NCBI RefSeq assembly: GCF_001899645.1
Contig: NZ_MKVV01000040.1
Span: 1,901-65,900 of the forward strand
DNA: 64,000 nucleotides
Direction: 5' to 3'
DNA from: Pseudonocardia sp. 73-21
Lineage (GTDB): Bacteria > Actinomycetota > Actinomycetes > Mycobacteriales > Pseudonocardiaceae
The position numbers were made by a program, and so were the translations under genes. Below the pieces are notes generated by a model. That model was not told the origin of the DNA. It did not search any database and saw nothing but the letters and a program-made list of their open reading frames with translations. This document shows, piece after piece, positions 1-64,000 of this stretch (position 1 is the first letter of the stretch; each line of letters starts with the position of its first letter).

Positions 1-1070
1 CCGGTCACCAGCCGCTCACGCAGCGCCGCGTCGTGCACCAGCGACCGCATGGCCCGGGCGAGCGCCACGTCGTCGGCCACCGGGGGCAGCAGGGCGCTCA
101 CCCCGTCCTCGAGGTACTCACCGAACACCGGCAGGTCCGACGCGATCACGGGCAGCCCGGCGGCCATCGCCTCCAGCACGGCCAGGCCCCAGCCCTCCTT
201 CACCGACGGGAAGCACAGGGCGTCGGCGCTGTGGTACCAGCACGCGAGCTGCTCCTCGGTCACGGTACCGGCCAGCACCACGTCGCGGCCCAGCGTCAGC
301 CCGAGCCCGGGGAGCTCGGCCAGCGCGGCGGCGCGGTAGGCGGCGTAGTCCTGGAACGAGTGCCCGCCGACCACGGCCAGCATCGCGTCGACGCCCTCGC
401 GGCGCAGCCGGGCCAGCGCGTGGAAGGCGTGGACACTGCCCTTGCGCGGCTCGACGCCGCCGACGCCGAGGAACACGAACCGGCCCTCGGCGCCGATGCC
501 GTCGCGCAGCCCGGCCCGCGCCCCGTCCGCGGGGGCGGGCAGGCGGTCCGGGTCCACGCCGTTGTGCACGACCTCGGCCCGGCGGCCGTACTCGTCGCGC
601 ACGATCCGCCGCCACTGCTCGCTGACCACCAGCACGACATCGGGTTCGAGCACGGCCTGGCGCTGGCAGTCCACGAGCGCCTGCGTGGTGAAGTCGTCGA
701 CGTGGTGGACGGTGCGCACCACGGTGACCGGGGTGCCGGCGTCGCGGACGCGGACGGCCGCACGGGCCGCGATGCAGTCCTGGGCGTGCACCACGTCGAA
801 CCCGCCCGCCATCCCGGCGAGGCCGCCCGCGAGGGTGTCGATCGCCGCGAACACCCGCTCGCCGAGCGTCGTACCGATCTTCGACGGGCCGGGCAGGATC
901 GTGTGCGGCACGGTCGTGGGCCGGAACAGCCCGGCCGCCGGGTCGCCCAGGGCCACGAGCCGGACGTCGGCGCCCTGGCGGTGCAGCTCCTCGGCCAGGC
1001 TCAGGGCGTGCACGAACCCGCCGCGCGGCGCGGTGGAGTGGGTCACGATCGCGACGCGCTGCGGCCTCAC
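1..1070 (-). CDS. GT4-type glycosyltransferase, MSMEG_0565-like (3' end cut by window edge)
   Basis: Transfers a sugar from an activated donor; acceptor unknown. The reverse strand reads as a GT-B glycosyltransferase. It opens with a HSTAPRGGFVHALSLAEEL loop typical of the nucleotide-sugar family annotated as MSMEG_0565. A WYHSADALCFPS stretch and the donor-binding KEGWGLAVLEAMAAGLPV motif lie towards the C-terminus. The GTG start overlaps the FdrA-like stop by 4 nt (GTGA), so the gene is translationally coupled as the last visible gene of the leftward operon. About 356 codons are present and the stop lies outside the window. MSMEG_0565 proteins are normally found with Nit1C/nitrogen-starvation genes, two more of which lie in this operon. 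The family assignment rests on recalled sequence character; the broader GT4 call is firm. Confidence 0.8.
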   Translation of the reverse strand, partial: MRPQRVAIVTHSTAPRGGFVHALSLAEELHRQGADVRLVALGDPAAGLFRPTTVPHTILPGPSKIGTTLGERVFAAIDTLAGGLAGMAGGFDVVHAQDCIAARAAVRVRDAGTPVTVVRTVHHVDDFTTQALVDCQRQAVLEPDVVLVVSEQWRRIVRDEYGRRAEVVHNGVDPDRLPAPADGARAGLRDGIGAEGRFVFLGVGGVEPRKGSVHAFHALARLRREGVDAMLAVVGGHSFQDYAAYRAAALAELPGLGLTLGRDVVLAGTVTEEQLACWYHSADALCFPSVKEGWGLAVLEAMAAGLPVIASDLPVFGEYLEDGVSALLPPVADDVALARAMRSLVHDAALRERLVT

Positions 1071-2617
1071 GGGGTGCCGACCGCGATCTCGGGCCTGCGG
1101 GTGGCCAGCGCGGCGGCGACCAGCGACGCCTGGGCGGCGGTCTCCGTGACCAGGCAGCCCGCGTCCGCGAACGCCCGGCGCTGGCGGTCGAGCCCCTGGG
1201 GGTCCCCCTCGGTGCCCAGCACGTAGACGACGACGGCGGGCCCGTCGCGGCCGATCTCACGGCACACCGGGGCCAGCTCCGCCGCGGGGTCGGCGTGCGC
1301 GCCGTGGCCCAGCACGACGTCGAGGATGATCGCGGCCACGTCGGGCGCGGCCCCCTGCTCGCGCAGCAGCTCGATCCGCGCCTCCGGGTCGATCATGGGG
1401 TGCGGACGGCCCTTCGTGTACTCCTCCTCACCCAGGTCGAGACAGGTGTGGGCACCGTCGGGGGCCGGGAGGCCCAGCTCCTTCGCGAGGGGGGTGTTGG
1501 AGTGCACCGGGCCCAGCACGTCGGCCAGGATCACGAGCGACTCGTAGCAGAGGGTGCCGCCGGAGAACAGGCCGCGCACCAGGGTGCGGCGGGGGTCCAG
1601 TGCGCCGGCGCGTTCGCGCACCCGTTCCAGGAGCCCCTGGGTGAGGTCGGGGACGGTGCCGCCCGCCGCGGTGACGGCTGCGGCGGCGCCGGCCTGCAGG
1701 GTGCGGGTGACGGTCACGCCGTCGGGGACGTCGAAACCGTCGCCGATCCCGATCAGGGCCGCCACCAGGGGTTTCCCCGCGGCGGCCGCCACCACCTCGT
1801 GCGCCACCGCGGGGTCCGGGGGCTTGGACACGAGCAGGATGATGTCCGTCGCGTCGTCGGCCACCAGGGCGCGCACCGCGGCGAGGGCCATCCGGCCGCC
1901 GACGGCCGCGGTGAGGTCACGGCCGCCCAGCCCGATCACGTGCGAGACGCCGACACCCCACCGGTCGACCAGCGCCGCGGCCTCCTGCGCGCCGGTGCCC
2001 GCGGCGGCCACCACGGCGATCCGGCCGGGACGGACGACGTTGGCGAACCCGAGGCAGACGTGTCCGAGCATCGCGGTGCCCGCGCCGGGGCCCATCACCA
2101 GCCGGCCCAGCCGGTTCGCCCGGTCCTTGAGCTCGATCTCGTCCTCGACGGACACGTTGTCGCTGAACAGCAGCACGTCGAGCCCGGCCGAGAGCGCCTT
2201 GTGCGCCTCCAGCGCCGCGTAGTCGCCGGGGACGGAGATCACGGCGACGTTGCTGCCCTCCTGCCGGGCGACGGCCTCGCCGAGCGTCCGCGCCGGTTTC
2301 TCCGCGACCGCACCGCCCGGGCCGGCGTCGTGCGCGGCGAACATCGCGGTCTCACCGGCCTCGCGGGCCGCGCCGACCACGTCGTCGGACCCGGCGCGGA
2401 TCGCGACGAACAGGTCGTTGGCCCCGGCCCCGTCGAGCGGCGCGAGGTCGAAGCCCTCCGCCGCGAGCGTCTCCAGGTTGCCCGGCGTCGCCATCGCCGC
2501 CGACGCCCAGTCGACCCCGTCGACGGCGCGCAGCGACCGCGTCCCCGACAGCTGGACGACGGAGTCCACGTAGGTGTCGCGGTAGAGGGTGACCGAGTGG
2601 ATCACGGGGTGGATCAC
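1067..2617 (-). CDS. fdrA: FdrA/AllF-like protein, acyl-CoA-synthetase-type fold
   Basis: A 516-aa protein built like FdrA (AllF), a relative of succinyl-CoA synthetase alpha that in E. coli forms oxamate carbamoyltransferase with AllG and AllH. Visible are the N-terminal region, a Rossmann-type segment (VAVISVPGDYAALEAHKAL, about residue 120), a glycine-rich VMGPGAGTAMLG loop near residue 175 and a second Rossmann half with RIAVVAAAGTGAQE. The carbamate kinase lies directly upstream and a DUF1116 (AllG-like) gene diverges nearby, which supports a carbamoyl-transfer role. The GTG start is nested in a 12-bp tandem duplication (GTGGATCACGGG twice, 2597-2620), so two in-frame GTG starts exist four codons apart. 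The first is chosen because it overlaps the kinase stop (GTGA). The substrate is inferred, not shown. Confidence 0.85.
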   Translation of the reverse strand: MIHPVIHSVTLYRDTYVDSVVQLSGTRSLRAVDGVDWASAAMATPGNLETLAAEGFDLAPLDGAGANDLFVAIRAGSDDVVGAAREAGETAMFAAHDAGPGGAVAEKPARTLGEAVARQEGSNVAVISVPGDYAALEAHKALSAGLDVLLFSDNVSVEDEIELKDRANRLGRLVMGPGAGTAMLGHVCLGFANVVRPGRIAVVAAAGTGAQEAAALVDRWGVGVSHVIGLGGRDLTAAVGGRMALAAVRALVADDATDIILLVSKPPDPAVAHEVVAAAAGKPLVAALIGIGDGFDVPDGVTVTRTLQAGAAAAVTAAGGTVPDLTQGLLERVRERAGALDPRRTLVRGLFSGGTLCYESLVILADVLGPVHSNTPLAKELGLPAPDGAHTCLDLGEEEYTKGRPHPMIDPEARIELLREQGAAPDVAAIILDVVLGHGAHADPAAELAPVCREIGRDGPAVVVYVLGTEGDPQGLDRQRRAFADAGCLVTETAAQASLVAAALATRRPEIAVGTP

Positions 2618-3582
2618 GGGGTGGCTCCTACGTGGTTCGCGGACACGATGCGGGTGCCCGCCTCGGCGGGATCACCGGGTTCGAGCGAGGTGCGTACCCG
2701 GCCGGCGTCGGTGATCACGGCGGTGGTGCCGCCCTCGTCGAGGAAGTCGACGGCGGCGCGGATCTTCGGCCCCATGCTGCCCTCGGGGAACTGGCCGGCC
2801 CGCGCGTGCGCCCTGGCCTCGTCCGCCGTCATCACGGTGATCTCCCGCGCCCGGTCGGTGCCGTAGTCGAGCAGCACCCGGGGCACGTCGGTGACGAGCA
2901 CGAGGGCCTCGGCGCCCAGCGCGCTGGCCAGCCGTTGGGCGGCCAGGTCCTTGTCGATCACGGCGTCGACGCCGCGGTAGGCCGGGCCGTCGGCCAGCAC
3001 GGGCACGCCGCCCCCGCCGGCGGCGACCACGACCGAGCCGTGGTCGATCAGCGCACGGATCGCGTCGAGCTCGACGATCCCGCGCGGCAGCGGGGAGGCC
3101 ACGAGCCGCCGGTAGCCCCGGCCGGCGTCCTCCCCGACCGTCCAGCCCAGCTCGTCGGCGCGGCGCCGCGCCTCGTCGGCGGTCATGAAGGGCCCCACCG
3201 GTTTGGTGGGTCGGTCGAAGGCCGGGTCGTCCGGGGCCACGACCACGTGGGTCACCACCGAGACCACCCCCGGCAGCGTCCCGCCCGCGGCGCGGTGCAG
3301 CGCGAGGGCCAGCAGCGAGCCCAGCTGGCCCTCGGTCATCGCCACCAGCCACGACAGGGGCAGCGCCGGCACCCGGTCACACGCCTCCTGCTGCTGGATC
3401 GCGAGGTTGCCCACCTGCGGGCCGTTGCCGTGGACGATCACGACCCGCCAGCCCGCGGCGCGCAGCGAGCACACGGCGACCGCGAGGCGCTCGGCGTTCT
3501 CCTCCTGTTCGGCGGCGGTGCCCGCCTGTCCGTTGCGGGTGATCGCGTTGCCCCCGAGGGCGACGACGGCGGTCCTGGGCAC
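2614..3582 (-). CDS. arcC: Carbamate kinase
   Basis: Interconverts carbamoyl phosphate plus ADP with carbamate plus ATP; used catabolically it makes ATP and releases ammonia and CO2. The 322-aa protein has the amino-acid-kinase hallmarks: VVALGGNAI at residues 6-14, HGNGPQVGN near residue 50, AAGGGGVPV in the middle and DKDLAAQRLA for nucleotide binding. The GTG start is preceded by AAGGGG. It ends inside the FdrA-like start codon, so both proteins are probably made in step. With FdrA- and DUF1116-like proteins this is the composition of the allantoin/oxamate carbamoyl-phosphate pathway. No arginine deiminase or ornithine carbamoyltransferase gene is nearby, which argues against the arginine deiminase route. 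Confidence 0.95.
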   Translation of the reverse strand: MPRTAVVALGGNAITRNGQAGTAAEQEENAERLAVAVCSLRAAGWRVVIVHGNGPQVGNLAIQQQEACDRVPALPLSWLVAMTEGQLGSLLALALHRAAGGTLPGVVSVVTHVVVAPDDPAFDRPTKPVGPFMTADEARRRADELGWTVGEDAGRGYRRLVASPLPRGIVELDAIRALIDHGSVVVAAGGGGVPVLADGPAYRGVDAVIDKDLAAQRLASALGAEALVLVTDVPRVLLDYGTDRAREITVMTADEARAHARAGQFPEGSMGPKIRAAVDFLDEGGTTAVITDAGRVRTSLEPGDPAEAGTRIVSANHVGATP

Positions 3583-3610
3583 GGGTCGCCCCTTCTGCGG
3601 GTAGGACGGG

Positions 3611-4096
3611 TCAGGCCGTCAGGTCGATGTCCATCAGGACGTGGGGCAGCCCGAGGTAGGGCTCGGGCGGGCCGAGTTCGTTCCAGCCCATCCGGCGGAA
3701 GAACACCCGGTTGGCCACCTGGACGTGGGCGATCATGCGGCGTCCGCCGTGGGCGGCGGCCGTCGCGACGGCGAAGCGGGTGAGCGGGCCGCCGACGTGG
3801 CGGCTGCGGAACTCCGGCAGCACGGCGAGCCGGTCGCCCTGCCAGTCGCCGGAGGGATCGGCGGGGTCGAGCGGGAACAGCCGCACGGCGCCGGCGGGGA
3901 TCCCGGCGCACCGGCCGAGGACGTGGAAGGTGGTGGCGGCGATGTCGTGCGCGTCGCGGTCGGACGCCCGGAACACGCGCTGCTCCCGGACGAAGACGGC
4001 GTGCCGGACGGCGTGGTGGGCGGCCGTCTCCGCGTCGTCCCGCACGATCCCGCACCACACGCTCGGCGCGACGGGGGCGACGTCGATGTCGGTCAT
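3611..4096 (-). CDS. GNAT acetyltransferase, MSMEG_0567/Sll0786-like
   Basis: A 161-aa GNAT-fold N-acyltransferase. The opening VWCGIVRDDAETAAHHAVRH, the FVREQRVF segment and the acetyl-CoA-binding region around LPEFRSRHVGGPLTRFAVA resemble the MSMEG_0567/Sll0786 nitrogen-starvation acetyltransferases of the Nit1 cluster. Start 4096 is preferred over 4111 because GGGAGG lies four bases upstream. It sits between the Sll0783-like gene and carbamate kinase on the same strand. In cyanobacteria and mycobacteria these acetyltransferases accompany a Nit1-type nitrilase, a radical-SAM protein and an AIR-synthase-like protein, none of which is in this window. The acetylated substrate is unknown. Confidence 0.8.
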   Translation of the reverse strand: MTDIDVAPVAPSVWCGIVRDDAETAAHHAVRHAVFVREQRVFRASDRDAHDIAATTFHVLGRCAGIPAGAVRLFPLDPADPSGDWQGDRLAVLPEFRSRHVGGPLTRFAVATAAAHGGRRMIAHVQVANRVFFRRMGWNELGPPEPYLGLPHVLMDIDLTA

Positions 4097-4168
4097 CGTG
4101 CCTCCCGGCATCGGTGGGCCACGCGGCGGACGGGCCCGTGGGCCCGTCCCGCCGCCCGGCCGGTTCGG

Positions 4169-4654
4169 CTAGAGCGTCCAGGTCTGGAGCACGAGGGCGC
4201 CTTCGCGACGGGCCGTCAGGGTGGCGTCGAGCACGTCGAGCGGGTGCATCGCCTTGACGCCGTCGATGAGGTCCGTCTCGCGCATGCCGTAGAGCGCGGC
4301 CATGGCGAAGCGGCAGGCGTAGACCTTCCCGCCCTCCTTCATGAACGTCGAGAGCTGGTTGTTGAAGTTCATGTGCCCGGGGAACGCCTCGGAGCCGACG
4401 GTCGGGAAGCCCCGGGTGGCCGACGCCATCAGCACGCCCGGCCCGTAGAGCACCAGGCTGGTGTCGAAGCCCTTCCGGTTGATCCGGGTGGCCGTCAGCA
4501 TGTTGACGAAACCGACCGAGCCCTCGAAGGGCACGGTGTGCATGAAGATGTAGGCCTTCTCGCCCTCGTTGGCCTGGATGTCGTCGAACAGCTTCTCCTC
4601 GTAGTCGACGATGGCGTCACCCTGGTGGGGCCGGTCGCCGATGATCTGAGCCAC
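4169..4654 (-). CDS. MSMEG_0572/Sll0783-family nitrogen starvation response protein
   Basis: A 161-aa protein with a DsrE-like small alpha/beta character ([70 protein letters not shown]). This matches the Sll0783/MSMEG_0572 family, which is induced by nitrogen limitation in cyanobacteria and encoded beside Nit1C nitrilases. The GTG start has AAGGAG eight bases upstream. One conserved cysteine (KVYACRF) could be functional. The biochemical role of the family is not established. Here it lies in an operon with a flavoprotein and carbamoyl-phosphate enzymes rather than with the nitrilase. Confidence 0.8.
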
Positions 4655-4696
4655 GGTGTTCTCCTTCTTCCGGTTGCGCTGCGTGGTGGTCGGGGG

Positions 4697-4966
4697 TCAG
4701 ACCGCCGGCCCCTGCGGGCGGGGCGGCGGCGCCCACGTCTTGCGGTGGCTGCCGGGCATCGCGCGCATGATGCGGCTGCGCAGCGGCCAGGGCAGCACGC
4801 CGTAGGTGGGCGCGAAGACCTTCAGCCAGAAGATCTCCTTCACCCCCCGGGGGGCCCGCGGCGCGGGTGTCCCCTGGGCCTTCGCCAGCTTCTGGTGCGC
4901 GGCGATGAGCAGGTAGTGCTCGGAGTTGGAGCGGAGCCAGCCGAAGAACCCCGGTGATGTGGCCAC
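4697..4966 (-). CDS. Small uncharacterised protein, 89 aa
   Basis: I do not recognise this protein. It is basic, has no signal peptide and no obvious transmembrane helix; the most hydrophobic part is IFWLKVFAPTYGVLPWPL in the middle, and the tail is proline-rich (APPPRPQGPAV). The GTG start lies only 3 nt after the flavoprotein stop, so it is almost certainly co-translated with it. The next gene begins about 40 nt further on. Codon use matches its neighbours. Its position between a flavin reductase and the Sll0783-like protein suggests a partner of one of them, but this is only context. Confidence 0.7.
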   Translation of the reverse strand: MATSPGFFGWLRSNSEHYLLIAAHQKLAKAQGTPAPRAPRGVKEIFWLKVFAPTYGVLPWPLRSRIMRAMPGSHRKTWAPPPRPQGPAV

Positions 4967-4969
4967 CGG

Positions 4970-6322
4970 TCAGCCCTTCTTCCTGGCTGCTTCGGCGACC
5001 CCGTTGGTGGCGGCCACGACGATCGGCTCGTTCAATGCCCCGATCGCGGGCGAGTACACGTTCTCCATGGTCGAGAGGTCGTGCAGGGTCATCCCGAAGC
5101 GGATCGCCTGGGCGAGGAAGTCGGCGCGCTCCTTGATGCCCTCGCCGCCGCCGACCATCTGCGCACCGATGAGCCGCAGGGTGCCCGGCTCGGCGAGCAG
5201 CTTGACCTTCACCTTCTGCACGCCCGGGTAGTAGCGGGCCCGGGAGATGCCCTCGGCCACGCCGAGCACGTAGGGGATGCCCAGCGCGGTGGCCGTGGCC
5301 TCCCCGAACGAGGCCCCGCCGATCACCCACTTGCCGGCGGGGGTCCCCCACGGCACGTAGACGGCGCGGTAGGCGCGCTCGCCCCCACCGGCGTTGACGC
5401 CCGCGGTCTTGCCCTGCGCGTAGGCGTGCGATCCGGTGAGCCCCTGCAGCGGGGTGCGGGTGAGCCCGTGCGGGATCTCCACCGCGTCGCCCGCGGCCCA
5501 GACGTCGGGCGCGGAGGTCTTCATGCGCTCGTCGACGATGAGCCCGCCGGTGGACCCGACCTTGATGCCGGCCGCCTCGGCGAGCGCGTTGTTGGGCGTC
5601 TTGTGGGTGGAGATCACCACGAGATCGGCGGGGATCTCGCCGCCCGAGGTGCGCACGGCCCGGACCTGGCCCTTGTCGTCGCCGACGAACGCCTCGAGCG
5701 TGGTGTTGAAGTGCAGGTGCACGCCCAGTTCGCGCCAGGAGTCCTCGACCGGCGCCATGATGTCGGGGTCGGCCATCATCGCCAGCGCGTACGGGTTGGG
5801 ATCGATCAGGTGGGTCTCGACGCCGCGGTGCGCGAGCGCGGTGACCATCTCGATGCCGAGCGGGCCGGCCTCGACCACCACCGCGCTCTTCGTCTCCGAG
5901 ATGACCTTGTCCCACTCCATCGCCCGGCGGATGTTCTTGACGAAGTACAGACCGCCGAGGTCGCCGCCGGGCACGCCGGGGTCGGCGTAGTTCCAGCCGG
6001 TGGCAATGATCAGCTGGTCGTACCGGACGACGCCCTCACCGCTGACGGTCACGGTGTGGGCCGCCGTGTCGATCGCCGTCACCGTGGTCTCGTAGTGCAC
6101 GTCGATGCCGGCGTCGACGTAGGCCTGCTTGCCCGCGAGGAACAGCCGCTCGAAGTCGGGGATCTCGCCGCCGTGCACGTACGGGATGCCGCACGGGCTG
6201 TAGGCGACGTCCTCGTTCTCGGTGTAGACGACGACGTCCGCGCCGGGGTCGGCGGCCTTGACGCCACCGGCGGAGCCCAGACCCGCGGCACCGCCACCGA
6301 TGATCACTGTCTTGCGCGGCAC
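4970..6322 (-). CDS. FAD/NAD(P)-dependent pyridine nucleotide-disulfide oxidoreductase, CoA-disulfide-reductase-like
   Basis: A 450-aa two-dinucleotide-binding flavoprotein. The FAD-binding VIIGGGAAGLGSAGG (residues 6-20) is followed by SPCGIPY with Cys44 at the place of the single redox cysteine of CoA-disulfide reductase/NADH oxidase enzymes. The NAD(P) fold shows AVVVEAGPLGIEM near residue 147 and the second FAD motif is APDVWAAGDAVEIPHG. Note VEAG where GxG is usual in the NAD(P) motif. The C-terminal dimerisation domain is present, so length is normal. The GTG start is preceded by GGAGGTGG. It is the first gene of the leftward operon. The electron acceptor is unknown. Confidence 0.85.
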   Translation of the reverse strand: MPRKTVIIGGGAAGLGSAGGVKAADPGADVVVYTENEDVAYSPCGIPYVHGGEIPDFERLFLAGKQAYVDAGIDVHYETTVTAIDTAAHTVTVSGEGVVRYDQLIIATGWNYADPGVPGGDLGGLYFVKNIRRAMEWDKVISETKSAVVVEAGPLGIEMVTALAHRGVETHLIDPNPYALAMMADPDIMAPVEDSWRELGVHLHFNTTLEAFVGDDKGQVRAVRTSGGEIPADLVVISTHKTPNNALAEAAGIKVGSTGGLIVDERMKTSAPDVWAAGDAVEIPHGLTRTPLQGLTGSHAYAQGKTAGVNAGGGERAYRAVYVPWGTPAGKWVIGGASFGEATATALGIPYVLGVAEGISRARYYPGVQKVKVKLLAEPGTLRLIGAQMVGGGEGIKERADFLAQAIRFGMTLHDLSTMENVYSPAIGALNEPIVVAATNGVAEAARKKG

Positions 6323-6346
6323 GTCGGTCCACCTCCATCGACTTCA

Positions 6347-6372
6347 CTATGGGACAGAAATATCTCCTATAG
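6347..6372. promoter_or_regulatory. Imperfect 26-bp palindrome between divergent operons (candidate operator)
   Basis: CTATGGGACA (6347-6356) and TCTCCTATAG (6363-6372) are inverted with 8 of 10 positions matching around centre 6359.5. The site lies in the 82-bp gap between the flavoprotein gene (leftward) and the DUF1116 gene (rightward), in an AT-rich patch that stands out from the surroundings. TATAGT at 6368-6373 could serve as a -10 box for the rightward gene. No regulator gene is adjacent, so the binding protein is unknown. Confidence 0.5.
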
Positions 6373-6404
6373 TTGATGGAGTGTCAATCCGAGAGGACCT
6401 GCCG

Positions 6405-7811
6405 ATGACTCCCCTGGTGCTGCCCGACTCCGTCCGGGTCGTGAACGTCGGGCTGCCGATGTTCGCGACCGCGGTCCGCGACCAGGGCGGCTCCGTCGAA
6501 CAGGTGGACTGGCGGGTGCCCGCCGACGGCGACCGGGACGCGGTCCGCGCGCTGCGCGTCGTGCTGGGTGACGCCGCGGCCGGGATCGACGAGGCCAACG
6601 CCGAGGTCGTCCGCCGGCTCGACCAGGGGATCCCCCAGCTCACGGGCATCGCCACGGCCCGCGACGCGGTGCCCGGGTTCGAGGGTCGGATGCTGCTGCA
6701 CTGCGGCCCGCCGCTGCCGTTCGCGGAGCACTGCGACCCGCTGCGCCGCTCGATGCAGGCGGCCACCGTCGCGGAGGGTTGGGCCCCGGACGTCGCGCAG
6801 GCGCGCGTCCTGCTGGAGAGCGGGGCCGTGGCCCTGGACGCCGCCCACCACCACGACACCGTCGTCCCGATGGCCACCGCGCTCGGGCCGTCGCAGCCCG
6901 TACTGGTGGTCGACAACCGCGAGGGCGGGACCCGCGCCTACTCGGCGATCAACCAGGGGCCCGGCGAGGTGGCCTGGTTCGGCCGCGACACCGACGCCGC
7001 GATCGCCCGCCTGCGGTTCCTCGTCGACGTCGCCGGCCCCGCCATCGCCGCGATCCTCGACCAGGCCGGGCCCCTCGACATCCTGGCCGTCGCCACCCAG
7101 GGCATCACCATGGGCGACGACCTCCACATGCGCACCCAGGCCGCCACCAACCTGCTGACCCGCACGTGGCTGCCCCACATCACCGCACTCCCCGACGCGA
7201 TCCGCACCCCGTTCGGCGGCTACCTGGCGGGCAACCACCTGTTCTTCCTCAACCTGGCGATGGCCGCGGCCAAGTCGCTGCAGATGTGGGCCGAGCAGGT
7301 CAGCGGCTCCAGCATCGTCACCACGATGTCGCGCAACGGCACGACGTTCGGGATCAAGCTCGCCGGGTCGGGCCGCTGGCACATCACGGAGGCACCCCCG
7401 GTCGGCGAGGCGCTCTACTACTCCGGGTACGGACCGGACGACAGCGCCCGCGACATCGGGGACAGCGCCGTGCTGGAGCTGACCGGCATGGGCGGACCCG
7501 CCGCCGGCGGATCCGCCGCCGTGGCCGCCTTCCTGGGCGGCACCATGGCCGACGCCCGGGCCGCGACCGAGGGCTTCCAGGCCATCTGCGCCGGCCGGAG
7601 CAGCCGGTTCACCCTCCCCCCGATGGACTTCGTGGGCACCCCGCTCGGGGTGGACGTGCGCAAGGTCGTGGAACTGGGCATCACCCCGAAGGTCACCACC
7701 GGGATCCTGCACGCCACGGCGGGGACGGGGCAGGTCGGAGCGGGGGTGGCGGCCGCTCCGCTCGCGTGCTTCGTGAGCGCGCTCGGGGAGCTGGCCGCCT
7801 CGAGGAGCTAG
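6405..7811 (+). CDS. DUF1116 protein, AllG/YlbE-like (carbamoyltransferase subunit)
   Basis: A 468-aa DUF1116 protein. E. coli AllG (YlbE), of this family, is a subunit of oxamate carbamoyltransferase with AllF (FdrA) and AllH. Family features include the opening VVNVGLPMFATAVRDQG, long TLLTRTWLPHI-type helices, the glycine-rich segment VLELTGMGGPAAGGSAAVAA and a C-terminal PLACFVSALGEL. Start 6405 is chosen because GAGAGGA lies eight bases upstream; an in-frame GTG at 6381 is the alternative. It diverges from the operon carrying the FdrA-like protein and carbamate kinase. An AllH-like (DUF2877) gene, the third E. coli component, is not in the window. The substrate is inferred by analogy. Confidence 0.85.
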   Translation: MTPLVLPDSVRVVNVGLPMFATAVRDQGGSVEQVDWRVPADGDRDAVRALRVVLGDAAAGIDEANAEVVRRLDQGIPQLTGIATARDAVPGFEGRMLLHCGPPLPFAEHCDPLRRSMQAATVAEGWAPDVAQARVLLESGAVALDAAHHHDTVVPMATALGPSQPVLVVDNREGGTRAYSAINQGPGEVAWFGRDTDAAIARLRFLVDVAGPAIAAILDQAGPLDILAVATQGITMGDDLHMRTQAATNLLTRTWLPHITALPDAIRTPFGGYLAGNHLFFLNLAMAAAKSLQMWAEQVSGSSIVTTMSRNGTTFGIKLAGSGRWHITEAPPVGEALYYSGYGPDDSARDIGDSAVLELTGMGGPAAGGSAAVAAFLGGTMADARAATEGFQAICAGRSSRFTLPPMDFVGTPLGVDVRKVVELGITPKVTTGILHATAGTGQVGAGVAAAPLACFVSALGELAASRS

Positions 7812-7879
7812 GGTCGGCCCGCTCTCCACCACCGGCCGGTTCGAGCTGCTGCGGATCGTCCTCTCCCGACGGAGGTTCC

Positions 7880-8387
7880 GTGTCCGACATCCCGGTCAGT
7901 GACGCCGACCTGTTCGACGACGAGGCGCGCCTCGACCCGTACCCGATCTACGCGGAGCTGCGGGACCGGGGCCCGGTCGTGCTCATGGCCCGCCACGGCC
8001 ACTACGCGCTGCCGCGCTACGCCGACGTGCGCACCGCGCTGATGGACTGGCGCACCTTCTCCTCGGCCAGGAGCGTGTTCGTCGACGAGATCGACGGCGT
8101 CGCGCTCGGGAAGGGCAGCCGGGTGGCCCTGCTCTACGGCTCGGCCAACCGACGAGCGCAAGTACCCCGACCCGGACCGCTTCGACATCACCCGCAAGCC
8201 GTCGGACCACCTCGCCTTCGGCCGTGGCGAGCACGTCTGCGTCGGCATGCACCTGGCCCGGCTGGAGATGAGCGCACTGCTCGAACGCCTCGCCGACCGT
8301 GTGGCCCGCTTCGAGATCGTCAGCGAGGAGCCGCTGATCAACAACGGGTTGCGCGGCTTCAAGCATCTCGAGGTGACGATCTCCTGA
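7880..8387 (+). pseudogene. Cytochrome P450 remnant with internal deletion and frameshift
   Basis: The 5' part, with a GTG start behind GGAGG (7871-7875), reads as the first roughly 80 residues of an actinobacterial CYP (DARLDPYPIYAELRDRGPVV, then YADVRTALMDW). The sequence then jumps into the C-terminal heme domain. After a frame change near 8150 it reads KYPDPDRFDITRKP, the heme-ligand loop LAFGRGEHVCVGMHLARLEM with the axial cysteine, and a normal C-terminus. About 250 residues including the I-helix and ExxR are missing, so no functional P450 can be made. The gene lies 68 nt after the DUF1116 gene and faces the CMD/VOC pair. Confidence 0.85.
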
Positions 8388-8508
8388 CACCGTCGGTCCC
8401 GGCCGTGACCCGTCGATCCATGCGCGCACCGCCGCCGGTCGGTGACGGCGCCCGGGACCGCGGCCCGGTGGGGCGGCCGCGGGTGGGCGCGGGTTCCCGC
8501 CCGTCGCG

Positions 8509-9147
8509 TCAGCCGCCCGCGAGGTCGGAGGCGATGTCGCGGGTTCCGTAGCCCTCGGGCGCGGCGACCTCGACGACGGGATCGGGGCGGTTGTCGTACT
8601 CCAGCTGCAAGGCCCGGCTCATCGTCGCGTGCATGTCGTACATGCAGGTGATGTAGGTCAGCTGCAGCACCTGGGAGTCGGTGAGGTGGCTGCGCAGGAC
8701 CGCGACGACCTCGTCGGGCACTCGACCGCCCTGCAACACCAGCCCGTCGGTGTAGGCGAGCACCGCGCGCTCCAGCGGTGAGAAGCAGTCCGCGGTGCTC
8801 CACGCGGGCACGGCGGCGATCTTCTCCTCCGCCACCTCGAGGGCGCGCATCTGCTTGCAGTGCTGGGAGAACACGAACTGGCTGCCCCGCGCCCACCCGG
8901 CCCGGCACTGGCCCAGCTCGCGCAGCACCGGGTCGACATCGGAGGCGCGGTAGAGCGCGAACCCGGCGACGGCGTGCCGGAACACCTCCGGCGACTGGGC
9001 GAACACCGTCCACCAGTCACCCGGCGTGCCCGTCGCCGTGCCGTGGTCGACGGCCGGGTCCCGGTCGGGGGCGAACAGCCGGTCGTAGAAGTGCAGGATC
9101 CGCTCGTCGGTGACCTCGGCCCGGGGCACCTCGCGCAGGCGCGGCAC
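8509..9147 (-). CDS. Carboxymuconolactone decarboxylase / AhpD-like family protein
   Basis: A 212-aa all-helical protein of the CMD/AhpD superfamily. The conserved core is QFVFSQHCKQMRALEVAEEK followed by a helix with LERAVLAYTDGLV and TDSQVLQLTYITCMYD. One cysteine (SQHC) is retained at the position of the AhpD active-site pair, whereas the CxxC form is not seen. This favours a decarboxylase or isomerase-like role over peroxidase activity. A GTG at 9147 starts 5 nt after the VOC stop. The pair probably handles a ring-cleavage or keto-acid intermediate, but the substrate is unknown. Confidence 0.75.
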   Translation of the reverse strand: MPRLREVPRAEVTDERILHFYDRLFAPDRDPAVDHGTATGTPGDWWTVFAQSPEVFRHAVAGFALYRASDVDPVLRELGQCRAGWARGSQFVFSQHCKQMRALEVAEEKIAAVPAWSTADCFSPLERAVLAYTDGLVLQGGRVPDEVVAVLRSHLTDSQVLQLTYITCMYDMHATMSRALQLEYDNRPDPVVEVAAPEGYGTRDIASDLAGG

Positions 9148-9152
9148 GCCCG

Positions 9153-9725
9153 TCAGCCCCGTGCCGCGGCGGACACGTGGCGGTCCGCGGCCGTGCGCGG
9201 CTCGTGGGACACGTCGGCGTCGGTGAACGCCCTCGTCCAGCACGCGAACTCCAGCAGCTCGCCGTCGGGGCCCTGGAAGTAGAACGACCGCACGTACACG
9301 CCCTCGTGGAACCGCCGCGCCACCGTCGACGGGCTGTTGTCGTGGTCGAGGATCGGGCTGACGTCGACGCCCTTCGCCGCCAGCCGTTCCCGATAGGCCT
9401 CGAACTCCTCGACCGGCACGTGGAACGCCACGTGGTTCATCGAGCCGACGGCGCTGACGATGTCGCCCTCCCCCGGACGCACGGCGGGCGCGGAGACACC
9501 GGGCACCCCGTCCGGCGCGTCGGGGAACCAGAAGAACGCGACGCAGTCGCCACCGCCGCAGTCGAAGAAGAAGTGCTGGCCCCCGCCCGGGATCTCGATG
9601 GTCTTGATCAGCGGCATGCCGAGCACGCCGGAGTAGAACTCCACGGTGGCCCGCATGTCGGAGCACACCAGGGCGAGGTGGTTGATGCCGCCGAGGCGGA
9701 ACTCGGTGTTGGCAGGCACGGTCAT
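9153..9725 (-). CDS. VOC-superfamily (glyoxalase / extradiol dioxygenase type) protein
   Basis: A 190-aa protein with two paired beta-alpha-beta-beta-beta modules of the vicinal-oxygen-chelate fold. Module one opens GGINHLALVCSDMRATVEFY and module two opens SMNHVAFHVPVEEFEAY. The histidines of both modules and the terminal glutamate (GELLEFACW) are placed as metal ligands. Start 9725 is chosen because AGAGGAG lies six bases upstream; the ATG at 9731 directly abuts that site. It is the first gene of a two-gene leftward unit with the CMD protein. A ring-fission or isomerase role is likely. Confidence 0.8.
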   Translation of the reverse strand: MTVPANTEFRLGGINHLALVCSDMRATVEFYSGVLGMPLIKTIEIPGGGQHFFFDCGGGDCVAFFWFPDAPDGVPGVSAPAVRPGEGDIVSAVGSMNHVAFHVPVEEFEAYRERLAAKGVDVSPILDHDNSPSTVARRFHEGVYVRSFYFQGPDGELLEFACWTRAFTDADVSHEPRTAADRHVSAAARG

Positions 9726-9833
9726 GAGCATCTCCTCTGCAGAACCGACCTGACCGTCCTATCAAGTGAAACGGCCCGTGCACAGTCGGCATCCGCGGGC
9801 CTGCGGTGGAACAGCTCCCGCGGCGGACTCACC

Positions 9834-10121
9834 GTGGCCAACGCCGGGTGGGCCCGCTGGGCCCCGGTCAACTTCGCCGCGATCGCCGCGCACCTCGTCG
9901 GCGGGGCCGGCGTGCTCGACGCGAACAAGGGCCGGGTCGCCACCCAGCGCGGCGTGGGAGCGTCCACCATCGCGAAGCTGGCCCTGACCGGTGCCGCTCT
10001 CGGCTTCACCGCCTACAGCGGCGCACAGGGCAAGAAGCTGCAGGACGCCGGCTCGGTCCGGAAATCGCACCGTCCCAACCACGTGACGCGTCACCGGGTT
10101 GGCGAGGGCCCGGCGGGGTAG
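9834..10121 (+). CDS. Small hydrophobic protein, probably N-terminally shortened
   Basis: The frame encodes a 95-aa product from GTG 9834 with two hydrophobic stretches (WAPVNFAAIAAHLVGGAGVL and IAKLALTGAALGFTAYSGA), so it is probably membrane-associated. The hydrophobic region resembles a conserved actinobacterial membrane protein I cannot name. Coding-like sequence continues upstream of the GTG without a good start or Shine-Dalgarno site, suggesting the 5' end has been lost. The gap back to the VOC gene is about 100 nt and holds nothing else I can identify. Confidence 0.45.
   Translation: MANAGWARWAPVNFAAIAAHLVGGAGVLDANKGRVATQRGVGASTIAKLALTGAALGFTAYSGAQGKKLQDAGSVRKSHRPNHVTRHRVGEGPAG
10098..10121 (+). 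promoter_or_regulatory. SigB/SigF-type (general stress) promoter candidate
   Basis: GTTG, a 14-bp spacer and GGGTAG match the actinobacterial general-stress pattern GTTT-N14-16-GGGTAT in 8 of 10 positions. It is followed 39 nt later by the GTG of the 93-aa gene, which heads the DUF4235-holin-DUF3618 run. The match is by eye; no transcript evidence is available. Confidence 0.45.
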
Positions 10122-10160
10122 TCACGTGGTGTCCGTTCCCCCGATCGACGAGGAGACCCC

Positions 10161-10442
10161 GTGTTCGAGAAGTTGCAGGAGAAGCTCACCCGCACCCGCC
10201 CCGACCGTGAGGACGACGTCGCCGGGGACGCCGGACTGGCCCAGTCCCGCGACGTCGGAGGAGCCGGTGACGGTGCGGGCGACGCCGGGTCGACGACGGG
10301 TACCGGCACGAGCGAGGAGTTCGTCGGGCGGGTCGCGGGCCAGGACGACGGGGCCGAACGGCTGTCCGGGGCCGAGGCCCGGGCGTTCGGCGCCGACGCG
10401 GAGCCCGATCTGCCGTCGCACAGCGACGGTGACGCCCGCTGA
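10161..10442 (+). CDS. Small acidic hydrophilic protein, 93 aa
   Basis: I do not recognise a family. The product is acidic, glycine- and aspartate-rich and probably disordered apart from the opening helix MFEKLQEKLTRT. It has no membrane segment or cysteine. The GTG start follows GAGGAGA with normal spacing, and a stress-type promoter candidate lies just upstream. It ends 34 nt before the DUF4235 gene, so it may be the first gene of that operon. The composition suits a hydrophilin-like stress protein; this is inference only. Confidence 0.6.
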   Translation: MFEKLQEKLTRTRPDREDDVAGDAGLAQSRDVGGAGDGAGDAGSTTGTGTSEEFVGRVAGQDDGAERLSGAEARAFGADAEPDLPSHSDGDAR

Positions 10443-10476
10443 GGTATACGGGCCGGCGTGGCGGGTAGCCGTAGCC

Positions 10477-10800
10477 ATGACCACGACACGAACGCCCACC
10501 GCCGAACCGGAGATCAGCCCACAGGTCACGAAGGCGGCCACGATCGCCTACAAGCCGTTCGGGCTGCTGTTCAGCGTCCTGGGCGGGGCCCTGGCCAACG
10601 TCGCGTTCGGGCAGATCTGGAAGCGCGTCTCGAACGCGCCCACCCCGCCCAACGCCACCGACGAGGCCTACAGCACCCGGGAGGTGCTGCTGGCCGCCGT
10701 CCTGCAGGGCGCCCTGTTCGGCCTGATCAAGTCGGCGGTCGACCGCGCCGGCATGCGCGGTGTCCAGCGGCTCCTGCGCAGCAGGGGCCCGCGGGCATGA
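10477..10800 (+). CDS. DUF4235 membrane protein
   Basis: A 107-aa protein of the actinobacterial DUF4235 family. It has a short polar start, then a membrane segment around YKPFGLLFSVLGGALANVAF, a conserved linker QIWKRVSNAPTPPNATDE and a second hydrophobic helix at REVLLAAVLQGALFGLIKSA, ending in a basic tail. Function is unknown. Its stop overlaps the ATG of the next gene (ATGA), tying it to the holin-like and DUF3618 proteins, a common actinobacterial grouping linked to envelope stress. Confidence 0.85.
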   Translation: MTTTRTPTAEPEISPQVTKAATIAYKPFGLLFSVLGGALANVAFGQIWKRVSNAPTPPNATDEAYSTREVLLAAVLQGALFGLIKSAVDRAGMRGVQRLLRSRGPRA

Positions 10801-11276
10801 GCGCGGCGAAACCGGGTACAGGACCCGACATGACCTCATCGACACACGATGCCGACCTCCGCCCGGCCACCGACCCGGCGGCCGGGCCACCGTCCGACGC
10901 CTCGACCGGTGAGCTGCTGACACGGCTGTCCTCCCAGGTGACCGCACTGGTCAAGGGCGAACTCGAACTGGCGCGCGCGGAGCTCACCACCAAGGGGAAG
11001 CGGGCGGGCGTCGGCGCCGGGCTCGCGGGTGCCGGAGGTGTCGTCGCGCTGTACGGCGTGGGCGCGCTGGTGGCGGCGGCCGTGGCCGCCCTCGCGCTCG
11101 TGCTGCCGGTGTGGCTCTCGGCGGTGATCGTCGCCGTCGTGCTGTTCGTCATCGCCGGGGTGCTCGCGCTCGTCGGGCGCAGCAGCCTGCGCAAGGCGGT
11201 GCCGCCGGTTCCCGAGGCCGCGGTGGAGAACGTCCAGGAGGACGTCAGCGTGGTGAAGGAGGCGGTCCGGCGATGA
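10797..11276 (+). CDS. Phage-holin-family (Phage_holin_3_6-like) membrane protein
   Basis: A 159-aa protein with an amphipathic region (LVKGELELARAELTTKGKRA) followed by two long transmembrane helices around AGVVALYG-type and VIVAVVLFVIAGVLALVGR segments. This is the layout of the actinobacterial phage-holin-family/DUF1469 proteins, which are chromosomal membrane proteins rather than lysis proteins. The ATG overlaps the DUF4235 stop; an in-frame ATG at 10830 is an alternative. The stop overlaps the DUF3618 start. No endolysin or phage gene is near, so a phage role is unlikely. Confidence 0.85.
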   Translation: MSAAKPGTGPDMTSSTHDADLRPATDPAAGPPSDASTGELLTRLSSQVTALVKGELELARAELTTKGKRAGVGAGLAGAGGVVALYGVGALVAAAVAALALVLPVWLSAVIVAVVLFVIAGVLALVGRSSLRKAVPPVPEAAVENVQEDVSVVKEAVRR

Positions 11277-11563
11277 CCGGGGCGCAGGAGCAGCGGTCCC
11301 CCGGGGAGCTGCGCGCCGATCTCGGCGAGCTGCGCGCGGATCTCGGCGAGACCGTCGAGGAGCTCGCCCACCGCGCCGACGTTCCGGCCAGGGCGAAGGA
11401 GAAGAGAGACGAGGTCGTCGGGCGCGTCCAGGAACAGGCGGCCACCGCCCGCACGATGGTCGCCGGGAAGGCCCCGTTCCTGGAGGACCCGAAGGTCCTG
11501 GCCGGGATCGGGGCGGTCCTCGTCGCGCTGCTGGTGGTGCTGCGCCGGCGGCGTCGAGCCTGA
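11273..11563 (+). CDS. DUF3618 protein
   Basis: A 96-aa DUF3618 protein. An N-terminal coiled-coil region carries LRADLGETVEELAHRADVPA and KEKRDEVVGRVQEQ, and a single C-terminal transmembrane helix (VLAGIGAVLVALLVVL) is followed by arginines. A 21-bp tandem duplication (11306-11347, one mismatch) repeats GELRADL in the coil. Probably anchored with its helix in the membrane and its coil in the cytoplasm as a partner of the holin-like protein. It is the last gene of the unit and is followed by a strong terminator. Confidence 0.85.
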   Translation: MTGAQEQRSPGELRADLGELRADLGETVEELAHRADVPARAKEKRDEVVGRVQEQAATARTMVAGKAPFLEDPKVLAGIGAVLVALLVVLRRRRRA

Positions 11564-11570
11564 GCGGACC

Positions 11571-11606
11571 CGACGGGTGCCCCCTCCGCGGAGGGGGCAC
11601 CCGTCG
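11571..11606 (+). terminator. Perfect 18-bp-arm inverted repeat, terminator-like
   Basis: Two perfect 18-nt arms (left 11571-11588, right 11589-11606) form a GC-rich hairpin with a CGCG tip, eight bases after the DUF3618 stop. There is no T-tract, as is common for actinobacterial terminators. The following 174 nt up to the next gene contain no clear gene or motif. Confidence 0.75.
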
Positions 11607-11780
11607 GCTACCGGGGAGCGGGCAGCACCTCGTCCGCCCGGGTGCGGAAGAACGTCTCGTCGGTGACGAGCGCAGAGGTCTCGATGTGGTTGTCCTCCCT
11701 GCACGGCGGTCACCCGGTCCGGCACCAGGAAATCGCAGATCCGGTGTTTGGGCAGGCGCTCGGGCGAGCATCCCCCGACC

Positions 11781-12650
11781 ATGACGATCCTGGACGCGCT
11801 CACCGACCGCCTCGAACGCGCCGAGTCGCTCGACGGCCCCGCGGGCGCCGCACGCGACGCGGTGGCCACGGTCCTCACCAACCAGACGGTCAAGGACGCG
11901 CTGCACGGCGTCTGGCTGGGCCACGCCCTGCACCCGGCGCTGGCCTCGCTCACCCTCGGGTCGTTCACCTCGGCGGCCCTGCTCGACGCGATCGGCGCCG
12001 GTCGCCGCGAGTCCAGTGCGCTGATCACCGCCGGGTTGCTCGCCGCCGCGCCCACGGCCGCCGCGGGATGGGCCGACTACGCCGACGGCCACGAGGAGCA
12101 GCAACGCGTCGGCATCGTCCACGCCGCCGGCAACGCCACCGCCGTCGCCCTGTTCGCGACCGCGCTGATCCAGCGCTCCCGCGGTGGGAACGGCCGGCTG
12201 GCCTCCGTTCTCGGCGGCACCGTCGCGGGCGCCGCCGCCTGGCTCGGCGGACACCTCGCCTACCGCCAGACACTGGGCCCCAACCAGGCCGAGGCCGTAC
12301 CACACACCGGCCCCGGCGACTGGCAGTCCCTCGGCGCGCTCGGGGATCTGCCCGACGGGGAAGCCGTCCGGCGCCGGGCCGGTGACGCCGAGGTGCTCGT
12401 CGTGCGCCGCGGTGCCGAGGTGTCCGTGCTGTCGGACCGCTGCCCGCACCTGTCCGCGCCGATGCACGAGGGCGAGCTCGACTGCGGCGCCGCGCAGATC
12501 ACCTGCCCCTGGCACGGCAGCGTGTTCGGCCTCGACGGCTCCGTCGTGCACGGGCCCGCCACCGCGCCGCTGCCCGGCTTCGCCACGCGGGTGGTCGACG
12601 GCCTCGTCGAGGCGCGGGTGCTCACCTACCCCGGCGTCCCGGCGAGCTGA
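11781..12650 (+). CDS. DUF2231 membrane domain fused to a Rieske [2Fe-2S] domain
   Basis: A 289-aa protein. Residues 1-160 form a DUF2231-type membrane module (LHGVWLGHALHPALASLT, then helices with ITAGLLAAAPTAAAGWADY). Residues 185-285 form a Rieske ferredoxin domain with the cluster motifs CPHLSAPMHEGEL and CPWHGSVFGLDGS, so all four ligands (two Cys, two His) are present. This architecture suggests a membrane-anchored electron carrier. It precedes the HAD gene by 4 nt. The partner oxidoreductase is unknown. Confidence 0.9.
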   Translation: MTILDALTDRLERAESLDGPAGAARDAVATVLTNQTVKDALHGVWLGHALHPALASLTLGSFTSAALLDAIGAGRRESSALITAGLLAAAPTAAAGWADYADGHEEQQRVGIVHAAGNATAVALFATALIQRSRGGNGRLASVLGGTVAGAAAWLGGHLAYRQTLGPNQAEAVPHTGPGDWQSLGALGDLPDGEAVRRRAGDAEVLVVRRGAEVSVLSDRCPHLSAPMHEGELDCGAAQITCPWHGSVFGLDGSVVHGPATAPLPGFATRVVDGLVEARVLTYPGVPAS

Positions 12651-12654
12651 CCCG

Positions 12655-13365
12655 GTGACGGAGATCGACACCGACCGGATCGACACCGACCGGATCGACA
12701 CCGACCGGATCGACACCGCCGTGTTCGATGTCGACGGCACGCTCGTCGACACCAACTACCACCACGCCCTGGCCTGGTACCGGGCCTTCCGCCACTTCGG
12801 GATCGTCCTGCCCGTGTGGCGGCTGCACCGGGCCATCGGCATGGGCGGCGACCAGCTCGTGGCCGCCGTCGCCGGGGACGCCGTCGAGGCCGAGCACGGC
12901 GACGACCTGCGCTCGGCGTGGGGCGAGGAGTTCGGGCCACTGCTGGGCGAGGTCCGACCCTTCGACGGCGTGCAGGACCTCCTGACCGATGTGCGCGAGC
13001 GCGGTCTGACCGTCGTGCTGGCCAGCTCCGGCTCACCCGAGCACGTGGACGCCTACCTGGACCTGTTCGACGGCCGCTCCCTGGCCGCCGCCTGGACCAC
13101 CAGCGAGGACGTCGACCGCACCAAACCCCAGCCCGACGTCCTGCAGGCCGCGGTGGACAAGGTCGACGGCCACCGGGCGGTCGTCGTCGGCGACTCCGTC
13201 TGGGACTTCGACGCCGCCGGCCGCGCCGGATACCCCGGTTACGCCATCCGCACGGGCGGGTTCTCCGTCGAGGAGCTGGAGCACGCCGGCGCACAGGAGG
13301 TCTTCGACTCGATCACCGACCTGGGCGACGCCCTGGACCGCACGCGGTTGTCGGGGAGGCGCTGA
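12655..13365 (+). CDS. HAD-superfamily hydrolase (phosphatase)
   Basis: A 236-aa HAD phosphatase with all four motifs: FDVDGTLVDTN (nucleophile Asp), VVLASSGSPEH (motif II Ser), RTKPQPDVL (Lys) and VVGDSVWDFDAAGRAGY (acid motif). The cap is of the beta-phosphoglucomutase/phosphoglycolate-phosphatase type. The GTG start puts three exact repeats of IDTDR before the first catalytic strand, from a 15-bp DNA repeat; the extra segment is unlikely to be structured. It follows the Rieske gene by 4 nt. The substrate cannot be told from sequence. Confidence 0.9.
   Translation: MTEIDTDRIDTDRIDTDRIDTAVFDVDGTLVDTNYHHALAWYRAFRHFGIVLPVWRLHRAIGMGGDQLVAAVAGDAVEAEHGDDLRSAWGEEFGPLLGEVRPFDGVQDLLTDVRERGLTVVLASSGSPEHVDAYLDLFDGRSLAAAWTTSEDVDRTKPQPDVLQAAVDKVDGHRAVVVGDSVWDFDAAGRAGYPGYAIRTGGFSVEELEHAGAQEVFDSITDLGDALDRTRLSGRR
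12664..12708 (+). repeat. 15-bp in-frame tandem repeat, three copies
   Basis: ATCGACACCGACCGG is repeated exactly three times and begins a fourth copy. It encodes IDTDR repeats at the N-terminus of the HAD phosphatase. Length variation here would be tolerated because the unit is a multiple of three and precedes the catalytic core. Confidence 0.95.
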
Positions 13366-13366
13366 G

Positions 13367-13548
13367 ATGCCTCAGGACGAGATGCCCCCGGACTCGGTCG
13401 GCCCCCCTACTACGCGGCGTTCCGCGACCTCGAGCGCACCGTGCGCGAGTCCACGATGGACGGTCGACGGCACGTGTTCGAGGCCGAGATGAAGCAACGC
13501 CGGCGCACCAGGGGGCGACCCGGCCACGGGGCCACTCCCGACGGCTGA
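13367..13548 (+). pseudogene. Small gene with a one-base frameshift in a C-run
   Basis: From ATG 13367, one base after the HAD stop codon, the frame reads MPQDEMPPDSVGPP and then breaks. Adding one C to the six-C run at 13402-13407 restores a continuous 60-aa product with YYAAFRDLERTVREST and a basic tail ending at 13548. Codon use supports the joined frame. I do not recognise the family. Either a genuine 1-bp deletion or a homopolymer sequencing error explains it. Confidence 0.55.
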
Positions 13549-13564
13549 CCCCGTTCCCGACCGG

Positions 13565-13771
13565 TCACAGCTTCTGCAGCGCGTCCGGCCTGTGGACGGC
13601 CTCGCCCCCGCTCTTGTCACTGCGCACGAGGTACTGGGGCTCGTCCTCGCTCGCCCGCACGGTCCGCCCTCCGGCCTCGGTGTCGGAGGTGATCTTCTCC
13701 AGCACCTCGCCCTCGGCGTGCCCGCCGTGGCTGCGCCAGCTGACCCGGTCGCCCTTGCCGAACTCGCTCAT
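13565..13771 (-). CDS. DUF2945 (hypervirulence-associated TUDOR-type) protein
   Basis: A 68-aa protein opening MSEFGKGDRVSWRSHGGHAE, with ITSDTEAGGRTVRASEDEPQ and YLVRSDKSGGEAVHRPDAL. This is the single small beta-barrel of DUF2945/HVA1 proteins. Start 13771 is chosen over 13792 because it matches the family start and lies nine bases downstream of a stress-promoter -10 (GGGTAC), consistent with a leaderless transcript. It faces the HAD/60-aa genes. Function unknown; stress regulation is suggested by the promoter. Confidence 0.8.
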   Translation of the reverse strand: MSEFGKGDRVSWRSHGGHAEGEVLEKITSDTEAGGRTVRASEDEPQYLVRSDKSGGEAVHRPDALQKL

Positions 13772-13780
13772 GTGCGGTGG

Positions 13781-13804
13781 GTACCCGGACATCCGGCGGC
13801 GAAC
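13781..13804 (-). promoter_or_regulatory. SigB/SigF-type promoter candidate for the DUF2945 gene
   Basis: On the reverse strand GTTC, a 14-bp spacer and GGGTAC match the general-stress pattern GTTT-N14-16-GGGTAT closely. The expected start of transcription falls at or just before the ATG at 13771. Confidence 0.55.
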
Positions 13805-13810
13805 CGCCGG

Positions 13811-14818
13811 TCAGCCGCCGCTGCTGAACGCCGCGTCGAACGCCGCCGACGGCGGGTCGAACGCCATACGGCGCACGAACTCCAGCGCCTCCGGGGCCCC
13901 GACGAGCCGGTCCATGCCCGCGTCCTCCCACTCGACCGAGATCGGGCCGGAGTAGCCGATGCTGTTGAGCATCCGGAAACAGGCCTCCCAGGGCACGTCG
14001 CCGTGGCCGGTGGAGACGAAGTCCCAGCCCCGCCGCGGGTCGGCCCAGGCCAGGTGCGACCCCATCCGGCCGTTGCGGCCGTTGCCGACCTGGCGCTTCG
14101 CGTCCTTGCAGTCCACGTGGTAGATCCGGTCCCGGAAGTCCCAGAGGAACCCGACCGGGTCGAGGTCCTGCCAGACGAAGTGGCTGGGGTCCCAGTTCAG
14201 CCCGAACGCCGGGCGGTGCCCGATCGCCTCCATCGCGGCGACCGTCGTCCAGTAGTCGTAGGCGATCTCGCTGGGGTGCACCTCGTGCGCGAACCGGACG
14301 CCGACCTCGTCGAACACGTCGAGGATCGGGTTCCAGCGGTCGGCGAAGTCGCGGTAGCCCTCGTCCACCATGGACTGCGGCACCGGCGGGAACATCGCCA
14401 CGGTCTTCCAGATCTTGGACCCGGTGAACCCGATGACCGTGTCGACGCCCAGTGCCGCCGCCGCGCGCGCCGTCACCTGCATCGCCTCGGCCGCGCGCCG
14501 GCGCACGCCTTCGGGGTCGCCGTCGCCCCACACCCGCGCCGGCAGGATGTCCTGGTGGCGCTGGTCGATGGGGTCGTCGCACACGGCCTGGCCGGTGAGG
14601 TGGTTGGAGATCGCGTACACCGACAGCCCGTGCTTCTCGAGGACGTCGCGGCGGCCCTGCACGTAGGAGTCGTCCTCCACCGCGGCCCAGGGGTCGAAGT
14701 GGTCGCCCCAGCAGGCGATCTCGAGGCCGTCGTAGCCCCACTCGCCCGCGAGCCGCGCCACCTCCTCGAACGGCAGGTCGGCCCACTGGCCGGTAAACAA
14801 TGTCACGGGCCGGGCCAT
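13811..14818 (-). CDS. Sugar phosphate isomerase/epimerase family (xylose-isomerase-like TIM barrel)
   Basis: A 335-aa AP-endonuclease-2-type TIM barrel. Metal-ligand positions are visible: [16 protein letters not shown] near the start, [11 protein letters not shown] in the middle, [11 protein letters not shown], then YHVDCKD and VEWED near the end. Such proteins isomerise or epimerise sugars or cyclitols. Its ATG overlaps the Gfo/Idh/MocA stop (ATGA) and it is the last gene of the uptake operon. Context therefore supports processing of the imported sugar after oxidation. The substrate, possibly an inositol-like compound, is not established. Confidence 0.88.
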
Positions 14819-15987
14819 CAGTGGACCTCCTCGATCGCGTGCCAGCTGCTGCCGTTCTCCGCGGACCGCGCCACCGCGTCCAGCACGAGCTGCACCTGCA
14901 GCCCGTCGGCGAACGACGGGGTCGGGTCGGTGCCCGCGGCGAGGTCGCGCACCAGGTCGACGACCTCGTGGGTGAACGTGTGCTCGTAGCCCAGCCCGTG
15001 CCCCGGCGGCCACCACGCGCCGACGTAGGGGTGGGTGGGCTCGGTGACGAGGATCCGGCGGAACCCCGCGGTGTCGGGATCGTCGGACCCGTTGAAGAAC
15101 GACAGCTCGTTCATGGCCTCGAAGTCGAACACGAGCGAGCCGGCGCTGCCGTTGACCTCCAGGCGCAGCGCGTTCTTGCGCCCGGTCGCGAACCGGGTGG
15201 CCTCGAAGCTCGCCACCGCTCCCCGTGAGAACCGCCCGAGGAACAACGCGGCGTCGTCGACGTCGACGGTGCCCCGCCCCGCCCCGCCGGACGCGGACAG
15301 GCCGCTGGACTCCCCGACCAGCGGCCGCTCCCGCACGAACGTCTCCGTCAGCGCGGAGACGCCGGTCAGGAGGTCGCCGGTGACGAACTGGGCCATGTCG
15401 ACGATGTGCGCGCCGATGTCGCCCAGGGCGCCCGAGCCGGCCCGGCCCTTCTGCAGCCGCCAGACCAACGGGAACTCCGGGTCGACGATCCAGTCCTGCA
15501 GGTAGGTCGCGCGGACGTGGCGAACGGTGCCGATCCGGCCCTGCTCCACCAGCCGCCGCGCCAGCGCCACGGCCGGTACGCGCCGGTAGTTGAACGCCAC
15601 CATGCTCCGCACGCCCCGGGCACGGGCCCGCTCCGCGGCGGCGACCATGGCCCGCGCCTCGTCGACGCTGTTGGCCAGCGGCTTCTCACACAGCACGTGC
15701 TTGCCGGCGTCGAGCGCGGCGACGGCGATCTCGGCGTGGGTGTCACCGGGCGTGCAGATGTCGACGAGCTGCACGTCGTCGCGGGTGAGCAGGGCCTTCC
15801 AGTCGGTCTCCACGTCGCGCCACCCGAGCTTCTCCGCCGCCGCGGTGGCCGCTATGGCGTCCCGGCCGCAGAGCACGGCCATGTCCGGGGCGAGCGGCAG
15901 GTCGAAGAACCGGCCCGCCGTCCGCCACGCCTGGGAGTGGGCCGCGCCCATGAAGGCGTAGCCCACCATCCCGACACCCAGGGTCAT
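14818..15987 (-). CDS. Gfo/Idh/MocA-family NAD(P)-dependent sugar dehydrogenase
   Basis: A 389-aa oxidoreductase with an N-terminal nucleotide fold ([18 protein letters not shown]), the family signature [17 protein letters not shown] with the catalytic-site EKP lysine near residue 100, and a C-terminal beta-sheet domain containing [18 protein letters not shown]. It oxidises a cyclic polyol or sugar. The start overlaps the binding-protein stop and the stop overlaps the isomerase start, so all three genes are coupled. With the isomerase it forms a typical inositol- or rare-sugar catabolic pair. Confidence 0.9.
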
Positions 15988-17030
15988 GATTCGAAGCCCA
16001 ACGGCAGGTAGGTGTCGACGTTCTCCTTCGTGACGGTGGCCGAGGCGAGCGTGATGGAGGTCGGCACCTCCTTCTCGACGAGGTCGCCCATCCCGCGGTT
16101 CTGCGCCACGAGCCGCGCCAGCGAGACCGCCGAGGACGCCATCGTGGGGGCGTAGGTGACGGTGGCCTTGAGCACGGTGTTGTCGGCCTTGATGTCGCGC
16201 ATGGCGTTGGCCGAGCCGGCGCCGCCGACCATGAAGAACTCGCTGCGGTTCGCCTGCTTGATCGCGGCCAGCACACCGATCCCCTGGTCGTCGTCGTGGT
16301 TCCACAGTGCGTCGAGCTTCGGGGCGGCCTGCATCAGGTTCGCGGTGACGCGCTGGCCGCCCTGCGCGGTGAAGTCGGCCGCCTGCCGCGGCCCGACCTT
16401 GTACCCGAACGACGCCAGCGCGTCGGAGAAGCCCTTGCTGCGCGACTGGGTCAGCGGCAGGTTGTCGATGCCCGCGATCTCCCCGATCACCGGGTTGGTC
16501 ACTCCCCTGGCCTTCAGCTGCTCACCGATGTACGTGCCGGCGCTGACGCCCATGCCGTAGTTGTCGCCGCCGATCCAGGTCCGGTAGGCCAGCGGCGTGT
16601 CGAAGACCCGGTCGAGGTTGATCACCGGGATGCCCGCCTGCATGGCCGCACGGCCCACGGAGGTGAGCTGGCTGCCGTCGTTGGGCAGGATCACCAGCGC
16701 GCTGACCTTCTTGTTGATCAGCGTCTGGACGGCGGCGATCTGCTGCGTGACGTCGTTGGTCGGGTTCACGGCCTCGAACGTGACGTCCGGGTACTGCTTG
16801 GCCTGGGCGGCCGCGTTGTTCGCGATCGCCGCGATCCAGCCGTGGTCGGCCGCCGGCGCGGAGAACCCGATCGTGACGGCGGCGCCGGCCGCGGCGTTGT
16901 CGCCCGCCGCGGCGGCCACGTTCGCCCCGGACGCGCCGGGGGCGGCGTTGCTGGTGCAGGCCGACAGCGCGACGGTGGCACCGACGACCCCGGCCCCGAT
17001 CAGGAACCGGCGGCGCTGAAGATCGGACAT
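15984..17030 (-). CDS. Sugar ABC transporter substrate-binding lipoprotein (RbsB-like)
   Basis: A 348-aa secreted lipoprotein. The RRRFLIGAGVVGATVALSAC leader has an arginine-rich N-region, a hydrophobic core and a lipobox ending in Cys25, so the mature protein is lipid-anchored outside the membrane. The body is the two-lobed periplasmic-binding-4 fold (TIGFSAPAADHGWIAAIANN, LVILPNDGSQLTSVGRAAM, ALWNHDDDQGIGVLAAIKQA). AAGGAG precedes the ATG. It captures the sugar for the adjacent permease and ATPase. Confidence 0.93.
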   Translation of the reverse strand: MSDLQRRRFLIGAGVVGATVALSACTSNAAPGASGANVAAAAGDNAAAGAAVTIGFSAPAADHGWIAAIANNAAAQAKQYPDVTFEAVNPTNDVTQQIAAVQTLINKKVSALVILPNDGSQLTSVGRAAMQAGIPVINLDRVFDTPLAYRTWIGGDNYGMGVSAGTYIGEQLKARGVTNPVIGEIAGIDNLPLTQSRSKGFSDALASFGYKVGPRQAADFTAQGGQRVTANLMQAAPKLDALWNHDDDQGIGVLAAIKQANRSEFFMVGGAGSANAMRDIKADNTVLKATVTYAPTMASSAVSLARLVAQNRGMGDLVEKEVPTSITLASATVTKENVDTYLPLGFES

Positions 17031-17058
17031 GGAGAGCTCCTTCGTGGGAGATCGGGGA

Positions 17059-18082
17059 TCAGGGAGAGGTACGACGGGCCCGGATCTGGATCAGCACCGC
17101 GATCACGATGATCACGCCCTTGGCGATGTTCTGGACGTCGGTGTCGAGGTTGTTGAGCACGAACAGGTTCGTGATCGTCGTGAAGACGAGGACGCCGAGG
17201 ATCGAGCCGATCAGCGTGCCGCGGCCGCCGGTGAGCAGCGTGCCGCCGATGATCACGGCGGCGATCGCGTCCAGCTCGTAGAGGGTGCCGTGGGTGCTCG
17301 ACCCCGTGGTGGTCAGCGACGCGATCATGATCGCGGCGATGCCGCAGCAGAGACCGGACACCACGTAGAGCAGAACGGTGTGGCGGCGGACGTCGAGCCC
17401 GGCCAGGCGGGCGGCCTCGGCGTTGCCGCCGATGGCGAACGTGCGGCGCCCGAACGTCGTGCGGTTGAGCACCACCCACCCGACGGCCACGACCGCCGCG
17501 AAGACGAACACCAGCAGCGGGATGCCCAGCAGCCGGGTGGTGGCGATGGCGCCGATCGTCGGGTCGGTGACGATCTGGCTGCGCCGCCCCGAGATCCGCT
17601 CGGCCAGGCCCTGGGCGGAGATCAGCATGGCGAGGGTGACGATGAACGGGACGATGCGGCCGTAGGCGATGAGCAGGCCGTTGACCAGCCCGCCGCCCAT
17701 GCCCACGAGCAGCGCGCAGAGGATCATCACGACCGGGCCGAACGACTGCGTCGCCACCGTGGTGGCCCAGACCGACGCGAGCGCCATCAGCTTGCCCACC
17801 GACAGGTCGATCCCGCCGCCGATGATCACGAACGTGACCCCGACGGTGATCACCCCGATGATCGACGCGGACGTCAGGATCGTCAGCAGGTTCGAGGCCG
17901 TGGCGAACGTGTCGGCGGTGCCCACACCCACGACGGCGAGGATCACCAGCACCGCGACGAGCCCGAGGTTGCGCCCGGCCCCGCTGTCGAGCAGGCGGTG
18001 CAGCGCCGAGGGCCGCGGGGCCGCGCCCGCGGCCTCGACCCTGCTCCGCTCGTCGGCGGCCGGTGCGGTCGTGACCTGGTGT

Positions 18083-18090
<8 letters not shown>
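17059..18090 (-). CDS. Sugar ABC transporter permease (RbsC-like)
   Basis: A 343-aa integral membrane protein of the BPD_transp_2 type with about eight to ten transmembrane helices (LGLVAVLVILAVVGVGTADT, IIGVITVGVTFVIIGGGIDL, AVIIGGTLLTGGRGTLIGS). The VGVTFVIIGGGIDLSVGKLM loop is the family signature. The GTG start overlaps the ATPase stop by 8 nt. It forms the translocation channel for the operon's binding protein. Confidence 0.93.
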
Positions 18091-19594
<1,504 letters not shown>

Positions 19595-19613
19595 GGCCAG
19601 CAACATAGGAGCG

Positions 19614-19643
19614 TTGACCAATGACGTACAACGTCCTGATAAT
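19614..19643 (+). promoter_or_regulatory. Promoter of the ROK gene with a palindrome between its boxes
   Basis: TTGACC (19614-19619) and GATAAT (19638-19643), 18 bp apart, form a good housekeeping promoter 39 nt before the ROK start. Between them lies the 13-bp palindrome GACGTACAACGTC (19623-19635). On the other strand TTGTAC and TATGTT, also 18 bp apart, point at the ABC operon. One repressor site could therefore shut both directions; the divergent ROK protein is the natural candidate. Confidence 0.6.
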
Positions 19644-19681
19644 GTCGTTTCAGGTCAGAATTCCGACGATATCGAGCCGTG

Positions 19682-20896
19682 ATGCCACTGCCGTCCCCGC
19701 TTCCCCCCTTGCGCCTCACCGCACCCGCGCTGTCCGGGCGCACGGACCCCGCCGTCACGCTCAGCACCGTGGCGCGGCTCGTGGCCTCGGGCACCGCCGT
19801 GAGCAAGGCCGACCTCGTCCCGGTCACCGGGCTGGCCCGCACGACCGTGAGCGCGGCCGTCGACGAGCTGGTGTCCCGCGGCGTCCTCCGCCCGGACGGC
19901 ACGCGGCCCACCCCCGGCCGCGGGCGTCCGGCCGACCGGCTGTCGCTGTCACCGCGGGGTGGGCACGTCCTGCTCGCCGACGTCGGCGCGACCGGCGCCC
20001 ATCTCGCGGTCGTCGACCTGAGCCAGCAGGTGCTCGGGCACACCCACGTCGACGTCGACGTCAAGGACGGGCCGGAGGTCGTCCTCGCGGCGGTGGTGGA
20101 CTCGCTGGCCACGCTGCGGGCGGGCGCGCCGGTGGCTCCGGTCCGCGCCGTCGTCATCGGGCTTCCGGGGCCCGTCGACGGCCAGCTCGGCACGCCCGTG
20201 CGGCCGCCGATCATGCCCGGCTGGCACGCCTACCCCGTGTCGGCGCGGCTGCGGGAGATCTTCGACTGCCCGGTGATCCTCGAGAACGACGTCAACCTCC
20301 GCGCCCTCGGCGAGGCCCGTGCCCTGCCCGACGACCAGGCCCCGCTGCTGTTCGTCAAGGTCGGCACCGGGATCGGCGGCGGGTTGATCACCCGCGAGGG
20401 CGCGCTGCACCACGGCGCCGACGGCGCCGCGGGCGACATCGGGCACATCCGGGTCCGGGGGGCGCCGGACGTCGTGTGCATCTGCGGGAACGTCGGCTGC
20501 ATCGAGGCGGTCGCCTCGGCCGACGCGATCGCGCGGCGGCTGGGCACGGGGGCCGACACCGTCACGGTCGCGGAGGTCCGCGCCCGCATCGGCCGGGCCG
20601 ACCCGGCCGCGCTGGCCCTCGTGCGGGAGGCGGCCGGGCTGATCGGCGAGGTGGTGGCCACCCTCGTGCACTTCTACAACCCGGCCCGCGTGACCCTGGG
20701 CGGATCGGTCACCGCGGCCAGCGACGAACTGCTCGCCGGTGTGCGCAGCGTCGTCTACCAGCGGGCGCTGCCGCTGGCCACCCGCAACCTGGTGCTCGCC
20801 AACAGCGTGCTCGGGGAGTACGCGGGGGTGGCCGGGGCGATGGTGCTCGGGATCGAACAGGCGCTCTCGGCCTCCGACATCGGCGGGCTCCTGTGA
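19682..20896 (+). CDS. ROK-family transcriptional repressor
   Basis: A 404-aa ROK protein. The N-terminal winged helix (VSKADLVPVTGLARTTVSAA) is followed by the ROK sugar-kinase-like domain with VLLADVGATGAHLAVVDLS, the VKVGTGIGGGLI loop, GDIGHIRV and the zinc motif VCICGNVGCIEAVAS (its CxCGxxGC cysteines). ROK repressors bind sugar ligands and release the promoter. It diverges from the sugar ABC operon, which is its likely target. GTG 19679 immediately precedes the ATG and is an equivalent start. Confidence 0.92.
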   Translation: MPLPSPLPPLRLTAPALSGRTDPAVTLSTVARLVASGTAVSKADLVPVTGLARTTVSAAVDELVSRGVLRPDGTRPTPGRGRPADRLSLSPRGGHVLLADVGATGAHLAVVDLSQQVLGHTHVDVDVKDGPEVVLAAVVDSLATLRAGAPVAPVRAVVIGLPGPVDGQLGTPVRPPIMPGWHAYPVSARLREIFDCPVILENDVNLRALGEARALPDDQAPLLFVKVGTGIGGGLITREGALHHGADGAAGDIGHIRVRGAPDVVCICGNVGCIEAVASADAIARRLGTGADTVTVAEVRARIGRADPAALALVREAAGLIGEVVATLVHFYNPARVTLGGSVTAASDELLAGVRSVVYQRALPLATRNLVLANSVLGEYAGVAGAMVLGIEQALSASDIGGLL

Positions 20897-20912
20897 GCGG
20901 CAGGGCCGCCGG

Positions 20913-22106
20913 TCACGTGCTGTCCAGACGCGGCACGAGGACCTCCCGCACGACGAGCAGGACCGCCGCCGCCACGGGGATGGCCACCACCGCGCCGATG
21001 ACGCCCAGCAGCACGGCGCCCAGCAGCAGGGCGATCAGCGTGAGCAGGGCGGGCACGTGCACGGCCCGGCCGATGATCCGCGGGGTCAGGACGTAGTCCT
21101 CGACGACCCGGTACGCCACGAAGAACCCCGCGGTGGCCAGCCCGACCCCCAGCGAACCGCTCAACGCGACCAGGGTGACCACCACCCCCGCCACCGAGGT
21201 GCCCACGACCGGGATCACGTCCAGCAGCATCACCATCACGGCCAGCAGCAGCGGGAACGACACTCCCAGCAGCAGCATCCACACCAGCGAGGACGCCCCG
21301 GCGATCACCGACAGCACCAGGATGCCCAGCACGTAGGAGCCGACCTTCGCGAACACCTCGTCACCGATCAGGATCACCCGGGGCCGCCGCGACCGCGGCA
21401 CCAGCCGGTAGAGCCCGCGCCGGATCCGCGGCAGGTCGGCCAGGAAGTAGATCGTCAACACGGTCACGACCACCGTGTCCGCCAGCACCCCCAGCACCAC
21501 CTCCCCGGCCCCGAGCACGCCGTTGAGGACGTTGCTGGTGACCCCGCTGCCGGTGGCGGCGCCGAGGGTGTTGCGGATGATCTCGACGACGCCGAAGCGC
21601 TGGTTCAACGCGCCCAGGGTCGTGTTGCGGTCCTGGATTGCCTGCAGGTAGTCCGGGATCTGCATCGCGAACGCGGTGGCCTGGGCCACCACCTGGGGGA
21701 TGGCGACCGAGAGGAACCCACCGACCGCCCCGAGCAGCGTCAGCACCACACCCGCCACCGCGACCGGGCGCAGGACGCCGCGCCGCGCCAGCCGCGAGAC
21801 GGCCGGCTCCAGGCCGATCGCGATGAACAGCGCCAGCCCGATCAGCACGAGCGTCTGCCGCGCGGTGACGACCAGTTCCGCGACCAGCACCGTGACGGCG
21901 ACCCCCGCGGCGCCCGCCATCCCGACGAAGAACGGCGAGCGGCGGTTCATCGGGCGTCCGAGCCGGCCCAGCGGTTCCGCCTCCGTGCTGAGCGTGGCCG
22001 CTGCCGCCTCGGCCGCGGCGACCGGACCCTCCTCCTCGTCGCGGTGGGGCTGGGCGACCAGGCGGTGGTGGCCGTCGGCTGCGTCGCCGTCCGGGATGGT
22101 GGTCAT
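20913..22106 (-). CDS. AI-2E-type (YdiK/PerM-like) membrane permease
   Basis: A 397-aa protein with a polar N-terminal tail of about 65 residues and then roughly eight transmembrane helices of the AI-2E transporter/UPF0118 family (TLVLIGLALFIAIGLEPAVS, LTIYFLADLPRIRRGLYRL, IPVVGTSVAGVVVTLVAL, VHVPALLTLIALLLGAVLLG). GGAG precedes the ATG by six bases. It converges on the ROK gene with only 17 nt between stops. The substrate is unknown; members include sodium/proton antiporters and small-molecule exporters, so a quorum-signal role should not be assumed. Confidence 0.9.
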   Translation of the reverse strand: MTTIPDGDAADGHHRLVAQPHRDEEEGPVAAAEAAAATLSTEAEPLGRLGRPMNRRSPFFVGMAGAAGVAVTVLVAELVVTARQTLVLIGLALFIAIGLEPAVSRLARRGVLRPVAVAGVVLTLLGAVGGFLSVAIPQVVAQATAFAMQIPDYLQAIQDRNTTLGALNQRFGVVEIIRNTLGAATGSGVTSNVLNGVLGAGEVVLGVLADTVVVTVLTIYFLADLPRIRRGLYRLVPRSRRPRVILIGDEVFAKVGSYVLGILVLSVIAGASSLVWMLLLGVSFPLLLAVMVMLLDVIPVVGTSVAGVVVTLVALSGSLGVGLATAGFFVAYRVVEDYVLTPRIIGRAVHVPALLTLIALLLGAVLLGVIGAVVAIPVAAAVLLVVREVLVPRLDST

Positions 22107-22240
22107 GATCGCTCCGCAGCAGAGGGTGCAGGCCGTCGAGGGATGGGCCGCGACCGGTAGTGAACACCAGCCCGCGTCGCTCGGCCGGGTGAACGCCGCG
22201 CGCCGCGCCCCGTTCCACCGCCCGCGGCCCGCCGTCCGGC

Positions 22241-23095
22241 TCAGCCGCCGAACTCCACCACGGGCAGCCCCCGGACTCCGGGCTCCACCACGAACAGCGC
22301 CCCCGCCAGGAGCTGGTCGGCCGGGTCGAGACCCTGCCGGGACGTGGTGACGTAGAGCCGGTCCAGCCCGGGGCCGGCGAACGTGCACGCCGTGACCTGC
22401 GTGACCGGCAGCTCCACGACGGCGTCGAGCACGCCGTCGGCCGTGTAGCGGTGCACGGCCGACCCGCCCCACAGGGCCACCCAGACGCCGCCCTCGGCGT
22501 CGACGGTGAGCCCGTCGGGGAACCCGGGGCCGTCGGGGAGCGTGACGAACGGGCGGCGGGCGGCCGGGCCCGCGTCGAGGTCGAAGACGTCGATCCGCCG
22601 CGTCGGGGTGTCGACGTGGTGCACGCGCCGCCCGTCGGGGGTGACGCCGAACCCGTTGGAGATCGTGAGGCCGTCCAGGATGCGCCCGGCCGTGAGGTCG
22701 GGCGCCAGGCGGTAGAGCGCACCCGCGCCGGTGCTCTCGTCGTAGGCCATCGACCCGCACCAGAACGCGCCGTCGGGTGTGCAGCCGCCGTCGTTCATGC
22801 GCACGCCGGGGTCGTCCCAGAGGTCGCCGAGGTGCCGTTCGACGCGCAGGTCGGCGTCGAGCAGGACGAACCCGCGCTCGTCGGCCAGCACCGTACCGCC
22901 ACCGCGGCGGGGCCGGAAGGCGGCCGCGACGGTGCCGACGTGGGTGCGCCGGACCACCTCGCCGTCGAGCTCGAGGACGTCGCCGGCGAGCATGTCGACC
23001 CAGCGCACCCCGCGGTAGGACGGGTGCCAGACCGGCCCCTCGCCGTGCGTGGCGACCGGGCCGGTGACGGGCACGGCGGTGAGGACGCGAACCAT
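22241..23095 (-). CDS. SMP-30/gluconolactonase family protein
   Basis: A 284-aa six-bladed propeller of the SMP-30/regucalcin family. Metal-ligand positions are seen in HGEGPVWHPSYRGVRWVDM (Glu), GVRMNDGGCTPDGAFWCGSM (Asn), ISNGFGVTPDGRRVHHVDT (Asn) and FPDGLTVDAEGGVWVALWGG (Asp). It hydrolyses a sugar or aldono-lactone. It stands alone between the permease and YihY genes; as a lactonase it could serve the sugar pathway 3 kb away, which is inference. The 134 nt separating it from the permease gene show no further gene. Confidence 0.9.
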   Translation of the reverse strand: MVRVLTAVPVTGPVATHGEGPVWHPSYRGVRWVDMLAGDVLELDGEVVRRTHVGTVAAAFRPRRGGGTVLADERGFVLLDADLRVERHLGDLWDDPGVRMNDGGCTPDGAFWCGSMAYDESTGAGALYRLAPDLTAGRILDGLTISNGFGVTPDGRRVHHVDTPTRRIDVFDLDAGPAARRPFVTLPDGPGFPDGLTVDAEGGVWVALWGGSAVHRYTADGVLDAVVELPVTQVTACTFAGPGLDRLYVTTSRQGLDPADQLLAGALFVVEPGVRGLPVVEFGG

Positions 23096-23203
23096 GATCA
23101 GACGGTAGCGGGCGCGAGGCTAGGGGGCGGGCTCGGCCCGGTGGTCCGCCGCGGCCGGGCACCACGCGGGAAGATCGTGCTGGCCGAGACGGTACGGCGC
23201 GAG

Positions 23204-23228
23204 GTGTCGCCCCGGGCGCACCGGGTAC
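23204..23228 (+). promoter_or_regulatory. SigB/SigF-type promoter candidate for yihY
   Basis: GTGT, a 15-bp spacer and GGGTAC resemble the general-stress consensus. The -10 ends only 10 nt before the YihY ATG, implying a leaderless or very short leader transcript. Confidence 0.45.
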
Positions 23229-23238
23229 CTGACCCGAC

Positions 23239-24204
23239 ATGACCAGCACACCCACCACCGAGCGGCACCCCGGAGACCGGGCCCGCAGCCCTACCGAGAT
23301 ACCGGCCCGCGGCTGGTGGCAGGTGACCCGCCGCGCGGTCACCGAGAGCGGCGCCGACAACGTGCCCATGCTCGCCGGCGGCGTCGCCTACTTCGCCTTC
23401 CTCGCCGTGTTCCCGGCCCTCATCGCCGCGGTCACCCTCTACGGCCTGATCGCCGACCCCGCGACGGTGGCGCGGCAGGTCGAGTCCCTGGCCGCGACGC
23501 TGCCGCAGGAGACCCAGCCCCTGATCGCCGACCAGCTCACCGCCGTCGTCTCCGGCAGCGGGAGCGCGCTGGGGATCGGGCTCGTCGTGTCCGTGCTGGC
23601 GGCCCTGTGGTCGGCCTCGAGCGGCACCGGCAACCTGATCAAGGCGGTGAACCTCGCCTACGACGAGCAGGAGACCCGCGGCTTCCTCAAGACCCGCGGC
23701 CTCGCGCTGCTGCTCACGCTGGGCGCCATCGTCTTCGTCCTGCTGACGCTGGCGCTGGTGGCCGTCGTGCCCCCGCTGCTCGACGCCCTTCAGCTCGGTG
23801 TGCTCGGCACCGTGCTCGCCGAGGTGGTGCGCTGGGTGCTGCTCGTGGCGCTCGTCGTCGGCGCGCTGGCCGTGGTGTACCGGGTGGCCCCCGACCGCGA
23901 CGCGCCCCGGTTCGCCTGGGTCAGCACCGGCTCGGTCGTCGCGGCCGTCCTGTGGATCATCGGCAGCGCCGGGTTCAGCCTCTACGTCGACAACTTCGGC
24001 AGCTACAACACGACCTACGGAGCGCTCGCCGGCGTGGTCGTGCTCCTGCTCTGGCTCTACCTGACCAGCTACATCGTGCTGCTGGGCGCGGAGATCAACG
24101 CCGAGGCCGAGCGCCAGACCGGTCGCGACACCACCCACGGGCCGGAGGCCCCGATGGGCGAGCGCCACGCCACCGCCGCCGACGAGATCGCGACCGGGCC
24201 GTAA
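23239..24204 (+). CDS. YihY/virulence factor BrkB family membrane protein
   Basis: A 321-aa integral membrane protein with six helices of the YihY (former RNase BN) family. Signatures are NVPMLAGGVAYFAFLAVFPA, a SSGTGNLIKAVNLAYDEQE loop, and late helices LWIIGSAGFSLYVDNFGSYN and LLLWLYLTSYIVLLGAEINA. The cytoplasmic tail is polar. The precise role is unknown. A stress-promoter candidate precedes it, and it converges on paaK. Confidence 0.93.
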   Translation: MTSTPTTERHPGDRARSPTEIPARGWWQVTRRAVTESGADNVPMLAGGVAYFAFLAVFPALIAAVTLYGLIADPATVARQVESLAATLPQETQPLIADQLTAVVSGSGSALGIGLVVSVLAALWSASSGTGNLIKAVNLAYDEQETRGFLKTRGLALLLTLGAIVFVLLTLALVAVVPPLLDALQLGVLGTVLAEVVRWVLLVALVVGALAVVYRVAPDRDAPRFAWVSTGSVVAAVLWIIGSAGFSLYVDNFGSYNTTYGALAGVVVLLLWLYLTSYIVLLGAEINAEAERQTGRDTTHGPEAPMGERHATAADEIATGP

Positions 24205-24242
24205 CGGCGGGCGCGCGCCGACCACCAGCACCGAGGGGCCGT

Positions 24243-24269
24243 GGGCGGCGGTTCGACGCCTCGCCGCCC
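24243..24269. terminator. Hairpin between convergent yihY and paaK
   Basis: GGGCGGCG (24243-24250) and CGCCGCCC (24262-24269) form an 8-bp stem with an 11-nt loop in the 111-nt gap between two converging genes, so it could stop transcription both ways. No T-tract. Confidence 0.5.
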
Positions 24270-24315
24270 GCCCATCGGTTCGCCTCCTCCGACCCGACGA
24301 CATGGCGGTGCGGCG

Positions 24316-25665
24316 TCACGTCGTGCGGCGGTCCAGGAGCCGCTGCAGCTTGCCGATCGAGCGTTCCAGGGTGTCCGGGTCGACGACCTCGCAGGTCACC
24401 GAGATCCCGACCGACTGCTTCACGGCATGCACCAGCTCGGCGGCGGCCCCGTCGCGCCGCTCGGCCGGGGTGTCCGTGCGGGCCTCGACCCGCACCCCGA
24501 GCGCGTCCATCCGGCCCCTGGTGGTCAGCACGAGCTGGAAGTGCGGCGACAGGCCGGGCGTGCGGAGCACGATCTCCTCGATCTGGGTCGGGAACACGTT
24601 CACCCCCCGCAGGATGATCATGTCGTCGGTCCGGCCGGTGACCTTGGCCATCCGCCGCATCGACGGACGCGCGGTACCCGGCAGCAACGTCGTCAGGTCC
24701 CGGGTGCGGTACCGGATGATCGGCAACGCCTCCTTGGTGAGCGAGGTGAACAGCAGCTCGCCCTCCTCGCCGTCGGGCAGCGGTGTGCCGTCCAGCGGGT
24801 CGACGACCTCGGGCAGGAAGTGGTCCTCCCAGATGTGCAGGCCGTCCTTGGCCTCGACGCACTCCTGGGACACACCCGGGCCCATCACCTCGGACAGGCC
24901 GTAGATGTCCACCGCGTGCATGTCCATGCGCTCCTCGATCTCGGAGCGCATCTGCTCGGTCCACGGCTCGGCACCGAAGATGCCCACCTTCAGCGACGTC
25001 GACGTCGGGTCGATGCCCTGGCGCTCGAACTCGTCGAGCAGGGTGAGCATGTAGCTCGGGGTCACCATGATCACGTCGGGCTCGAAGTCGCCGATCAGCT
25101 GCACCTGCCGCGGGGTCATGCCGCCGGAGACCGGGATCGCCGTGGCGCCGAGCTTCTCGATGCCGTAGTGCGCGCCCAGGCCGCCGGTGAACAGCCCGTA
25201 GCCGTACGCGTTGTGCACCTTGTGACCCGCCCGCCCGCCGGCCGCGCGGATCGACCGGGCGATCAGCCCGGCCCAGCGCTCGATGTCGCCCTCGGTGTAG
25301 CCGACGACGGTCGGCCGCCCCGTGGTGCCGGACGAGGCGTGGATGCGCCGCACCTGGTCCTGGCGGACGGCGAACATGCCGAAGGGGTAGTTCTCCCGCA
25401 GGTCGGCCTTGCTGGTGGTGGGGAACCGGGCGATGTCGGCGAGCTCGCGGCAGTCGTCCGGGTGGACGCCGTGGGCGTCGAAGGCCCGCCTGTAGTGCGG
25501 GACGTTGTCGTAGGCGTGCCGCAGCGTCCACTGCAGACGCTGCAGCTGCAGCTCCCGCAGCTCGTCGACCGACATCCGCTCGGCCGGGTCCAGGAGGTCG
25601 GCGGGCGGTGCGTCACCCAGCCGCTTCGGGATCGTCGGGGTGGTCGGGGGGGTCACAGCCGTCAT
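24316..25665 (-). CDS. paaK: Phenylacetate-CoA ligase
   Basis: Activates phenylacetate with ATP and CoA to phenylacetyl-CoA, the entry step of the paa pathway. The 449-aa protein has the adenylate-forming P-loop HASSGTTGRPTVVGYTEGD (about residue 100), VGIFGAEPWTEQMR, DIYGLSEVMGPGV and the hinge VTGRTDDMIILRGVNVFPTQ, ending with the C-terminal QRLLDRR. Length is normal. The ATG overlaps the paaZ stop (ATGA), so the two are one transcript. Confidence 0.95.
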   Translation of the reverse strand: MTAVTPPTTPTIPKRLGDAPPADLLDPAERMSVDELRELQLQRLQWTLRHAYDNVPHYRRAFDAHGVHPDDCRELADIARFPTTSKADLRENYPFGMFAVRQDQVRRIHASSGTTGRPTVVGYTEGDIERWAGLIARSIRAAGGRAGHKVHNAYGYGLFTGGLGAHYGIEKLGATAIPVSGGMTPRQVQLIGDFEPDVIMVTPSYMLTLLDEFERQGIDPTSTSLKVGIFGAEPWTEQMRSEIEERMDMHAVDIYGLSEVMGPGVSQECVEAKDGLHIWEDHFLPEVVDPLDGTPLPDGEEGELLFTSLTKEALPIIRYRTRDLTTLLPGTARPSMRRMAKVTGRTDDMIILRGVNVFPTQIEEIVLRTPGLSPHFQLVLTTRGRMDALGVRVEARTDTPAERRDGAAAELVHAVKQSVGISVTCEVVDPDTLERSIGKLQRLLDRRTT

Positions 25666-27734
25666 CCTCCGTCTACGTCGGTCGTCCGGTCGGTGCCGGG
25701 GCTCTCCTGCTTCGCGACGAGGGTGAGGACGTCGTAGCGGGCGACCGACTCACCGTCCTGACGGGTGACGTCGGCGTCCCAGCGGACCTCGCCGTAGCCG
25801 GCGGAGTCGCGCGGGGTGAGCTGCTTGCAGGTCAGCGTCACGGTCAGCGCGTCACCGAACTTCACCGGTGTCAGGAACCGCAGGTTGTCGACGCCGAAGT
25901 TGGCCAGCACCGGCCCGGGATCGGGATCGACGAACAGCCCGGCCGCCAGCGACACGATGAGGTAGCCGTGGGCGACGCGCTCGCCGAACAGCGGGTTCGC
26001 TGCGGCGGCCTCGGCGTCCATGTGGGCGTAGAACGTGTCGCCGGTGAACTCGGCGAAGTGCTCCACGTCCTCCTGGCTGACGGTGCGGGGGCCGGCGACG
26101 ATCGTGTCGCCGGGGCGCAGCTCCTCGAGGTGCTTGCGGAACGGATGAACGTCGGTCTCGCGGCGCTCGGCACCCGCCACCCAGCGGCCGGTGATCGCGG
26201 CGAGCGTGTCCGGGTCGCCCTGGATCGCGGTGCGCTGCATGTGGTGCAGCACCCCGCGGATGCCACCCATCTCCTCGCCGCCGCCCGCGCGGCCGGGCCC
26301 GCCGTGCACGAGCTGCGGCATCGGCGAGCCGTGACCCGTCGACTCCTTCGCGTCCCGGGCGTTGAGCACGAGCAGCCGCCCGTGCCACGGCGCGACGCCG
26401 AGCACGACCTCGCGGGCCCACGCGGTGTCGGCGGTGACGATGGAGCCGGCCAGGCTGCCCTGGCCGCGGGCGGCGTAGTCGATCAGCTGCGCCGTGGACG
26501 AGTACGGCAGGATCGTCGAGACCGGGCCGAAGGCCTCCACCTCGTGCGGTTCGGCCCGCTCCGGGTCCCCCACCAGCAGGATGGGCGAGACGAACGCGCC
26601 GCGGTCGGCGTCGGCGTCGACCACGTCGACCGTGTCGGGATCGCCGAACACGATGCGCCCGGCGTCGGCGAGGGCCTTCACGCTGCGGCGCACCTCCTCG
26701 CGCTGCTCCAGGCTCGCCAGCGCCCCCATCCGGACGCCGTCGGTACCGGGGTTGCCGACGGTGACCTTCGCCAGCCGCGCCGACACGGCCTCGACCACCG
26801 CGTCCACCTGCTCCGCCGGTACGAACGCACGCCGGATCGCGGTGCACTTCTGCCCGGCCTTCACCGTCATCTCGGTGGTCAGGCCCTTGACGAAGAGGTC
26901 GAACTCGTCGGTGCCGGGCACGGCGTCCGGGCCGAGCGCGGAGAGGTTGAGCGAGTCGGCCTCGGCGGAGAACCGCACCGCGTTGCGGACGATCGCGGGA
27001 TGCGCCCGCAGGGTCTGCGCCGTGGACGCCGAACCGGTGAACGACACCAGGTCCTGGCCGGTGAGGTGGTCGAACAGGTCCCCGACCGAGCCCGCGACGA
27101 ACTGCCACGCGCCGTCGGGCAGCAACCCGGAGCCGACGATCAGCTCCGTGAGCTTCGCGGTGAGGAACGCGGTGGGGCTGGCCGGCTTGACGATGCTCGG
27201 GACGCCGGCGAGGAACGCGGGCGCGAACTTCTCCAGCGGACCCCACACGGGGAAGTTGAACGCGTTGACCTGCACCGCGACGCCGTGCAGCGGGGTGCAG
27301 ACGTGCTGGCCGAGAAACGTGCCACCGCGGCCGAGCGGCTCGACGGCCCCCTCGACGTAGACGGTGTCGTTGGGCAGCTCGCGCTTCGCCTTCGACGCGT
27401 AGGCGAGCAGCACGCCGATGCCGCCGTCGACGTCGAACTTCGAGTCCCCGAGCGTGGCACCGGTCTGCGCGGAGACGGCGTAGAGCTCGTCGCGGTGCTC
27501 GCGCAGGTGCCCGCCGAGGGCCTTGAGCAGGGCCGCACGCTGGTGGAACGTCAGCTCGCGCAGCGCGGGCCCGCCGACGGTGCGGCCGTACTGCAGCGCC
27601 CCTGCGAAGTCGACACCGTCGGAGGAGATCCGGGCGATCTCCTCGCCGGTGACCGCGTCGTGCAGCGGCCGGCCCTCGGCGGTGGAGGTGTGCCAGTCGC
27701 CGAGGACATGGCTGCGCAGGGTGGGGATGCTCAT
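25662..27734 (-). CDS. paaZ: PaaZ: oxepin-CoA hydrolase / 3-oxo-5,6-dehydrosuberyl-CoA semialdehyde dehydrogenase
   Basis: A 690-aa bifunctional enzyme that opens the oxepin-CoA ring and oxidises the resulting aldehyde. Residues 1-520 are an aldehyde dehydrogenase (VSFTGSASTAQTLRAHP, catalytic KAGQKCTAIRRAFVP). Residues 545-680 are a MaoC-like hydratase (EHFAEFTGDTFYAHMDAEAA, GERVAHGYLIVSLAAGLFV). The first residues include LRSHVLGDW typical of PaaZ. It follows the broken thiolase gene on the same strand and overlaps paaK. Confidence 0.95.
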   Translation of the reverse strand: MSIPTLRSHVLGDWHTSTAEGRPLHDAVTGEEIARISSDGVDFAGALQYGRTVGGPALRELTFHQRAALLKALGGHLREHRDELYAVSAQTGATLGDSKFDVDGGIGVLLAYASKAKRELPNDTVYVEGAVEPLGRGGTFLGQHVCTPLHGVAVQVNAFNFPVWGPLEKFAPAFLAGVPSIVKPASPTAFLTAKLTELIVGSGLLPDGAWQFVAGSVGDLFDHLTGQDLVSFTGSASTAQTLRAHPAIVRNAVRFSAEADSLNLSALGPDAVPGTDEFDLFVKGLTTEMTVKAGQKCTAIRRAFVPAEQVDAVVEAVSARLAKVTVGNPGTDGVRMGALASLEQREEVRRSVKALADAGRIVFGDPDTVDVVDADADRGAFVSPILLVGDPERAEPHEVEAFGPVSTILPYSSTAQLIDYAARGQGSLAGSIVTADTAWAREVVLGVAPWHGRLLVLNARDAKESTGHGSPMPQLVHGGPGRAGGGEEMGGIRGVLHHMQRTAIQGDPDTLAAITGRWVAGAERRETDVHPFRKHLEELRPGDTIVAGPRTVSQEDVEHFAEFTGDTFYAHMDAEAAAANPLFGERVAHGYLIVSLAAGLFVDPDPGPVLANFGVDNLRFLTPVKFGDALTVTLTCKQLTPRDSAGYGEVRWDADVTRQDGESVARYDVLTLVAKQESPGTDRTTDVDGG

Positions 27735-27773
27735 GGGCTCTCCTCGTCGTCGGGGATGGGTCGTCGGGGATGG

Positions 27774-29022
27774 TCAGACACGTTCGATGAGCAGCGCGAC
27801 GCCCTGGCCCACGCCGACGCAGAGCGTCGCGAGGCCCCGGCGTCCGCCCTCGCGGTGCAGGCGGTGGGCGAGCGTGACGGTGATGCGGGCGCCGGAGCAC
27901 CCCAGCGGGTGGCCGAGCGCGATGGCCCCGCCGTCGGCGTTGACGACGTCGGGATCGAGGCCGAGCCGCCGCACGCACGCGATGCTCTGCGCGGCGAAGG
28001 CCTCGTTGAGCTCGACGGCGTCGAGGTCGCCCACCGACCAGCCCGCCCGCGCCAGCGCCTTGTGCGTGGCGGGCACCGGGCCCAGACCCATGACGTGCGG
28101 GGCGACGCCGGCGCTGGCGCCGACCACGATCCGCGCGACCGGCGTCAACCCGTGCTCCCGCACGGCCCGCTCGCTCGCGACGACCAGCGCGGCCGCCCCG
28201 TCCGACAGCGGTGAGGCGTTGCCCGCGGTGACCACACCGTCGGTGCGGAAGACCGGCCGCAGCCGGCCCAGCGACCCGGTCGACGCGTCGGGGCGCGGGC
28301 CCTCGTCGGCGGTGACGACCACCGGGTCACCCCTGCGCTGCGGGACCGTCGCTGCGGGACCGTCACCGCCACGAGCTCGGCGTCCAACCGGCCGTCCTTC
28401 GCGGCGGCGCTGGCGCGGGCGTGGCTGCGCACCGCGAACTCGTCGCACTCGGCGCGGGTGATGCCGTCGAGCGCGGCGACCTCCTCGGCCGTCTCCCCCA
28501 TCGACAGCGTCACCGGGCCCGCGGTCTCGGTGTGCACCGGCGGCGCGGCCTCGTCGAGGTCGCGGAAGCGCGGGTTGGTGAAGCGCCAGCCCAGGGAGGT
28601 GTCGGCGACCTCGCCGGGCTTCGCCCACGGCGTGCCGGGCTTGGCCATCACCCAGGGCGCGCGCGTCATGACTCGACCCCACCGGCCACGACGACGTCGG
28701 CCTCGCCGGCGCGGATCGACTGCGCGGCGTTCGCGACGGCGGTCAGGCCGCTCGCGCAGAGGCGGTTGACGGTGTAGCCGGGCACCGTCGACGGCAGGCC
28801 GGCCAGCAGCACCGCCATCCGCGCGACGTCGCGGTTGTCCTCGCCGGCCTGGTTCGCGGCCCCGAGCACGACCTCGTCGACCGCGTCGCCCGGCACCCCC
28901 GCCCGGCGGACGGCCTCGGCCACCACGAGGGCGGCGAGGTCGTCGGGGCGGACGCCGGAGAGGGCACCGCCGTACTTGCCCTGCGGGGTGCGGACCCCGC
29001 TCACCAGATACACGTCGGTCAT
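27774..29022 (-). pseudogene. Broken thiolase gene (3-oxoadipyl-CoA thiolase-like)
   Basis: In the paa pathway this thiolase would release acetyl-CoA from 3-oxo(dehydro)suberyl-CoA and succinyl-CoA from 3-oxoadipyl-CoA. The sequence is full length but lies in three frames. The first part (to 28666) carries the active-site region [13 protein letters not shown] and ends at AGGVES. A single missing base there puts [12 protein letters not shown] in another frame. A 14-bp tandem duplication at 28336-28363 then shifts the frame again before [12 protein letters not shown]. The last frame carries [28 protein letters not shown] and the catalytic LCVGVGQG. As assembled, no thiolase can be made. It is the first gene of the paaZ-paaK strand, divergent from the hydratase gene. 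Confidence 0.9.
28336..28363. repeat. 14-bp tandem duplication inside the thiolase gene
   Basis: CGCTGCGGGACCGT occurs twice in direct contact. Removing one copy restores the thiolase reading [12 protein letters not shown] 14-bp unit is not a multiple of three, so the duplication frameshifts the gene. Confidence 0.95.
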
Positions 29023-29048
29023 TCAGAGCCGTCCCAGCTGTCGCCCGG

Positions 29049-29065
29049 CGAACGATCGTTCGGTT
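29049..29065. promoter_or_regulatory. Operator candidate in the thiolase/hydratase divergent region
   Basis: CGAACGATCGTTCG (29049-29062) is a perfect 14-bp palindrome, extended to CGAACGATCGTTCGGTT. It sits between the thiolase and hydratase starts and shares 14 of 17 bases with the site before paaA. The TetR protein encoded between the two sites is the likely ligand-controlled repressor. Confidence 0.75.
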
Positions 29066-29088
29066 GTCGGGGAGGCTAGCATGACCGC

Positions 29089-29931
29089 GTGGAGACGAAC
29101 AGTGCCGGAGGCACCGCAGCCAGCTCGACGCACGCCGATCCGGCGGTCCTGGTCACCGCCGACGAGAAGGACCCGGCCGTCGCGATCGTGACACTGAACC
29201 GGCCGGCGAAGCGCAACGCGCTCACGATCGAGCTGAAGGAAGCGTTGCTCGCCGCCCTGGAGGGGGTCGCCACGGACGCGGGCGTGCGCGCCGTGGTGCT
29301 GGCCGGTTCGGGCAAGTCGTTCTGCGTCGGACAGGACCTCGGCGAGCACGTGCAGGCCCTCGAAGCGGACGCGTCCACGTCGTTCGACACCGTCGGGAGG
29401 CACTACAACCCGATCGTCGCGACGATCGCCACGATGCCGAAGCCCGTGATCGCCGCGATCAACGGTGGCGCGGTCGGTGCGGGCCTGGGCTTCGCGCTGG
29501 CCTGCGACCTGCGGGTGGCGGCGGAGACGGCCACGTTCGCCACGGCGTTCGCCGCCATCGGGCTGACCGCCGACTCCGGCCTCTCGGCGAGCCTCGTCCA
29601 CTCCCTGGGCGCGGCGCGGGCCACCGAGCTGCTGCTGCTGGGTGAGTCCTTCGACGCCACGCAGGCGCTGGCCTCCGGCCTGGTGCGGGCCGTGGTGCCG
29701 GCCGAGCAGGTGCTGGACACGGCGCTGGAGCTCGCCCGCCGGCTCGCCGCCGGGCCGACCCTCGCCTACGCCGAGATCAAGAAGGCGGTCGCGATCGGCG
29801 CGGTGTCCCCGCTCGACACCGTGCTCGAGGCGGAGGGCGCCGCGCAGGCACGGCTGGGCGTCACGACGGACCACAAGGAGGCCGTCGAGGCGTTCCTGGC
29901 CAAGCGGCGGCCCACGTTCGAGGGCCGGTGA
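29089..29931 (+). CDS. Enoyl-CoA hydratase/isomerase family protein of the paa cluster
   Basis: A 280-aa crotonase-fold protein with an 18-residue polar extension. The oxyanion-hole segments are AGSGKSFCVGQDLGE and AAINGGAVGAGLGFALACDL. At the second acid position it reads IGLTADSGLS, that is Asp, as in PaaG-type epoxide isomerases, rather than Glu as in hydratases. It is therefore probably the 2-(1,2-epoxy-1,2-dihydrophenyl)acetyl-CoA isomerase, although a PaaF-like hydratase role cannot be excluded. The GTG start lies 24 nt after the operator palindrome. The TetR gene follows 28 nt later. Confidence 0.85.
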   Translation: METNSAGGTAASSTHADPAVLVTADEKDPAVAIVTLNRPAKRNALTIELKEALLAALEGVATDAGVRAVVLAGSGKSFCVGQDLGEHVQALEADASTSFDTVGRHYNPIVATIATMPKPVIAAINGGAVGAGLGFALACDLRVAAETATFATAFAAIGLTADSGLSASLVHSLGAARATELLLLGESFDATQALASGLVRAVVPAEQVLDTALELARRLAAGPTLAYAEIKKAVAIGAVSPLDTVLEAEGAAQARLGVTTDHKEAVEAFLAKRRPTFEGR

Positions 29932-29959
29932 CCGTGGACGGACCGTTCGGGCGGACGCC

Positions 29960-30604
29960 GTGAGCGCCGCACCGGCCGAGCCCCCGACGTCCCCGGTCCG
30001 CACCCGGCGGGCCCGCGGCGAGGCCGGCGCCCGGCGCCCGGTCTACGACGCGTCGTCGCTGCTCGCCGTGGCCGTGGCCGAGTTCAACACCCGCGGCTAC
30101 GACGCCACCAGCATGGAGGACCTCTCCCGCGCGGCCGGCATCACGAAGTCGTCGTTCTACCACCACGTCAGCGGCAAGGAGGAGCTGCTCAAGGCCGCGC
30201 TCGAGCGCGCGCTGGACGGCCTGTTCGGCATCCTCGAGGAACCGGCGGCGCAGGACGGCCCGGCCCTGCTGCGGCTCCAGCACATCATCCGCCGCCAGGT
30301 CGAGGTCCTGACCTCGGAGCTGCCCTACGTCACGCTGCTGCTGCGCGTGCGCGGCAACACCGAGACCGAGCGGTGGGCGCTGGCCCGCCGCCGCGCGTTC
30401 GACGCGTCGATCGCCTCGCTGGTGGCCGACGCCGTGGCCGACGGCGAGGTCCGGGCAGGAGTCGAACCGTCGCTGGCCGCCCGTCTGCTCTCGGGCACGG
30501 TCAACTCGATCATCGAGTGGTACCGGCCCGGCCGCCCCGGCGCGGACGACCTGCCCGACGAGATCGTCCGGATCGTGTCCGTGGGCATCATCCCGCCGTC
30601 CTGA
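29960..30604 (+). CDS. paaR: TetR-family regulator of phenylacetate genes (PaaR-like)
   Basis: A 214-aa TetR protein. The DNA-binding domain includes YDATSMEDLSRAAGITKSSF with the helix-turn-helix, then YHHVSGKEELLKAAL. The C-terminal ligand domain is all-helical. A GTG start is used; the site upstream is weak. It is encoded between the hydratase gene and paaA, and two copies of the same 17-bp operator flank it. Actinobacterial PaaR proteins are released by phenylacetyl-CoA; that ligand is inferred here. Confidence 0.85.
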   Translation: MSAAPAEPPTSPVRTRRARGEAGARRPVYDASSLLAVAVAEFNTRGYDATSMEDLSRAAGITKSSFYHHVSGKEELLKAALERALDGLFGILEEPAAQDGPALLRLQHIIRRQVEVLTSELPYVTLLLRVRGNTETERWALARRRAFDASIASLVADAVADGEVRAGVEPSLAARLLSGTVNSIIEWYRPGRPGADDLPDEIVRIVSVGIIPPS

Positions 30605-30658
30605 GCAGATCCCGGTCGGCCGTGGTTGCGCCCGGCCGGGCAGTGCGTCATCATCAGA

Positions 30659-30675
30659 CGAACGAACATTCGGTT
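30659..30675 (+). promoter_or_regulatory. Operator candidate upstream of paaA
   Basis: CGAACGAACATTCGGTT, containing the palindrome CGAACATTCG, lies 14 nt before the paaA ATG, just upstream of the GGAGGAG ribosome site. It matches the site at 29049-29065 in 14 of 17 positions. A repressor bound here would block the paaABCDE transcript. Confidence 0.7.
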
Positions 30676-30688
30676 ACGGAGGAGTCCC

Positions 30689-31666
30689 ATGACGGTGACC
30701 GAGGACCGAACCGGTCCTGAGCTCGACCTGGAAGCCGGTTTCGACCGGACGATCGGGGCCGACCAGCGCGTGGAGCCGCGGGACTGGATGCCCGAGGCCT
30801 ACCGCAAGACGCTGATCCGCCAGATCGCCCAGCACGCGCACTCGGAGATCATCGGCATGCAGCCGGAGGGCAACTGGATCCTCCGTGCCCCGTCACTGCG
30901 CCGCAAGGCGATCCTGCTCGCGAAGGTGCAGGACGAGGCCGGCCACGGCATGTACCTCTACGCCGCGGCCGAGACGCTCGGCGTCGACCGTGAGGAGCTC
31001 ACCGAGAAGCTGATCTCCTCGAAGCAGAAGTACTCCTCGATCTTCAACTACCCCACGCTGAGCTACGCCGACATCGGCGTCATCGGCTGGCTCGTCGACG
31101 GTGCGGCCATCTGCAACCAGGTGCCGCTGTGCCGCTGCTCCTACGGCCCGTACGCGCGGGCGATGGTCCGCATCTGCAAGGAGGAGTCGTTCCACCAGCG
31201 TCAGGGCTTCGAGCTGCTGCTGGCGATGGTGAACGGCACCGACGCGCAGAAGGCGATGGTGCAGGAGTCGGTCGACCGCTGGTGGTGGCCGTCGCTGATG
31301 ATGTTCGGCCCGCCCGACGACGACTCCCCCAACTCCGCGCAGTCGATGGCCTGGGGGATCAAGCGCCACACCAACGACGAGCTGCGCCAGCGCTTCGTCG
31401 ACATGTCCGTGCCGCAGGCCGCGGCGCTGGGGGTCACGCTGCCCGATCCCGAACTGGTCTGGAACGAGGACCGGAAGTCCCACGACTACGGCGAGCCCGA
31501 CTGGGCCGAGTTCAAGGCCGTCATCGCGGGCTCCGGGCCGGCCAACGCCCAGCGCGTCGCCCACCGCCGCCGCGCCCACGAGAACGGCGCCTGGGTGCGC
31601 GAGGCCGCACAGGCGTACGCCGACAAGCAGGCGGCCCGCGCGCGGGAGCAGGAGGTGCCGGCATGA
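30689..31666 (+). CDS. paaA: Phenylacetyl-CoA 1,2-epoxidase subunit PaaA (catalytic)
   Basis: The diiron catalytic subunit of the multicomponent epoxidase that converts phenylacetyl-CoA to its ring-1,2-epoxide using O2. The 325-aa protein carries the four-helix-bundle ligands in [20 protein letters not shown] and [20 protein letters not shown] (two ExxH pairs). Other conserved regions are [13 protein letters not shown] and [15 protein letters not shown]. The ATG follows GGAGGAG. The stop overlaps paaB (ATGA). Confidence 0.97.
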
Positions 31667-32028
31667 GCGAGGAGGTCACCGCCGAAGGCGGGCACGGCGC
31701 CGTGCCGACCACCGGCGTCGAGACCGGGTTGGGTGAGAAGCCCTCCCGGCGCACCTGGCCGCTCTACGAGGTGTTCGTGCGCGGCAAGCGCGGCCTCAAC
31801 CACGTGCACGTCGGGTCGCTGCACGCCGCCGACGACGAGATGGCCCTGCACAACGCCCGCGACGTCTACACGCGCCGCAACGAGGGCGTGAGCATCTGGG
31901 TGGTCCGCGCCGACGCGATCACCGCGTCGAGCCCGGCGGAGAAGGACCCGTTCTTCGCACCGGCCGGTGACAAGGTCTACCGCCACCCCACCTTCTACGC
32001 GATCCCGGACGAGGTGCCGCACCTGTGA
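31663..32028 (+). CDS. paaB: Phenylacetyl-CoA epoxidase subunit PaaB
   Basis: A 121-aa small structural subunit of the epoxidase complex. After a polar 30-residue lead it has [20 protein letters not shown] and [20 protein letters not shown], the PaaB signature, ending with [19 protein letters not shown]. Its ATG overlaps the paaA stop and its stop overlaps the paaC start, so subunits are translated together. Confidence 0.97.
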
Positions 32029-32960
32029 ACGTCCACCACACCGAGGTCGAGGGGCACGCTGTGACGGACACCGATGGGACCAACGCCTACCAGTCGCTGT
32101 CGGAGACCACCGGCCACGACGACCCGCGCTGGGCGTTCGGCACCGGCATCGTCGAGGAGGCCGGTGCGGAGATCACCTCACCGGTACCCGACGGCGTCGA
32201 CCCGGCCGACCTCGCCGCCTACTGCCTGATGCTCGGCGACGACGCGCTGGTCTACAGCCACCGCCTGTCGGAATGGGTCAGCAACGCCCCGGAGCTGGAG
32301 GAGGAGGTCGCGCTGGCCAACACCGCGCTCGACCTCCTCGGCCAGGCCCGCGTGCTGCTCGCCCGCTCGGCCCACCTGACCGGCGGTGACGAGGACTCGC
32401 TGGCCTTCCTGCGCACCGACGCGCAGTTCCGCAACGTCGGCCTCGCCGAGCTCTCCGACGACCTCGACTTCGCCCGCGCCGTCGGCCGGATGCTGATCTT
32501 CTCGACCTGGCGCCTCGCGCTGCTCGACCGGCTCGTCGGCTCGGCCGACCCGGTGATCGCCGCGGTGGCGGCCAAGGGCGTCAAGGAGCTGACCTACCAC
32601 CGCGACTACGCGGCCCGCTGGACGCTGCGCCTGGGCGACGGCACCGACGAGTCGCACGCACGGATGCAGGCGGCGCTGGACGCGCTGTGGCCCTACGTCG
32701 GGGAGCTGTTCCGCACCTCCGACGAGGAGCGGCGGCTGGTCGAGGCCGGTGTGGCAGTGGATCCGGCGCTGACGCGCGAGGAGGTCGACGCGGTGCTCGA
32801 CCAGGTCATCACGAAGGCCACGCTGACGCGGCCCGACAAGCCGGCCATCGGCACGATCGGCGGGCGCAGCGGGCGCCAGGGCGTGCACACCGAGCACCTC
32901 GGACACGCGCTCGCGGAGATGCAGAGCCTGGCCCGCCAGCACCCGGGCACGACGTGGTGA
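32025..32960 (+). CDS. paaC: Phenylacetyl-CoA epoxidase subunit PaaC
   Basis: A 311-aa ferritin-like subunit that pairs with PaaA and lacks its own diiron site. Recognisable segments are DLAAYCLMLGDDALVYSHRL, LANTALDLLGQARVLLARSA, RNVGLAELSDDLDFARAVGR and KGVKELTYHRDYAARWTLRL. The GTG start overlaps the paaB stop (GTGA). An internal GTG near codon 13 would give a product without the first dozen residues and cannot be excluded. Confidence 0.96.
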   Translation: MNVHHTEVEGHAVTDTDGTNAYQSLSETTGHDDPRWAFGTGIVEEAGAEITSPVPDGVDPADLAAYCLMLGDDALVYSHRLSEWVSNAPELEEEVALANTALDLLGQARVLLARSAHLTGGDEDSLAFLRTDAQFRNVGLAELSDDLDFARAVGRMLIFSTWRLALLDRLVGSADPVIAAVAAKGVKELTYHRDYAARWTLRLGDGTDESHARMQAALDALWPYVGELFRTSDEERRLVEAGVAVDPALTREEVDAVLDQVITKATLTRPDKPAIGTIGGRSGRQGVHTEHLGHALAEMQSLARQHPGTTW

Positions 32961-33469
32961 CCGACATGGTGATCGACGTGGCGACCGCGCGCGAGGTCGT
33001 CGCCGGGGTCGTCGACCCGGAGATGCCGATGCTCACCCTCGACGACCTGGGGGTCGTGCGCGGCGTCGACGTCGAGGGCGACGCGGTGCTCGTCACGATC
33101 ACACCGACCTACTCGGGGTGCCCCGCGATCGAGGAGATGCGCCACGACCTGCGCGCGTCGCTGACCCGCGCCGGGTTCGCCCGCGTGGAGGTCCGCACCG
33201 TCCTCTCCCCCGCCTGGAGCACCGACTGGATCAGCGACGACGGCCGCCGCAAGCTCGCCGAGGCCGGCATCGCGCCCCCCGGCCGGGCGGCACCGCGGGT
33301 CGCCGGCCCCGTCCCGCTGACGCTCACCCCGCCGTCGGCCGCGGTGCGCTGCCCGCACTGCGGCGCGCCCGCCACCGACGAGCTGTCCCGCTTCGGGCCC
33401 ACGGCGTGCACGGCCCTGCGCCGCTGCCCGTCGTGCCGGGAGCCCTTCGAGCACATGAAGGAGATCTGA
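32957..33469 (+). CDS. paaD: PaaD, epoxidase assembly / Fe-S maturation protein
   Basis: A 170-aa protein. Residues 10-100 form a DUF59/MIP18 domain (VVDPEMPMLTLDDLGVVRGV, TPTYSGCPAIEEMRHDL with the reactive cysteine). The C-terminus is a four-cysteine zinc ribbon (RCPHCGAP and RRCPSCREPFEHMK). PaaD is needed for epoxidase activity, probably for delivering Fe-S to PaaE. GTG 32957 overlaps the paaC stop; ATG 32966 is the alternative. Confidence 0.95.
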   Translation: MTDMVIDVATAREVVAGVVDPEMPMLTLDDLGVVRGVDVEGDAVLVTITPTYSGCPAIEEMRHDLRASLTRAGFARVEVRTVLSPAWSTDWISDDGRRKLAEAGIAPPGRAAPRVAGPVPLTLTPPSAAVRCPHCGAPATDELSRFGPTACTALRRCPSCREPFEHMKEI

Positions 33470-34614
33470 TGACGGCCGCCACCGAGGTCGGCACCTCGGA
33501 CATCACCTCGGACATCACCTCGGACATCACCTCGGACATCACCGAGCCGCGCACCGGCGGGTTCCACCCGCTGCGGGTCGCGTCCGTCGAGCGCCTCTGC
33601 GACGACGCGGTCGCCGTGACCTTCGACGTCCCGGAGTCGCTGAAGCAGGCCTACGCCTTCAGCCCCGGCCAGTACCTGACGCTGCGCACGGTCACCGACG
33701 ACGGCGAGGAGCGCCGCTCGTACTCGATCTGCGCGCCGTCGGGCGCGGCCCCGCGGGTCGGGGTCCGGCGGGTGGCGGGCGGGCTGTTCTCGGAGTGGCT
33801 GGTGGACCGGCTGGAGGCGGGCGACGAGATCGAGGTCGGCCCGCCCGCCGGCTCGTTCACCCCGCAGCTGGAGGCGGGCACCCACCACGGGCTGATCGCG
33901 GCGGGCTCGGGCATCACCCCCGTGCTGTCCATCGCCGCGTCGCTGCTGGCCGCGCACGACGACACGCACGTCACCCTGATCTACGGCAACCGCCGCACCG
34001 ACACGGTCATGTTCACCGAGGAGATCGCCGACCTCAAGAACGCCCACGGCCCGCGCCTGCACCTGCTCAACGTGCTCTCGCGCGAGCCCACCGAGGCCGA
34101 CATCTTCAACGGCCGCCTCGACGCCGACCGGATGCGGACCCTGCTCGGCGCGCTCGTCGACGTCGAGGACACCGACCACTGGTGGCTGTGCGGGCCGCTC
34201 GGCATGACCGAGGACGCCGTCACGGTACTCACCGAGCTCGGCGTGGACCGCAAGCGGGTGCACCGCGAGCTGTTCTACGTCGACGAGCCCCCGCCCGAGC
34301 TGCACCGCGCCGAGGACGACGACGCACCCGACGGCGACGGCAGCGAGGTGACGATCGTGCTCAACGGCCGGTCCACCCAGCTGACCCTCCCCCGCACCGT
34401 CCCGGTGCTCGACGCCGCGCAGAAGGTGCGCGGCGACCTCCCGTTCGCCTGCAAGGGCGGGGTCTGCGGCACCTGCCGGGCGAAGGTCACCGACGGCGAC
34501 GTCACCATGCGCCGCAACTTCGCCCTCGAGGACGACGAGGTCGCGGCCGGGTTCGTGCTGACCTGCCAGACGCTTCCGGTCTCCGACCGGGTCGTCATCG
34601 ACTTCGACGTCTGA
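33469..34614 (+). CDS. paaE: PaaE, epoxidase reductase (FNR + [2Fe-2S] ferredoxin)
   Basis: A 381-aa electron-transfer subunit moving electrons from NAD(P)H to PaaA. The flavin domain has ERRSYSICAPSG, the NAD(P) domain GLIAAGSGITPVLSIAASLL and WWLCGPLGMTED, and the ferredoxin domain the ligands in ACKGGVCGTCRAKVTDGD plus a final LTCQTL. The start overlaps the paaD stop by one base (TGATG). The N-terminus carries four exact SDI(T) repeats from a 12-bp tandem repeat, an unusual addition before the FNR domain. Confidence 0.97.
   Translation: MTAATEVGTSDITSDITSDITSDITEPRTGGFHPLRVASVERLCDDAVAVTFDVPESLKQAYAFSPGQYLTLRTVTDDGEERRSYSICAPSGAAPRVGVRRVAGGLFSEWLVDRLEAGDEIEVGPPAGSFTPQLEAGTHHGLIAAGSGITPVLSIAASLLAAHDDTHVTLIYGNRRTDTVMFTEEIADLKNAHGPRLHLLNVLSREPTEADIFNGRLDADRMRTLLGALVDVEDTDHWWLCGPLGMTEDAVTVLTELGVDRKRVHRELFYVDEPPPELHRAEDDDAPDGDGSEVTIVLNGRSTQLTLPRTVPVLDAAQKVRGDLPFACKGGVCGTCRAKVTDGDVTMRRNFALEDDEVAAGFVLTCQTLPVSDRVVIDFDV
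33493..33540 (+). repeat. 12-bp in-frame tandem repeat, four copies
   Basis: ACCTCGGACATC is repeated exactly four times near the start of paaE, encoding TSDI repeats. A copy-number change would keep the frame. Confidence 0.95.
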
Positions 34615-34622
34615 GAACCCTT

Positions 34623-34651
34623 CCGGCCCCGCGTCCGCCGGGGTGGGCCGG
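34623..34651. terminator. Hairpin after paaE, between convergent genes
   Basis: CCGGCCC (34623-34629) and GGGCCGG (34645-34651) form a 7-bp stem around a GC-rich loop. It lies in the 38-nt gap between the paaE stop and the converging unknown gene. No T-tract. Confidence 0.45.
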
Positions 34652-34652
34652 A

Positions 34653-35285
34653 TCAGGGGGCGCCGAGCACGGCCCGGTCGGCGTCGGTCCACTCCGCCGA
34701 GCGCCCCTGGGTGGCGCAGAACATCGACCAGGTCAGGAGCGGGCCCGTCGGGCGGGGTGGACGCGCCCAGTACCCGATCGACGGGTTGTGCCGCCACGCC
34801 CCGGTGCCCGGCCCCTTCACCATCACGAGCTCACCCGCGCTCTCCAACCGGCGGAGCGCGCTCCCGAACCGGGCGGTCGACGCCGACGCCTGCCCGCGGC
34901 GCGCCCCGAGCAGGACGTGCCCCCGCTCCCGCACGTGCGCGACGAACAGGTCCGGCCGCGCGAGCCGGAACCGGTACTCGACCACCCCGTACTCGACGAA
35001 CGGCTCACCGGCGTTGACGCAGGCCAGCAGCGGCTCGAGCAGCTCGTCGGTGGCGGCGGCCTCGGAGCCCACGCCGGGACGCGGCGCGGCGGGCGCGCGG
35101 GCGCCCGTCGCGCGCGCCGTCGGGGCGACGCGGCCCGACGGCACCTCGGGGGGCGCGACGGACCACGTGTGCGTGCCGGCGCCGTCGTGCTCGCCGGTGC
35201 AGGTGTACTCGACCGCGCCGTCGGGCCGGCGCCGAGGTGGCCGGACGTCGTCGAACGAGAAGCACCGGGGGCAGGTGATGATCAA
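34653..35285 (-). CDS. Uncharacterised protein with N-terminal CxxC, 210 aa
   Basis: I do not recognise this protein. The start ITCPRCFSFDDVRPPRRRPD and a later cysteine in YTCTGEHDGAGTHTW suggest a small zinc- or ligand-binding head. An alanine/proline linker follows, then a C-terminal region of about 110 residues with EPFVEYGVVEYRFRLARPD and AWRHNPSIGYWARPPRPTGP. No membrane segment is seen. It is monocistronic, converging on paaE. The tryptophan-rich end (LLTWSMFCATQ) could be a recognition module. Confidence 0.65.
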   Translation of the reverse strand: MIITCPRCFSFDDVRPPRRRPDGAVEYTCTGEHDGAGTHTWSVAPPEVPSGRVAPTARATGARAPAAPRPGVGSEAAATDELLEPLLACVNAGEPFVEYGVVEYRFRLARPDLFVAHVRERGHVLLGARRGQASASTARFGSALRRLESAGELVMVKGPGTGAWRHNPSIGYWARPPRPTGPLLTWSMFCATQGRSAEWTDADRAVLGAP

Positions 35286-35333
35286 CGGAGGGACCTCGCT
35301 GGACTCACGTGCCCGAGCCTAGCCTCGACCGGG

Positions 35334-35756
35334 TCAGCCGGCGTCGGCCCACAGCTCCAGGGCGATGTTGTCCGGGTCGCGGAACTCCAGCAGGCAGCCC
35401 AGCCCGATGTCCTTCACGCCGGCGTGGGCGACACCCAGCTCGTCGAGGCGCGCGGCCGCGGCGTCGAGGTCCGCGCGCGAGGGCAGCTTGAAGGCCACGT
35501 GGTCGAGGCCGGCGCGGTTCTCGGTGAAGGTGTCGGCGGCGGGGGCTACCGGCCGGAGCCCGAAGAACCCGCCGGGCACCTCGTAGACGACGCCGCCGAA
35601 GAGCCACCACAGCTCCTCGCGGGTGGCGTCGTCGGCGTCGGCGGGAAGCTCGAACGCGACGGGCAGGCCGAGGACGTCGTCGTAGAACCGGCGCGACCGC
35701 GCGATGTCGGTGACGGTGAGCCGGACGTGGGAGAAGCCGGTGACGGGAAGCGACAT
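35334..35756 (-). CDS. VOC-superfamily (glyoxalase-like) protein
   Basis: A 140-aa single-module-pair VOC protein: GFSHVRLTVTDIARSRRFYD opens module one with its histidine, LDHVAFKLPSRADLDAAAAR opens module two, and PDNIALELWAD ends with the metal-ligand glutamate. Start 35756 matches the family; upstream ATGs at 35774 and 35792 would only add a polar lead. It lies on the same strand as the diol/2-hydroxyacid operon, about 100 nt after its last gene, and may be its final member. Substrate unknown. Confidence 0.8.
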   Translation of the reverse strand: MSLPVTGFSHVRLTVTDIARSRRFYDDVLGLPVAFELPADADDATREELWWLFGGVVYEVPGGFFGLRPVAPAADTFTENRAGLDHVAFKLPSRADLDAAAARLDELGVAHAGVKDIGLGCLLEFRDPDNIALELWADAG

Positions 35757-35827
35757 GATCGAAGTCTCTCCCATCGACGCGCCGGCGCACACCCACCACT
35801 TGGTGAGGGTGCGCCGGCGCGGCGATG

Positions 35828-35870
35828 CTCAGAGGGCCGGGGGCTCAGAGGGCCGGCGGCTCAGAGGGCA
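35828..35870. repeat. Triplicated 15-16-bp segment containing the GMC stop codon
   Basis: GCTCAGAGGGC is repeated three times at about 15-16-bp spacing. On the reverse strand each copy reads GCCCTCTGA, that is, the last codons and stop of the GMC gene, followed by two further copies of the same stop-containing segment downstream. Confidence 0.85.
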
Positions 35871-37564
35871 GGGGCCAGGGCGTTGGACGGGGTGGTCGAC
35901 TGCGCGACGATCTCGGCGAAGTTCTGCTTGATGTACTCCGCCGCGCGGGTCGACATGGCGCCGATGGTGCTGGTCGGGTTGACCGCGCCACCGGTGGTCA
36001 TCGCGGCCCCGTCGGCGATGAACAGGTTCGGCACCTCCCACGCCTGGTTGTAGCGGTTGACCGTCGAGTCCTCCGGCGTGTTGCCCATCCGCGCGGTGCC
36101 CATCAGATGCCAGCCCGGGGGCGGCGAGAGGACGCCGGTGTGGTTGGTCTCGCGGGCCCCGAGGGCGTCGGCGACCTCGGTGATGCGCTCGACGCCGAAG
36201 TCGCACAGGCGCCGGTCGTTCTCCGAGACGTTGAACTCGACGTGGGCGGCGGGCAGCCCGCTGGAGTCGGTGACGCTGCGGTCGAGCGTGACCCGGTTCT
36301 CCCTGATCGGCAGGTCCTCGCCGAACATGAACACCAGCAGGTGGTAGGCGAAGTGGGAGTCGAAGAACGCCCGGTGGTCCTGGCCCCACGGCGCGACCGC
36401 GGCGGTGTGCGTGCCCATCGCGGTGTACGCCGAGCCGAAGCTGCGCCCGACCTGCATCATCAGGCCGTTGACGAACCCCCGGCTGGTGTCGGTGTGGTAG
36501 AACTCCTGGCAGGCCAGGGGCGCGCCGAAGGCCCCCTTGAAGCCCTCGATCGGGTCGTCGAACCAGCAGTCCACGAACGCGAACGAGTGGTGCATCAGGT
36601 GCGTGCCCACCAGGCCGTTGGCGTTGGCCAGCCCGTCGGGGTGACCCTTCTGCTCCGACATCAGCAGCAGCCGCGGCGTGCCGATCCCGCTCGCGGCCAC
36701 CACCACGATCTTGGCGCCGACGAAGTGGCTCTCGCCGGTGATCCGGTCGATGTACTCCGCGCCCGTCGCCTTGCCGCCCTTCGCCTCGACGCGGGAGACG
36801 CGGGCGTTGATGCGCAGGTCCAGGCCGTTCGCCAGCGCCTTGGGCAGCAGGGCGACGTCCATCCCGGCGAGCGAGCCGCGGGGGCAGCCGCACAGGCAGT
36901 TGCCGCAGTTGTTGCAGGGCAGCCGGCCGTCCTTGGCCTCGGTGAGGATGCCGTTGTCGCTGGGCCACCAGTGCCAGCCGAGCTTGTCCAGGCCGCTGGC
37001 GAACTTCATCCCGAGCTTGCCCGGGGGCACCGGCTGCTGGCGGGGCGCGCCGGGGCGGTCGGGGTAGGACGGGTCGCCGTGCACGCCGGAGATGCCGACC
37101 TCGGCGTCGTTGATGTCGTAGTACGGCGCGAGCTCCTCGTAGCTGATCGGCCAGTCGATGTTGCCGGCCATGTTGCCCAGCTCGGTGCCCTTGCGGAAGT
37201 CGATGGGCTTCAGCCGCGGCCAGTGCGCGGCGTAGCGCAGGGTGCTGCCGCCGACCGCGTTCATCAGGTAGGGCGTGGTGAACCCGGTGACCGGGTAGTC
37301 CTCGGGGCCCTGGCGCACGTTGGGGTCATACGACCAGCCCCGGTTGCGCTCGATGTCGAACTCCTGGTGGTGGTGCGCGTACTCGGTGGGGTGGATCCAG
37401 TCGCCCTGCTCCAGCATGGTGACCTTGAACCCGGCCGCGCACAGACGGTTGGCCATGGCCGAGCCGCTCATGCCCGAGCCGATGATCAGGACGTCGGCCT
37501 CTTCGCCGCGCGTGCCGTTGGTGCCGTTGCGGCCGGTGTGGCCGTTCGTGTTCCACCCGCTCAT
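35861..37564 (-). CDS. GMC-family FAD-dependent alcohol oxidoreductase
   Basis: A 567-aa glucose-methanol-choline oxidoreductase of the gluconate-2-dehydrogenase/fructose-dehydrogenase branch. The FAD motif VLIIGSGMSGSAMANRLCAA is at residues 25-44. A cysteine-rich PCNNCGNCLCGCPRGS segment near residue 220 may hold an Fe-S cluster. The catalytic region shows PPPGWHLMGTARMGNTPEDS and NPTSTIGAMSTRAAEYI. The neighbouring subunit-3-like protein is its expected partner. Context suggests oxidation of a 1,2-diol's primary alcohol to a 2-hydroxyaldehyde, comparable to MpdB of Mycobacterium austroafricanum, but this is inferred. Confidence 0.9.
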   Translation of the reverse strand: MSGWNTNGHTGRNGTNGTRGEEADVLIIGSGMSGSAMANRLCAAGFKVTMLEQGDWIHPTEYAHHHQEFDIERNRGWSYDPNVRQGPEDYPVTGFTTPYLMNAVGGSTLRYAAHWPRLKPIDFRKGTELGNMAGNIDWPISYEELAPYYDINDAEVGISGVHGDPSYPDRPGAPRQQPVPPGKLGMKFASGLDKLGWHWWPSDNGILTEAKDGRLPCNNCGNCLCGCPRGSLAGMDVALLPKALANGLDLRINARVSRVEAKGGKATGAEYIDRITGESHFVGAKIVVVAASGIGTPRLLLMSEQKGHPDGLANANGLVGTHLMHHSFAFVDCWFDDPIEGFKGAFGAPLACQEFYHTDTSRGFVNGLMMQVGRSFGSAYTAMGTHTAAVAPWGQDHRAFFDSHFAYHLLVFMFGEDLPIRENRVTLDRSVTDSSGLPAAHVEFNVSENDRRLCDFGVERITEVADALGARETNHTGVLSPPPGWHLMGTARMGNTPEDSTVNRYNQAWEVPNLFIADGAAMTTGGAVNPTSTIGAMSTRAAEYIKQNFAEIVAQSTTPSNALAPAL

Positions 37565-37638
37565 CGCACTGCCTCGCTTCGCTCGGTCGACGCTGCGCGA
37601 CGGCGCTGTGCCGACGATTCGCTCGCACGCTCGCTCAT
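37561..37638 (-). CDS. 25-aa bridging ORF between subunit-3-like and GMC genes
   Basis: The spacer between the two genes is open from an ATG overlapping the upstream stop (ATGA) to a TGA overlapping the GMC start (ATGA). The product would be Ser/Glu/Arg-rich (ending STERSEAVR). It probably serves to carry ribosomes across the spacer rather than as a functional peptide. The DNA contains CCTCGCTTCGCTCGG (37572-37586), repeated at 41260-41274. Confidence 0.4.
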   Translation of the reverse strand: MSERASESSAQRRRAASTERSEAVR

Positions 37639-38285
37639 GACTGCACCCCGTACTCGTCGGCGATGTCGGTGGGCATGGAGACGAAGCGGACGTCCTCGGT
37701 GGCGATGAACGTGCCCCGCTTCGGGAACTCCTTGTCCGGCCACGGCTCGACGTCGTAGCCGTAGGGCAGCGGCGGGCCGTGGTAGTCGCGGCCGGCCGGC
37801 AGGTTCTTCCGGATCGCCGCGGTGACCTCGGCGCGGGCGTAGTAGCCGTAGTAGACCAGCGACCGCAGCTGCTCGAAGAACGTGGCGTCGTCCTCCGCGC
37901 CCTTCTCCAGCGCCGTCAGCGCCGCGATCTGCTGCGACGGCACGGCGTCGAGGAACGCCGGGCCGAGCCGGTTGAGCTGGTCCTTGAACGGGTGCTCGGC
38001 CGCGAGCGGGTAGTACTTCACCTCGTGGCTCGCCGGCGTCACGTAGCGGGCGACGAACTCGACGATCTCCACCTCGCTCGGCGCGGGGAAGCCGCGGCCC
38101 GGCGGGATGATCAGGTCGGCCGCGGTGTCGATCACCGCGCGCTGCTGCTCCGTGAAGCGCACGGGGGGCGAGTAGCCGCCCACCCGCGCCTTCTGCGCCG
38201 CCCAGCCCGCACGCGGGTCGGGTTCGGTCGCCTTCGTGCCCATCGGTTCGGGGGCGTGCAGGACGCCGTTGCTCGTGGTGGTCAT
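37635..38285 (-). CDS. Gluconate 2-dehydrogenase subunit 3 family protein
   Basis: A 216-aa protein of the small gamma-subunit family that accompanies membrane or soluble GMC dehydrogenases. Conserved features are VIDTAADLIIPPGRGFPAPS, FLDAVPSQQIAALTALEKGA and LVYYGYYARAEVTAAI. Unlike many family members it has no Tat signal, so the pair is probably cytoplasmic. It lies between the aldehyde dehydrogenase and GMC genes, an order reminiscent of the mpdC-orf-mpdB arrangement. Confidence 0.88.
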   Translation of the reverse strand: MTTTSNGVLHAPEPMGTKATEPDPRAGWAAQKARVGGYSPPVRFTEQQRAVIDTAADLIIPPGRGFPAPSEVEIVEFVARYVTPASHEVKYYPLAAEHPFKDQLNRLGPAFLDAVPSQQIAALTALEKGAEDDATFFEQLRSLVYYGYYARAEVTAAIRKNLPAGRDYHGPPLPYGYDVEPWPDKEFPKRGTFIATEDVRFVSMPTDIADEYGVQS

Positions 38286-38316
38286 CGTTGCCCTCCTCGT
38301 GGTGGTGGCGTGCGGG

Positions 38317-39840
38317 TCAGAGCGGGGCGCCTGCCCAGTCGGCGCTCGCCCGCGGGGAGTCGTCGAGGTTGACGCTGACGTGCTTGACCTGGGTGTAGCT
38401 CGCGATCGACTCCAGGCCCTCCTCCCGGCCGGTGCCGCTCTGCTTGTAACCGCCGTGCGGGGCCATCGGCAGCTCGCCGAACCAGTCGTTGACCATGACG
38501 CCGCCGACCTGGAGCCGCCGTGCCGTGGACAGCGCGCGGGTGATGTCGGAGCACCAGATCGCCGCGAACAGGCCGAAGTCCGAGTCGTTGGCCGCGGCCA
38601 CCAGCTCGTCCTCGTCGGACCACGTGAACACCGACAGCACCGGGCCGAAGATCTCCTCGCGGGCGATGCGGTCGCTCGGTGAGACGTCGGTGAACACGGT
38701 GGGCTCGACGAAGTAGCCGTCGACGTCGGTGCCGGCCGGGCGCCCGCCGCCGTAGAACAGCGTCGCCTCCCGCTTGCCGATCTCGATGTAGGAGCGCACG
38801 CGGTCGAACTGCTTCTTCGACACCAGCGGGCCCATCTGGACGCCCTCGTCGAACGGGTCGCCGATCCGCGCCACCCGCAGCCGCTCCACGAGCCGGGCGA
38901 GGAACTCGTCGGCGATGTCGCGGTGCAGGAACAGGCGGGTGCCGGCCACGCAGACCTGGCCGGCGTGCGAGCAGAAGCCCTGGACCGCGCCCTCGACGGC
39001 GTCGTCGAGGCGGGCGTCGGGGAACACGATGGTCGGGCTCTTGCCGCCGAGCTCCAGGTTGACCTGGGCGATGTGCTCGGCGCCCAGCTTCGCCACCGTC
39101 TTCCCGGTCTCGGTGGACCCGGTGAAGGTGATGCCCATGACGTCCGGGTGCGCGGCGAGCGCGGCCCCGGCCTCGGCGCCGTAGCCGGTGACGACGTTGA
39201 ACACCCCGTCCGGGAACCCGGCCTCGGCCACCAGCTCGGCGTACTTCAACGCGGAGAGCGAGGTGTCCTCCGCCGGCTTGACGACGCAGGTGTTGCCCAG
39301 CGCCAGCGCCGGGGCGGTGGAGCGCACGAGGATCAGCAGCGGGTAGTTCCACGGCACGATGTGCGCGGTCACGCCCAGCGGCTCCAGCAGGGTGAACGCG
39401 AGCTTGTTGCCGGGCACCTCGATGGTGCGCCCGCCGACCTTGTCGGCCAGGCCCGCCCAGTACTCCAGCCACAGCGGGATCGCCCCGACCAGCTCGCGGG
39501 CCTTGTCCAGGTAGTGCCCGGAGTCCAGCGCCTCGAGCTGCGCGAGCTCCTCGGCGTGCTCGGTGACCAGACCGGCGAGCGTGCGCAGCAGGCCCGCTCG
39601 GGTGATCGCGTCGGTGAACTGCCACTCGACGGCGACGCGCTTCGCGGCGGCAACCGCGCGGTCGACGTCGGAGGCGTCGGCGCGGGGCACGGCGGCGATG
39701 GTGCGGCCGGTGGCCGGGTCGACGGTGGCGAACGTGACGCCGGCGCTCGCCGGGCCCCACCGTCCGTCGATGAACATCTGCGCGTGGTCGACGCGGCGGG
39801 TGGCCTGGTCGAAGGTCATCGGTTGCTCGATGGTCGTCAT
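38317..39840 (-). CDS. Aldehyde dehydrogenase family protein
   Basis: A 507-aa NAD(P)-dependent aldehyde dehydrogenase. Motifs: HIVPWNYPLLILVRSTAPAL, ITFTGSTETGKTVAKLG (cofactor loop), the catalytic Glu in LELGGKSPTIVFPD, the nucleophile in SHAGQVCVAGTRLFLHRD, and EEIFGPVLSVFTW. The ATG overlaps the CoA-ligase stop. In this operon it would oxidise the GMC product, a 2-hydroxyaldehyde, to the 2-hydroxyacid (MpdC-like role); this is inference from order and family. Confidence 0.93.
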   Translation of the reverse strand: MTTIEQPMTFDQATRRVDHAQMFIDGRWGPASAGVTFATVDPATGRTIAAVPRADASDVDRAVAAAKRVAVEWQFTDAITRAGLLRTLAGLVTEHAEELAQLEALDSGHYLDKARELVGAIPLWLEYWAGLADKVGGRTIEVPGNKLAFTLLEPLGVTAHIVPWNYPLLILVRSTAPALALGNTCVVKPAEDTSLSALKYAELVAEAGFPDGVFNVVTGYGAEAGAALAAHPDVMGITFTGSTETGKTVAKLGAEHIAQVNLELGGKSPTIVFPDARLDDAVEGAVQGFCSHAGQVCVAGTRLFLHRDIADEFLARLVERLRVARIGDPFDEGVQMGPLVSKKQFDRVRSYIEIGKREATLFYGGGRPAGTDVDGYFVEPTVFTDVSPSDRIAREEIFGPVLSVFTWSDEDELVAAANDSDFGLFAAIWCSDITRALSTARRLQVGGVMVNDWFGELPMAPHGGYKQSGTGREEGLESIASYTQVKHVSVNLDDSPRASADWAGAPL

Positions 39841-41252
39841 CGGCCCTCCAGGGGTCGGGAACGGGTGTGGGCGCGTTCGTCGATCACGCGGCGGGCCTTG
39901 TGCTCGGCGCGTTCGAAGGTGTTCGGGTCGACCGACTCGAAGGTGACGCGCACCCCGAGCAGGGACTGCAGGCCCTCGGCGCCGGCGCGTTCGAACTCGG
40001 CGCGGGCGCCGTCGCGCCGGTCGGTCTCGGCGCGGACCACCATCTCGTCCATCGAGCCGGTGCGGGTGACCACGATCCGGTGCTCGCCCGCGTAGCCGGG
40101 CACGCCGCGCAGGAAGTTGTCGACCTCGGTCGGGTACACGTTCTCGCCGCGGATGTGGATCATGTCGTCGATCCGCCCGTACACGCCGCGGGGCAGCTTC
40201 GGGTAGGTGCGGCCGCAGCCGTTGGTCTCCATCGTCCAGCGCGTGAGGTCGTTGGACGCCAGCCGGATCATCGGCTGCGACGTGCGTTCGAGATGGGTGT
40301 AGACCGGGGTGCCCTCGCCGCCGTAGGGCACGGTGCGGAACGTGTCCGGGTCGCACACCTCGTGCCAGACGATGTCCTGCCACAGCAGCATCCCGTCAGG
40401 GCTGCCCTCGGTGGCCGACGCCGACATGAACGGCGTCATCTCGGCCATCGTCCCGCAGTCGACGACGCGGGCCCCGAACGCCGAGGAGATCGCGTCGCGC
40501 ACCGCGGGCACCGACGCCCCGGGCTCGCCGGAGAAGAACATGATGTCGATGCCGAACTCGCGCGGGTCGATCTTCTCCTGCTCGGCCACCTCGGCCAGGC
40601 GCAGCGCGTAGGACGGCGTGGCGTAGAAGGCGCGCGGCTTCGTGCGGGCGAGCCAGGTGACGGCGCGGGCGGTCATGCCCTTCGCCCCGGCCCCGAACGG
40701 CAGCACCCGGCAGCCCAGCCGCTCGGCGCCGCTCATCGCGCCCCACGAGCCGAGGTACAGGCTGAACAGCGCCGCGACGAACACGGTGTCGCCGGGCCGC
40801 ACGCCCATCCCCCACAGGATGCGGGCATGGTTGTCGGCGATCACCTGCCAGTCGTCGCGGCCCAGCGCGAACGCCGTCGGCATGCCGGTGGTGCCCGACG
40901 TACCGTGGATGTGGTGGATCTGCGACTCGTCGACGCAGAGGTAGTCGCCGAAAGGCGGCGCGTCGTTCTGGGACTGCCGCATCTCCGCCTTGGTCACGAC
41001 CGGCACCTGCTCGAACGCCTCGAACGAGGTGATGTCGGCGGGTTTGACGTCGGCCGCGTCCCACTTGCGCCGGTAGAACGGCGCGGTGGCGTAGGCGTAC
41101 TCCATCACCTCGCGCAGGCGCACGAGCACCGCGGCGTCGCGCTCCTCGGGGTCCATGGTCTCGCGGTGCGGGAACCAGTAGGGCGAGTCGGGGTCGGGAA
41201 GGTAGCTCTGGTCGTACCGGGCGGGGAACCGCCACTCCTCCATGTCAGGCAC
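39837..41252 (-). CDS. Adenylate-forming acyl-CoA ligase (PaaK-like)
   Basis: A 471-aa relative of phenylacetate-CoA ligase. It has the P-loop HIHGTSGTTGMPTAFALGRD, IMFFSGEPGASVPAVRDAI, VDCGTMAEMTPFMSASA and the hinge GRIDDMIHIRGENVYPTEVD. It differs clearly from the paaK copy at 24316-25665, so a different acid is expected. Start GTG 41252 is favoured because GAGGAG lies five bases upstream; GTG 41258 abuts that site. Between a 2-hydroxyacyl-CoA-lyase-like gene and an aldehyde dehydrogenase, it probably activates a 2-hydroxyacid to its CoA ester. Confidence 0.85.
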   Translation of the reverse strand: MPDMEEWRFPARYDQSYLPDPDSPYWFPHRETMDPEERDAAVLVRLREVMEYAYATAPFYRRKWDAADVKPADITSFEAFEQVPVVTKAEMRQSQNDAPPFGDYLCVDESQIHHIHGTSGTTGMPTAFALGRDDWQVIADNHARILWGMGVRPGDTVFVAALFSLYLGSWGAMSGAERLGCRVLPFGAGAKGMTARAVTWLARTKPRAFYATPSYALRLAEVAEQEKIDPREFGIDIMFFSGEPGASVPAVRDAISSAFGARVVDCGTMAEMTPFMSASATEGSPDGMLLWQDIVWHEVCDPDTFRTVPYGGEGTPVYTHLERTSQPMIRLASNDLTRWTMETNGCGRTYPKLPRGVYGRIDDMIHIRGENVYPTEVDNFLRGVPGYAGEHRIVVTRTGSMDEMVVRAETDRRDGARAEFERAGAEGLQSLLGVRVTFESVDPNTFERAEHKARRVIDERAHTRSRPLEGR

Positions 41253-41280
41253 AGTCACTCCTCGCTTCGCTCGGCCGTGC

Positions 41281-41312
41281 GCGGAAATCGGTGCCCCGGC
41301 ACCGATTTCCGC
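41281..41312. repeat. Perfect 15-bp-stem hairpin between lyase and CoA-ligase genes
   Basis: GCGGAAATCGGTGCC and its exact complement are separated by 2 nt, directly after the lyase stop codon and 29 nt before the ligase start. It could attenuate read-through or stabilise the upstream message. A 23-aa ORF (41245-41316) runs through it, overlapping both flanking genes. Confidence 0.8.
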
Positions 41313-43028
41313 TCACGAGCGCCTCCGCTCGATCTCGGCGTCGTTCCAGGGCGTCAGGGCCTGGTACTCGGGCACGAACCCGAGGCCCTTGCCGGCGTCC
41401 GGCGACGGTGCGTCCTGGGTGGTCACCACGTCGACCACGGCGGGAGCGTTGGCCAGCGCCCGCTTCAGCGCCCCCTCCAGCTCGGCCGGGTCCGTGACGC
41501 GTTCGCCGTGCGCGCCGAGGCTCCGCGCCAGCGCGGCGTAGTCGGAGTCGGCGAGCTCGGTGCCCACGACCAGGCCGTAGTTCTCCTGCTGGTCGTAACG
41601 CTCGATGTTCCAGGCGCGGTTGTTGGACACGACCACGACGACCTTCGCGCCGTGCCGCGCGGCGGTGTCGATGTCGGTGGCCGTGATGCCGAACGCGCCG
41701 TCGCCGGTGACGGCCACGACGGGCCGCTCCGGGTAGGCCAGCGCCGCGGCGATGCCGAACGGCGTCGCGACCCCGAGGCAGCCGAACGCGCCGGCGTCGA
41801 GGTAGCGGGCGGCCCGGGTGATGCCGAGGCGGGCGAAGCTCAGCAGGTCGCCACCGTCGGCGATCATCACGGCGTCGTCGAGGGCGAGGGCGTCCAGGGC
41901 GGCGAAGATGCGGTTGGGGTGCATGCGGCCGTCGTCGCCCGCGGGGGCGTCGGCCATGGCCGTGCGGTAGTCGGCGGAGCGCTTGCGGTGCTTGGTGCGC
42001 AGCTCGTCGCGCCAGGCTGTGTCGGGGGTGTGCCCGTCCAGCGCGGCCGCGAGCGCGGTGAGCGTGGCCGCGGGATCGGCGAGGATCTCCACCTCGCCGC
42101 GGCGGTTGTCGATCAGCTCGCTCGCGGTGTCGGCGATCCGCACCACCTTCGCGTTCCTGAACACGGCCGGGGAGCCGAAGGCGAGCTGGAAGTCCAGCTG
42201 GCGCCCGACGGTGATCAGCAGGTCGGTGTCGCGCATGACCGCCGAGCGCGCCGAGCCGACCCCGGCGGGGTGGTCGTCGGGCACCAGGCCGCGGCTCTCC
42301 TGCGTGTCGAGGTAGGCGGCGCCGCTCGCGTCGAGGAAGCGGACGAGCTCCGCACCGTCCCCGACCCGCGCACCCCGGCCGCTGATCACGGCGGGCCGCT
42401 TCGCCGCGCGGACCAGCTCGGCGACGGCCGCCACGTCGTCGGGGTGGGGCTGCGGGCGGCGGCGGGGCTTGGCCCGCAGGTGCTCCACGGTGACCAGCGC
42501 CGGCGGCACCTGCTCGCGCAGCACGTCGGTGGGGATCTCGACGTAGACGGGGCCGGGCTCGCCGCGGTCGCCCGCGGCCCGGGCCCACGCCTCGTCCATC
42601 TCGCGCAGCACCTGGTCGGCGACGCGCAGCGTGCGCGAGAGCCGGGTGACCGGCGCGAGGATCGCGGTGTGCGGGATGTCCTGCAGCGGGCCCATGTTGG
42701 CCTGCGCCCGCGGCGGGCAACCGCCGAACACGAGCACCGGGATCCGGCTGATCGACGCGTTGGCCACCGCGGTCACGGTGTTGGTGACACCGGGGCCCGC
42801 CGTGACGAGCGCGACGCCGGTCTCCCCCGTCAGCTCGGAGTGGGCGTGGGCCATGTGCACCGCGGAGCCCTCGTCGCGGACGTCGACGATGCGGACGCCG
42901 AGCCGCGCGAGCTGGTCCCAGACGGGCTGGATGTGGCCGCCCTGCAGACCGAAGACCCGGTCCACCCCGTGGTCGCGCAGGAAGCGCGCGACCAGCTCCG
43001 CGACGACGACGGGAGCCTGTTCCGACAT
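41313..43028 (-). CDS. Thiamine-diphosphate-dependent lyase/decarboxylase, 2-hydroxyacyl-CoA-lyase-like
   Basis: A 571-aa three-domain ThDP enzyme. The PYR domain has [15 protein letters not shown] and [14 protein letters not shown] with the catalytic Glu near residue 48. The middle domain has [17 protein letters not shown]. The PP domain binds ThDP-Mg through [20 protein letters not shown] and [18 protein letters not shown] (about residues 440-480). ATG 43028 follows GAGGAGGG. Generic annotation would be acetolactate synthase. The neighbours (CoA ligase, aldehyde and alcohol dehydrogenases) fit better with a 2-hydroxyacyl-CoA lyase releasing formyl-CoA; benzoylformate-type decarboxylation is the main alternative. 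Confidence 0.85.
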
Positions 43029-43054
43029 CCGATCCCTCCTCGGTGAGTGATCCA

Positions 43055-43102
43055 CACCACGTGGTGGCGCTCACCCGAGGGTGCCGCATTCTGAATTCAG
43101 AA
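43055..43102. promoter_or_regulatory. Two perfect palindromes in the GntR/lyase divergent region
   Basis: CACCACGTGGTG (43055-43066) and TTCTGAATTCAGAA (43089-43102) are perfect 12- and 14-bp palindromes, 22 bp apart, in the 126-bp gap between the divergent lyase operon and the GntR gene. The second is AT-rich and abuts a TTGACT hexamer on the reverse strand, suiting control of the lyase operon. Half-site spacing is typical for FCD-type GntR regulators. Confidence 0.65.
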
Positions 43103-43154
43103 GTCAACAGCTGGGGAGGAGTCGACCTCCTGCGGATCGCGATAGCGTGTTCGG

Positions 43155-43817
43155 ATGACCGCGCTCCCGATGCCGCCGTCGCGGACCGAGCAGGTCTACG
43201 AGGCGATCGTCGACGACATCTGCACCGGACGGCTCACCCCGGGCACCCCGCTGCGCCAGGAACTGCTCGCCGCGCGCTTCAACGTGTCGCGCCAGCCGGT
43301 GCAGCAGGCGCTCCTGCTGCTGCGCAACCAGGGGCTCGTGCGCGAGTTCGGCCGCCGCGGGCTGGAGGTGGCGCCGCTGGGGCGGGAGTTCGTCAGCCAC
43401 CTCTACGACCTGCGGGCCCTCCTCGACGGGCACGCCGCCCTGCTGGCCGCGCAGCGCCGCACCGACGCGTGGCTGGCCGAGGCCGCCGAGATCGTGGCGG
43501 CCGGGCAGCAGGCGTTCACCGAGCGCGCCTTCGCGCGCATGATCACCGCGGACGTCGACTTCCACCGCAGCGTCGTCGAGGCCGCCGGCAACCCCCTGCT
43601 CACCGAGAGCACCAGCGTGCTGTGGCGCAACGTGCAGCGCGTGATGGGCGAGGTACTGCTCCAGGGCGGCTCCCCCGCCTGGGTCTGGGAGGACCACGCC
43701 GCCATCCTCGACGCCGTGAGCCGCCGCGACGGCCCGCGCGCCGAGGAGCTCGCCCGCCGCCACGCCCAGCACGGCGAGCAGCTCATCCTCGACGCGATGC
43801 CGACCGACCGGACCTGA
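43155..43817 (+). CDS. GntR-family (FCD subfamily) transcriptional regulator
   Basis: A 220-aa regulator. The winged helix spans TEQVYEAIVDDICTGRLTPG to FNVSRQPVQQALLLLRNQGL, and the FCD effector domain has its metal-ligand positions in LRALLDGHAALLAAQRR, DVDFHRSVVEAAGN and WEDHAAILDAVSRRD. It diverges from the lyase operon, which is its likely target. The effector is probably a carboxylate such as the 2-hydroxyacid, by family analogy. Confidence 0.92.
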   Translation: MTALPMPPSRTEQVYEAIVDDICTGRLTPGTPLRQELLAARFNVSRQPVQQALLLLRNQGLVREFGRRGLEVAPLGREFVSHLYDLRALLDGHAALLAAQRRTDAWLAEAAEIVAAGQQAFTERAFARMITADVDFHRSVVEAAGNPLLTESTSVLWRNVQRVMGEVLLQGGSPAWVWEDHAAILDAVSRRDGPRAEELARRHAQHGEQLILDAMPTDRT

Positions 43818-43963
43818 TCGTCGTCGCTGTCCGGACCGGCTCAGCGGCTTCTCGAGCAGCTCACGGGGCTGGCCGTGCTCGGCGTGGATGAGGGTGCGGC
43901 CGGTCTGTGGTTCGCCCTGCGCGACCAGGACCTCACCGAGGCCGTGTTCGCGCTCAGCGCCGG

Positions 43964-44294
43964 CGTGGGCGCGGCGGCCGTCTTCGACGCGGCCGGGGTC
44001 GGCGCGGCGATCGAGCACAGCATCCCGGCGCCGGCCCCGCGCGGGAAGATCGTCGTGGTGGGCATCCACGAGCGACCCTTCGGTTTCAACCCCACCAGCA
44101 TCCTGCTGCAGGAGGTCGAGGTGATCGGCTCCTTCCTCCACGACGACGCCGACTACGCGGCCGTCATCGCGAACATGGCCGCGGGGCTCTACGACACGAC
44201 CGGATGGGTGGAGCACACCCCGCTCTCCGGCCTCCTCGACGCGTTCGACGAGCTCCGGGCCGGCCGCAAGATGAAGATCCTCGTCGACCTCTGA
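43964..44294 (+). pseudogene. C-terminal fragment of a zinc-type (MDR) alcohol dehydrogenase
   Basis: The frame reads AAAVFDAAGVGAAIEHSIPA, APRGKIVVVGIHERPFGFNP, LLQEVEVIGSFLHDDADY and ends DELRAGRKMKILVDL, the C-terminal third of a 2,3-butanediol-dehydrogenase-like MDR protein. The catalytic zinc domain and most of the nucleotide fold are missing. The frame stays open upstream to about 43875, but that part (43818-43963) does not resemble the family and looks like joined foreign sequence. Confidence 0.75.
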
Positions 44295-44416
44295 CCCGCG
44301 TACACACCACCGGCGGCCCGGCACCTCGGCCACGACGTCGGTTGTGGCTCCCCGGGTCGGCCGCGCCACGTGCCGCAGTCACATCGGCGTCCGCTCGGCA
44401 GGTAGAAGGCGATCCG

Positions 44417-45316
44417 TCACCGCTCCTCAGCCACGAGCTGGACCGCGAGGGATCCCACCACGTCGCCCTCGCCGTTCCCGGTCACGAGCAGGACCTCGAG
44501 CACGACCGCGGTACCGGCGGCAAGGTCGCCGTCGACCTCGGCCAGCAACTGGAAGTCGCGGCGCTCCAGACCCTCCAGGTCGACGGCGGTCGCCGCGACG
44601 GTGCCGGGGCCTGCGACTCCCGCTCCGTCCGCGTCGAGGATCCGGACCCGGAAGCCGGTGTCGGCGAGCTCGAGACCGGTCGCCTGCGCCGCGGCCCGGG
44701 CCCGGCGTTCGTCGACGGCGCCGGCGCGCAGCTGGAAGGTGGCGGGCTCGGTACGGGGGTTGGCGACGGCGAACCGCGGCAGTGCGGGTGCCCCCGGCGC
44801 GGCGGCGACGGCCATGAGGTTGCGCTGGGCCCAGTGCCGGTCGTTGATCGGGTCGGCCGCCTTGCCCGCCCGGTCCTGCGGGTGGGAGACCACGGCGAGC
44901 AGGCAGACGTGCGCGGGCGCCGTGGCCGGGATCGTCGCGGTCATCGTGGCGGTGGTGGCCGTCGCCGGGGTGGTCCGGTCGGGTGGGGCGGCGACGGTGG
45001 CGGCGGCGAAGAAGGTCGGTTTCGCGAAGCCGACCGTGGGGTCGGCCCAGTAGACGACGACGGTGGCCGCGGCCGCGGCGTTCCCGCCGCCGGAGTTGCG
45101 GACCTCGACGGTGACCTCGAGGGGACGGCCGGGGGTGTAGTCGCCGGCGTGGATGGACGGGCAGGCCCAGGACAGCACCTGTGCGGGCAGGCCGCGACGG
45201 CTGCCGTCGTCCCAGCTCCCGCCGTCGGTGATCGGATCGGTCCAGTACGGGATGCACAGGTAGGGCCGGGTGTCGGGCTGCTGGTCGTCGCCGCGGCCGG
45301 GTTCGTCGGGTCGCAT
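44417..45316 (-). CDS. Unrecognised protein with CARDB-like beta domain, 299 aa
   Basis: I cannot name a family. The N-terminal part reads PYLCIPYWTDPITDGGSWDD and VLSWACPSIHAGDYTPGRPL, then a CARDB/adhesion-like strand set (LEVTVEVRNSGGGNAAAAAT, VVVYWADPTVGFAKP). A middle HVCLLAVVSHPQDRAGKAAD and DRHWAQRNLMAV segment is typical of such repeats. No signal peptide is seen. It follows the 594-aa gene by 11 nt and is surely co-transcribed. The tail is a second beta-rich region. A surface or assembly role is possible but not shown. Confidence 0.7.
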   Translation of the reverse strand: MRPDEPGRGDDQQPDTRPYLCIPYWTDPITDGGSWDDGSRRGLPAQVLSWACPSIHAGDYTPGRPLEVTVEVRNSGGGNAAAAATVVVYWADPTVGFAKPTFFAAATVAAPPDRTTPATATTATMTATIPATAPAHVCLLAVVSHPQDRAGKAADPINDRHWAQRNLMAVAAAPGAPALPRFAVANPRTEPATFQLRAGAVDERRARAAAQATGLELADTGFRVRILDADGAGVAGPGTVAATAVDLEGLERRDFQLLAEVDGDLAAGTAVVLEVLLVTGNGEGDVVGSLAVQLVAEER

Positions 45317-45327
45317 GGTCGTCCGCC

Positions 45328-47112
45328 TCACTGCTCGCCGTAACCGAGGACGACGACGCCGATCGGGTCGTCGTGCACCGAGCCGTCGGTGGCCCAGCAC
45401 GGGTGACCCGCACCGCGGTCGGCGTCGAGGTCGAGGTTGTCGGTATCGGCCCGTCCGACGGCGAGCTGGCCGAACAGCTCCAGCGACACCTGCGGGGCGC
45501 CCCTTCCGATCTCGGGGATCATCGTGATCGTCGGCGGGGAGCCGGCGGGGTAGGGCACGTCGGCGGCCGGTTGCTCCAGCGGCGAGACCGGGTAGCGGTG
45601 GTAGGTCGCGCCGGGATCGGGTTCCTCCCGGTGCGGCCATCCGCCCGGCCGCGGCACCGCGGTGAACTGCCGGTACAGCGGCCCGTCGGTGCGGTCGCCG
45701 GGATAGGTCAGGCCGCTCAGGGCGAGGAACGCCGACGCGGAGTCGAGCGCCTCCCACAGCTGGCCCTGCATGTCGTGCAGCATCCCCACCAGCTGCGTCG
45801 CCTGCGCGGTGCCGGCGACCGCGGTCAGCTGCTGACCGGTGACCGACACCGTGGTCGGCTGCGTGGGATCGTGCGGGTCGGGCGGGTCCTGCTCCCAGAC
45901 CTTCTTCAGCAGCATGTTGTCCCAGAAGGTGCACGGCTTCTTCTCCGCCCACTGCACCACGCACTGCACGAAGGCCTGGATGACGTCGACCGCGATCAGT
46001 ATCGCCACGATGATCCCGCAGACGGTGTTGCCGGAGTTGTCCGACGACGAGGGCTGCTGTGACCCGGGCTGCGGATCACCGCCGAACTGCACCGCCACGC
46101 CGCCGCCGTCCTGGCCCACCACGTCGACGTCCTGCGGTCGCAGGGTCGGGGGCGGGTTCTGCGGATCGTCGTAGAGGGCCTCGGCGAACACGGACAACGG
46201 CACCGCGGGCGGCGCCGGGACGGTGAACCCGTCGAGCAGGTCGAGGTGCTCGAGCACCCGCCGGTAGCCGAGCGCGAGGTCCGGCACCGGCGGGGCCGCC
46301 GCCACGTCGAACGTGCCCGCCAGCGCGGAGGTGGCGAACCCCAGCAAGGCCTCGTCGGGTCCGCCGTCGAGGGTCGCCCGGATGCCGGCCAGTCCGGTCG
46401 CCGCGGGATGGTGGCGCTCGAGCCACGTCCCGATCGCGCGCCGGGCCAGCCGGTCGCGGTAGCGGTGCAGCCGGCGCGGCCCGCCCACCCCCTGCCCGAC
46501 GTAGGCCGCACCGACCGCGTTCGTGCCGTAGGACGCGAGTGCGCCCAGCGCGAACGCGCGCGTGCGGGTGTCCCCCGCGCTCGACCACAGGGTGCGCACG
46601 AGGGCGTCGGTCCGCCTCCCGGTGGCCAGGTCCGACCAGTTCCACTGCGCCGACGGCAGGTCGTCCTGCCGGGGGTGGGCCGGCAGGTGCGGGAAGGCCA
46701 GCACCTCGCTGCGGAAGGCCAGCACGTCGACCCGGACCAGGTTCAGGTCCGTGACGAACTGCTGGGCCCGCATCGCCGCGTCGTTGAACCGCTGTGCCGC
46801 GCCCGGCACGCCCGGTGCCGCCAGTGCCCCCTCCAGGTCGGCCCGGACCGAGCCGAGGTCGGCGTACAGCGCGGTGCCGCGCTGCCACAGTGCGGCCGCG
46901 CGGCGGAGCAGGTCCAGCTCGGTGCCGTCCCCCGCCGCCTGCCCGAGGGCCTGGCGCAGCAGCGCTCCCGACAACGCCGCCGCGGGTTCCGCGCCCGCGG
47001 CGTCCAACGCCTGGGTGCGGGCCGCGTCGGTCGGCGCGTCGGGCGGGACGACGGTTCCGAGATCGGCCACGAGGTTGGCCAACCCCACCTGCTCGGCGTG
47101 GTAATCGGACAT
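45328..47112 (-). CDS. Unrecognised 594-aa protein with one central hydrophobic segment
   Basis: I do not recognise a family. Residues 1-330 are helical and alanine-rich without motifs I can name. Residues about 365-395 contain a hydrophobic stretch (TVCGIIVAILIAVDVIQAFV) flanked by a Ser/Gly/Asn linker (PSSSDNSGN) and a charged KKPCTFWDNMLLKKVWEQ. The last 150 residues are polar, with GAGHPCWATDGSVHDDPIGV. CGGAGGG precedes the ATG. No signal peptide. It heads a two-gene unit with the CARDB-like protein. A pore-forming or membrane-inserting protein is one reading; evidence is weak. Confidence 0.7.
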   Translation of the reverse strand: MSDYHAEQVGLANLVADLGTVVPPDAPTDAARTQALDAAGAEPAAALSGALLRQALGQAAGDGTELDLLRRAAALWQRGTALYADLGSVRADLEGALAAPGVPGAAQRFNDAAMRAQQFVTDLNLVRVDVLAFRSEVLAFPHLPAHPRQDDLPSAQWNWSDLATGRRTDALVRTLWSSAGDTRTRAFALGALASYGTNAVGAAYVGQGVGGPRRLHRYRDRLARRAIGTWLERHHPAATGLAGIRATLDGGPDEALLGFATSALAGTFDVAAAPPVPDLALGYRRVLEHLDLLDGFTVPAPPAVPLSVFAEALYDDPQNPPPTLRPQDVDVVGQDGGGVAVQFGGDPQPGSQQPSSSDNSGNTVCGIIVAILIAVDVIQAFVQCVVQWAEKKPCTFWDNMLLKKVWEQDPPDPHDPTQPTTVSVTGQQLTAVAGTAQATQLVGMLHDMQGQLWEALDSASAFLALSGLTYPGDRTDGPLYRQFTAVPRPGGWPHREEPDPGATYHRYPVSPLEQPAADVPYPAGSPPTITMIPEIGRGAPQVSLELFGQLAVGRADTDNLDLDADRGAGHPCWATDGSVHDDPIGVVVLGYGEQ

Positions 47113-47309
47113 GAGGCTGGCCCTCCGTCGGACGGGCCTCGACGAGGCCGTTCGATCATTCAGAGCGGGATCCACCGGATCTGATACGAGGCCCGGCGGC
47201 GGTCACCGCCCCCGCCGGACGCCCTCCCCCGCCCGTCACCACGGAGTGACCCGCGGCCTGCGACCCTGTAGCTCGCCCGCCGTCGACCGACCGCGCCGGA
47301 AGGACCCCG

Positions 47310-47945
47310 ATGACCATCGACCCGCAGCTCGACCACCTCGTCTACGCGGTGCCCGACCTGGCCGCCGCCGTTTCCGCGTTCGCCGCGGCCACGGGCGTCC
47401 ACCCGGTCGCCGGCGGGCGGCACCTGGGCCGCGGCACGCGCAACGTCCTCGTCGGCTTCGGTGGCTCCGCCTACCTGGAGATCATCGGCCCGGACGTGGA
47501 GCTTCCCGCCGACGACGACGCCACGGTCCCGTTCGGCGTCGACACGCTGACGGCCCCGAAACTCGTCACCTGGGCGGTGCACCCGCCCGACATCGAGGCC
47601 GCCGCCCGGGCGTCCGCCGCCGCCGGTGCCGATCTGGGCCCGATCGGGCCGCTGTCGCGCCGGACCCCCGATGGCGACCTGCTCGAGTGGCGGCTCGCCT
47701 CGACCGTGCCCGCGCCGCTGGACGGGATCACGCCGTTCCTCATCGACTGGGGCACCACCGCGCACCCGGCCACCGCACCCGGCCTGCCGGCGCTGACCCT
47801 CGTGGAGCTGACCGCCACCCACCCCGATCCCGACGCGGTGCCGGCGGTGCTGCGCGCGCTCGACGTCCACCTGCCGGTGGGGCCCGGTCCCGCCGCGCTC
47901 ACCGCACGGCTCGACACCCCGCGCGGCCCGTTCGTCCTCACCTGA
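47310..47945 (+). CDS. VOC / glyoxalase-like-domain protein
   Basis: A 211-aa protein of the Glyoxalase_3-like group. It opens LDHLVYAVPDLAAAVSAFAA, continues GRGTRNVLVGFGGSAYLEII with the expected metal-ligand Glu, and has a second module with LLEWRLASTVPAPLDGITPF. GGAAGGA precedes the ATG. It stands alone, divergent from the unknown pair, with 197 nt between that hold no clear signal. Substrate unknown. Confidence 0.8.
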   Translation: MTIDPQLDHLVYAVPDLAAAVSAFAAATGVHPVAGGRHLGRGTRNVLVGFGGSAYLEIIGPDVELPADDDATVPFGVDTLTAPKLVTWAVHPPDIEAAARASAAAGADLGPIGPLSRRTPDGDLLEWRLASTVPAPLDGITPFLIDWGTTAHPATAPGLPALTLVELTATHPDPDAVPAVLRALDVHLPVGPGPAALTARLDTPRGPFVLT

Positions 47946-47960
47946 GACGGGGCGCGCCGT

Positions 47961-48371
47961 TCAGGCCGGGCCGGTGCTGCGCGCCCGACCCGCGGCCACG
48001 GCCCAGCGCCAGCTGTCGAGCACGGCGGCCAGCCCGGGCGGGCACACCCGTTCCGCGGCCCCGTCGCCCTCCAGACCGGCGAGCACACCGGGCCAGACCG
48101 CTGCGTCGCGGGTCGCGCCGCGGACCCAGTGCAGGCCGACGAGCCGGTTCAGCACCTCGATCCGGCGAGGCCGGTCACCCATCACCACCGCGGTCTCCAG
48201 GGCCCGGTCGAGCAGCGCCACCGCGGTGTCGGGCGCCCGGTCGTCGGCCAGCCGGAGGTAGCTGCGGACGACGCAGCGCAGGTCACCGACGGTGCGGAAG
48301 GTGGACAGCGCCGCTTCGGCGTGCCCGGCTCCCGCCGGTCCCGGGAGCAGGGCTTCTCCCGCGTCGCCCAT
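47961..48371 (-). pseudogene. C-terminal fragment of a TPR-type protein
   Basis: The 136-codon frame reads as helical TPR-like sequence (AALSTFRTVGDLRCVVRSYL, DTAVALLDRALETAVVMGD, RIEVLNRLVGLHWVRGATRD), as in the tails of large ATPase- or SARP-type regulators. No DNA-binding or ATPase part is present upstream; instead a rhodanese fragment lies in the opposite direction. The start at 48371 is formal. Probably a remnant. Confidence 0.45.
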
Positions 48372-48434
48372 CTCGACGGCGGCATCCTCGCCTGGCGCGA
48401 GGCGGGCCGCCCGGTAGCGGCACCGGCCGGCTGA
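48321..48434 (+). pseudogene. C-terminal fragment of a rhodanese domain
   Basis: SREQGFSRVAHLDGGILAWR followed by EAGRPVAAPAG and a stop is the last 30 residues of a rhodanese. The catalytic cysteine loop is missing; the sequence before it belongs to the antisense TPR fragment. This marks a junction of two gene remnants near 48330. Confidence 0.65.
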
Positions 48435-48446
48435 GGGGGGCCGCCG

Positions 48447-48686
48447 CTACCCGTCGGCGGTGGCCGCACGCCAGGCGTCGGCACGTTCCTCGGGGCGACG
48501 CAGATCACGGGCGGCCGCGACGCCGTCCTGCTGCTCCGGGGTCGCCGCGCTCCGTGCCACCGCGCCTTCGGCCTCGGCCAGTTCCCGTGCGGCCGCCGCC
48601 CCGTCGACGTCGGGAAACGCCTCTGCCAGCTCCTCGATCGCGTGCTCGTCCGGCGCGTACCCGTCGTCGTGTGTGGTCCTGTCCAT
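48447..48686 (-). CDS. Small acidic alanine-rich protein, 79 aa
   Basis: Hypothetical protein without known domains. It is acidic, with HAIEELAEAFPDVDGAAAAR and AATPEQQDGVAAARDL helices, and no membrane segment. Start 48686 gives 79 residues; an upstream ATG at 48737 is possible. It diverges from the MarR gene, whose start region it overlaps if that gene begins earlier than proposed. Confidence 0.45.
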   Translation of the reverse strand: MDRTTHDDGYAPDEHAIEELAEAFPDVDGAAAARELAEAEGAVARSAATPEQQDGVAAARDLRRPEERADAWRAATADG

Positions 48687-48768
48687 CTCTCGATCGTCGA
48701 CCTGTCCGGAGGATCTCGCGAGTCGGTCGGATGTCACCCGGTACCGCCGCGCCCCGGTACGGGCGGCG

Positions 48769-49206
48769 TTGCGGTCCAGATCGCGTGCGGACGCCGCCGA
48801 GACCGTGCGCCGCCTGCACGCCGCGGGGCACGCCGATCTGCGGACCTCGCACGGCTATGTGGTGCAGCACGTCGTCGAAGGGCCGCGGCCGGTCGGCGAG
48901 ATCGCGACGCGCATGGGGATCACCCAGCAGGCCGTATCGAAGACGGTCGGCGAGCTGGTCGGGATCGGCTACCTCGAACGCACCACCGACCCGGCCGACG
49001 CGCGGGTCCGGCTCGTCGGACTCTCCGCGCGGGGGCGCACCGCCGTGACCGCGACCCGGCGGATCCGCGACGAGGTGCAGTCCGAGCTCGCCGCCGTGCT
49101 CGGCGAGGAGCGCACGGCGGCCCTGCACGAGACGGCGCTCGCCGCGCTGGAGTGGGCGGGCGGCGGCGACACCATGCGCACCCGCCAGGTGCCGGAATCG
49201 ACCTGA
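48769..49206 (+). CDS. MarR-family transcriptional regulator
   Basis: A 145-aa MarR-type winged-helix protein: ETVRRLHAAGHADLRTSHGY, recognition helix EIATRMGITQQAVSKTVGEL, wing LERTTDPADARVRLVGLSAR, then a dimerisation helix. The frame is open further upstream but has no ATG. TTG 48769 is the best fit to family length; GTG 48673 is possible. An ATG at 48730 opens a different frame, so a lost base at the 5' end is conceivable. Target unknown. Confidence 0.75.
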   Translation: MRSRSRADAAETVRRLHAAGHADLRTSHGYVVQHVVEGPRPVGEIATRMGITQQAVSKTVGELVGIGYLERTTDPADARVRLVGLSARGRTAVTATRRIRDEVQSELAAVLGEERTAALHETALAALEWAGGGDTMRTRQVPEST

Positions 49207-49208
49207 GC

Positions 49209-49471
49209 GTGGGCGACGACGAGGTCGTGCACCGCTCACACCCGACGGCCGGCGGTGGCGGGCGGCCGATCCCGAGCTGCCCGAGCAGGTCCGGGCCCGG
49301 CTGCTGCACCACCTCGGCACCGCCCGGTCGGCCGTGGGTACCGCGGAGCGGGCCGGCGACGACACGGTGGTGACCGCCGCCCGTGCGCGCGTCGGCGCGG
49401 CCAAGCGGGGACTCGGTGAACGCGGCACCCCGTGGTGGGAGCAGGACGCCGAGGCCCGCCGCGCCCGCTGA
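49209..49471 (+). pseudogene. Small gene with a one-base frameshift
   Basis: GTG 49209, two bases after the MarR stop, reads VGDDEVVHRSHPTAGGGG. Around 49255 the coding character moves to the next frame and continues DPELPEQVRARLLHHLGTAR, AARARVGAAKRGLGERG and WWEQDAEARRAR to the stop at 49471. The joined product of about 87 residues is unrecognised. A single-base indel in the G/C-rich region, real or from sequencing, explains it. Confidence 0.55.
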
Positions 49472-49503
49472 ACCGCGGCATTCGAGCTCGACGGTCCGGG
49501 TGA

Positions 49504-49668
49504 TCAGCCGGCCTGAGCCGTCCGGACGACGTCCACGATCGGCGCGGGCGCCGGGACCGTCAACGACGTGTCCTCGAAGCAGAGGACCACCGCGGTGGAC
49601 CGGGGGTGCCGCCCGGGGCCCATCCCGATCTCGACGCCGGTCCGCTCCAGCCCCGGCCGGCTACGCAT
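49504..49668 (-). CDS. Possible 54-aa protein downstream of the RsbW-like gene
   Basis: A short frame on the same strand, 38 nt after the anti-sigma-like gene, reading VEIGMGPGRHPRSTAVVLCF and DTSLTVPAPAPIVDVVRTA. Base use looks coding, but no ribosome site is seen and no family is recognised. It may be a remnant. The flanking 49472-49503 contains nothing else. Confidence 0.3.
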   Translation of the reverse strand: MRSRPGLERTGVEIGMGPGRHPRSTAVVLCFEDTSLTVPAPAPIVDVVRTAQAG

Positions 49669-49706
49669 GGCGTCGTCGAGCGAGCCGACCGGGAGCGGCC
49701 GGGTTC

Positions 49707-50078
49707 TCAGCAGGGCGAGATCTCGGCCCACACCGTCTTGCCCCGGCCGGCGGGATCGGGCGTGCAGTCCCAGTGGCTCGCCAGGGCGTCCACCATCTGC
49801 AACCCCCGACCCCGGGCCGCGAACGGATCGTGGGCACGCAGCAGCGGTGGCGCGTCGCAGTGGTCCCGGACGGCCACCCGCAGCACGTCGGCCCGGCGAC
49901 TGACCGACACGGTCAACGGGGTACGAGCGTGGTCGACCGCGTTGCTCACCAGCTCGCTCGCCACCATCAGCGCCACGTCGACGTCGTCGTCGGACAGCCC
50001 CCAGCAGCACAGGAGCGCCCGCACACGCCGCCTGGCCTCGAAGGCCGCACCGGCGACGGGCTCGAACCTCCACACCAC
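49707..50078 (-). CDS. Anti-sigma-factor-like serine kinase (HATPase_c_2, RsbW-type)
   Basis: A GHKL-fold protein of about 123 aa: ASELVSNAVDHARTPLTVSV is the N-box, DHCDAPPLLRAHDPFAARGR leads into the G-box region, and GLQMVDALASHWDCTPDPAG ends the ATP lid. Such proteins bind a sigma factor or phosphorylate a STAS antagonist. Start GTG 50078 is preferred because GGACGGAG lies five bases upstream and a stress-type promoter candidate lies at 50130-50154; the frame stays open to 50159. It is separate from the larger partner-switch block at 53-61 kb. Confidence 0.8.
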   Translation of the reverse strand: MVWRFEPVAGAAFEARRRVRALLCCWGLSDDDVDVALMVASELVSNAVDHARTPLTVSVSRRADVLRVAVRDHCDAPPLLRAHDPFAARGRGLQMVDALASHWDCTPDPAGRGKTVWAEISPC

Positions 50079-50129
50079 ATGCGCTCCGTCCGTAGCAACC
50101 GGTCCCGTCCCATGTACGACGTGGGCGGG

Positions 50130-50154
50130 GTACCCGCCGCTCACGGCGCCAATC
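50130..50154 (-). promoter_or_regulatory. SigB/SigF-type promoter candidate for the RsbW-like gene
   Basis: On the reverse strand GATT, a 15-bp spacer and GGGTAC. It lies inside the longest possible reading frame but upstream of the ribosome-site-supported start at 50078, with about 50 nt of leader. Confidence 0.4.
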
Positions 50155-50216
50155 GCCACACGGACCAGGGCGGACCGGACGGGACGAGGCCGCGCTCGCC
50201 GGCGCCCGTCCGACGG

Positions 50217-50572
50217 TCACCGGTACCGCCGCGGCACGGTCCACGGTCGGCCGAACTCCTCGTCGAACGCCTCGGGATCGAACAGGCTGTCACCCCCCGG
50301 CCGGAAAGCTGGTCAGCTCACCGAACACGACCCGGCCGTCGATGTCGTAGAGATCGACGCGCACGAAGTCGGTACCGGCCCCGAGGCGCTCGGCCACCTG
50401 GATCATCTCCGGCACGCAACATCTTGTAGCGCACCTTCTCGCGGAACGTGCAGGGGTTGCGGGTGCGCCACAGACGGACCGCGCGCACGACCCGGCTCCG
50501 CTCGCGCCACCGGACGGCACGCACGCCGACCTCACCGTGAACACCCCGTCGGAGCGAGCCTGGCCGCATCAC
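50217..50572 (-). pseudogene. TupA-like ATP-grasp remnant with internal deletion and frameshifts
   Basis: The 5' part reads LWRTRNPCTFREKVRYKML, the N-terminal motif of TupA-like ATP-grasp (polysaccharide-modifying) proteins. It then jumps, out of frame, into the C-terminal part MIQVAERLGAGTDFVRVDLY and GRVVFGELTSFPAGG. A six-G run shifts the frame once more before DSLFDPEAFDEEFGRPWTVP and the stop. Roughly the central 150 residues, including most of the ATP-binding core, are missing. No function is possible. Confidence 0.75.
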
Positions 50573-50581
50573 CTGCCCAGG

Positions 50582-50908
50582 TTACGGCCGCCCCCGGCGG
50601 GTCCGGATCGTCAGCGCCGCCGCCTCAACCGGGTCGTGCAGCCGGTGGCGGCCGTTGCCGTCGGGCACGGGCGGTTCATCCCGCACCTCGACGTGTGCGG
50701 TCGACGGCACGTCTCTGTCGATCCGCCTGCCGTGCTGCCGGCACTCGCTCGCCTCGAGGGGACTCACTCGTCCACGGGCCAACCAGATGCGGGACGACGC
50801 CCGCTCGCGGCGGATCCGCGTGGACCGGAGGCCGATCAGCAGAGCGATCGTCACGGCGACGAGGAACCCGGTGGCGAGGCCGACGACGATCCATCCGCCC
50901 GCCGTCAT
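50582..50908 (-). CDS. Small single-pass membrane protein, 108 aa
   Basis: An N-terminal transmembrane helix (WIVVGLATGFLVAVTIALLI) is followed by a basic, polar tail (RSTRIRRERASSRIWLARGR) probably on the cytoplasmic side. No family recognised. The start codon overlaps the stop of the 91-aa gene (ATGA), so the two proteins are co-expressed. Confidence 0.6.
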   Translation of the reverse strand: MTAGGWIVVGLATGFLVAVTIALLIGLRSTRIRRERASSRIWLARGRVSPLEASECRQHGRRIDRDVPSTAHVEVRDEPPVPDGNGRHRLHDPVEAAALTIRTRRGRP

Positions 50909-51180
50909 CGAGTGGTCGTCGTGGTCGAGGGCACCAGACGCACGTGTCGGCGGTCCCGAGCGACGATCCCGGCCGCATCTCCGCGACGGGCCAGGATCTC
51001 GGCGGCTTCGAGCAGTGCCCAGATGTGGTCCTCGACCGGGCTGTCGGCGTCGAGGTGCATGACCCAGTCACTGCCTGAGGCACTGAGGATCGCGACCGCA
51101 TCCCGAAGCGGACTGTAGGTGATCGTCAGCTGCGGCCGCTGCGCGTGCGGCTCGGGGTGGACGGAGTGAAGGTGGTCCAT
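50905..51180 (-). CDS. Uncharacterised 91-aa protein
   Basis: Soluble, mixed alpha/beta; segments LTITYSPLRDAVAILSASGS and EDHIWALLEAAEILARRGDA can be seen, then a basic end with a run of threonines. No family recognised. It heads a two-gene unit with the single-pass membrane protein. The ATG at 51180 has no strong ribosome site. Confidence 0.55.
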   Translation of the reverse strand: MDHLHSVHPEPHAQRPQLTITYSPLRDAVAILSASGSDWVMHLDADSPVEDHIWALLEAAEILARRGDAAGIVARDRRHVRLVPSTTTTTR

Positions 51181-51190
51181 GGCATGAGGC

Positions 51191-51554
51191 GTGACGACGC
51201 GCGACGTGAGGCTGTCGCAGGCCGCGGCACGCGGCTCCTCTCGTGTCTCAGCGCGGCACCGGCAGTCGCGGGGTCTCGGCTTAGCCAGCACTGAGCGGAT
51301 GGGTGTCACAGGAAGTGACGGTCTCATCACGGCGTACGTGGGTGCGTCGAACACCGGCCGTGGGATGTTGCGCGAGAGCCGAGGATTCACTCGAATGGTC
51401 CATGCCGAGCACGTCACGGTGTGCCGCTCGTCGATGGTGGTCAGGTGGGCGCGGACCCGGCACGGCCCGGCCGCTGGGACCGGAAGAAGTCCCACACGAC
51501 CGTCGCGGCCCGCGGGCCGACGGGATCGCGGGGGCTCGAGTTCGTCCACGGCCG
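51191..51554. other. No gene identified
   Basis: About 360 nt between the 91-aa gene and the hydrolase/isomerase remnants. Frames on both strands are open for stretches but none shows a recognisable motif, good start or consistent codon bias. It may be decayed coding sequence. Confidence 0.5.
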
Positions 51555-51557
51555 TCA

Positions 51558-52051
51558 CTCCGCGGCCGCGTCGAGGATCGCCGTCGCGGCGGCCGCGGCC
51601 CGTTCCGCCGCCTCGGCGACGGGCAGCGCACGGAGGTCGGGCGGATGGACCTCCACGCACCACGGCCCGTCGAACCCGTGGCGCGCACCAGCCCGACGAC
51701 GTCGAGGTCCCCCTCGCCGGCGGTTGGGCGAAGCCGCTGCCGGTGAGGGTGGTCGCCACGCCCGGTTCGCCGCGCCTGCTCGCTGATCCGGGTCCGCCCC
51801 AGGACGTCGGCGTTGCTGGCCTCGTCGAGGAGGGCTTCCAGGTAGGCGGGTCGGTCGGCGACGATCGCCGCCGAGACGGCGGCGAACACCGCCTGGTCGA
51901 TCCCCCGCGGGTTGTCGTCGGTGCGCAGCAGGAACGGCGGGATCGGTGCCAGCAGCACCGCGCCGCGCACCCGCGCCGACCCGTGCGTGCCGAGGTAGCG
52001 GACGATCTCGCCGATGCCCATCGAGAACCCGACCAGGCTCACCGCACTCAA
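51558..52051 (-). pseudogene. Fused remnants: alpha/beta-hydrolase middle part and isomerase C-terminus
   Basis: From 52051 the frame reads VSLVGFSMGIGEIVRYLGTH and LLAPIPPFLLRTDDNPRGID. This is the nucleophile elbow (GFSMG) and following region of an esterase/haloperoxidase-type alpha/beta hydrolase, lacking its first 80 and last 120 residues. After RTRISEQA it becomes EGDLDVVGLVRA and, in another frame, GFDGPWCVEVHPPDLRALPV to the stop at 51555. That is the C-terminus of a sugar-phosphate-isomerase-type TIM barrel. Two unrelated genes have been joined and frameshifted. Confidence 0.7.
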
Positions 52052-52145
52052 TCGATAGCCGCCAGATCGAGCGACGGTTCGCGATCTTCGTCAACGGACC
52101 CGGAGGAGCACCGACCTGGCCCCGACCTCTCCGCTGCGAACGGGA

Positions 52146-52319
52146 CTAGCGCGGCGCGACGCCCGCGCCGGCCCGCCGGGCAGCCCGACGGTCGTGCCAC
52201 CGCGCCCGTCGCTCGCCGGCGGCTGTTCGCAACGACGTGGTGCGGACCGCGTCCACGATCGGGACGACGACCGCCATCAACGCCAGGAACCCGAAACAGA
52301 CGAGCACGAATTCGATCAC
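52146..52319 (-). CDS. Small membrane protein, 57 aa
   Basis: From GTG 52319 the product starts with one helix (VLVCFGFLALMAVVVPIVDA) and ends in an arginine-rich tail (RRARWHDRRAARRAGAG), a type seen in small actinobacterial membrane proteins. AAAGGG lies nine bases upstream. A GGGTAC box on the reverse strand (52353-52358) could be a stress-promoter -10, but its -35 is weak. No family recognised. The 208 nt up to the DUF6328 gene contain no other gene. Confidence 0.55.
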   Translation of the reverse strand: MIEFVLVCFGFLALMAVVVPIVDAVRTTSLRTAAGERRARWHDRRAARRAGAGVAPR

Positions 52320-52527
52320 TTCAGTTGCCCTTTCTCCGCCGTGTTCTCGCGAGTACCCGCAGGTGACGTAGATCACTCCTGGATCCTGCTGACCGCTACC
52401 CAGCTTGCGGCGGCGGTTTCCCCTCTCCAGCCGCCCGCCCGGTCCGGCGACCGACGTTCGACAGGCTCCATAGGATGGGCGAGGCGGCCACCAGCGCCCT
52501 CGACTCCGGCTTCTCTCTCCGGGGCGG

Positions 52528-53058
52528 CTACTTGTCGTCGTGGACCTCGTCCGAGCCGGGATCGACGACGCCGCTCGACCGGCGCAGCGCCAGTGGCATC
52601 ACGCCCCACAGCCCGGCGAACAGCACGAACGCGCAGCCCGCTGCGGCAACTCCGGCCGCCGTCCCGGCGACCGTATCGAAGATCAGCAGCACGACGCCGG
52701 TCACCGCGAGACCCAACAACCCCAGCCCACCCACCGCGCATCCCTGCCCCACCGACACGAGCACCTGACGGGCGTGCCGCCGGAACAACAGCCGGTGCAT
52801 GCCGACCGGGGCGATGAGCAGGCCCGTGGCGGCGACGGACAGCGCCGTCGTCACCAGATAGACGGCCTGCGCATGTCCCGGCAGTGTGGGAAACCGCTGC
52901 TGGAACGGCACCGTGAGCAACAACCCGGTGAGCAGCTGGACGCCGGTCTGCGCCACCCGGAGCTCCTGGAGCAGGTCCGCCCAGTTGCGGTCCAGCCGCT
53001 CGGTGTCGGTCTCGTCGCGCACCCGACGGTTCCACTCGGCGTCGTCGACGTCAGCCAC
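52528..53058 (-). CDS. DUF6328 family membrane protein
   Basis: A 176-aa protein with a polar head (NWADLLQELRVAQTGVQLLT) and four transmembrane helices (VYLVTTALSVAATGLLIAPV, VGGLGLLGLAVTGVVLLIF, AAGCAFVLFAGLWGVMPLAL). This pattern is typical of DUF6328 membrane proteins of actinobacteria, whose function is unknown. It uses a GTG start. It diverges from the large sensor gene. Confidence 0.85.
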   Translation of the reverse strand: MADVDDAEWNRRVRDETDTERLDRNWADLLQELRVAQTGVQLLTGLLLTVPFQQRFPTLPGHAQAVYLVTTALSVAATGLLIAPVGMHRLLFRRHARQVLVSVGQGCAVGGLGLLGLAVTGVVLLIFDTVAGTAAGVAAAGCAFVLFAGLWGVMPLALRRSSGVVDPGSDEVHDDK

Positions 53059-53434
53059 GGCAGCTCACGCTAGCCCCGAACCACTGCACGCGTGGACGAC
53101 AAGTACGGAGGATCCCGTACCTCGCGTGGCGCGTTCGTCCCCTCCGTTGCGCACCGGGTCACGCAGAGCGTCACGCGGTAGGCCGTCTCACGAGCAGGCG
53201 GCCGGGGCGTCAAGGCACCGTCGTCCTCCAGCCCGCTGACCGCCGAACCCGGGAGCGGGGCCCGTCGAGCGTGCGGGGTCATGCTCCGCCCCATCACCGT
53301 CCTGACCGGGGTGGCGCCGGCCGATGCGGCGCCCGGAGCAGCCCTCCTCCACCGCCCAGCACGCGGTCTCCTGATCGCGGCTGGCTGAGGTGGCGACCCG
53401 GTGCGCCTGCGGCTAGCGTTCACGGGTCTGGTCC
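53059..53434. other. Divergent intergenic region with a short palindrome
   Basis: About 375 nt between the DUF6328 gene and the giant sensor gene. GTACGG (53103-53108) and CCGTAC (53115-53120) form an inverted repeat with a 6-nt gap, 45 nt before the DUF6328 start, a possible operator or hairpin. Long open frames on the reverse strand here show no motif. No clear promoter is visible by eye. Confidence 0.5.
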
Positions 53435-53450
53435 GTGAGACGGAGGTCTG

Positions 53451-53486
53451 GTGACAGCGAGACCACGGGCGACGCGGCGCTCATGA
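53451..53486 (+). promoter_or_regulatory. Possible 11-codon leader ORF coupled to the sensor gene
   Basis: GGAGGT (53442-53447) is correctly placed for GTG 53451. That frame encodes VTARPRATRRS and ends in a TGA overlapping the sensor ATG at 53483 (ATGA). The sensor start has no ribosome site of its own, so translation may depend on the leader. The competing model is a sensor start at GTG 53435. Confidence 0.4.
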
Positions 53487-56400
53487 GCGTGGTGATCCGC
53501 GACGCCGTCGAGGGGAACGAGGGCCGGGACCCCCTGTTCGCGGGTGCGGGTGAGCTGGGCGAGGTGATGGCGGCCCGGGACTGGACGACCACGTCCGTCG
53601 GGCCCCCGGACACCTGGCCGCCCGAGCTGCGCAGCGTGGTGCGCATCCTGCTGACCTCGAAGTTCTCCATGTGGATGGCGTGGGGGCCGGACCTGACGTT
53701 CTTCTACAACGACGCGTACCGGCGCGACACCCTGCGGCAGAAACACCCGTGGGCGTTCGGGCGACCTGCCGATGAGGTCTGGGCCGAGGTCTGGGAGGAC
53801 ATCGGCCCGCGGATCCGGTCGGTGCTCGAGACCGGCGAGGCCACGTGGGACGAGAGCCTGCAGCTTTTCGTGGAACGCAGCGGGTACCTCGAGGAGTCCT
53901 ACCACACGTTCTCCTACAGCCCCCTGGCCGACGCGGGCGGCACGATCTCGGGCCTGCTCTGCGTGGTCACCGAGACGACGGAGAGGGTGCTGAGCGAGCG
54001 GCGACTGCGGATCCTCGGCGAACTCGGCGACATCTCCGCGGTCACCGCGCCGACCGTCGATGAGGCCGCCCGCGCAGCGCTGGCCGTCATGGAACGGGCC
54101 GAGTTCGACCTCCCGTTCGCGTCGATCTACCTCACCGACCCGGACGGGCAGACCGCTCGGCGCGCCGGGTTCTACGGGATGGTGGACGACGCGCGGGTCG
54201 TCCCGGTCCAGATCGACCAGAGCGTCGACCGGCACGCCTGGTCGGTCCTCTCCGACGGCCGGGCGCAGGTGCTGACCGGCACGGACTCGCCCTGCTGCGG
54301 CCTGTTCACACCGACGGGATCCGGCTCCGGGGCGCACGGGACCACGCTGCCGACCACCGTCGTCGCCGTGCCACTGGCCGGAGGAGGCGGCGGGGAGGCG
54401 GCGGGGGTGCTGTTCGCCGGCGTCAGCCCGTTCCGCGCCCTGGACACCGAGTACCGGAGGTTCATCGACCTCGCGGCCCGGCAGGTGGCGACCGCCATCG
54501 CCGACGCCGCCGCCTTCCAGGCCCAGCGGCGCCGGGCCGACGAGCTGGCCGAGCTGGATCGCGCGAAGACCGAGTTCTTCACCGGGGTCAGCCACGAGCT
54601 GCGCACCCCGCTGTCGTTGATCACCGCACCTGCCACGGACAGCCTCGCGGACCGGGCCCACCCGCTACCGGCCGTCCAGCGCGAACGGATCGAGCTGATC
54701 GCGCGCAACGGGGGCCGGCTGCGGAAGCTGGTGGACACCATCCTGGACTTCGCGCGCCTCGAAGGTGGGCAGCTCACCCCGGACCGGGTCCCGGTCGACC
54801 TGGCCGAGCTGACCCGGGGCATCGCGGAGTCGTTCACCCCGGCCGTCGTCCGTGCCGGCCTCGGCTACGCGCTCGACTGTCCACCGCTGCCGTCCGCGGT
54901 CTCCGTGGACGTGGCGATGTGGGAGAAGATCGTCCTCAACCTCCTCTCCAACGCCGTCAAGTACACCCTGAGCGGACAGATCACTCTGGACCTGCGACTC
55001 GAGGATCCCCCCTCCGGTGGCGACGACCCCCAGATACGGCTCAGCGTCACCGACACCGGCGTCGGCATCCCCGACGAGGATCAGCCGCTGCTGTTCCGGC
55101 GGTTCCACCGGGTGCGCGGGGCGGCCGGTCGCAGCGACGAGGGATCGGGGATCGGGCTGGCGCTGGTCTCCGAGTTGACGGCCCTGCACGACGGCACCGT
55201 CGGCGTGCGGAGCGTGCTCGGCCGGGGTTCGACGTTCACCGTGACGTTGCCGGGCTCCTCGCTCACCGGCCGCCCGACCGAGGGGGTCCGCGCGTCGACC
55301 GCCGTAGCGCTCTACCGCGAGGAAGCACTGCAGTGGAGCGGTTCCGACGCGGACCCGCCATCCGGGTCCGTGTCGGAGGGTCACGGCGCCGGGGCCGGAG
55401 CGGGGTCTCTGGTGGACGCCGGGTCCACGGCCGGCGCCACGGTGCTCATCGCCGAGGACAACCCGGATCTGCGCCGGTTCCTCGCGGCCCTGCTGGCCGG
55501 GCAGTACACGGTGGTACTCGCCACCGACGGCGTCGCCGCCCTGAGCCGGGCCCGGGAGCTGGTCCCCGACCTGGTCCTGACCGACGTGATGATGCCCCGC
55601 CTCGACGGGTTCGGCCTGCTCGCGGCCCTGCGCAACGATCCCGCGACGGCCACCATCCCGGTCATCATGTTGTCCGCGCAGGCGGGCGAGGAGGCCTCGG
55701 CGGACGGCCTGGCCGCGGGCGCCGACGACTACGTGGTGAAGCCCTTCTCCTCACACGACCTGGTGGCGAGGGTCCGCTCCAACCTCCAGCTGGCCCGCCT
55801 GCGCAACGAGGAGGCGACCTGGCGTGCCGCGATGATCGACGCTCTGCAGGACTGCTTCTACATCCTCGACGCGGAGTCGGGAGCGATCGTGGAGATCAAT
55901 GCAGCGATGACGGAGCTGCTCGGGTTGGAGGTACGGGATCTGCCGTGCGGGCCTCCCTACCCGTTCTTCCCCACGGCGGACGAGGACCCCGGCGATCTGG
56001 AGATTCTCGAGGGGGCCTTCGCGGCGGCGATGGCGTCCGGCAGCGGTCAGGTCGTGATCCCACTGCGCCACATCGGCACCCGGGCCCGGGTGTGGGCATC
56101 GGTGACCTACAGCTCCCTGCGCGACCGGGCGGGCCGGCGGGTGTTCATCTCCACGATGCGCGACGTCACCGCGCAGCGGCGGGCCGCCCATCGCGACGCC
56201 GTGCTGGCCGACACGGGACGGCTCCTCGCCGGCAGCGGTCCACTGCGTCACCGGCTGACCCAGTTCGCACAGCTCGCCGTCCGTGAGGTCGCGGATCTGG
56301 CCCTGATCTCGGTGGTCGGCCCGGACGGACGCCTCGCGCCGTACGCGGCTGCGCACCGCACCAGCCCCGGCGTGGCCGACGACGTGCTGGGGATGCGCCC

Positions 56401-58330
56401 GTTCCGGATCCCCGACCAGCTGGCCGACGCGTACCACGCCGGCCGGGCCTTCACACTGGACGATGTCGATGACGACCTGCTGGACGACTTCGGCACGGGT
56501 GCCCGCGACATCGTCGCCCGCCACGCGGTGACCGTGCGGAACATCGTCGTCGCCCCGCTCGCCGTGGCGGGTCGGTTGCTGGGCTCGCTGAGCCTGACCG
56601 CGATGTCGGGCGGTCACGATGCCGCGCGCGAGACCGTGGTGCTGGCCGAGGAGCTGGGCCGGCGTGTCGCCGGCGCCATCGAGGCCGACAGGGTCGCCGC
56701 CCGCGAGCAGCGGTTGCAGCAGGTCACCGCCGAGCTGGCGTCGGCCGCGACACTCGAACAGGCCGCGGTCGCTCTCACGGACGGCATCCTGGGCATCCTC
56801 GGCGCCGCGGCCGCGGCGGTCTTCACCGTCGACGCCGACCGAAGCCACATCCGCACCGTGTACAGCGCGGGCTTTCCGCCCGGGATGACGAGGCCGTCGT
56901 CCGTCGTCCGGACCAGCACCTCGCTGCCTGCCACGGACGCAGCCCGCACCGGACGGGCGGTCTGGCTGGGCGACCAGGCGGCGTGGAGCGCTCACTACCC
57001 CGATTCGGCCACCATCACCACCGTCACCGGAGGCGAGGCCGTCACCGCGCTGCCGCTGATCTCCGGCGGCCGCGTGATCGGCGTGGTGGCCGCCACGTTC
57101 CAGACCTCGCGCACCTTCCTGCCCGACGAGCGGGAGTTCGCGTCGACGATCGCCGGGCAGGCCGCGCAGGCGTTCGAGCGGGCCGTACTCGCCGACCAGC
57201 GATGGCACCTCGCGCAGACGCTGCAGAACGCCCTGCTGCCACCCGCACTCCCCGACGTTCCCCAGCTGGCGTTGGCTGCCCGCTACGCACCTGCGGTGGC
57301 CGACACCTCTGCCGGCGGGGACTGGTTCGACGTCTTCGGTCTCGACGACACCCACGTCGCCCTCTCGGTCGGCGACGTCGTGGGACAGGGTCCGGCTGCG
57401 GCGGCGGTGATGGGCCAGCTGCGCGGGGTGTTGTCGTCGGCGCTGCTGCAGGGCCGCACTCCCCCGGAGGCGTTGGAGATCCTCGACCAGTTCGCCGGTC
57501 GTGTCCCCGGGGCGCGTGGAAGCACCGCGCTCTGCGCCACCCTCGACATCCGGACGGGTGAGCTGCACTGGTCGGCCGCCGGGCACCCGCCACTGATGCT
57601 CATCGGGCCAGGGGACACCCGTTACCTCGACGGCGGCGAGGGCACTCTGCTCGGCATCACCGGCCGGCCGGCCTACGTCGGAGGCCGTGACGTCATGACG
57701 CCGGGGGCCAGCGTGCTGCTCTACACCGACGGCCTCGTCGAACGCCGTGGCGAGGTCCTCGACGAGGGGCTCGAGCGGATCGCCACCATCGCCGCCCCGC
57801 TCGACCACCTTCCACCGGATGCGCTGGCGGAGGCGCTGCTGCAGGAGGCACTGGCCGGCTCCGACCACGCCGACGACATCGCGATCGTGATCGCCCGCCT
57901 GATTCCCGCCCCGCTCCGTGGCCGCCTCACCGCACGACCGACGTGCCTCCCCGGCATGCGGCGCGGTGTGGCCACGTGGGCACGGCTGGCCGGCCTGCCC
58001 GAGGCCGTCACGGAGGACCTGCAGCTCGTCGTCAGCGAGGCGGCCTCGAACTCCATCGAGCACGCCTACCGGGACACCGAGCCCGGGGAGTTCACCTACG
58101 AGGTCGGCCGCGGACCCGGCGGGACCGTCCACGTCGAGGTGGAGGACTTCGGCCGGTGGCGCCCCCCGCCGGCCGACCCCGGATACCGCGGGCGGGGCCT
58201 GGCCGTCATCCACACGTTGGCCCGGGAGGTCACCCTGGACGTGTCGCCGCACGGGACCCGTATCCGCTTCGACATCCCCGCCACCCCCGCGGCGGTACTC
58301 GGCCCCGACTCGCACCGCCGATGGCCCTGA
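53483..58330 (+). CDS. Giant hybrid sensor: histidine kinase, response regulator, SpoIIE phosphatase and GHKL ATPase
   Basis: A 1,615-aa cytoplasmic signalling protein without transmembrane segments. Order: PAS-like (about 40-150); GAF (180-345); histidine kinase with SHELRTPL (His371), N-box NLLSNAVKYT, DTGVGIPDEDQP and GSGIGLALVSEL (365-590); receiver with AEDNPDLRRF and LTDVMMPRLDG (Asp701; 650-770); PAS (785-895); two GAF (905-1235); PP2C/SpoIIE phosphatase with SAGGDWFDVFG, SVGDVVGQGPAAA, AAGHPPLMLI and YTDGLVERRGE (1240-1475); C-terminal RsbW-like ATPase with SEAASNSIEHAY and GRGLAVIHTLA (1480-1605). It could dephosphorylate a STAS antagonist in response to redox or ligand input. GTG 53435 is an alternative start. 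Confidence 0.9.
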   Translation: MSVVIRDAVEGNEGRDPLFAGAGELGEVMAARDWTTTSVGPPDTWPPELRSVVRILLTSKFSMWMAWGPDLTFFYNDAYRRDTLRQKHPWAFGRPADEVWAEVWEDIGPRIRSVLETGEATWDESLQLFVERSGYLEESYHTFSYSPLADAGGTISGLLCVVTETTERVLSERRLRILGELGDISAVTAPTVDEAARAALAVMERAEFDLPFASIYLTDPDGQTARRAGFYGMVDDARVVPVQIDQSVDRHAWSVLSDGRAQVLTGTDSPCCGLFTPTGSGSGAHGTTLPTTVVAVPLAGGGGGEAAGVLFAGVSPFRALDTEYRRFIDLAARQVATAIADAAAFQAQRRRADELAELDRAKTEFFTGVSHELRTPLSLITAPATDSLADRAHPLPAVQRERIELIARNGGRLRKLVDTILDFARLEGGQLTPDRVPVDLAELTRGIAESFTPAVVRAGLGYALDCPPLPSAVSVDVAMWEKIVLNLLSNAVKYTLSGQITLDLRLEDPPSGGDDPQIRLSVTDTGVGIPDEDQPLLFRRFHRVRGAAGRSDEGSGIGLALVSELTALHDGTVGVRSVLGRGSTFTVTLPGSSLTGRPTEGVRASTAVALYREEALQWSGSDADPPSGSVSEGHGAGAGAGSLVDAGSTAGATVLIAEDNPDLRRFLAALLAGQYTVVLATDGVAALSRARELVPDLVLTDVMMPRLDGFGLLAALRNDPATATIPVIMLSAQAGEEASADGLAAGADDYVVKPFSSHDLVARVRSNLQLARLRNEEATWRAAMIDALQDCFYILDAESGAIVEINAAMTELLGLEVRDLPCGPPYPFFPTADEDPGDLEILEGAFAAAMASGSGQVVIPLRHIGTRARVWASVTYSSLRDRAGRRVFISTMRDVTAQRRAAHRDAVLADTGRLLAGSGPLRHRLTQFAQLAVREVADLALISVVGPDGRLAPYAAAHRTSPGVADDVLGMRPFRIPDQLADAYHAGRAFTLDDVDDDLLDDFGTGARDIVARHAVTVRNIVVAPLAVAGRLLGSLSLTAMSGGHDAARETVVLAEELGRRVAGAIEADRVAAREQRLQQVTAELASAATLEQAAVALTDGILGILGAAAAAVFTVDADRSHIRTVYSAGFPPGMTRPSSVVRTSTSLPATDAARTGRAVWLGDQAAWSAHYPDSATITTVTGGEAVTALPLISGGRVIGVVAATFQTSRTFLPDEREFASTIAGQAAQAFERAVLADQRWHLAQTLQNALLPPALPDVPQLALAARYAPAVADTSAGGDWFDVFGLDDTHVALSVGDVVGQGPAAAAVMGQLRGVLSSALLQGRTPPEALEILDQFAGRVPGARGSTALCATLDIRTGELHWSAAGHPPLMLIGPGDTRYLDGGEGTLLGITGRPAYVGGRDVMTPGASVLLYTDGLVERRGEVLDEGLERIATIAAPLDHLPPDALAEALLQEALAGSDHADDIAIVIARLIPAPLRGRLTARPTCLPGMRRGVATWARLAGLPEAVTEDLQLVVSEAASNSIEHAYRDTEPGEFTYEVGRGPGGTVHVEVEDFGRWRPPPADPGYRGRGLAVIHTLAREVTLDVSPHGTRIRFDIPATPAAVLGPDSHRRWP

Positions 58331-58484
58331 GCACACCCCGGCCGCGACATCGGGCCGCAACCGGTCCGAGTCGCTACGCTGCGCCGGTGCCGTTCACCGC
58401 CGCAGATCTCCGTGGGATGCCGACGACGGGGGTGACGGCAGGGCCCGAGCACGTGGACCACCCGGCGGACACCAGGCCCGCCGC

Positions 58485-60347
58485 GTGAACGGGGCGTCGG
58501 ACGTCGGCCGCGCCCACGTCGCCGCCCTGCAGCGGCTCGCCACAGCGCTGTCCGCCGCGGCGACGCCGTCGGCCGTCGGGAACCTGACGATCACCTCCGT
58601 CGCCCAGCTGCTGGGCGCCGACGGGGCCGCCGTGTACACGCCCACGCCGGGACCGGACGGGGCCCCCGCCACGCTTCAGGTCGCGCACGCGTCGGGCTGG
58701 CCCACGGACGCGACCCGGCATTTCGGGCTCCTCGATGTCCAGCCCGGCCGGCCCCTGTCGGACGCGGTCCTCACCGGCCGACCGGTCTGGCTGGAGAACC
58801 CGCAGCAGTGGGCGGAGCAGTACCCGGAGATGGCCCCGGCCGGAACGTCGAGCGGATTCCGGTCCACGGCCTGTCTCCCGCTGAGGGTGGACGACCGTGA
58901 TCTGGGTGCGGTCGTGTTCAGCTTCACCCGATCCCGGACGTTCACCCCCGACGAGCGCGAGTACATGGTCGCCACGGCGGCTCTGTGCGCCCAGGCCCTG
59001 GACCGGTCCCGGCTGTATGCCGCGGAACTGGCGGCGAGGACGGCGGCGGAGGCCCAACGCGACCGGATGGCCTTCCTCGCCCTCACCGGCCGGCTGATGG
59101 AGGCCCCGCTGTCGGTGGACGAACGCCTGCAGCGCGTCGCCGACCTCGCCGTGCCCGAGATCGCCGACTGGTGCGCGGTGCATCTGGTCCGCGACGATCG
59201 GGTCGAGCAGATCGCCGTCGCCCACGCCGACCCGGACAAGGTCACGTACGTCGAGCAGCTCCAGCGGCGCTACCCGTCCGATCCCGACGCCGGGGGCGGC
59301 GCGATCGCCGTCGCCCGCTCCGGAAAGCCGGTCCTGCTCACCGACATCCCCGACGAGCTGCTCACCGAGGCGGCGGTCGACGACACCCACCTGCAGCTGA
59401 TCCGCGCGATCGGCATGCGGTCGGCGGTGGTGGTGCCGCTGGTCGTGAGGGGCCGGTCGTTGGGAGCGCTGACCCTCGTGCACGCGGAGTCGGGGCTCCG
59501 TTTCACCGACGCCGACCTGGCCTTCGTCGAGCAGCTCGCCGCGACCGCGGCGGTGGCCCTGGACAACGCCCGGCTCTACGAGCAGCAGAGACACATCGCC
59601 CACACACTCCAGTCCGCTCTGTTGCCTGCTGTACTGCCCGAGGTGCCGGGCATGCAGGTCGCGGCCCGCTACCGTCCGCAGAGCGCCGACCTCACCGAGG
59701 TGTACATCGGCGGCGACCTGTACGACGTCCTCGTCACCGCGCCGTCGCCCGACCCACCGACGAGCCCCGGGGGTTGGGCGGCGATGGTCGGCGACGTGTG
59801 CGGAAAGGGGCCCGCTGCCGCGGCACTGACCGCCCTGGTCCGGCACACCTGGCGCGCCCATGTCAGCCAGAACCTCGCACCCGCCGACGTCGTCCGCGGG
59901 GTCAATGCGGCCCTCCTGCGAGGCTCCCCCGCGGACACGGCCCGCTTCGCGACCCTCGTGCATGCGCAGCTGCGCACCGATCGCCCCCGCACCACCGTCT
60001 CGCTGGTCAGCGCCGGACATCCGCCGCCACTCGTCCTGCGCGGGGACCGCGTCGAGGCCGTCACCGCCCCCGGTACCTTGGTCGGCGTGTACGCGGACCT
60101 CGCACTGACCGAGATCGAGATCCGGCTCGACCCGGGAGACTCGCTGGTCCTCTACACCGACGGTGTCACGGAGGGTCGCTCCGCCGATGGCTACTACGGT
60201 GCACACCGCCTCGCCGCCGCGGTCAGCCGGTGCGCCGGCGCGACGGCCGACGGCATCGCCGGTGCGTTGCTGGAGGACGTCTGCGCGTTCCAGCACGACC
60301 GGTTGTCGGACGACGTGGCGATCTTCGTCATGCAGGCCACGGCATGA
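58485..60347 (+). CDS. GAF-GAF-PP2C (SpoIIE/RsbU-type) serine phosphatase
   Basis: A 620-aa protein with two GAF sensor domains (about 20-185 and 205-370) and a C-terminal PP2C-type phosphatase. The metal-binding motifs are YIGGDLYDVLV, AMVGDVCGKGPAAAALTA, SAGHPPPLVLRGD, YTDGVTEGRSADG and RLSDDVAIFV. The linker QQRHIAHTLQSALLPAVLPE is the usual signal helix. It probably dephosphorylates the STAS protein encoded next, whose ATG overlaps its stop. GTG 58485 is taken as start. The 154 nt before it hold no obvious promoter. Confidence 0.9.
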   Translation: MNGASDVGRAHVAALQRLATALSAAATPSAVGNLTITSVAQLLGADGAAVYTPTPGPDGAPATLQVAHASGWPTDATRHFGLLDVQPGRPLSDAVLTGRPVWLENPQQWAEQYPEMAPAGTSSGFRSTACLPLRVDDRDLGAVVFSFTRSRTFTPDEREYMVATAALCAQALDRSRLYAAELAARTAAEAQRDRMAFLALTGRLMEAPLSVDERLQRVADLAVPEIADWCAVHLVRDDRVEQIAVAHADPDKVTYVEQLQRRYPSDPDAGGGAIAVARSGKPVLLTDIPDELLTEAAVDDTHLQLIRAIGMRSAVVVPLVVRGRSLGALTLVHAESGLRFTDADLAFVEQLAATAAVALDNARLYEQQRHIAHTLQSALLPAVLPEVPGMQVAARYRPQSADLTEVYIGGDLYDVLVTAPSPDPPTSPGGWAAMVGDVCGKGPAAAALTALVRHTWRAHVSQNLAPADVVRGVNAALLRGSPADTARFATLVHAQLRTDRPRTTVSLVSAGHPPPLVLRGDRVEAVTAPGTLVGVYADLALTEIEIRLDPGDSLVLYTDGVTEGRSADGYYGAHRLAAAVSRCAGATADGIAGALLEDVCAFQHDRLSDDVAIFVMQATA

Positions 60348-60739
60348 CCGCCCCGGGGCCCTTCGACGGCGTGGGCGAGCCGACGAGCGCGCTGCGGGTG
60401 GAACGCTCGAACGATGGCGACGGCGTCGTACTCGTCCTGCACGGCGAGCTCGACATCACCACGCTGGCCGACGCGGAACGCCACGTCGCCTCGGCCGAGG
60501 ACGCCGGGGCCGATCTGCTGCTCGACCTGACCCACCTGGAGTTCTGCGACTCGTCGGGGGTTCGGCTGGTCCTTCTCGCCGACGAGCGGGCCCGCGTCGC
60601 GGGTCAGCGCCTCACGATCCGGCTCGGCGACGGTCCGGCACAACGCGTCTTCGCGGCACTGGGCCTGCTCGACCGTCTGACCGTGCGGGACGGCAGCGAC
60701 GACGCCGCGACGGGCACAGTCCCTCGGACACCCCGATGA
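60344..60739 (+). CDS. STAS-domain anti-sigma factor antagonist
   Basis: A 131-aa RsbV/SpoIIAA-like protein: VVLVLHGELDITTLADAERH, then LLDLTHLEFCDSSGVRLVLL with the conserved phosphorylatable serine in DSSG, then the terminal helix region. Unphosphorylated it would bind the anti-sigma kinase and free the sigma factor. It overlaps both neighbours by 4 nt (phosphatase upstream, ATPase downstream), giving a complete phosphatase-antagonist-kinase set. Confidence 0.92.
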   Translation: MTAPGPFDGVGEPTSALRVERSNDGDGVVLVLHGELDITTLADAERHVASAEDAGADLLLDLTHLEFCDSSGVRLVLLADERARVAGQRLTIRLGDGPAQRVFAALGLLDRLTVRDGSDDAATGTVPRTPR

Positions 60740-61134
60740 CCGCGATGAGCGCGCTGACCGCCACCATCGTGCTCCCGCCGGTGGCCCGCAGCGTTCCCGC
60801 CGCCCGCAGGCTGTTGGGCGAGCTGCTCACCGCCTGGGCGGCAGAGCGCTTTCAGGGCGAGGCCACCCTGCTGCTGAGCGAGCTCGTCACCAACGTCATC
60901 CGACACGTCGAGGGGCCCGCCAACCTGACCCTCCGGATCGACCTGGCCGGCCCCGACCTGCGCGTGTGCGTCGCCGACAGCTCGCGCAGCCGACCGACGC
61001 CCACCGCCGGTGCCGGCAGCGGCGGAGGATACGGACTGTCGCTGGTCAGCGCGCTCGCCCGCAGGTGGGGCACGGAGGACCATCCCGACGGCAAACAGGT
61101 CTGGTTCGAGCTCGGCGCCGTCGGCGGTCCCTGA
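60736..61134 (+). CDS. Anti-sigma factor / serine kinase (HATPase_c_2, RsbW-type)
   Basis: A 132-aa GHKL ATPase: SVPAARRLLGELLTAWAAER, N-box LLSELVTNVIRHVEGPANLT, then DLRVCVADSSRSRPTPTAGA and GGYGLSLVSALARRWGTEDH as the ATP lid. It is the expected kinase and partner of the adjacent STAS protein. The cognate sigma factor is not in this window. Confidence 0.92.
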   Translation: MTAMSALTATIVLPPVARSVPAARRLLGELLTAWAAERFQGEATLLLSELVTNVIRHVEGPANLTLRIDLAGPDLRVCVADSSRSRPTPTAGAGSGGGYGLSLVSALARRWGTEDHPDGKQVWFELGAVGGP

Positions 61135-61230
61135 GGCGCTGTGCTCGATCAGCACGTCGGCCCGCGCCGGTACCTGGTTCCCGGCGAGGGGTTTGGCCGG
61201 CCGCTCCCGGGGAACTACATCCTTGTGGGC

Positions 61231-64000
61231 ATGCGAACCTGGATCGACCATTGGCCCGTTGTCCGGCAGTTGACCGGCGACGACCCGCTCGGCCGCGGCA
61301 CCTCAGCGCGCCACGACGGGGGATCGGTGGACAAGCGGGCCCGCACGCTCGACGCCGACACCGTCACGAAGTCGATCTGCCCGTTCTGCGCCGTGGGGTG
61401 CGGACAGCAGATCTTCTCGAGGGACGGGAAGGTCACCCACGTCGAGGGCGACCCGGACTCGCCGATCAGCCGCGGCAAGCTCTGCCCCAAGGGCTCCTCG
61501 ACGCTGTCGCTGCTCACCGCGCCCACCCGGCAGACGCAGGTCCGCTACCGGCGTCCGCACGGCACCGAGTGGGAGGACCTCGACCTCGACACGGCCGTCG
61601 ACATGATCGTCGATCGCGTGCTGGCCACCCGCGAGAGCACCTGGCAGGACGTCGACGACCAGGGCCGGCACCTGCGCCGCACGATGGGGATAGCGAGCCT
61701 CGGAGGGGCGACCCTCGACAACGAGGAGAACTACCTCATGAAGAAGCTCTACACCGCGATGGGTGCGGTGCAGATCGAGAACCAGGCCCGTATTTGACAC
61801 AGCTCCACCGTTCCCGGTCTGGGAACCTCGTTCGGTCGCGGCGGCGCCACCAACTACCAGCAGGATCTGGTCAACTCCGACTGCATCGTCATCCAGGGCT
61901 CCAACATGGCCGAGGCGCACCCGGTCGGCTTCCAGTGGGTGATGGAGGCCAAGAAGCGCGGCGCCACGGTGATCCACGTCGACCCGCGGTTCACGCGCAC
62001 GTCCGCGGTGGCCGACCTGCACGTCCCGATCCGGGCCGGCACGGACATCGCGTTCCTCGGCGGGCTGATCCACCACGTGCTGGAGACGGGCACGTACTTC
62101 GAGGACTACGTGCGCGCCTACACCAACGCGCCGATGATCCTGCGCGAGGACTTCCGCGACACCGAGGACCTCGACGGGCTGTTCTCCGGTTTCGATCCCG
62201 CGACCGCCACCTACGACGTCACGTCGTGGGAGTACGCCGACGACGCCGTCGAGCCGGCCGTCGGCCCGCGCGACGACAGGCCGGTGGCCGAGCACGAGCG
62301 CGGCCAGATCGCCGGCTCCGGCGGGGCGCCGATGAGCAAGGAACCCCGGCGTGACGACACGCTGCAGCATCCGCGGTGTGTCTTCCAGGTGCTCCGGCGG
62401 CACTTCTCCCGCTACACCCCGGAGATGGTGCACGAGGTCTGCGGGATCGACCCGGAGACGTTCGCGCAGGTCGCCGACGCGCTGACGCGCAACTCGGGCC
62501 GCGAGCGCACCAGCGCGTTCGCCTACGCGGTCGGCTGGACCCACCACACCGTCGGCGTGCAGTACATCCGGGCGGCGTCGATCCTGCAGATGCTGCTGGG
62601 CAACATCGGGCGCCCGGGCGGCGGCATCCTGGCGCTGCGCGGGCACGCCAGCATCCAGGGCTCCACCGACATCCCGACGCTGTTCGACATGCTGCCCGGC
62701 TACATCCCGATGCCGCATGCCCACCGCGAGCAGGACCTGGACACCTTCATCGCCGCCAACACCGGCAACAAGGGCTTCTGGGGCAACATGGACACCTACG
62801 TCGTCAGCCTGCTGAAGTCCTGGTTCGGCGACGCGGCCACGCCGGAGAACGACTTCTGCTTCGACCTGCTGCCCCGGCTGACCGGCGACCACTCCAGCTT
62901 CCGGACGGTGATGGCGCAGGCCCGCGGCGAGGTGCCCGGCTACTTCGTCATCGGCGAGAACCCGGCCACCGGTACCGCGAACGCCCGCCAGCAGCGCCAG
63001 GGCCTCGCGACGCTGGAGTGGCTCATCGTCCGCGACCTGAACATGATCGAGACGGCGACGTTCTGGAAGGACGGGCCGGAGATCGAGACCGGCGAGATGC
63101 GCACCGAGGACATCGGCACCGAGGTGTTCTTCCTGCCCGCCGCCGCCCACAGCGAGAAGGACGGCACCTTCACCAACACCCAGCGGCTGCTGCAGTGGCA
63201 CCACAAGGCCGTGGAGCCACCGGGCGACTGCCGCAGCGACCTGTGGTTCTACTACGAGATCGGGAAGCGGATCAAGGCGCGGCTGGCCGGCTCGACCGAC
63301 CCGAAGGACCGGGCGCTGCAGGCCCTGACCTGGGACTACCCCGTCGACGACACGGGCGAACCGAGTGCCGACGCCGTGCTGCGCGAGATCAACGGCACCG
63401 GCCCCGACGACGCGACGCTCGGGGGCTACACCGAGCTGAAGGCCGACGGCTCCACGCGGTGCGGCTGCTGGATCTACTCCGGCGTCTACGCCGACGAGAC
63501 CAACCAGTCCCAGCGGCGCAAGCCGGGCCGGGACCAGGACCTCGCCGCCCACGAGTGGGGCTGGGCGTGGCCCGCGAACCGCCGCGTGCTCTACAACCGC
63601 GCCTCCGCCGATCCCGACGGGAAGCCGTGGAGCGAGCGCAAGAAGCTCGTCTGGTGGGACGCGGTCGGGAAGACGTGGACCGGCGGCGACGTCCCCGACT
63701 TCCCGGCCACCACCGCCCCGGACTACCGGCCGCCCGAGGGGGCGCGGGCCGCCGAGGCCATCGGCGGCGACGAGCCGTTCGTCATGCAGGCCGACGGCCG
63801 GGCCTGGCTGCACGCCCCCGCCGGACTGCTGGACGGGCCGATGCCGGCGCACTACGAGCCGCAGGAGTCGCCGGTGCCCAACGCGCTGCACCCCCGGCAA
63901 CGCGCCAACCCGGCCCGCCAGGAGTTCGATCGCCCGGACAACCGCTACCACCCGGCTCCCGGCATGCCCGGCGCGGACGTCTTCCCGTTCGTGTTCACCA
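61231..64000 (+). CDS. Formate dehydrogenase alpha subunit, selenocysteine-containing (3' end outside window)
   Basis: Oxidises formate to CO2 at a molybdenum or tungsten bis-MGD centre. The start MRTWIDHWPVVRQL fits actinobacterial FDH; GTG 61225 is the alternative. Cys50, Cys53, Cys57 and Cys85 (ICPFCAVGC, GKLCPKGS) bind a [4Fe-4S] cluster. At codon 189, after ENQARI, a TGA stands where the family has Cys or selenocysteine. The frame continues with HSSTVPGLGTSFGRGGATN and stays open to the window end, with FDH sequence throughout (GNIGRPGGGILALRGHASIQ). A SECIS-like hairpin follows the TGA. A simple gene caller would report a 189-codon fragment. Beta and other subunits presumably lie to the right. 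Confidence 0.92.
61795..61797 (+). other. UGA codon proposed to encode selenocysteine
   Basis: In-frame TGA at the exact active-site position occupied by Cys or Sec in molybdenum formate dehydrogenases (context NQARI-U-HSSTVPGLGTS). All family features resume directly after it in the same frame. Confidence 0.88.
61810..61826 (+). promoter_or_regulatory. SECIS-like hairpin for selenocysteine insertion
   Basis: GTTCCC (61810-61815), loop GGTCT (61816-61820) and GGGAAC (61821-61826) make a perfect 6-bp stem. The loop sequence GGTCT and its distance of 18 nt from the TGA equal those of the E. coli fdhF SECIS, and T-T at positions 14-15 after the TGA is also shared. It would be bound by SelB. Confidence 0.85.

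Follow-up and report, generated by a model that had tools for sequence, protein, structure and literature searches.

What route do the genes between positions 35334 and 43817 of the window (the whole 64,000-nucleotide stretch of Pseudonocardia sp. 73-21 DNA analyzed here) encode? An earlier note had named a lyase, a ligase, an aldehyde dehydrogenase, a GMC oxidoreductase with a subunit-3-like protein, and a regulator here as a probable pathway from a branched 1,2-diol to a ketone plus formyl-CoA. ORF calls and translations showed that all the genes it named are intact and where it had placed them. Its span, beginning at 35334, held not only the operon genes but also one left unnamed there, of the VOC family (35334-35792), which is probably not part of the operon. 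The gene set itself (GntR, lyase, hcl, mpdC, small subunit, mpdB) has the composition of a lyase-HCL cluster, in which mpdC may be present or absent.

The operon lies on the minus strand. The lyase gene (41313..43028) likely starts at an ATG preceded by GAGGAGG, the alternative being a GTG at 43055. It is separated by 54 bases from the ligase gene; the ends of the ligase and aldehyde dehydrogenase ORFs share a few bases, and at the other junctions 31-70 bases lie between genes (ORF coordinates). A hairpin sits between the lyase and ligase genes (41276..41317, minus strand; -37.2 kcal/mol for a 64-nt stretch, z -4.96), and a strong hairpin without a run of T 3' of the GMC gene (35775..35824, minus strand; -52.9 kcal/mol for an 86-nt stretch, z -4.32) is the probable operon end. 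Searches of the window found no Rfam family at the gathering threshold and no tRNA.

The lyase and the ligase of a published route

The ThDP protein scored 1008 bits against NF058623 (cut-off 600), compared to 375 bits for the next family, and its best match among solved structures was the crystallized 2-hydroxyacyl-CoA lyase AcHACL (PDB 7pt1-7pt4, 9qz4-9qz7; 1027 bits, next 242). The match spans the whole length at 81% identity, the differences amounting to ~19% of residues and, in the alignment, a C-terminus that ends two residues earlier. The earlier note had proposed to align the C-terminal lid and the active-site residues, and the result was lyase-like: all 13 of the substrate, CoA and catalytic residues checked in the alignment (positions from PMC8760513) are identical to those of AcHACL, and the lid is nearly identical and aligns without an internal gap. 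Also kept are the size-limiting residues L127 and I492, which restrict AcHACL to C4-C5 acids (PMC8760513). Clustering with benzoylformate decarboxylases or acetolactate synthases, which the note had named as fatal to its lyase assignment, does not appear in these scores; on the scores and residues we rejected an acetolactate synthase, an oxalyl-CoA decarboxylase and a benzaldehyde-lyase type, and the assignment is supported.

The ligase (39837..41258, minus strand) matched the 2-hydroxyisobutyryl-CoA synthetase 6hdw over its whole length with 659 bits, compared to 219 bits for the next match, a phenylacetate-CoA ligase. It is 82-86% identical to the 2-hydroxyisobutyrate-CoA ligases (HCLs) of Actinomycetospora and 34% identical to the PaaK-like ligase encoded in the window itself. 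By sequence it is closest to HCL rather than to PaaK. The proposed assignment as CoA ligase of the lyase route is supported, and a preference for aromatic acids finds no support in these scores; an aromatic ligase was rejected on them and on the 34% identity. We take the 6hdw enzyme to serve a mutase pathway; the partner of the window ligase is a lyase. Sequence and residue tests, together with the published biochemistry of orthologues, thus identify the predicted AcHACL orthologue as a 2-hydroxyacyl-CoA lyase and its neighbor as HCL. The aldehyde dehydrogenase (38317..39840, minus strand; PF00171, 553 bits), the counterpart of MpdC, is 76-81% identical to nine cluster homologues; in this comparison, only 4 of the 12 clusters from Actinomycetospora yielded the gene.

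A cluster of this kind (GntR / lyase-ligase-MpdC-small subunit-MpdB) and its route from 2-methylpropane-1,2-diol (MPD) through 2-HIBA to acetone and formyl-CoA were published and tested in 2020, with support from gene order, metabolites and proteome (PMC7176365). The route for which the earlier note had joined two pathway halves, from diol through hydroxyacid and CoA ester to ketone and formyl-CoA, is supported, but the link is not new, since the same cluster and route are in print. The cluster of Actinomycetospora chiangmaiensis DSM 45062 (PMC7176365) shares the regulator and gene order with the window, as well as the lyase (81%), ligase (83%) and aldehyde dehydrogenase (77%), the published route and selenium-dependent formate removal; it differs in the GMC protein (62%) and small subunit (47%), and its MpdB lacks a C-x5-C-x3-C motif.

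In the route that we propose, the GMC flavoprotein and its small subunit would oxidize the diol to a 2-hydroxyaldehyde, presumably by way of a [3Fe-4S] site and a different electron route. The aldehyde dehydrogenase would then yield the 2-hydroxyacid, HCL the CoA ester, and the ThDP lyase acetone (or butanone) plus formyl-CoA. Formyl-CoA would be hydrolyzed and the formate probably oxidized by a selenocysteine formate dehydrogenase, and acetone may be taken up by a monooxygenase of Mim type whose genes lie elsewhere. By binding TTCTGAATTCAGAA at the lyase promoter, a dedicated FCD-GntR repressor might keep the operon off until the acid or the CoA ester appears.

A dehydrogenase pair of another lineage

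The GMC flavoprotein (35861..37564, minus strand; PF00732, PF05199), which would form the large subunit of a branched-diol dehydrogenase, had been read as the counterpart of MpdB; its small subunit is encoded next to it (37635..38285, minus strand; Gluconate_2-dh3 family, PF13618). Neither proved closely orthologous to its counterpart in the published lyase-linked pair. The GMC protein is 61-64% identical to lyase-linked MpdBs, compared to 85-93% between genera for the MpdBs of other clusters, and in the tree it falls outside their 100/100 clade. The small subunit is 44-54% identical to its cluster homologues (the top of this range probably comes from the L018 small subunit, one of two broken pieces), compared to 64-86% for the other clusters among themselves. 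One of the GMC trees was built without seven second GMC copies and the other without L031 and L042-L046; the residue-state comparison omitted L031 (identical to L020) and the identity comparison omitted L072 (same record as L020). The pair thus is, as judged from these comparisons, of another lineage than the lyase-linked MpdB pairs.

The GMC protein retains a C-x5-C-x3-C motif of [3Fe-4S] type (Cys217, Cys223 and Cys227; 36884..36916, minus strand), recognized from the spacing of cluster ligands in GMC dehydrogenases (PMC6719666), which is absent from all 18 lyase-linked MpdB rows. Its best solved relatives are fructose dehydrogenase and FAD glucose dehydrogenase, whose catalytic subunits with [3Fe-4S] share the GMC fold family, the cysteine spacing (x5, x3) and a Gluconate_2-dh3-type small subunit. 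The similarity, however, amounts to only ~177 bits, no cytochrome c electron-transfer subunit occurs among the operon genes, and no secretion signal is evident by eye in the GMC protein or small subunit. The protein looks like an iron-sulfur dependent version of the first enzyme of the pathway, to judge by the motif.

Residues 325-420 of the GMC protein are 72% identical to the MpdB clade, compared to 58% to a group encoded beside sugar-acid genes. Where the MpdB clade is invariant and the comparison group differs from it, 21 positions of the protein show the MpdB state, 24 the other state and 18 neither; at 35 positions invariant in the comparison group it shares that group's state at 20 and the MpdB state at 5. 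No second GMC protein of the same kind was found in its own genome at E <= 1e-100. The operon position and residues 325-420 are no more than suggestive of an MPD dehydrogenase.

Could the lyase and ligase act as published but the exchanged GMC pair act on a different alcohol, for example a polyol or a C5 diol derived from isoprene or isoamylene, such that the real substrate is not MPD? The foreign lineage of the GMC protein and small subunit fits this idea, as do the GMC relatives at 60-62% identity, which adjoin enolase-superfamily, PfkB kinase and KDPG-aldolase genes, and the discussion of isoprene and isoamylene routes alongside equal-rate cleavage of 2-hydroxy-2-methylbutyryl-CoA (PMC7176365). 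The MpdB-like middle part of the GMC protein and the retention by the lyase of both residues that limit AcHACL to C4-C5 acids nevertheless speak against it, and we consider it unlikely. That the lyase runs in the condensing direction, making 2-hydroxyisobutyryl-CoA from acetone and formyl-CoA as an acetone-assimilating step, is very improbable. The reaction is reversible (PMC8760513), and homologous ThDP genes lie in or beside B12 mutase operons on plasmids of Methylibium PM1 and Natrinema, but condensation would leave the ligase and both dehydrogenases superfluous, and in A. chiangmaiensis growth on 2-HIBA induces the cluster, which on acetone is nearly absent (PMC7176365). Moreover, the large subunit of the PM1 mutase has a best match of 42% in this genome, on which a B12-mutase route was rejected.

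The adjoining phenylacetate (paa) genes (PaaA/PaaC-type, PaaE-type and the PaaK-like ligase at 24316-34614), as well as the 34% identity between the two ligases, leave a trace of likelihood for an acetolactate synthase or benzoylformate-type decarboxylase with a ligase for aromatic acids that together extend the paa genes; model and structure scores favor a lyase and HCL by hundreds of bits, and the active-site residues match AcHACL. 

Over these rivals we prefer, with considerable confidence, a lyase-HCL pathway as the function of the operon, its substrate being MPD or a closely related branched 1,2-diol of C4-C5 size, with the GntR control and product fates proposed above.

The regulator and its candidate operator

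The FCD-type GntR regulator (43155..43817, plus strand; PF00392, PF07729), the probable repressor of the operon, is 76-84% identical to the regulators of 12 Actinomycetospora clusters. Between its gene and the lyase gene lies the 14-bp perfect palindrome TTCTGAATTCAGAA (43089..43102, no strand assigned), which overlaps by one base the TTGACT (-35-like) hexamer of the lyase promoter. Shuffles of the window give an expectation of 0 such sites. With up to one mismatch allowed, its own genome of 7.09 Mb holds no other site. All 12 of 12 Actinomycetospora clusters have the palindrome in front of the lyase, and it also occurs on an Azoarcus plasmid; it is probably the GntR operator. At up to 2 mismatches it was absent from the PM1, Cupriavidus, Natrinema, L021 and L067 stretches examined, and in G288 the only site lies ~3 Mb from the lyase, which counts against a strict link between palindrome and lyase.

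The plasmid, pAZKH of Azoarcus sp. KH32C, carries a lyase of 55% identity, a GntR regulator with the same recognition-helix segment as that of the window (VSRQPVQQAL), four palindrome sites, and formate dehydrogenase genes ~10 kb from the lyase cluster. In contrast, a PQQ-dependent dehydrogenase and aldA replace the GMC pair, and its AMP-binding ligase has no BLAST match to HCL at 1e-5.

The operon is apparently a mosaic, in which Actinomycetospora-like GntR, lyase and ligase genes in a Pseudonocardia genome are joined to a GMC pair of another lineage; this mosaic and the palindrome look new. We regard as evenly balanced a broader proposal in two parts. First, branched-diol dehydrogenases would come in a further form, an MpdB-like flavoprotein with [3Fe-4S]; this would be either an older state, lost from the published lyase-linked MpdB clade along with its electron route, or a replacement that arrived together with its small subunit. 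Second, one dedicated FCD-GntR with this operator would run the lyase pathways in Actinomycetospora, Pseudonocardia and Aeromicrobium and on a betaproteobacterial plasmid. If so, the palindrome could be used to find the lyase pathway and its transporters in other genomes. The locus adds a further actinobacterium to those with this published route of C4 degradation, points to a changed electron hand-over at the first oxidation, and offers a specific candidate operator that is cheap to test. One-carbon chemistry has an interest in the lyase family, and a sensor for 2-hydroxyisobutyrate could be built from the operator and inducer once these are defined.

Product fates, diol supply and a neighboring gene

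The formate dehydrogenase that the earlier note had put at 61-64 kb is indeed present, its alpha subunit running from ~61231 past the window end (61231..64000, plus strand; NF041513, 1686 bits, cut-off 1400); a single TGA interrupts its frame, at 61795-61797, which we take to be at the position expected for selenocysteine. It would be of selenocysteine type, outside the operon, and the proposed role in formate removal, as the end of the one-carbon branch, is plausible. For the acetone branch, mimA is present in fragments only, at three contig ends; the genome has just two proteins with PF02332, both in acetone-monooxygenase-type fragments. In this draft assembly we found no diol-supplying enzyme, and for the Rieske oxygenase whose gene lies near those of the 2-HIB-CoA mutase in PM1, presumably MdpJ, the best match was 38%. 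With this match, and with PF02332 confined to the fragments just named, an origin from fuel ethers or tert-butyl alcohol finds no support, and a fuel-ether origin was rejected on the 38% match, although absences in a draft are not proofs.

The VOC gene lies beyond the hairpin that separates it from the GMC gene. It occurs in 13 of 62 genus genomes, its own included (E <= 1e-30), and in 8 of the 12 others at 65-84% identity; among these eight only G037 has the lyase, ~3.8 Mb away. On this distribution and the hairpin, we rejected the gene as part of the pathway, and the idea that relatives have it next to the paa genes did not hold up. Separate order-level searches covered 397 genomes with three candidates scored per genome, such that the counts from those searches are lower bounds. 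VOC genes of 30-33% identity also lie near the lyases of L020, L068, L069 and L070, which we take as chance or a shared chromosomal neighborhood.

The operon and the identity of its lyase and ligase

The gene list and coordinates in the earlier note were borne out by the window's open reading frames and their domain matches. Genes for a ThDP-dependent lyase, a CoA ligase, an aldehyde dehydrogenase, a small subunit of the Gluconate_2-dh3 family and a GMC protein follow in this order on the reverse strand, from 43028 down to 35861, with an FCD-type GntR regulator gene divergent from the operon (start 43155). A strong hairpin comes 3' of the GMC gene, which probably places the VOC gene (35334-35792) beyond the end of the operon. 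In its flanking genes, the operon is unlike other lyase clusters; phenylacetate (paa) genes encoding PaaK-like, PaaA/PaaC-type and PaaE-type proteins directly adjoin the operon (24316-34614).

Among solved structures, the ThDP protein is matched best by AcHACL, the 2-hydroxyacyl-CoA lyase of Actinomycetospora chiangmaiensis (7pt1; 1027 bits, compared to 242 for the next kind), and its score with the NCBIfam model is 1008 bits (cut-off 600; next family 375). We aligned it with the A. chiangmaiensis gene product (locus L016) and seven others (n = 9), and found it identical at 13 of 13 checked positions named in PMC8760513 (H44, T88, L127, Q128, Q255, R273, S274, R362, R417, I492, E493, D561 and K564), with no internal gaps in the lid. 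For the ligase, previously called PaaK-like, the highest-scoring solved structure is that of 2-hydroxyisobutyryl-CoA synthetase (659 bits) rather than PaaK (219 bits).

The central inference of the earlier note, that the operon joins diol oxidation to the lyase reaction, agrees with a known cluster and route but is not new, because PMC7176365 describes the cluster, metabolites, proteins and lyase activity. According to the available text of that paper, A. chiangmaiensis has this cluster and converts 2-methylpropane-1,2-diol to 2-hydroxyisobutyrate, acetone and a small amount of formate; five cluster proteins were 23- to 39-fold more abundant on 2-hydroxyisobutyrate than on acetone, the lyase was active after expression in E. 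coli, and formate removal was selenium-dependent. The same text mentions clusters in Pseudonocardia and a Rhodococcus variant with a distant GMC protein in the place of MpdB, the diol dehydrogenase, which is given as NAD(P)-reducing. The pathway is thus already known, and the window operon is, judged by its sequence, a variant in which the dehydrogenase pair differs and for which the operator prediction is well supported.

A predicted operator upstream of the lyase gene

The predicted operator is a palindrome, TTCTGAATTCAGAA, between the GntR and lyase genes (43089-43102), which shares one base with a TTGACT hexamer. None is expected from shuffling of the window. It is the sole site at up to one mismatch in the 7.09-Mb genome, where a reversed control pattern has no site. 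The exact palindrome occurs upstream of the lyase in 12 of 12 Actinomycetospora (all 11 loci and G324, a genome assigned to this genus by sequence), with one site per genome, as well as in an Aeromicrobium MAG (L022); in the Pseudonocardia clusters, the copy at the lyase has one or two mismatches. When one mismatch is allowed, 19 of the 23 genomes or records searched have a site; those that lack it are genome G001, a Burkholderiales MAG (L021), a Cupriavidus plasmid and the PM1 plasmid. G001 contains a two-mismatch version at its lyase, and the site in genome G288 is ~3 Mb away from the lyase. A second copy is found upstream of an MFS transporter gene in loci L068 (no mismatches), L070 (two) and L020/L072 (one).

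Azoarcus plasmid pAZKH (NC_020548.1) holds four sites in 737,589 bases, all inside 12.6 kb, where none is expected: one upstream of the ligase and lyase, two upstream of Rieske, PQQ-dehydrogenase and aldA genes, and one upstream of a TRAP transporter. These may outline a regulon of PQQ dehydrogenase, aldA, ligase, lyase and TRAP transporter. Formate dehydrogenase genes lie ~10 kb upstream of this region (L082; NC_020548.1 301601-326697). The Azoarcus GntR has the same helix segment as the window GntR (VSRQPVQQAL). In Cupriavidus, both this segment (VSRSPVLKAL) and the palindrome upstream (TGTACTCTGGATCCAGAGTACA) are changed, and this one case of co-change supports the proposal that the GntR protein binds the palindrome. 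The 14-mer was not found in the literature searched, the matches listed for 2-hydroxyisobutyrate plus operator terms held nothing on the window's regulator, and the words operator, palindrome and promoter are not used in PMC7176365.

An apparently mosaic operon with a distant GMC protein

Within the genus, 6 of 62 genomes have the lyase at E <= 1e-150, as do at least 3 of 397 sampled from the order (three candidates per genome scored), our own genome included in both. We compared mean protein identities between the window and 12 Actinomycetospora clusters (counting G324), the window and five Pseudonocardia clusters, and these two genera, respectively: GntR, 80, 67 and 67%; lyase, 83, 73 and 70%; ligase, 84, 78 and 76%; aldehyde dehydrogenase (in 4 of the 12 Actinomycetospora), 78, 78 and 84%; small subunit, 47, 46 and 75%; GMC protein, 63, 64 and 89%. 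By these identities, the operon appears to be a mosaic, with an Actinomycetospora-like upstream half although the genome is Pseudonocardia. The GMC protein is the best conserved of the six between both genera elsewhere, and that of the window is distant from both. The GMC proteins of genome G046 and Pseudonocardia sp. ICBG1293 (L020) are identical. In eight of the 12 Actinomycetospora clusters (L009, L012, L013, L014, L017, L018, L019 and L073), no aldehyde dehydrogenase gene separates those for ligase and small subunit, and therefore this step must come from elsewhere there.

A 35-row tree groups the 18 lyase-linked MpdB rows in a clade (100/100) that excludes the window GMC protein; once an Antarctobacter plasmid protein (62% identity) is included and six rows are taken out, the window protein is placed beside this clade with weak support (87/75). 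Its Cys217-x5-Cys223-x3-Cys227 aligns with the fructose dehydrogenase motif and has the same spacing as Cys212, Cys218 and Cys222, which bind the [3Fe-4S] cluster in Burkholderia cepacia glucose dehydrogenase (PMC6719666, available text). This motif is missing in all 18 MpdB rows (17 distinct) and is carried by the other 16 rows of the 35-row set and the Antarctobacter protein. Over residues 325-420, the window protein has 72% identity to the MpdB clade versus 58% to a comparison group of nine proteins encoded beside enolase-superfamily, PfkB-kinase and KDPG-aldolase genes, while residues 201-232 reverse this relationship (45% versus 67%). Diagnostic positions (21 in the MpdB state, 24 in the comparison-group state and 18 in neither) give a split picture of its descent. 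Since residues 325-420 are MpdB-like, but the Cys motif and residues 201-232 are not, we read the window GMC protein as having a putative substrate similar to that of MpdB and probably a different electron route.

Formate, acetone and other lyase settings

The formate dehydrogenase that had been placed at 61-64 kb is present: its alpha subunit gene, from 61231, has one in-frame TGA, presumably the expected selenocysteine position. Just upstream (53435-60347) are genes for two sensor proteins of the PAS/GAF/SpoIIE-phosphatase type, both very large, of which one has histidine kinase and receiver domains. MimA-type fragments with 65-82% identity to an Actinomycetospora protein of this type occur at the ends of three contigs of our genome (C12, C49 and C87), and C49 further carries reductase, second hydroxylase subunit, GroEL and amidohydrolase genes. 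Breaks in mimA-type sequence at three contig ends point to at least two similar acetone-monooxygenase clusters, left unresolved by assembly. PF02332 proteins were found in 11 of the 13 genomes with a lyase that were searched. Because the genome has one operator site, the acetone and formate genes are probably outside the GntR regulon.

Lyase homologues also occur in other contexts. In the Burkholderiales MAG (L021 5148-13312), a homologue (two pieces, with 60-65% identity) comes after hydantoinase A/B-type genes and before one that is AMP-ligase-like, and this stretch has no 2-hydroxyisobutyrate-CoA ligase (HCL), GntR or palindrome. On Methylibium petroleiphilum PM1 plasmid RPME01 (L080 2716-13248), a 53% homologue with all key catalytic residues sits within a run of B12-mutase, HCL and MeaB genes, and thus both routes may coexist. 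This neighborhood resembles that of Mycolicibacterium sp. ELW1, in which, according to the available text of PMC13188929, the ThDP lyase gene adjoins mutase genes and may serve a minor route. A plasmid of the archaeon Natrinema zhouii (L083 8001-14463) has a row of genes for a ThDP protein (43% to the window lyase, with counterparts of Glu493 and Gln128 kept), an HCL-like ligase (48%), methylmalonyl-CoA-mutase-family and B12-binding proteins and MeaB, a possible archaeal lyase-mutase operon.
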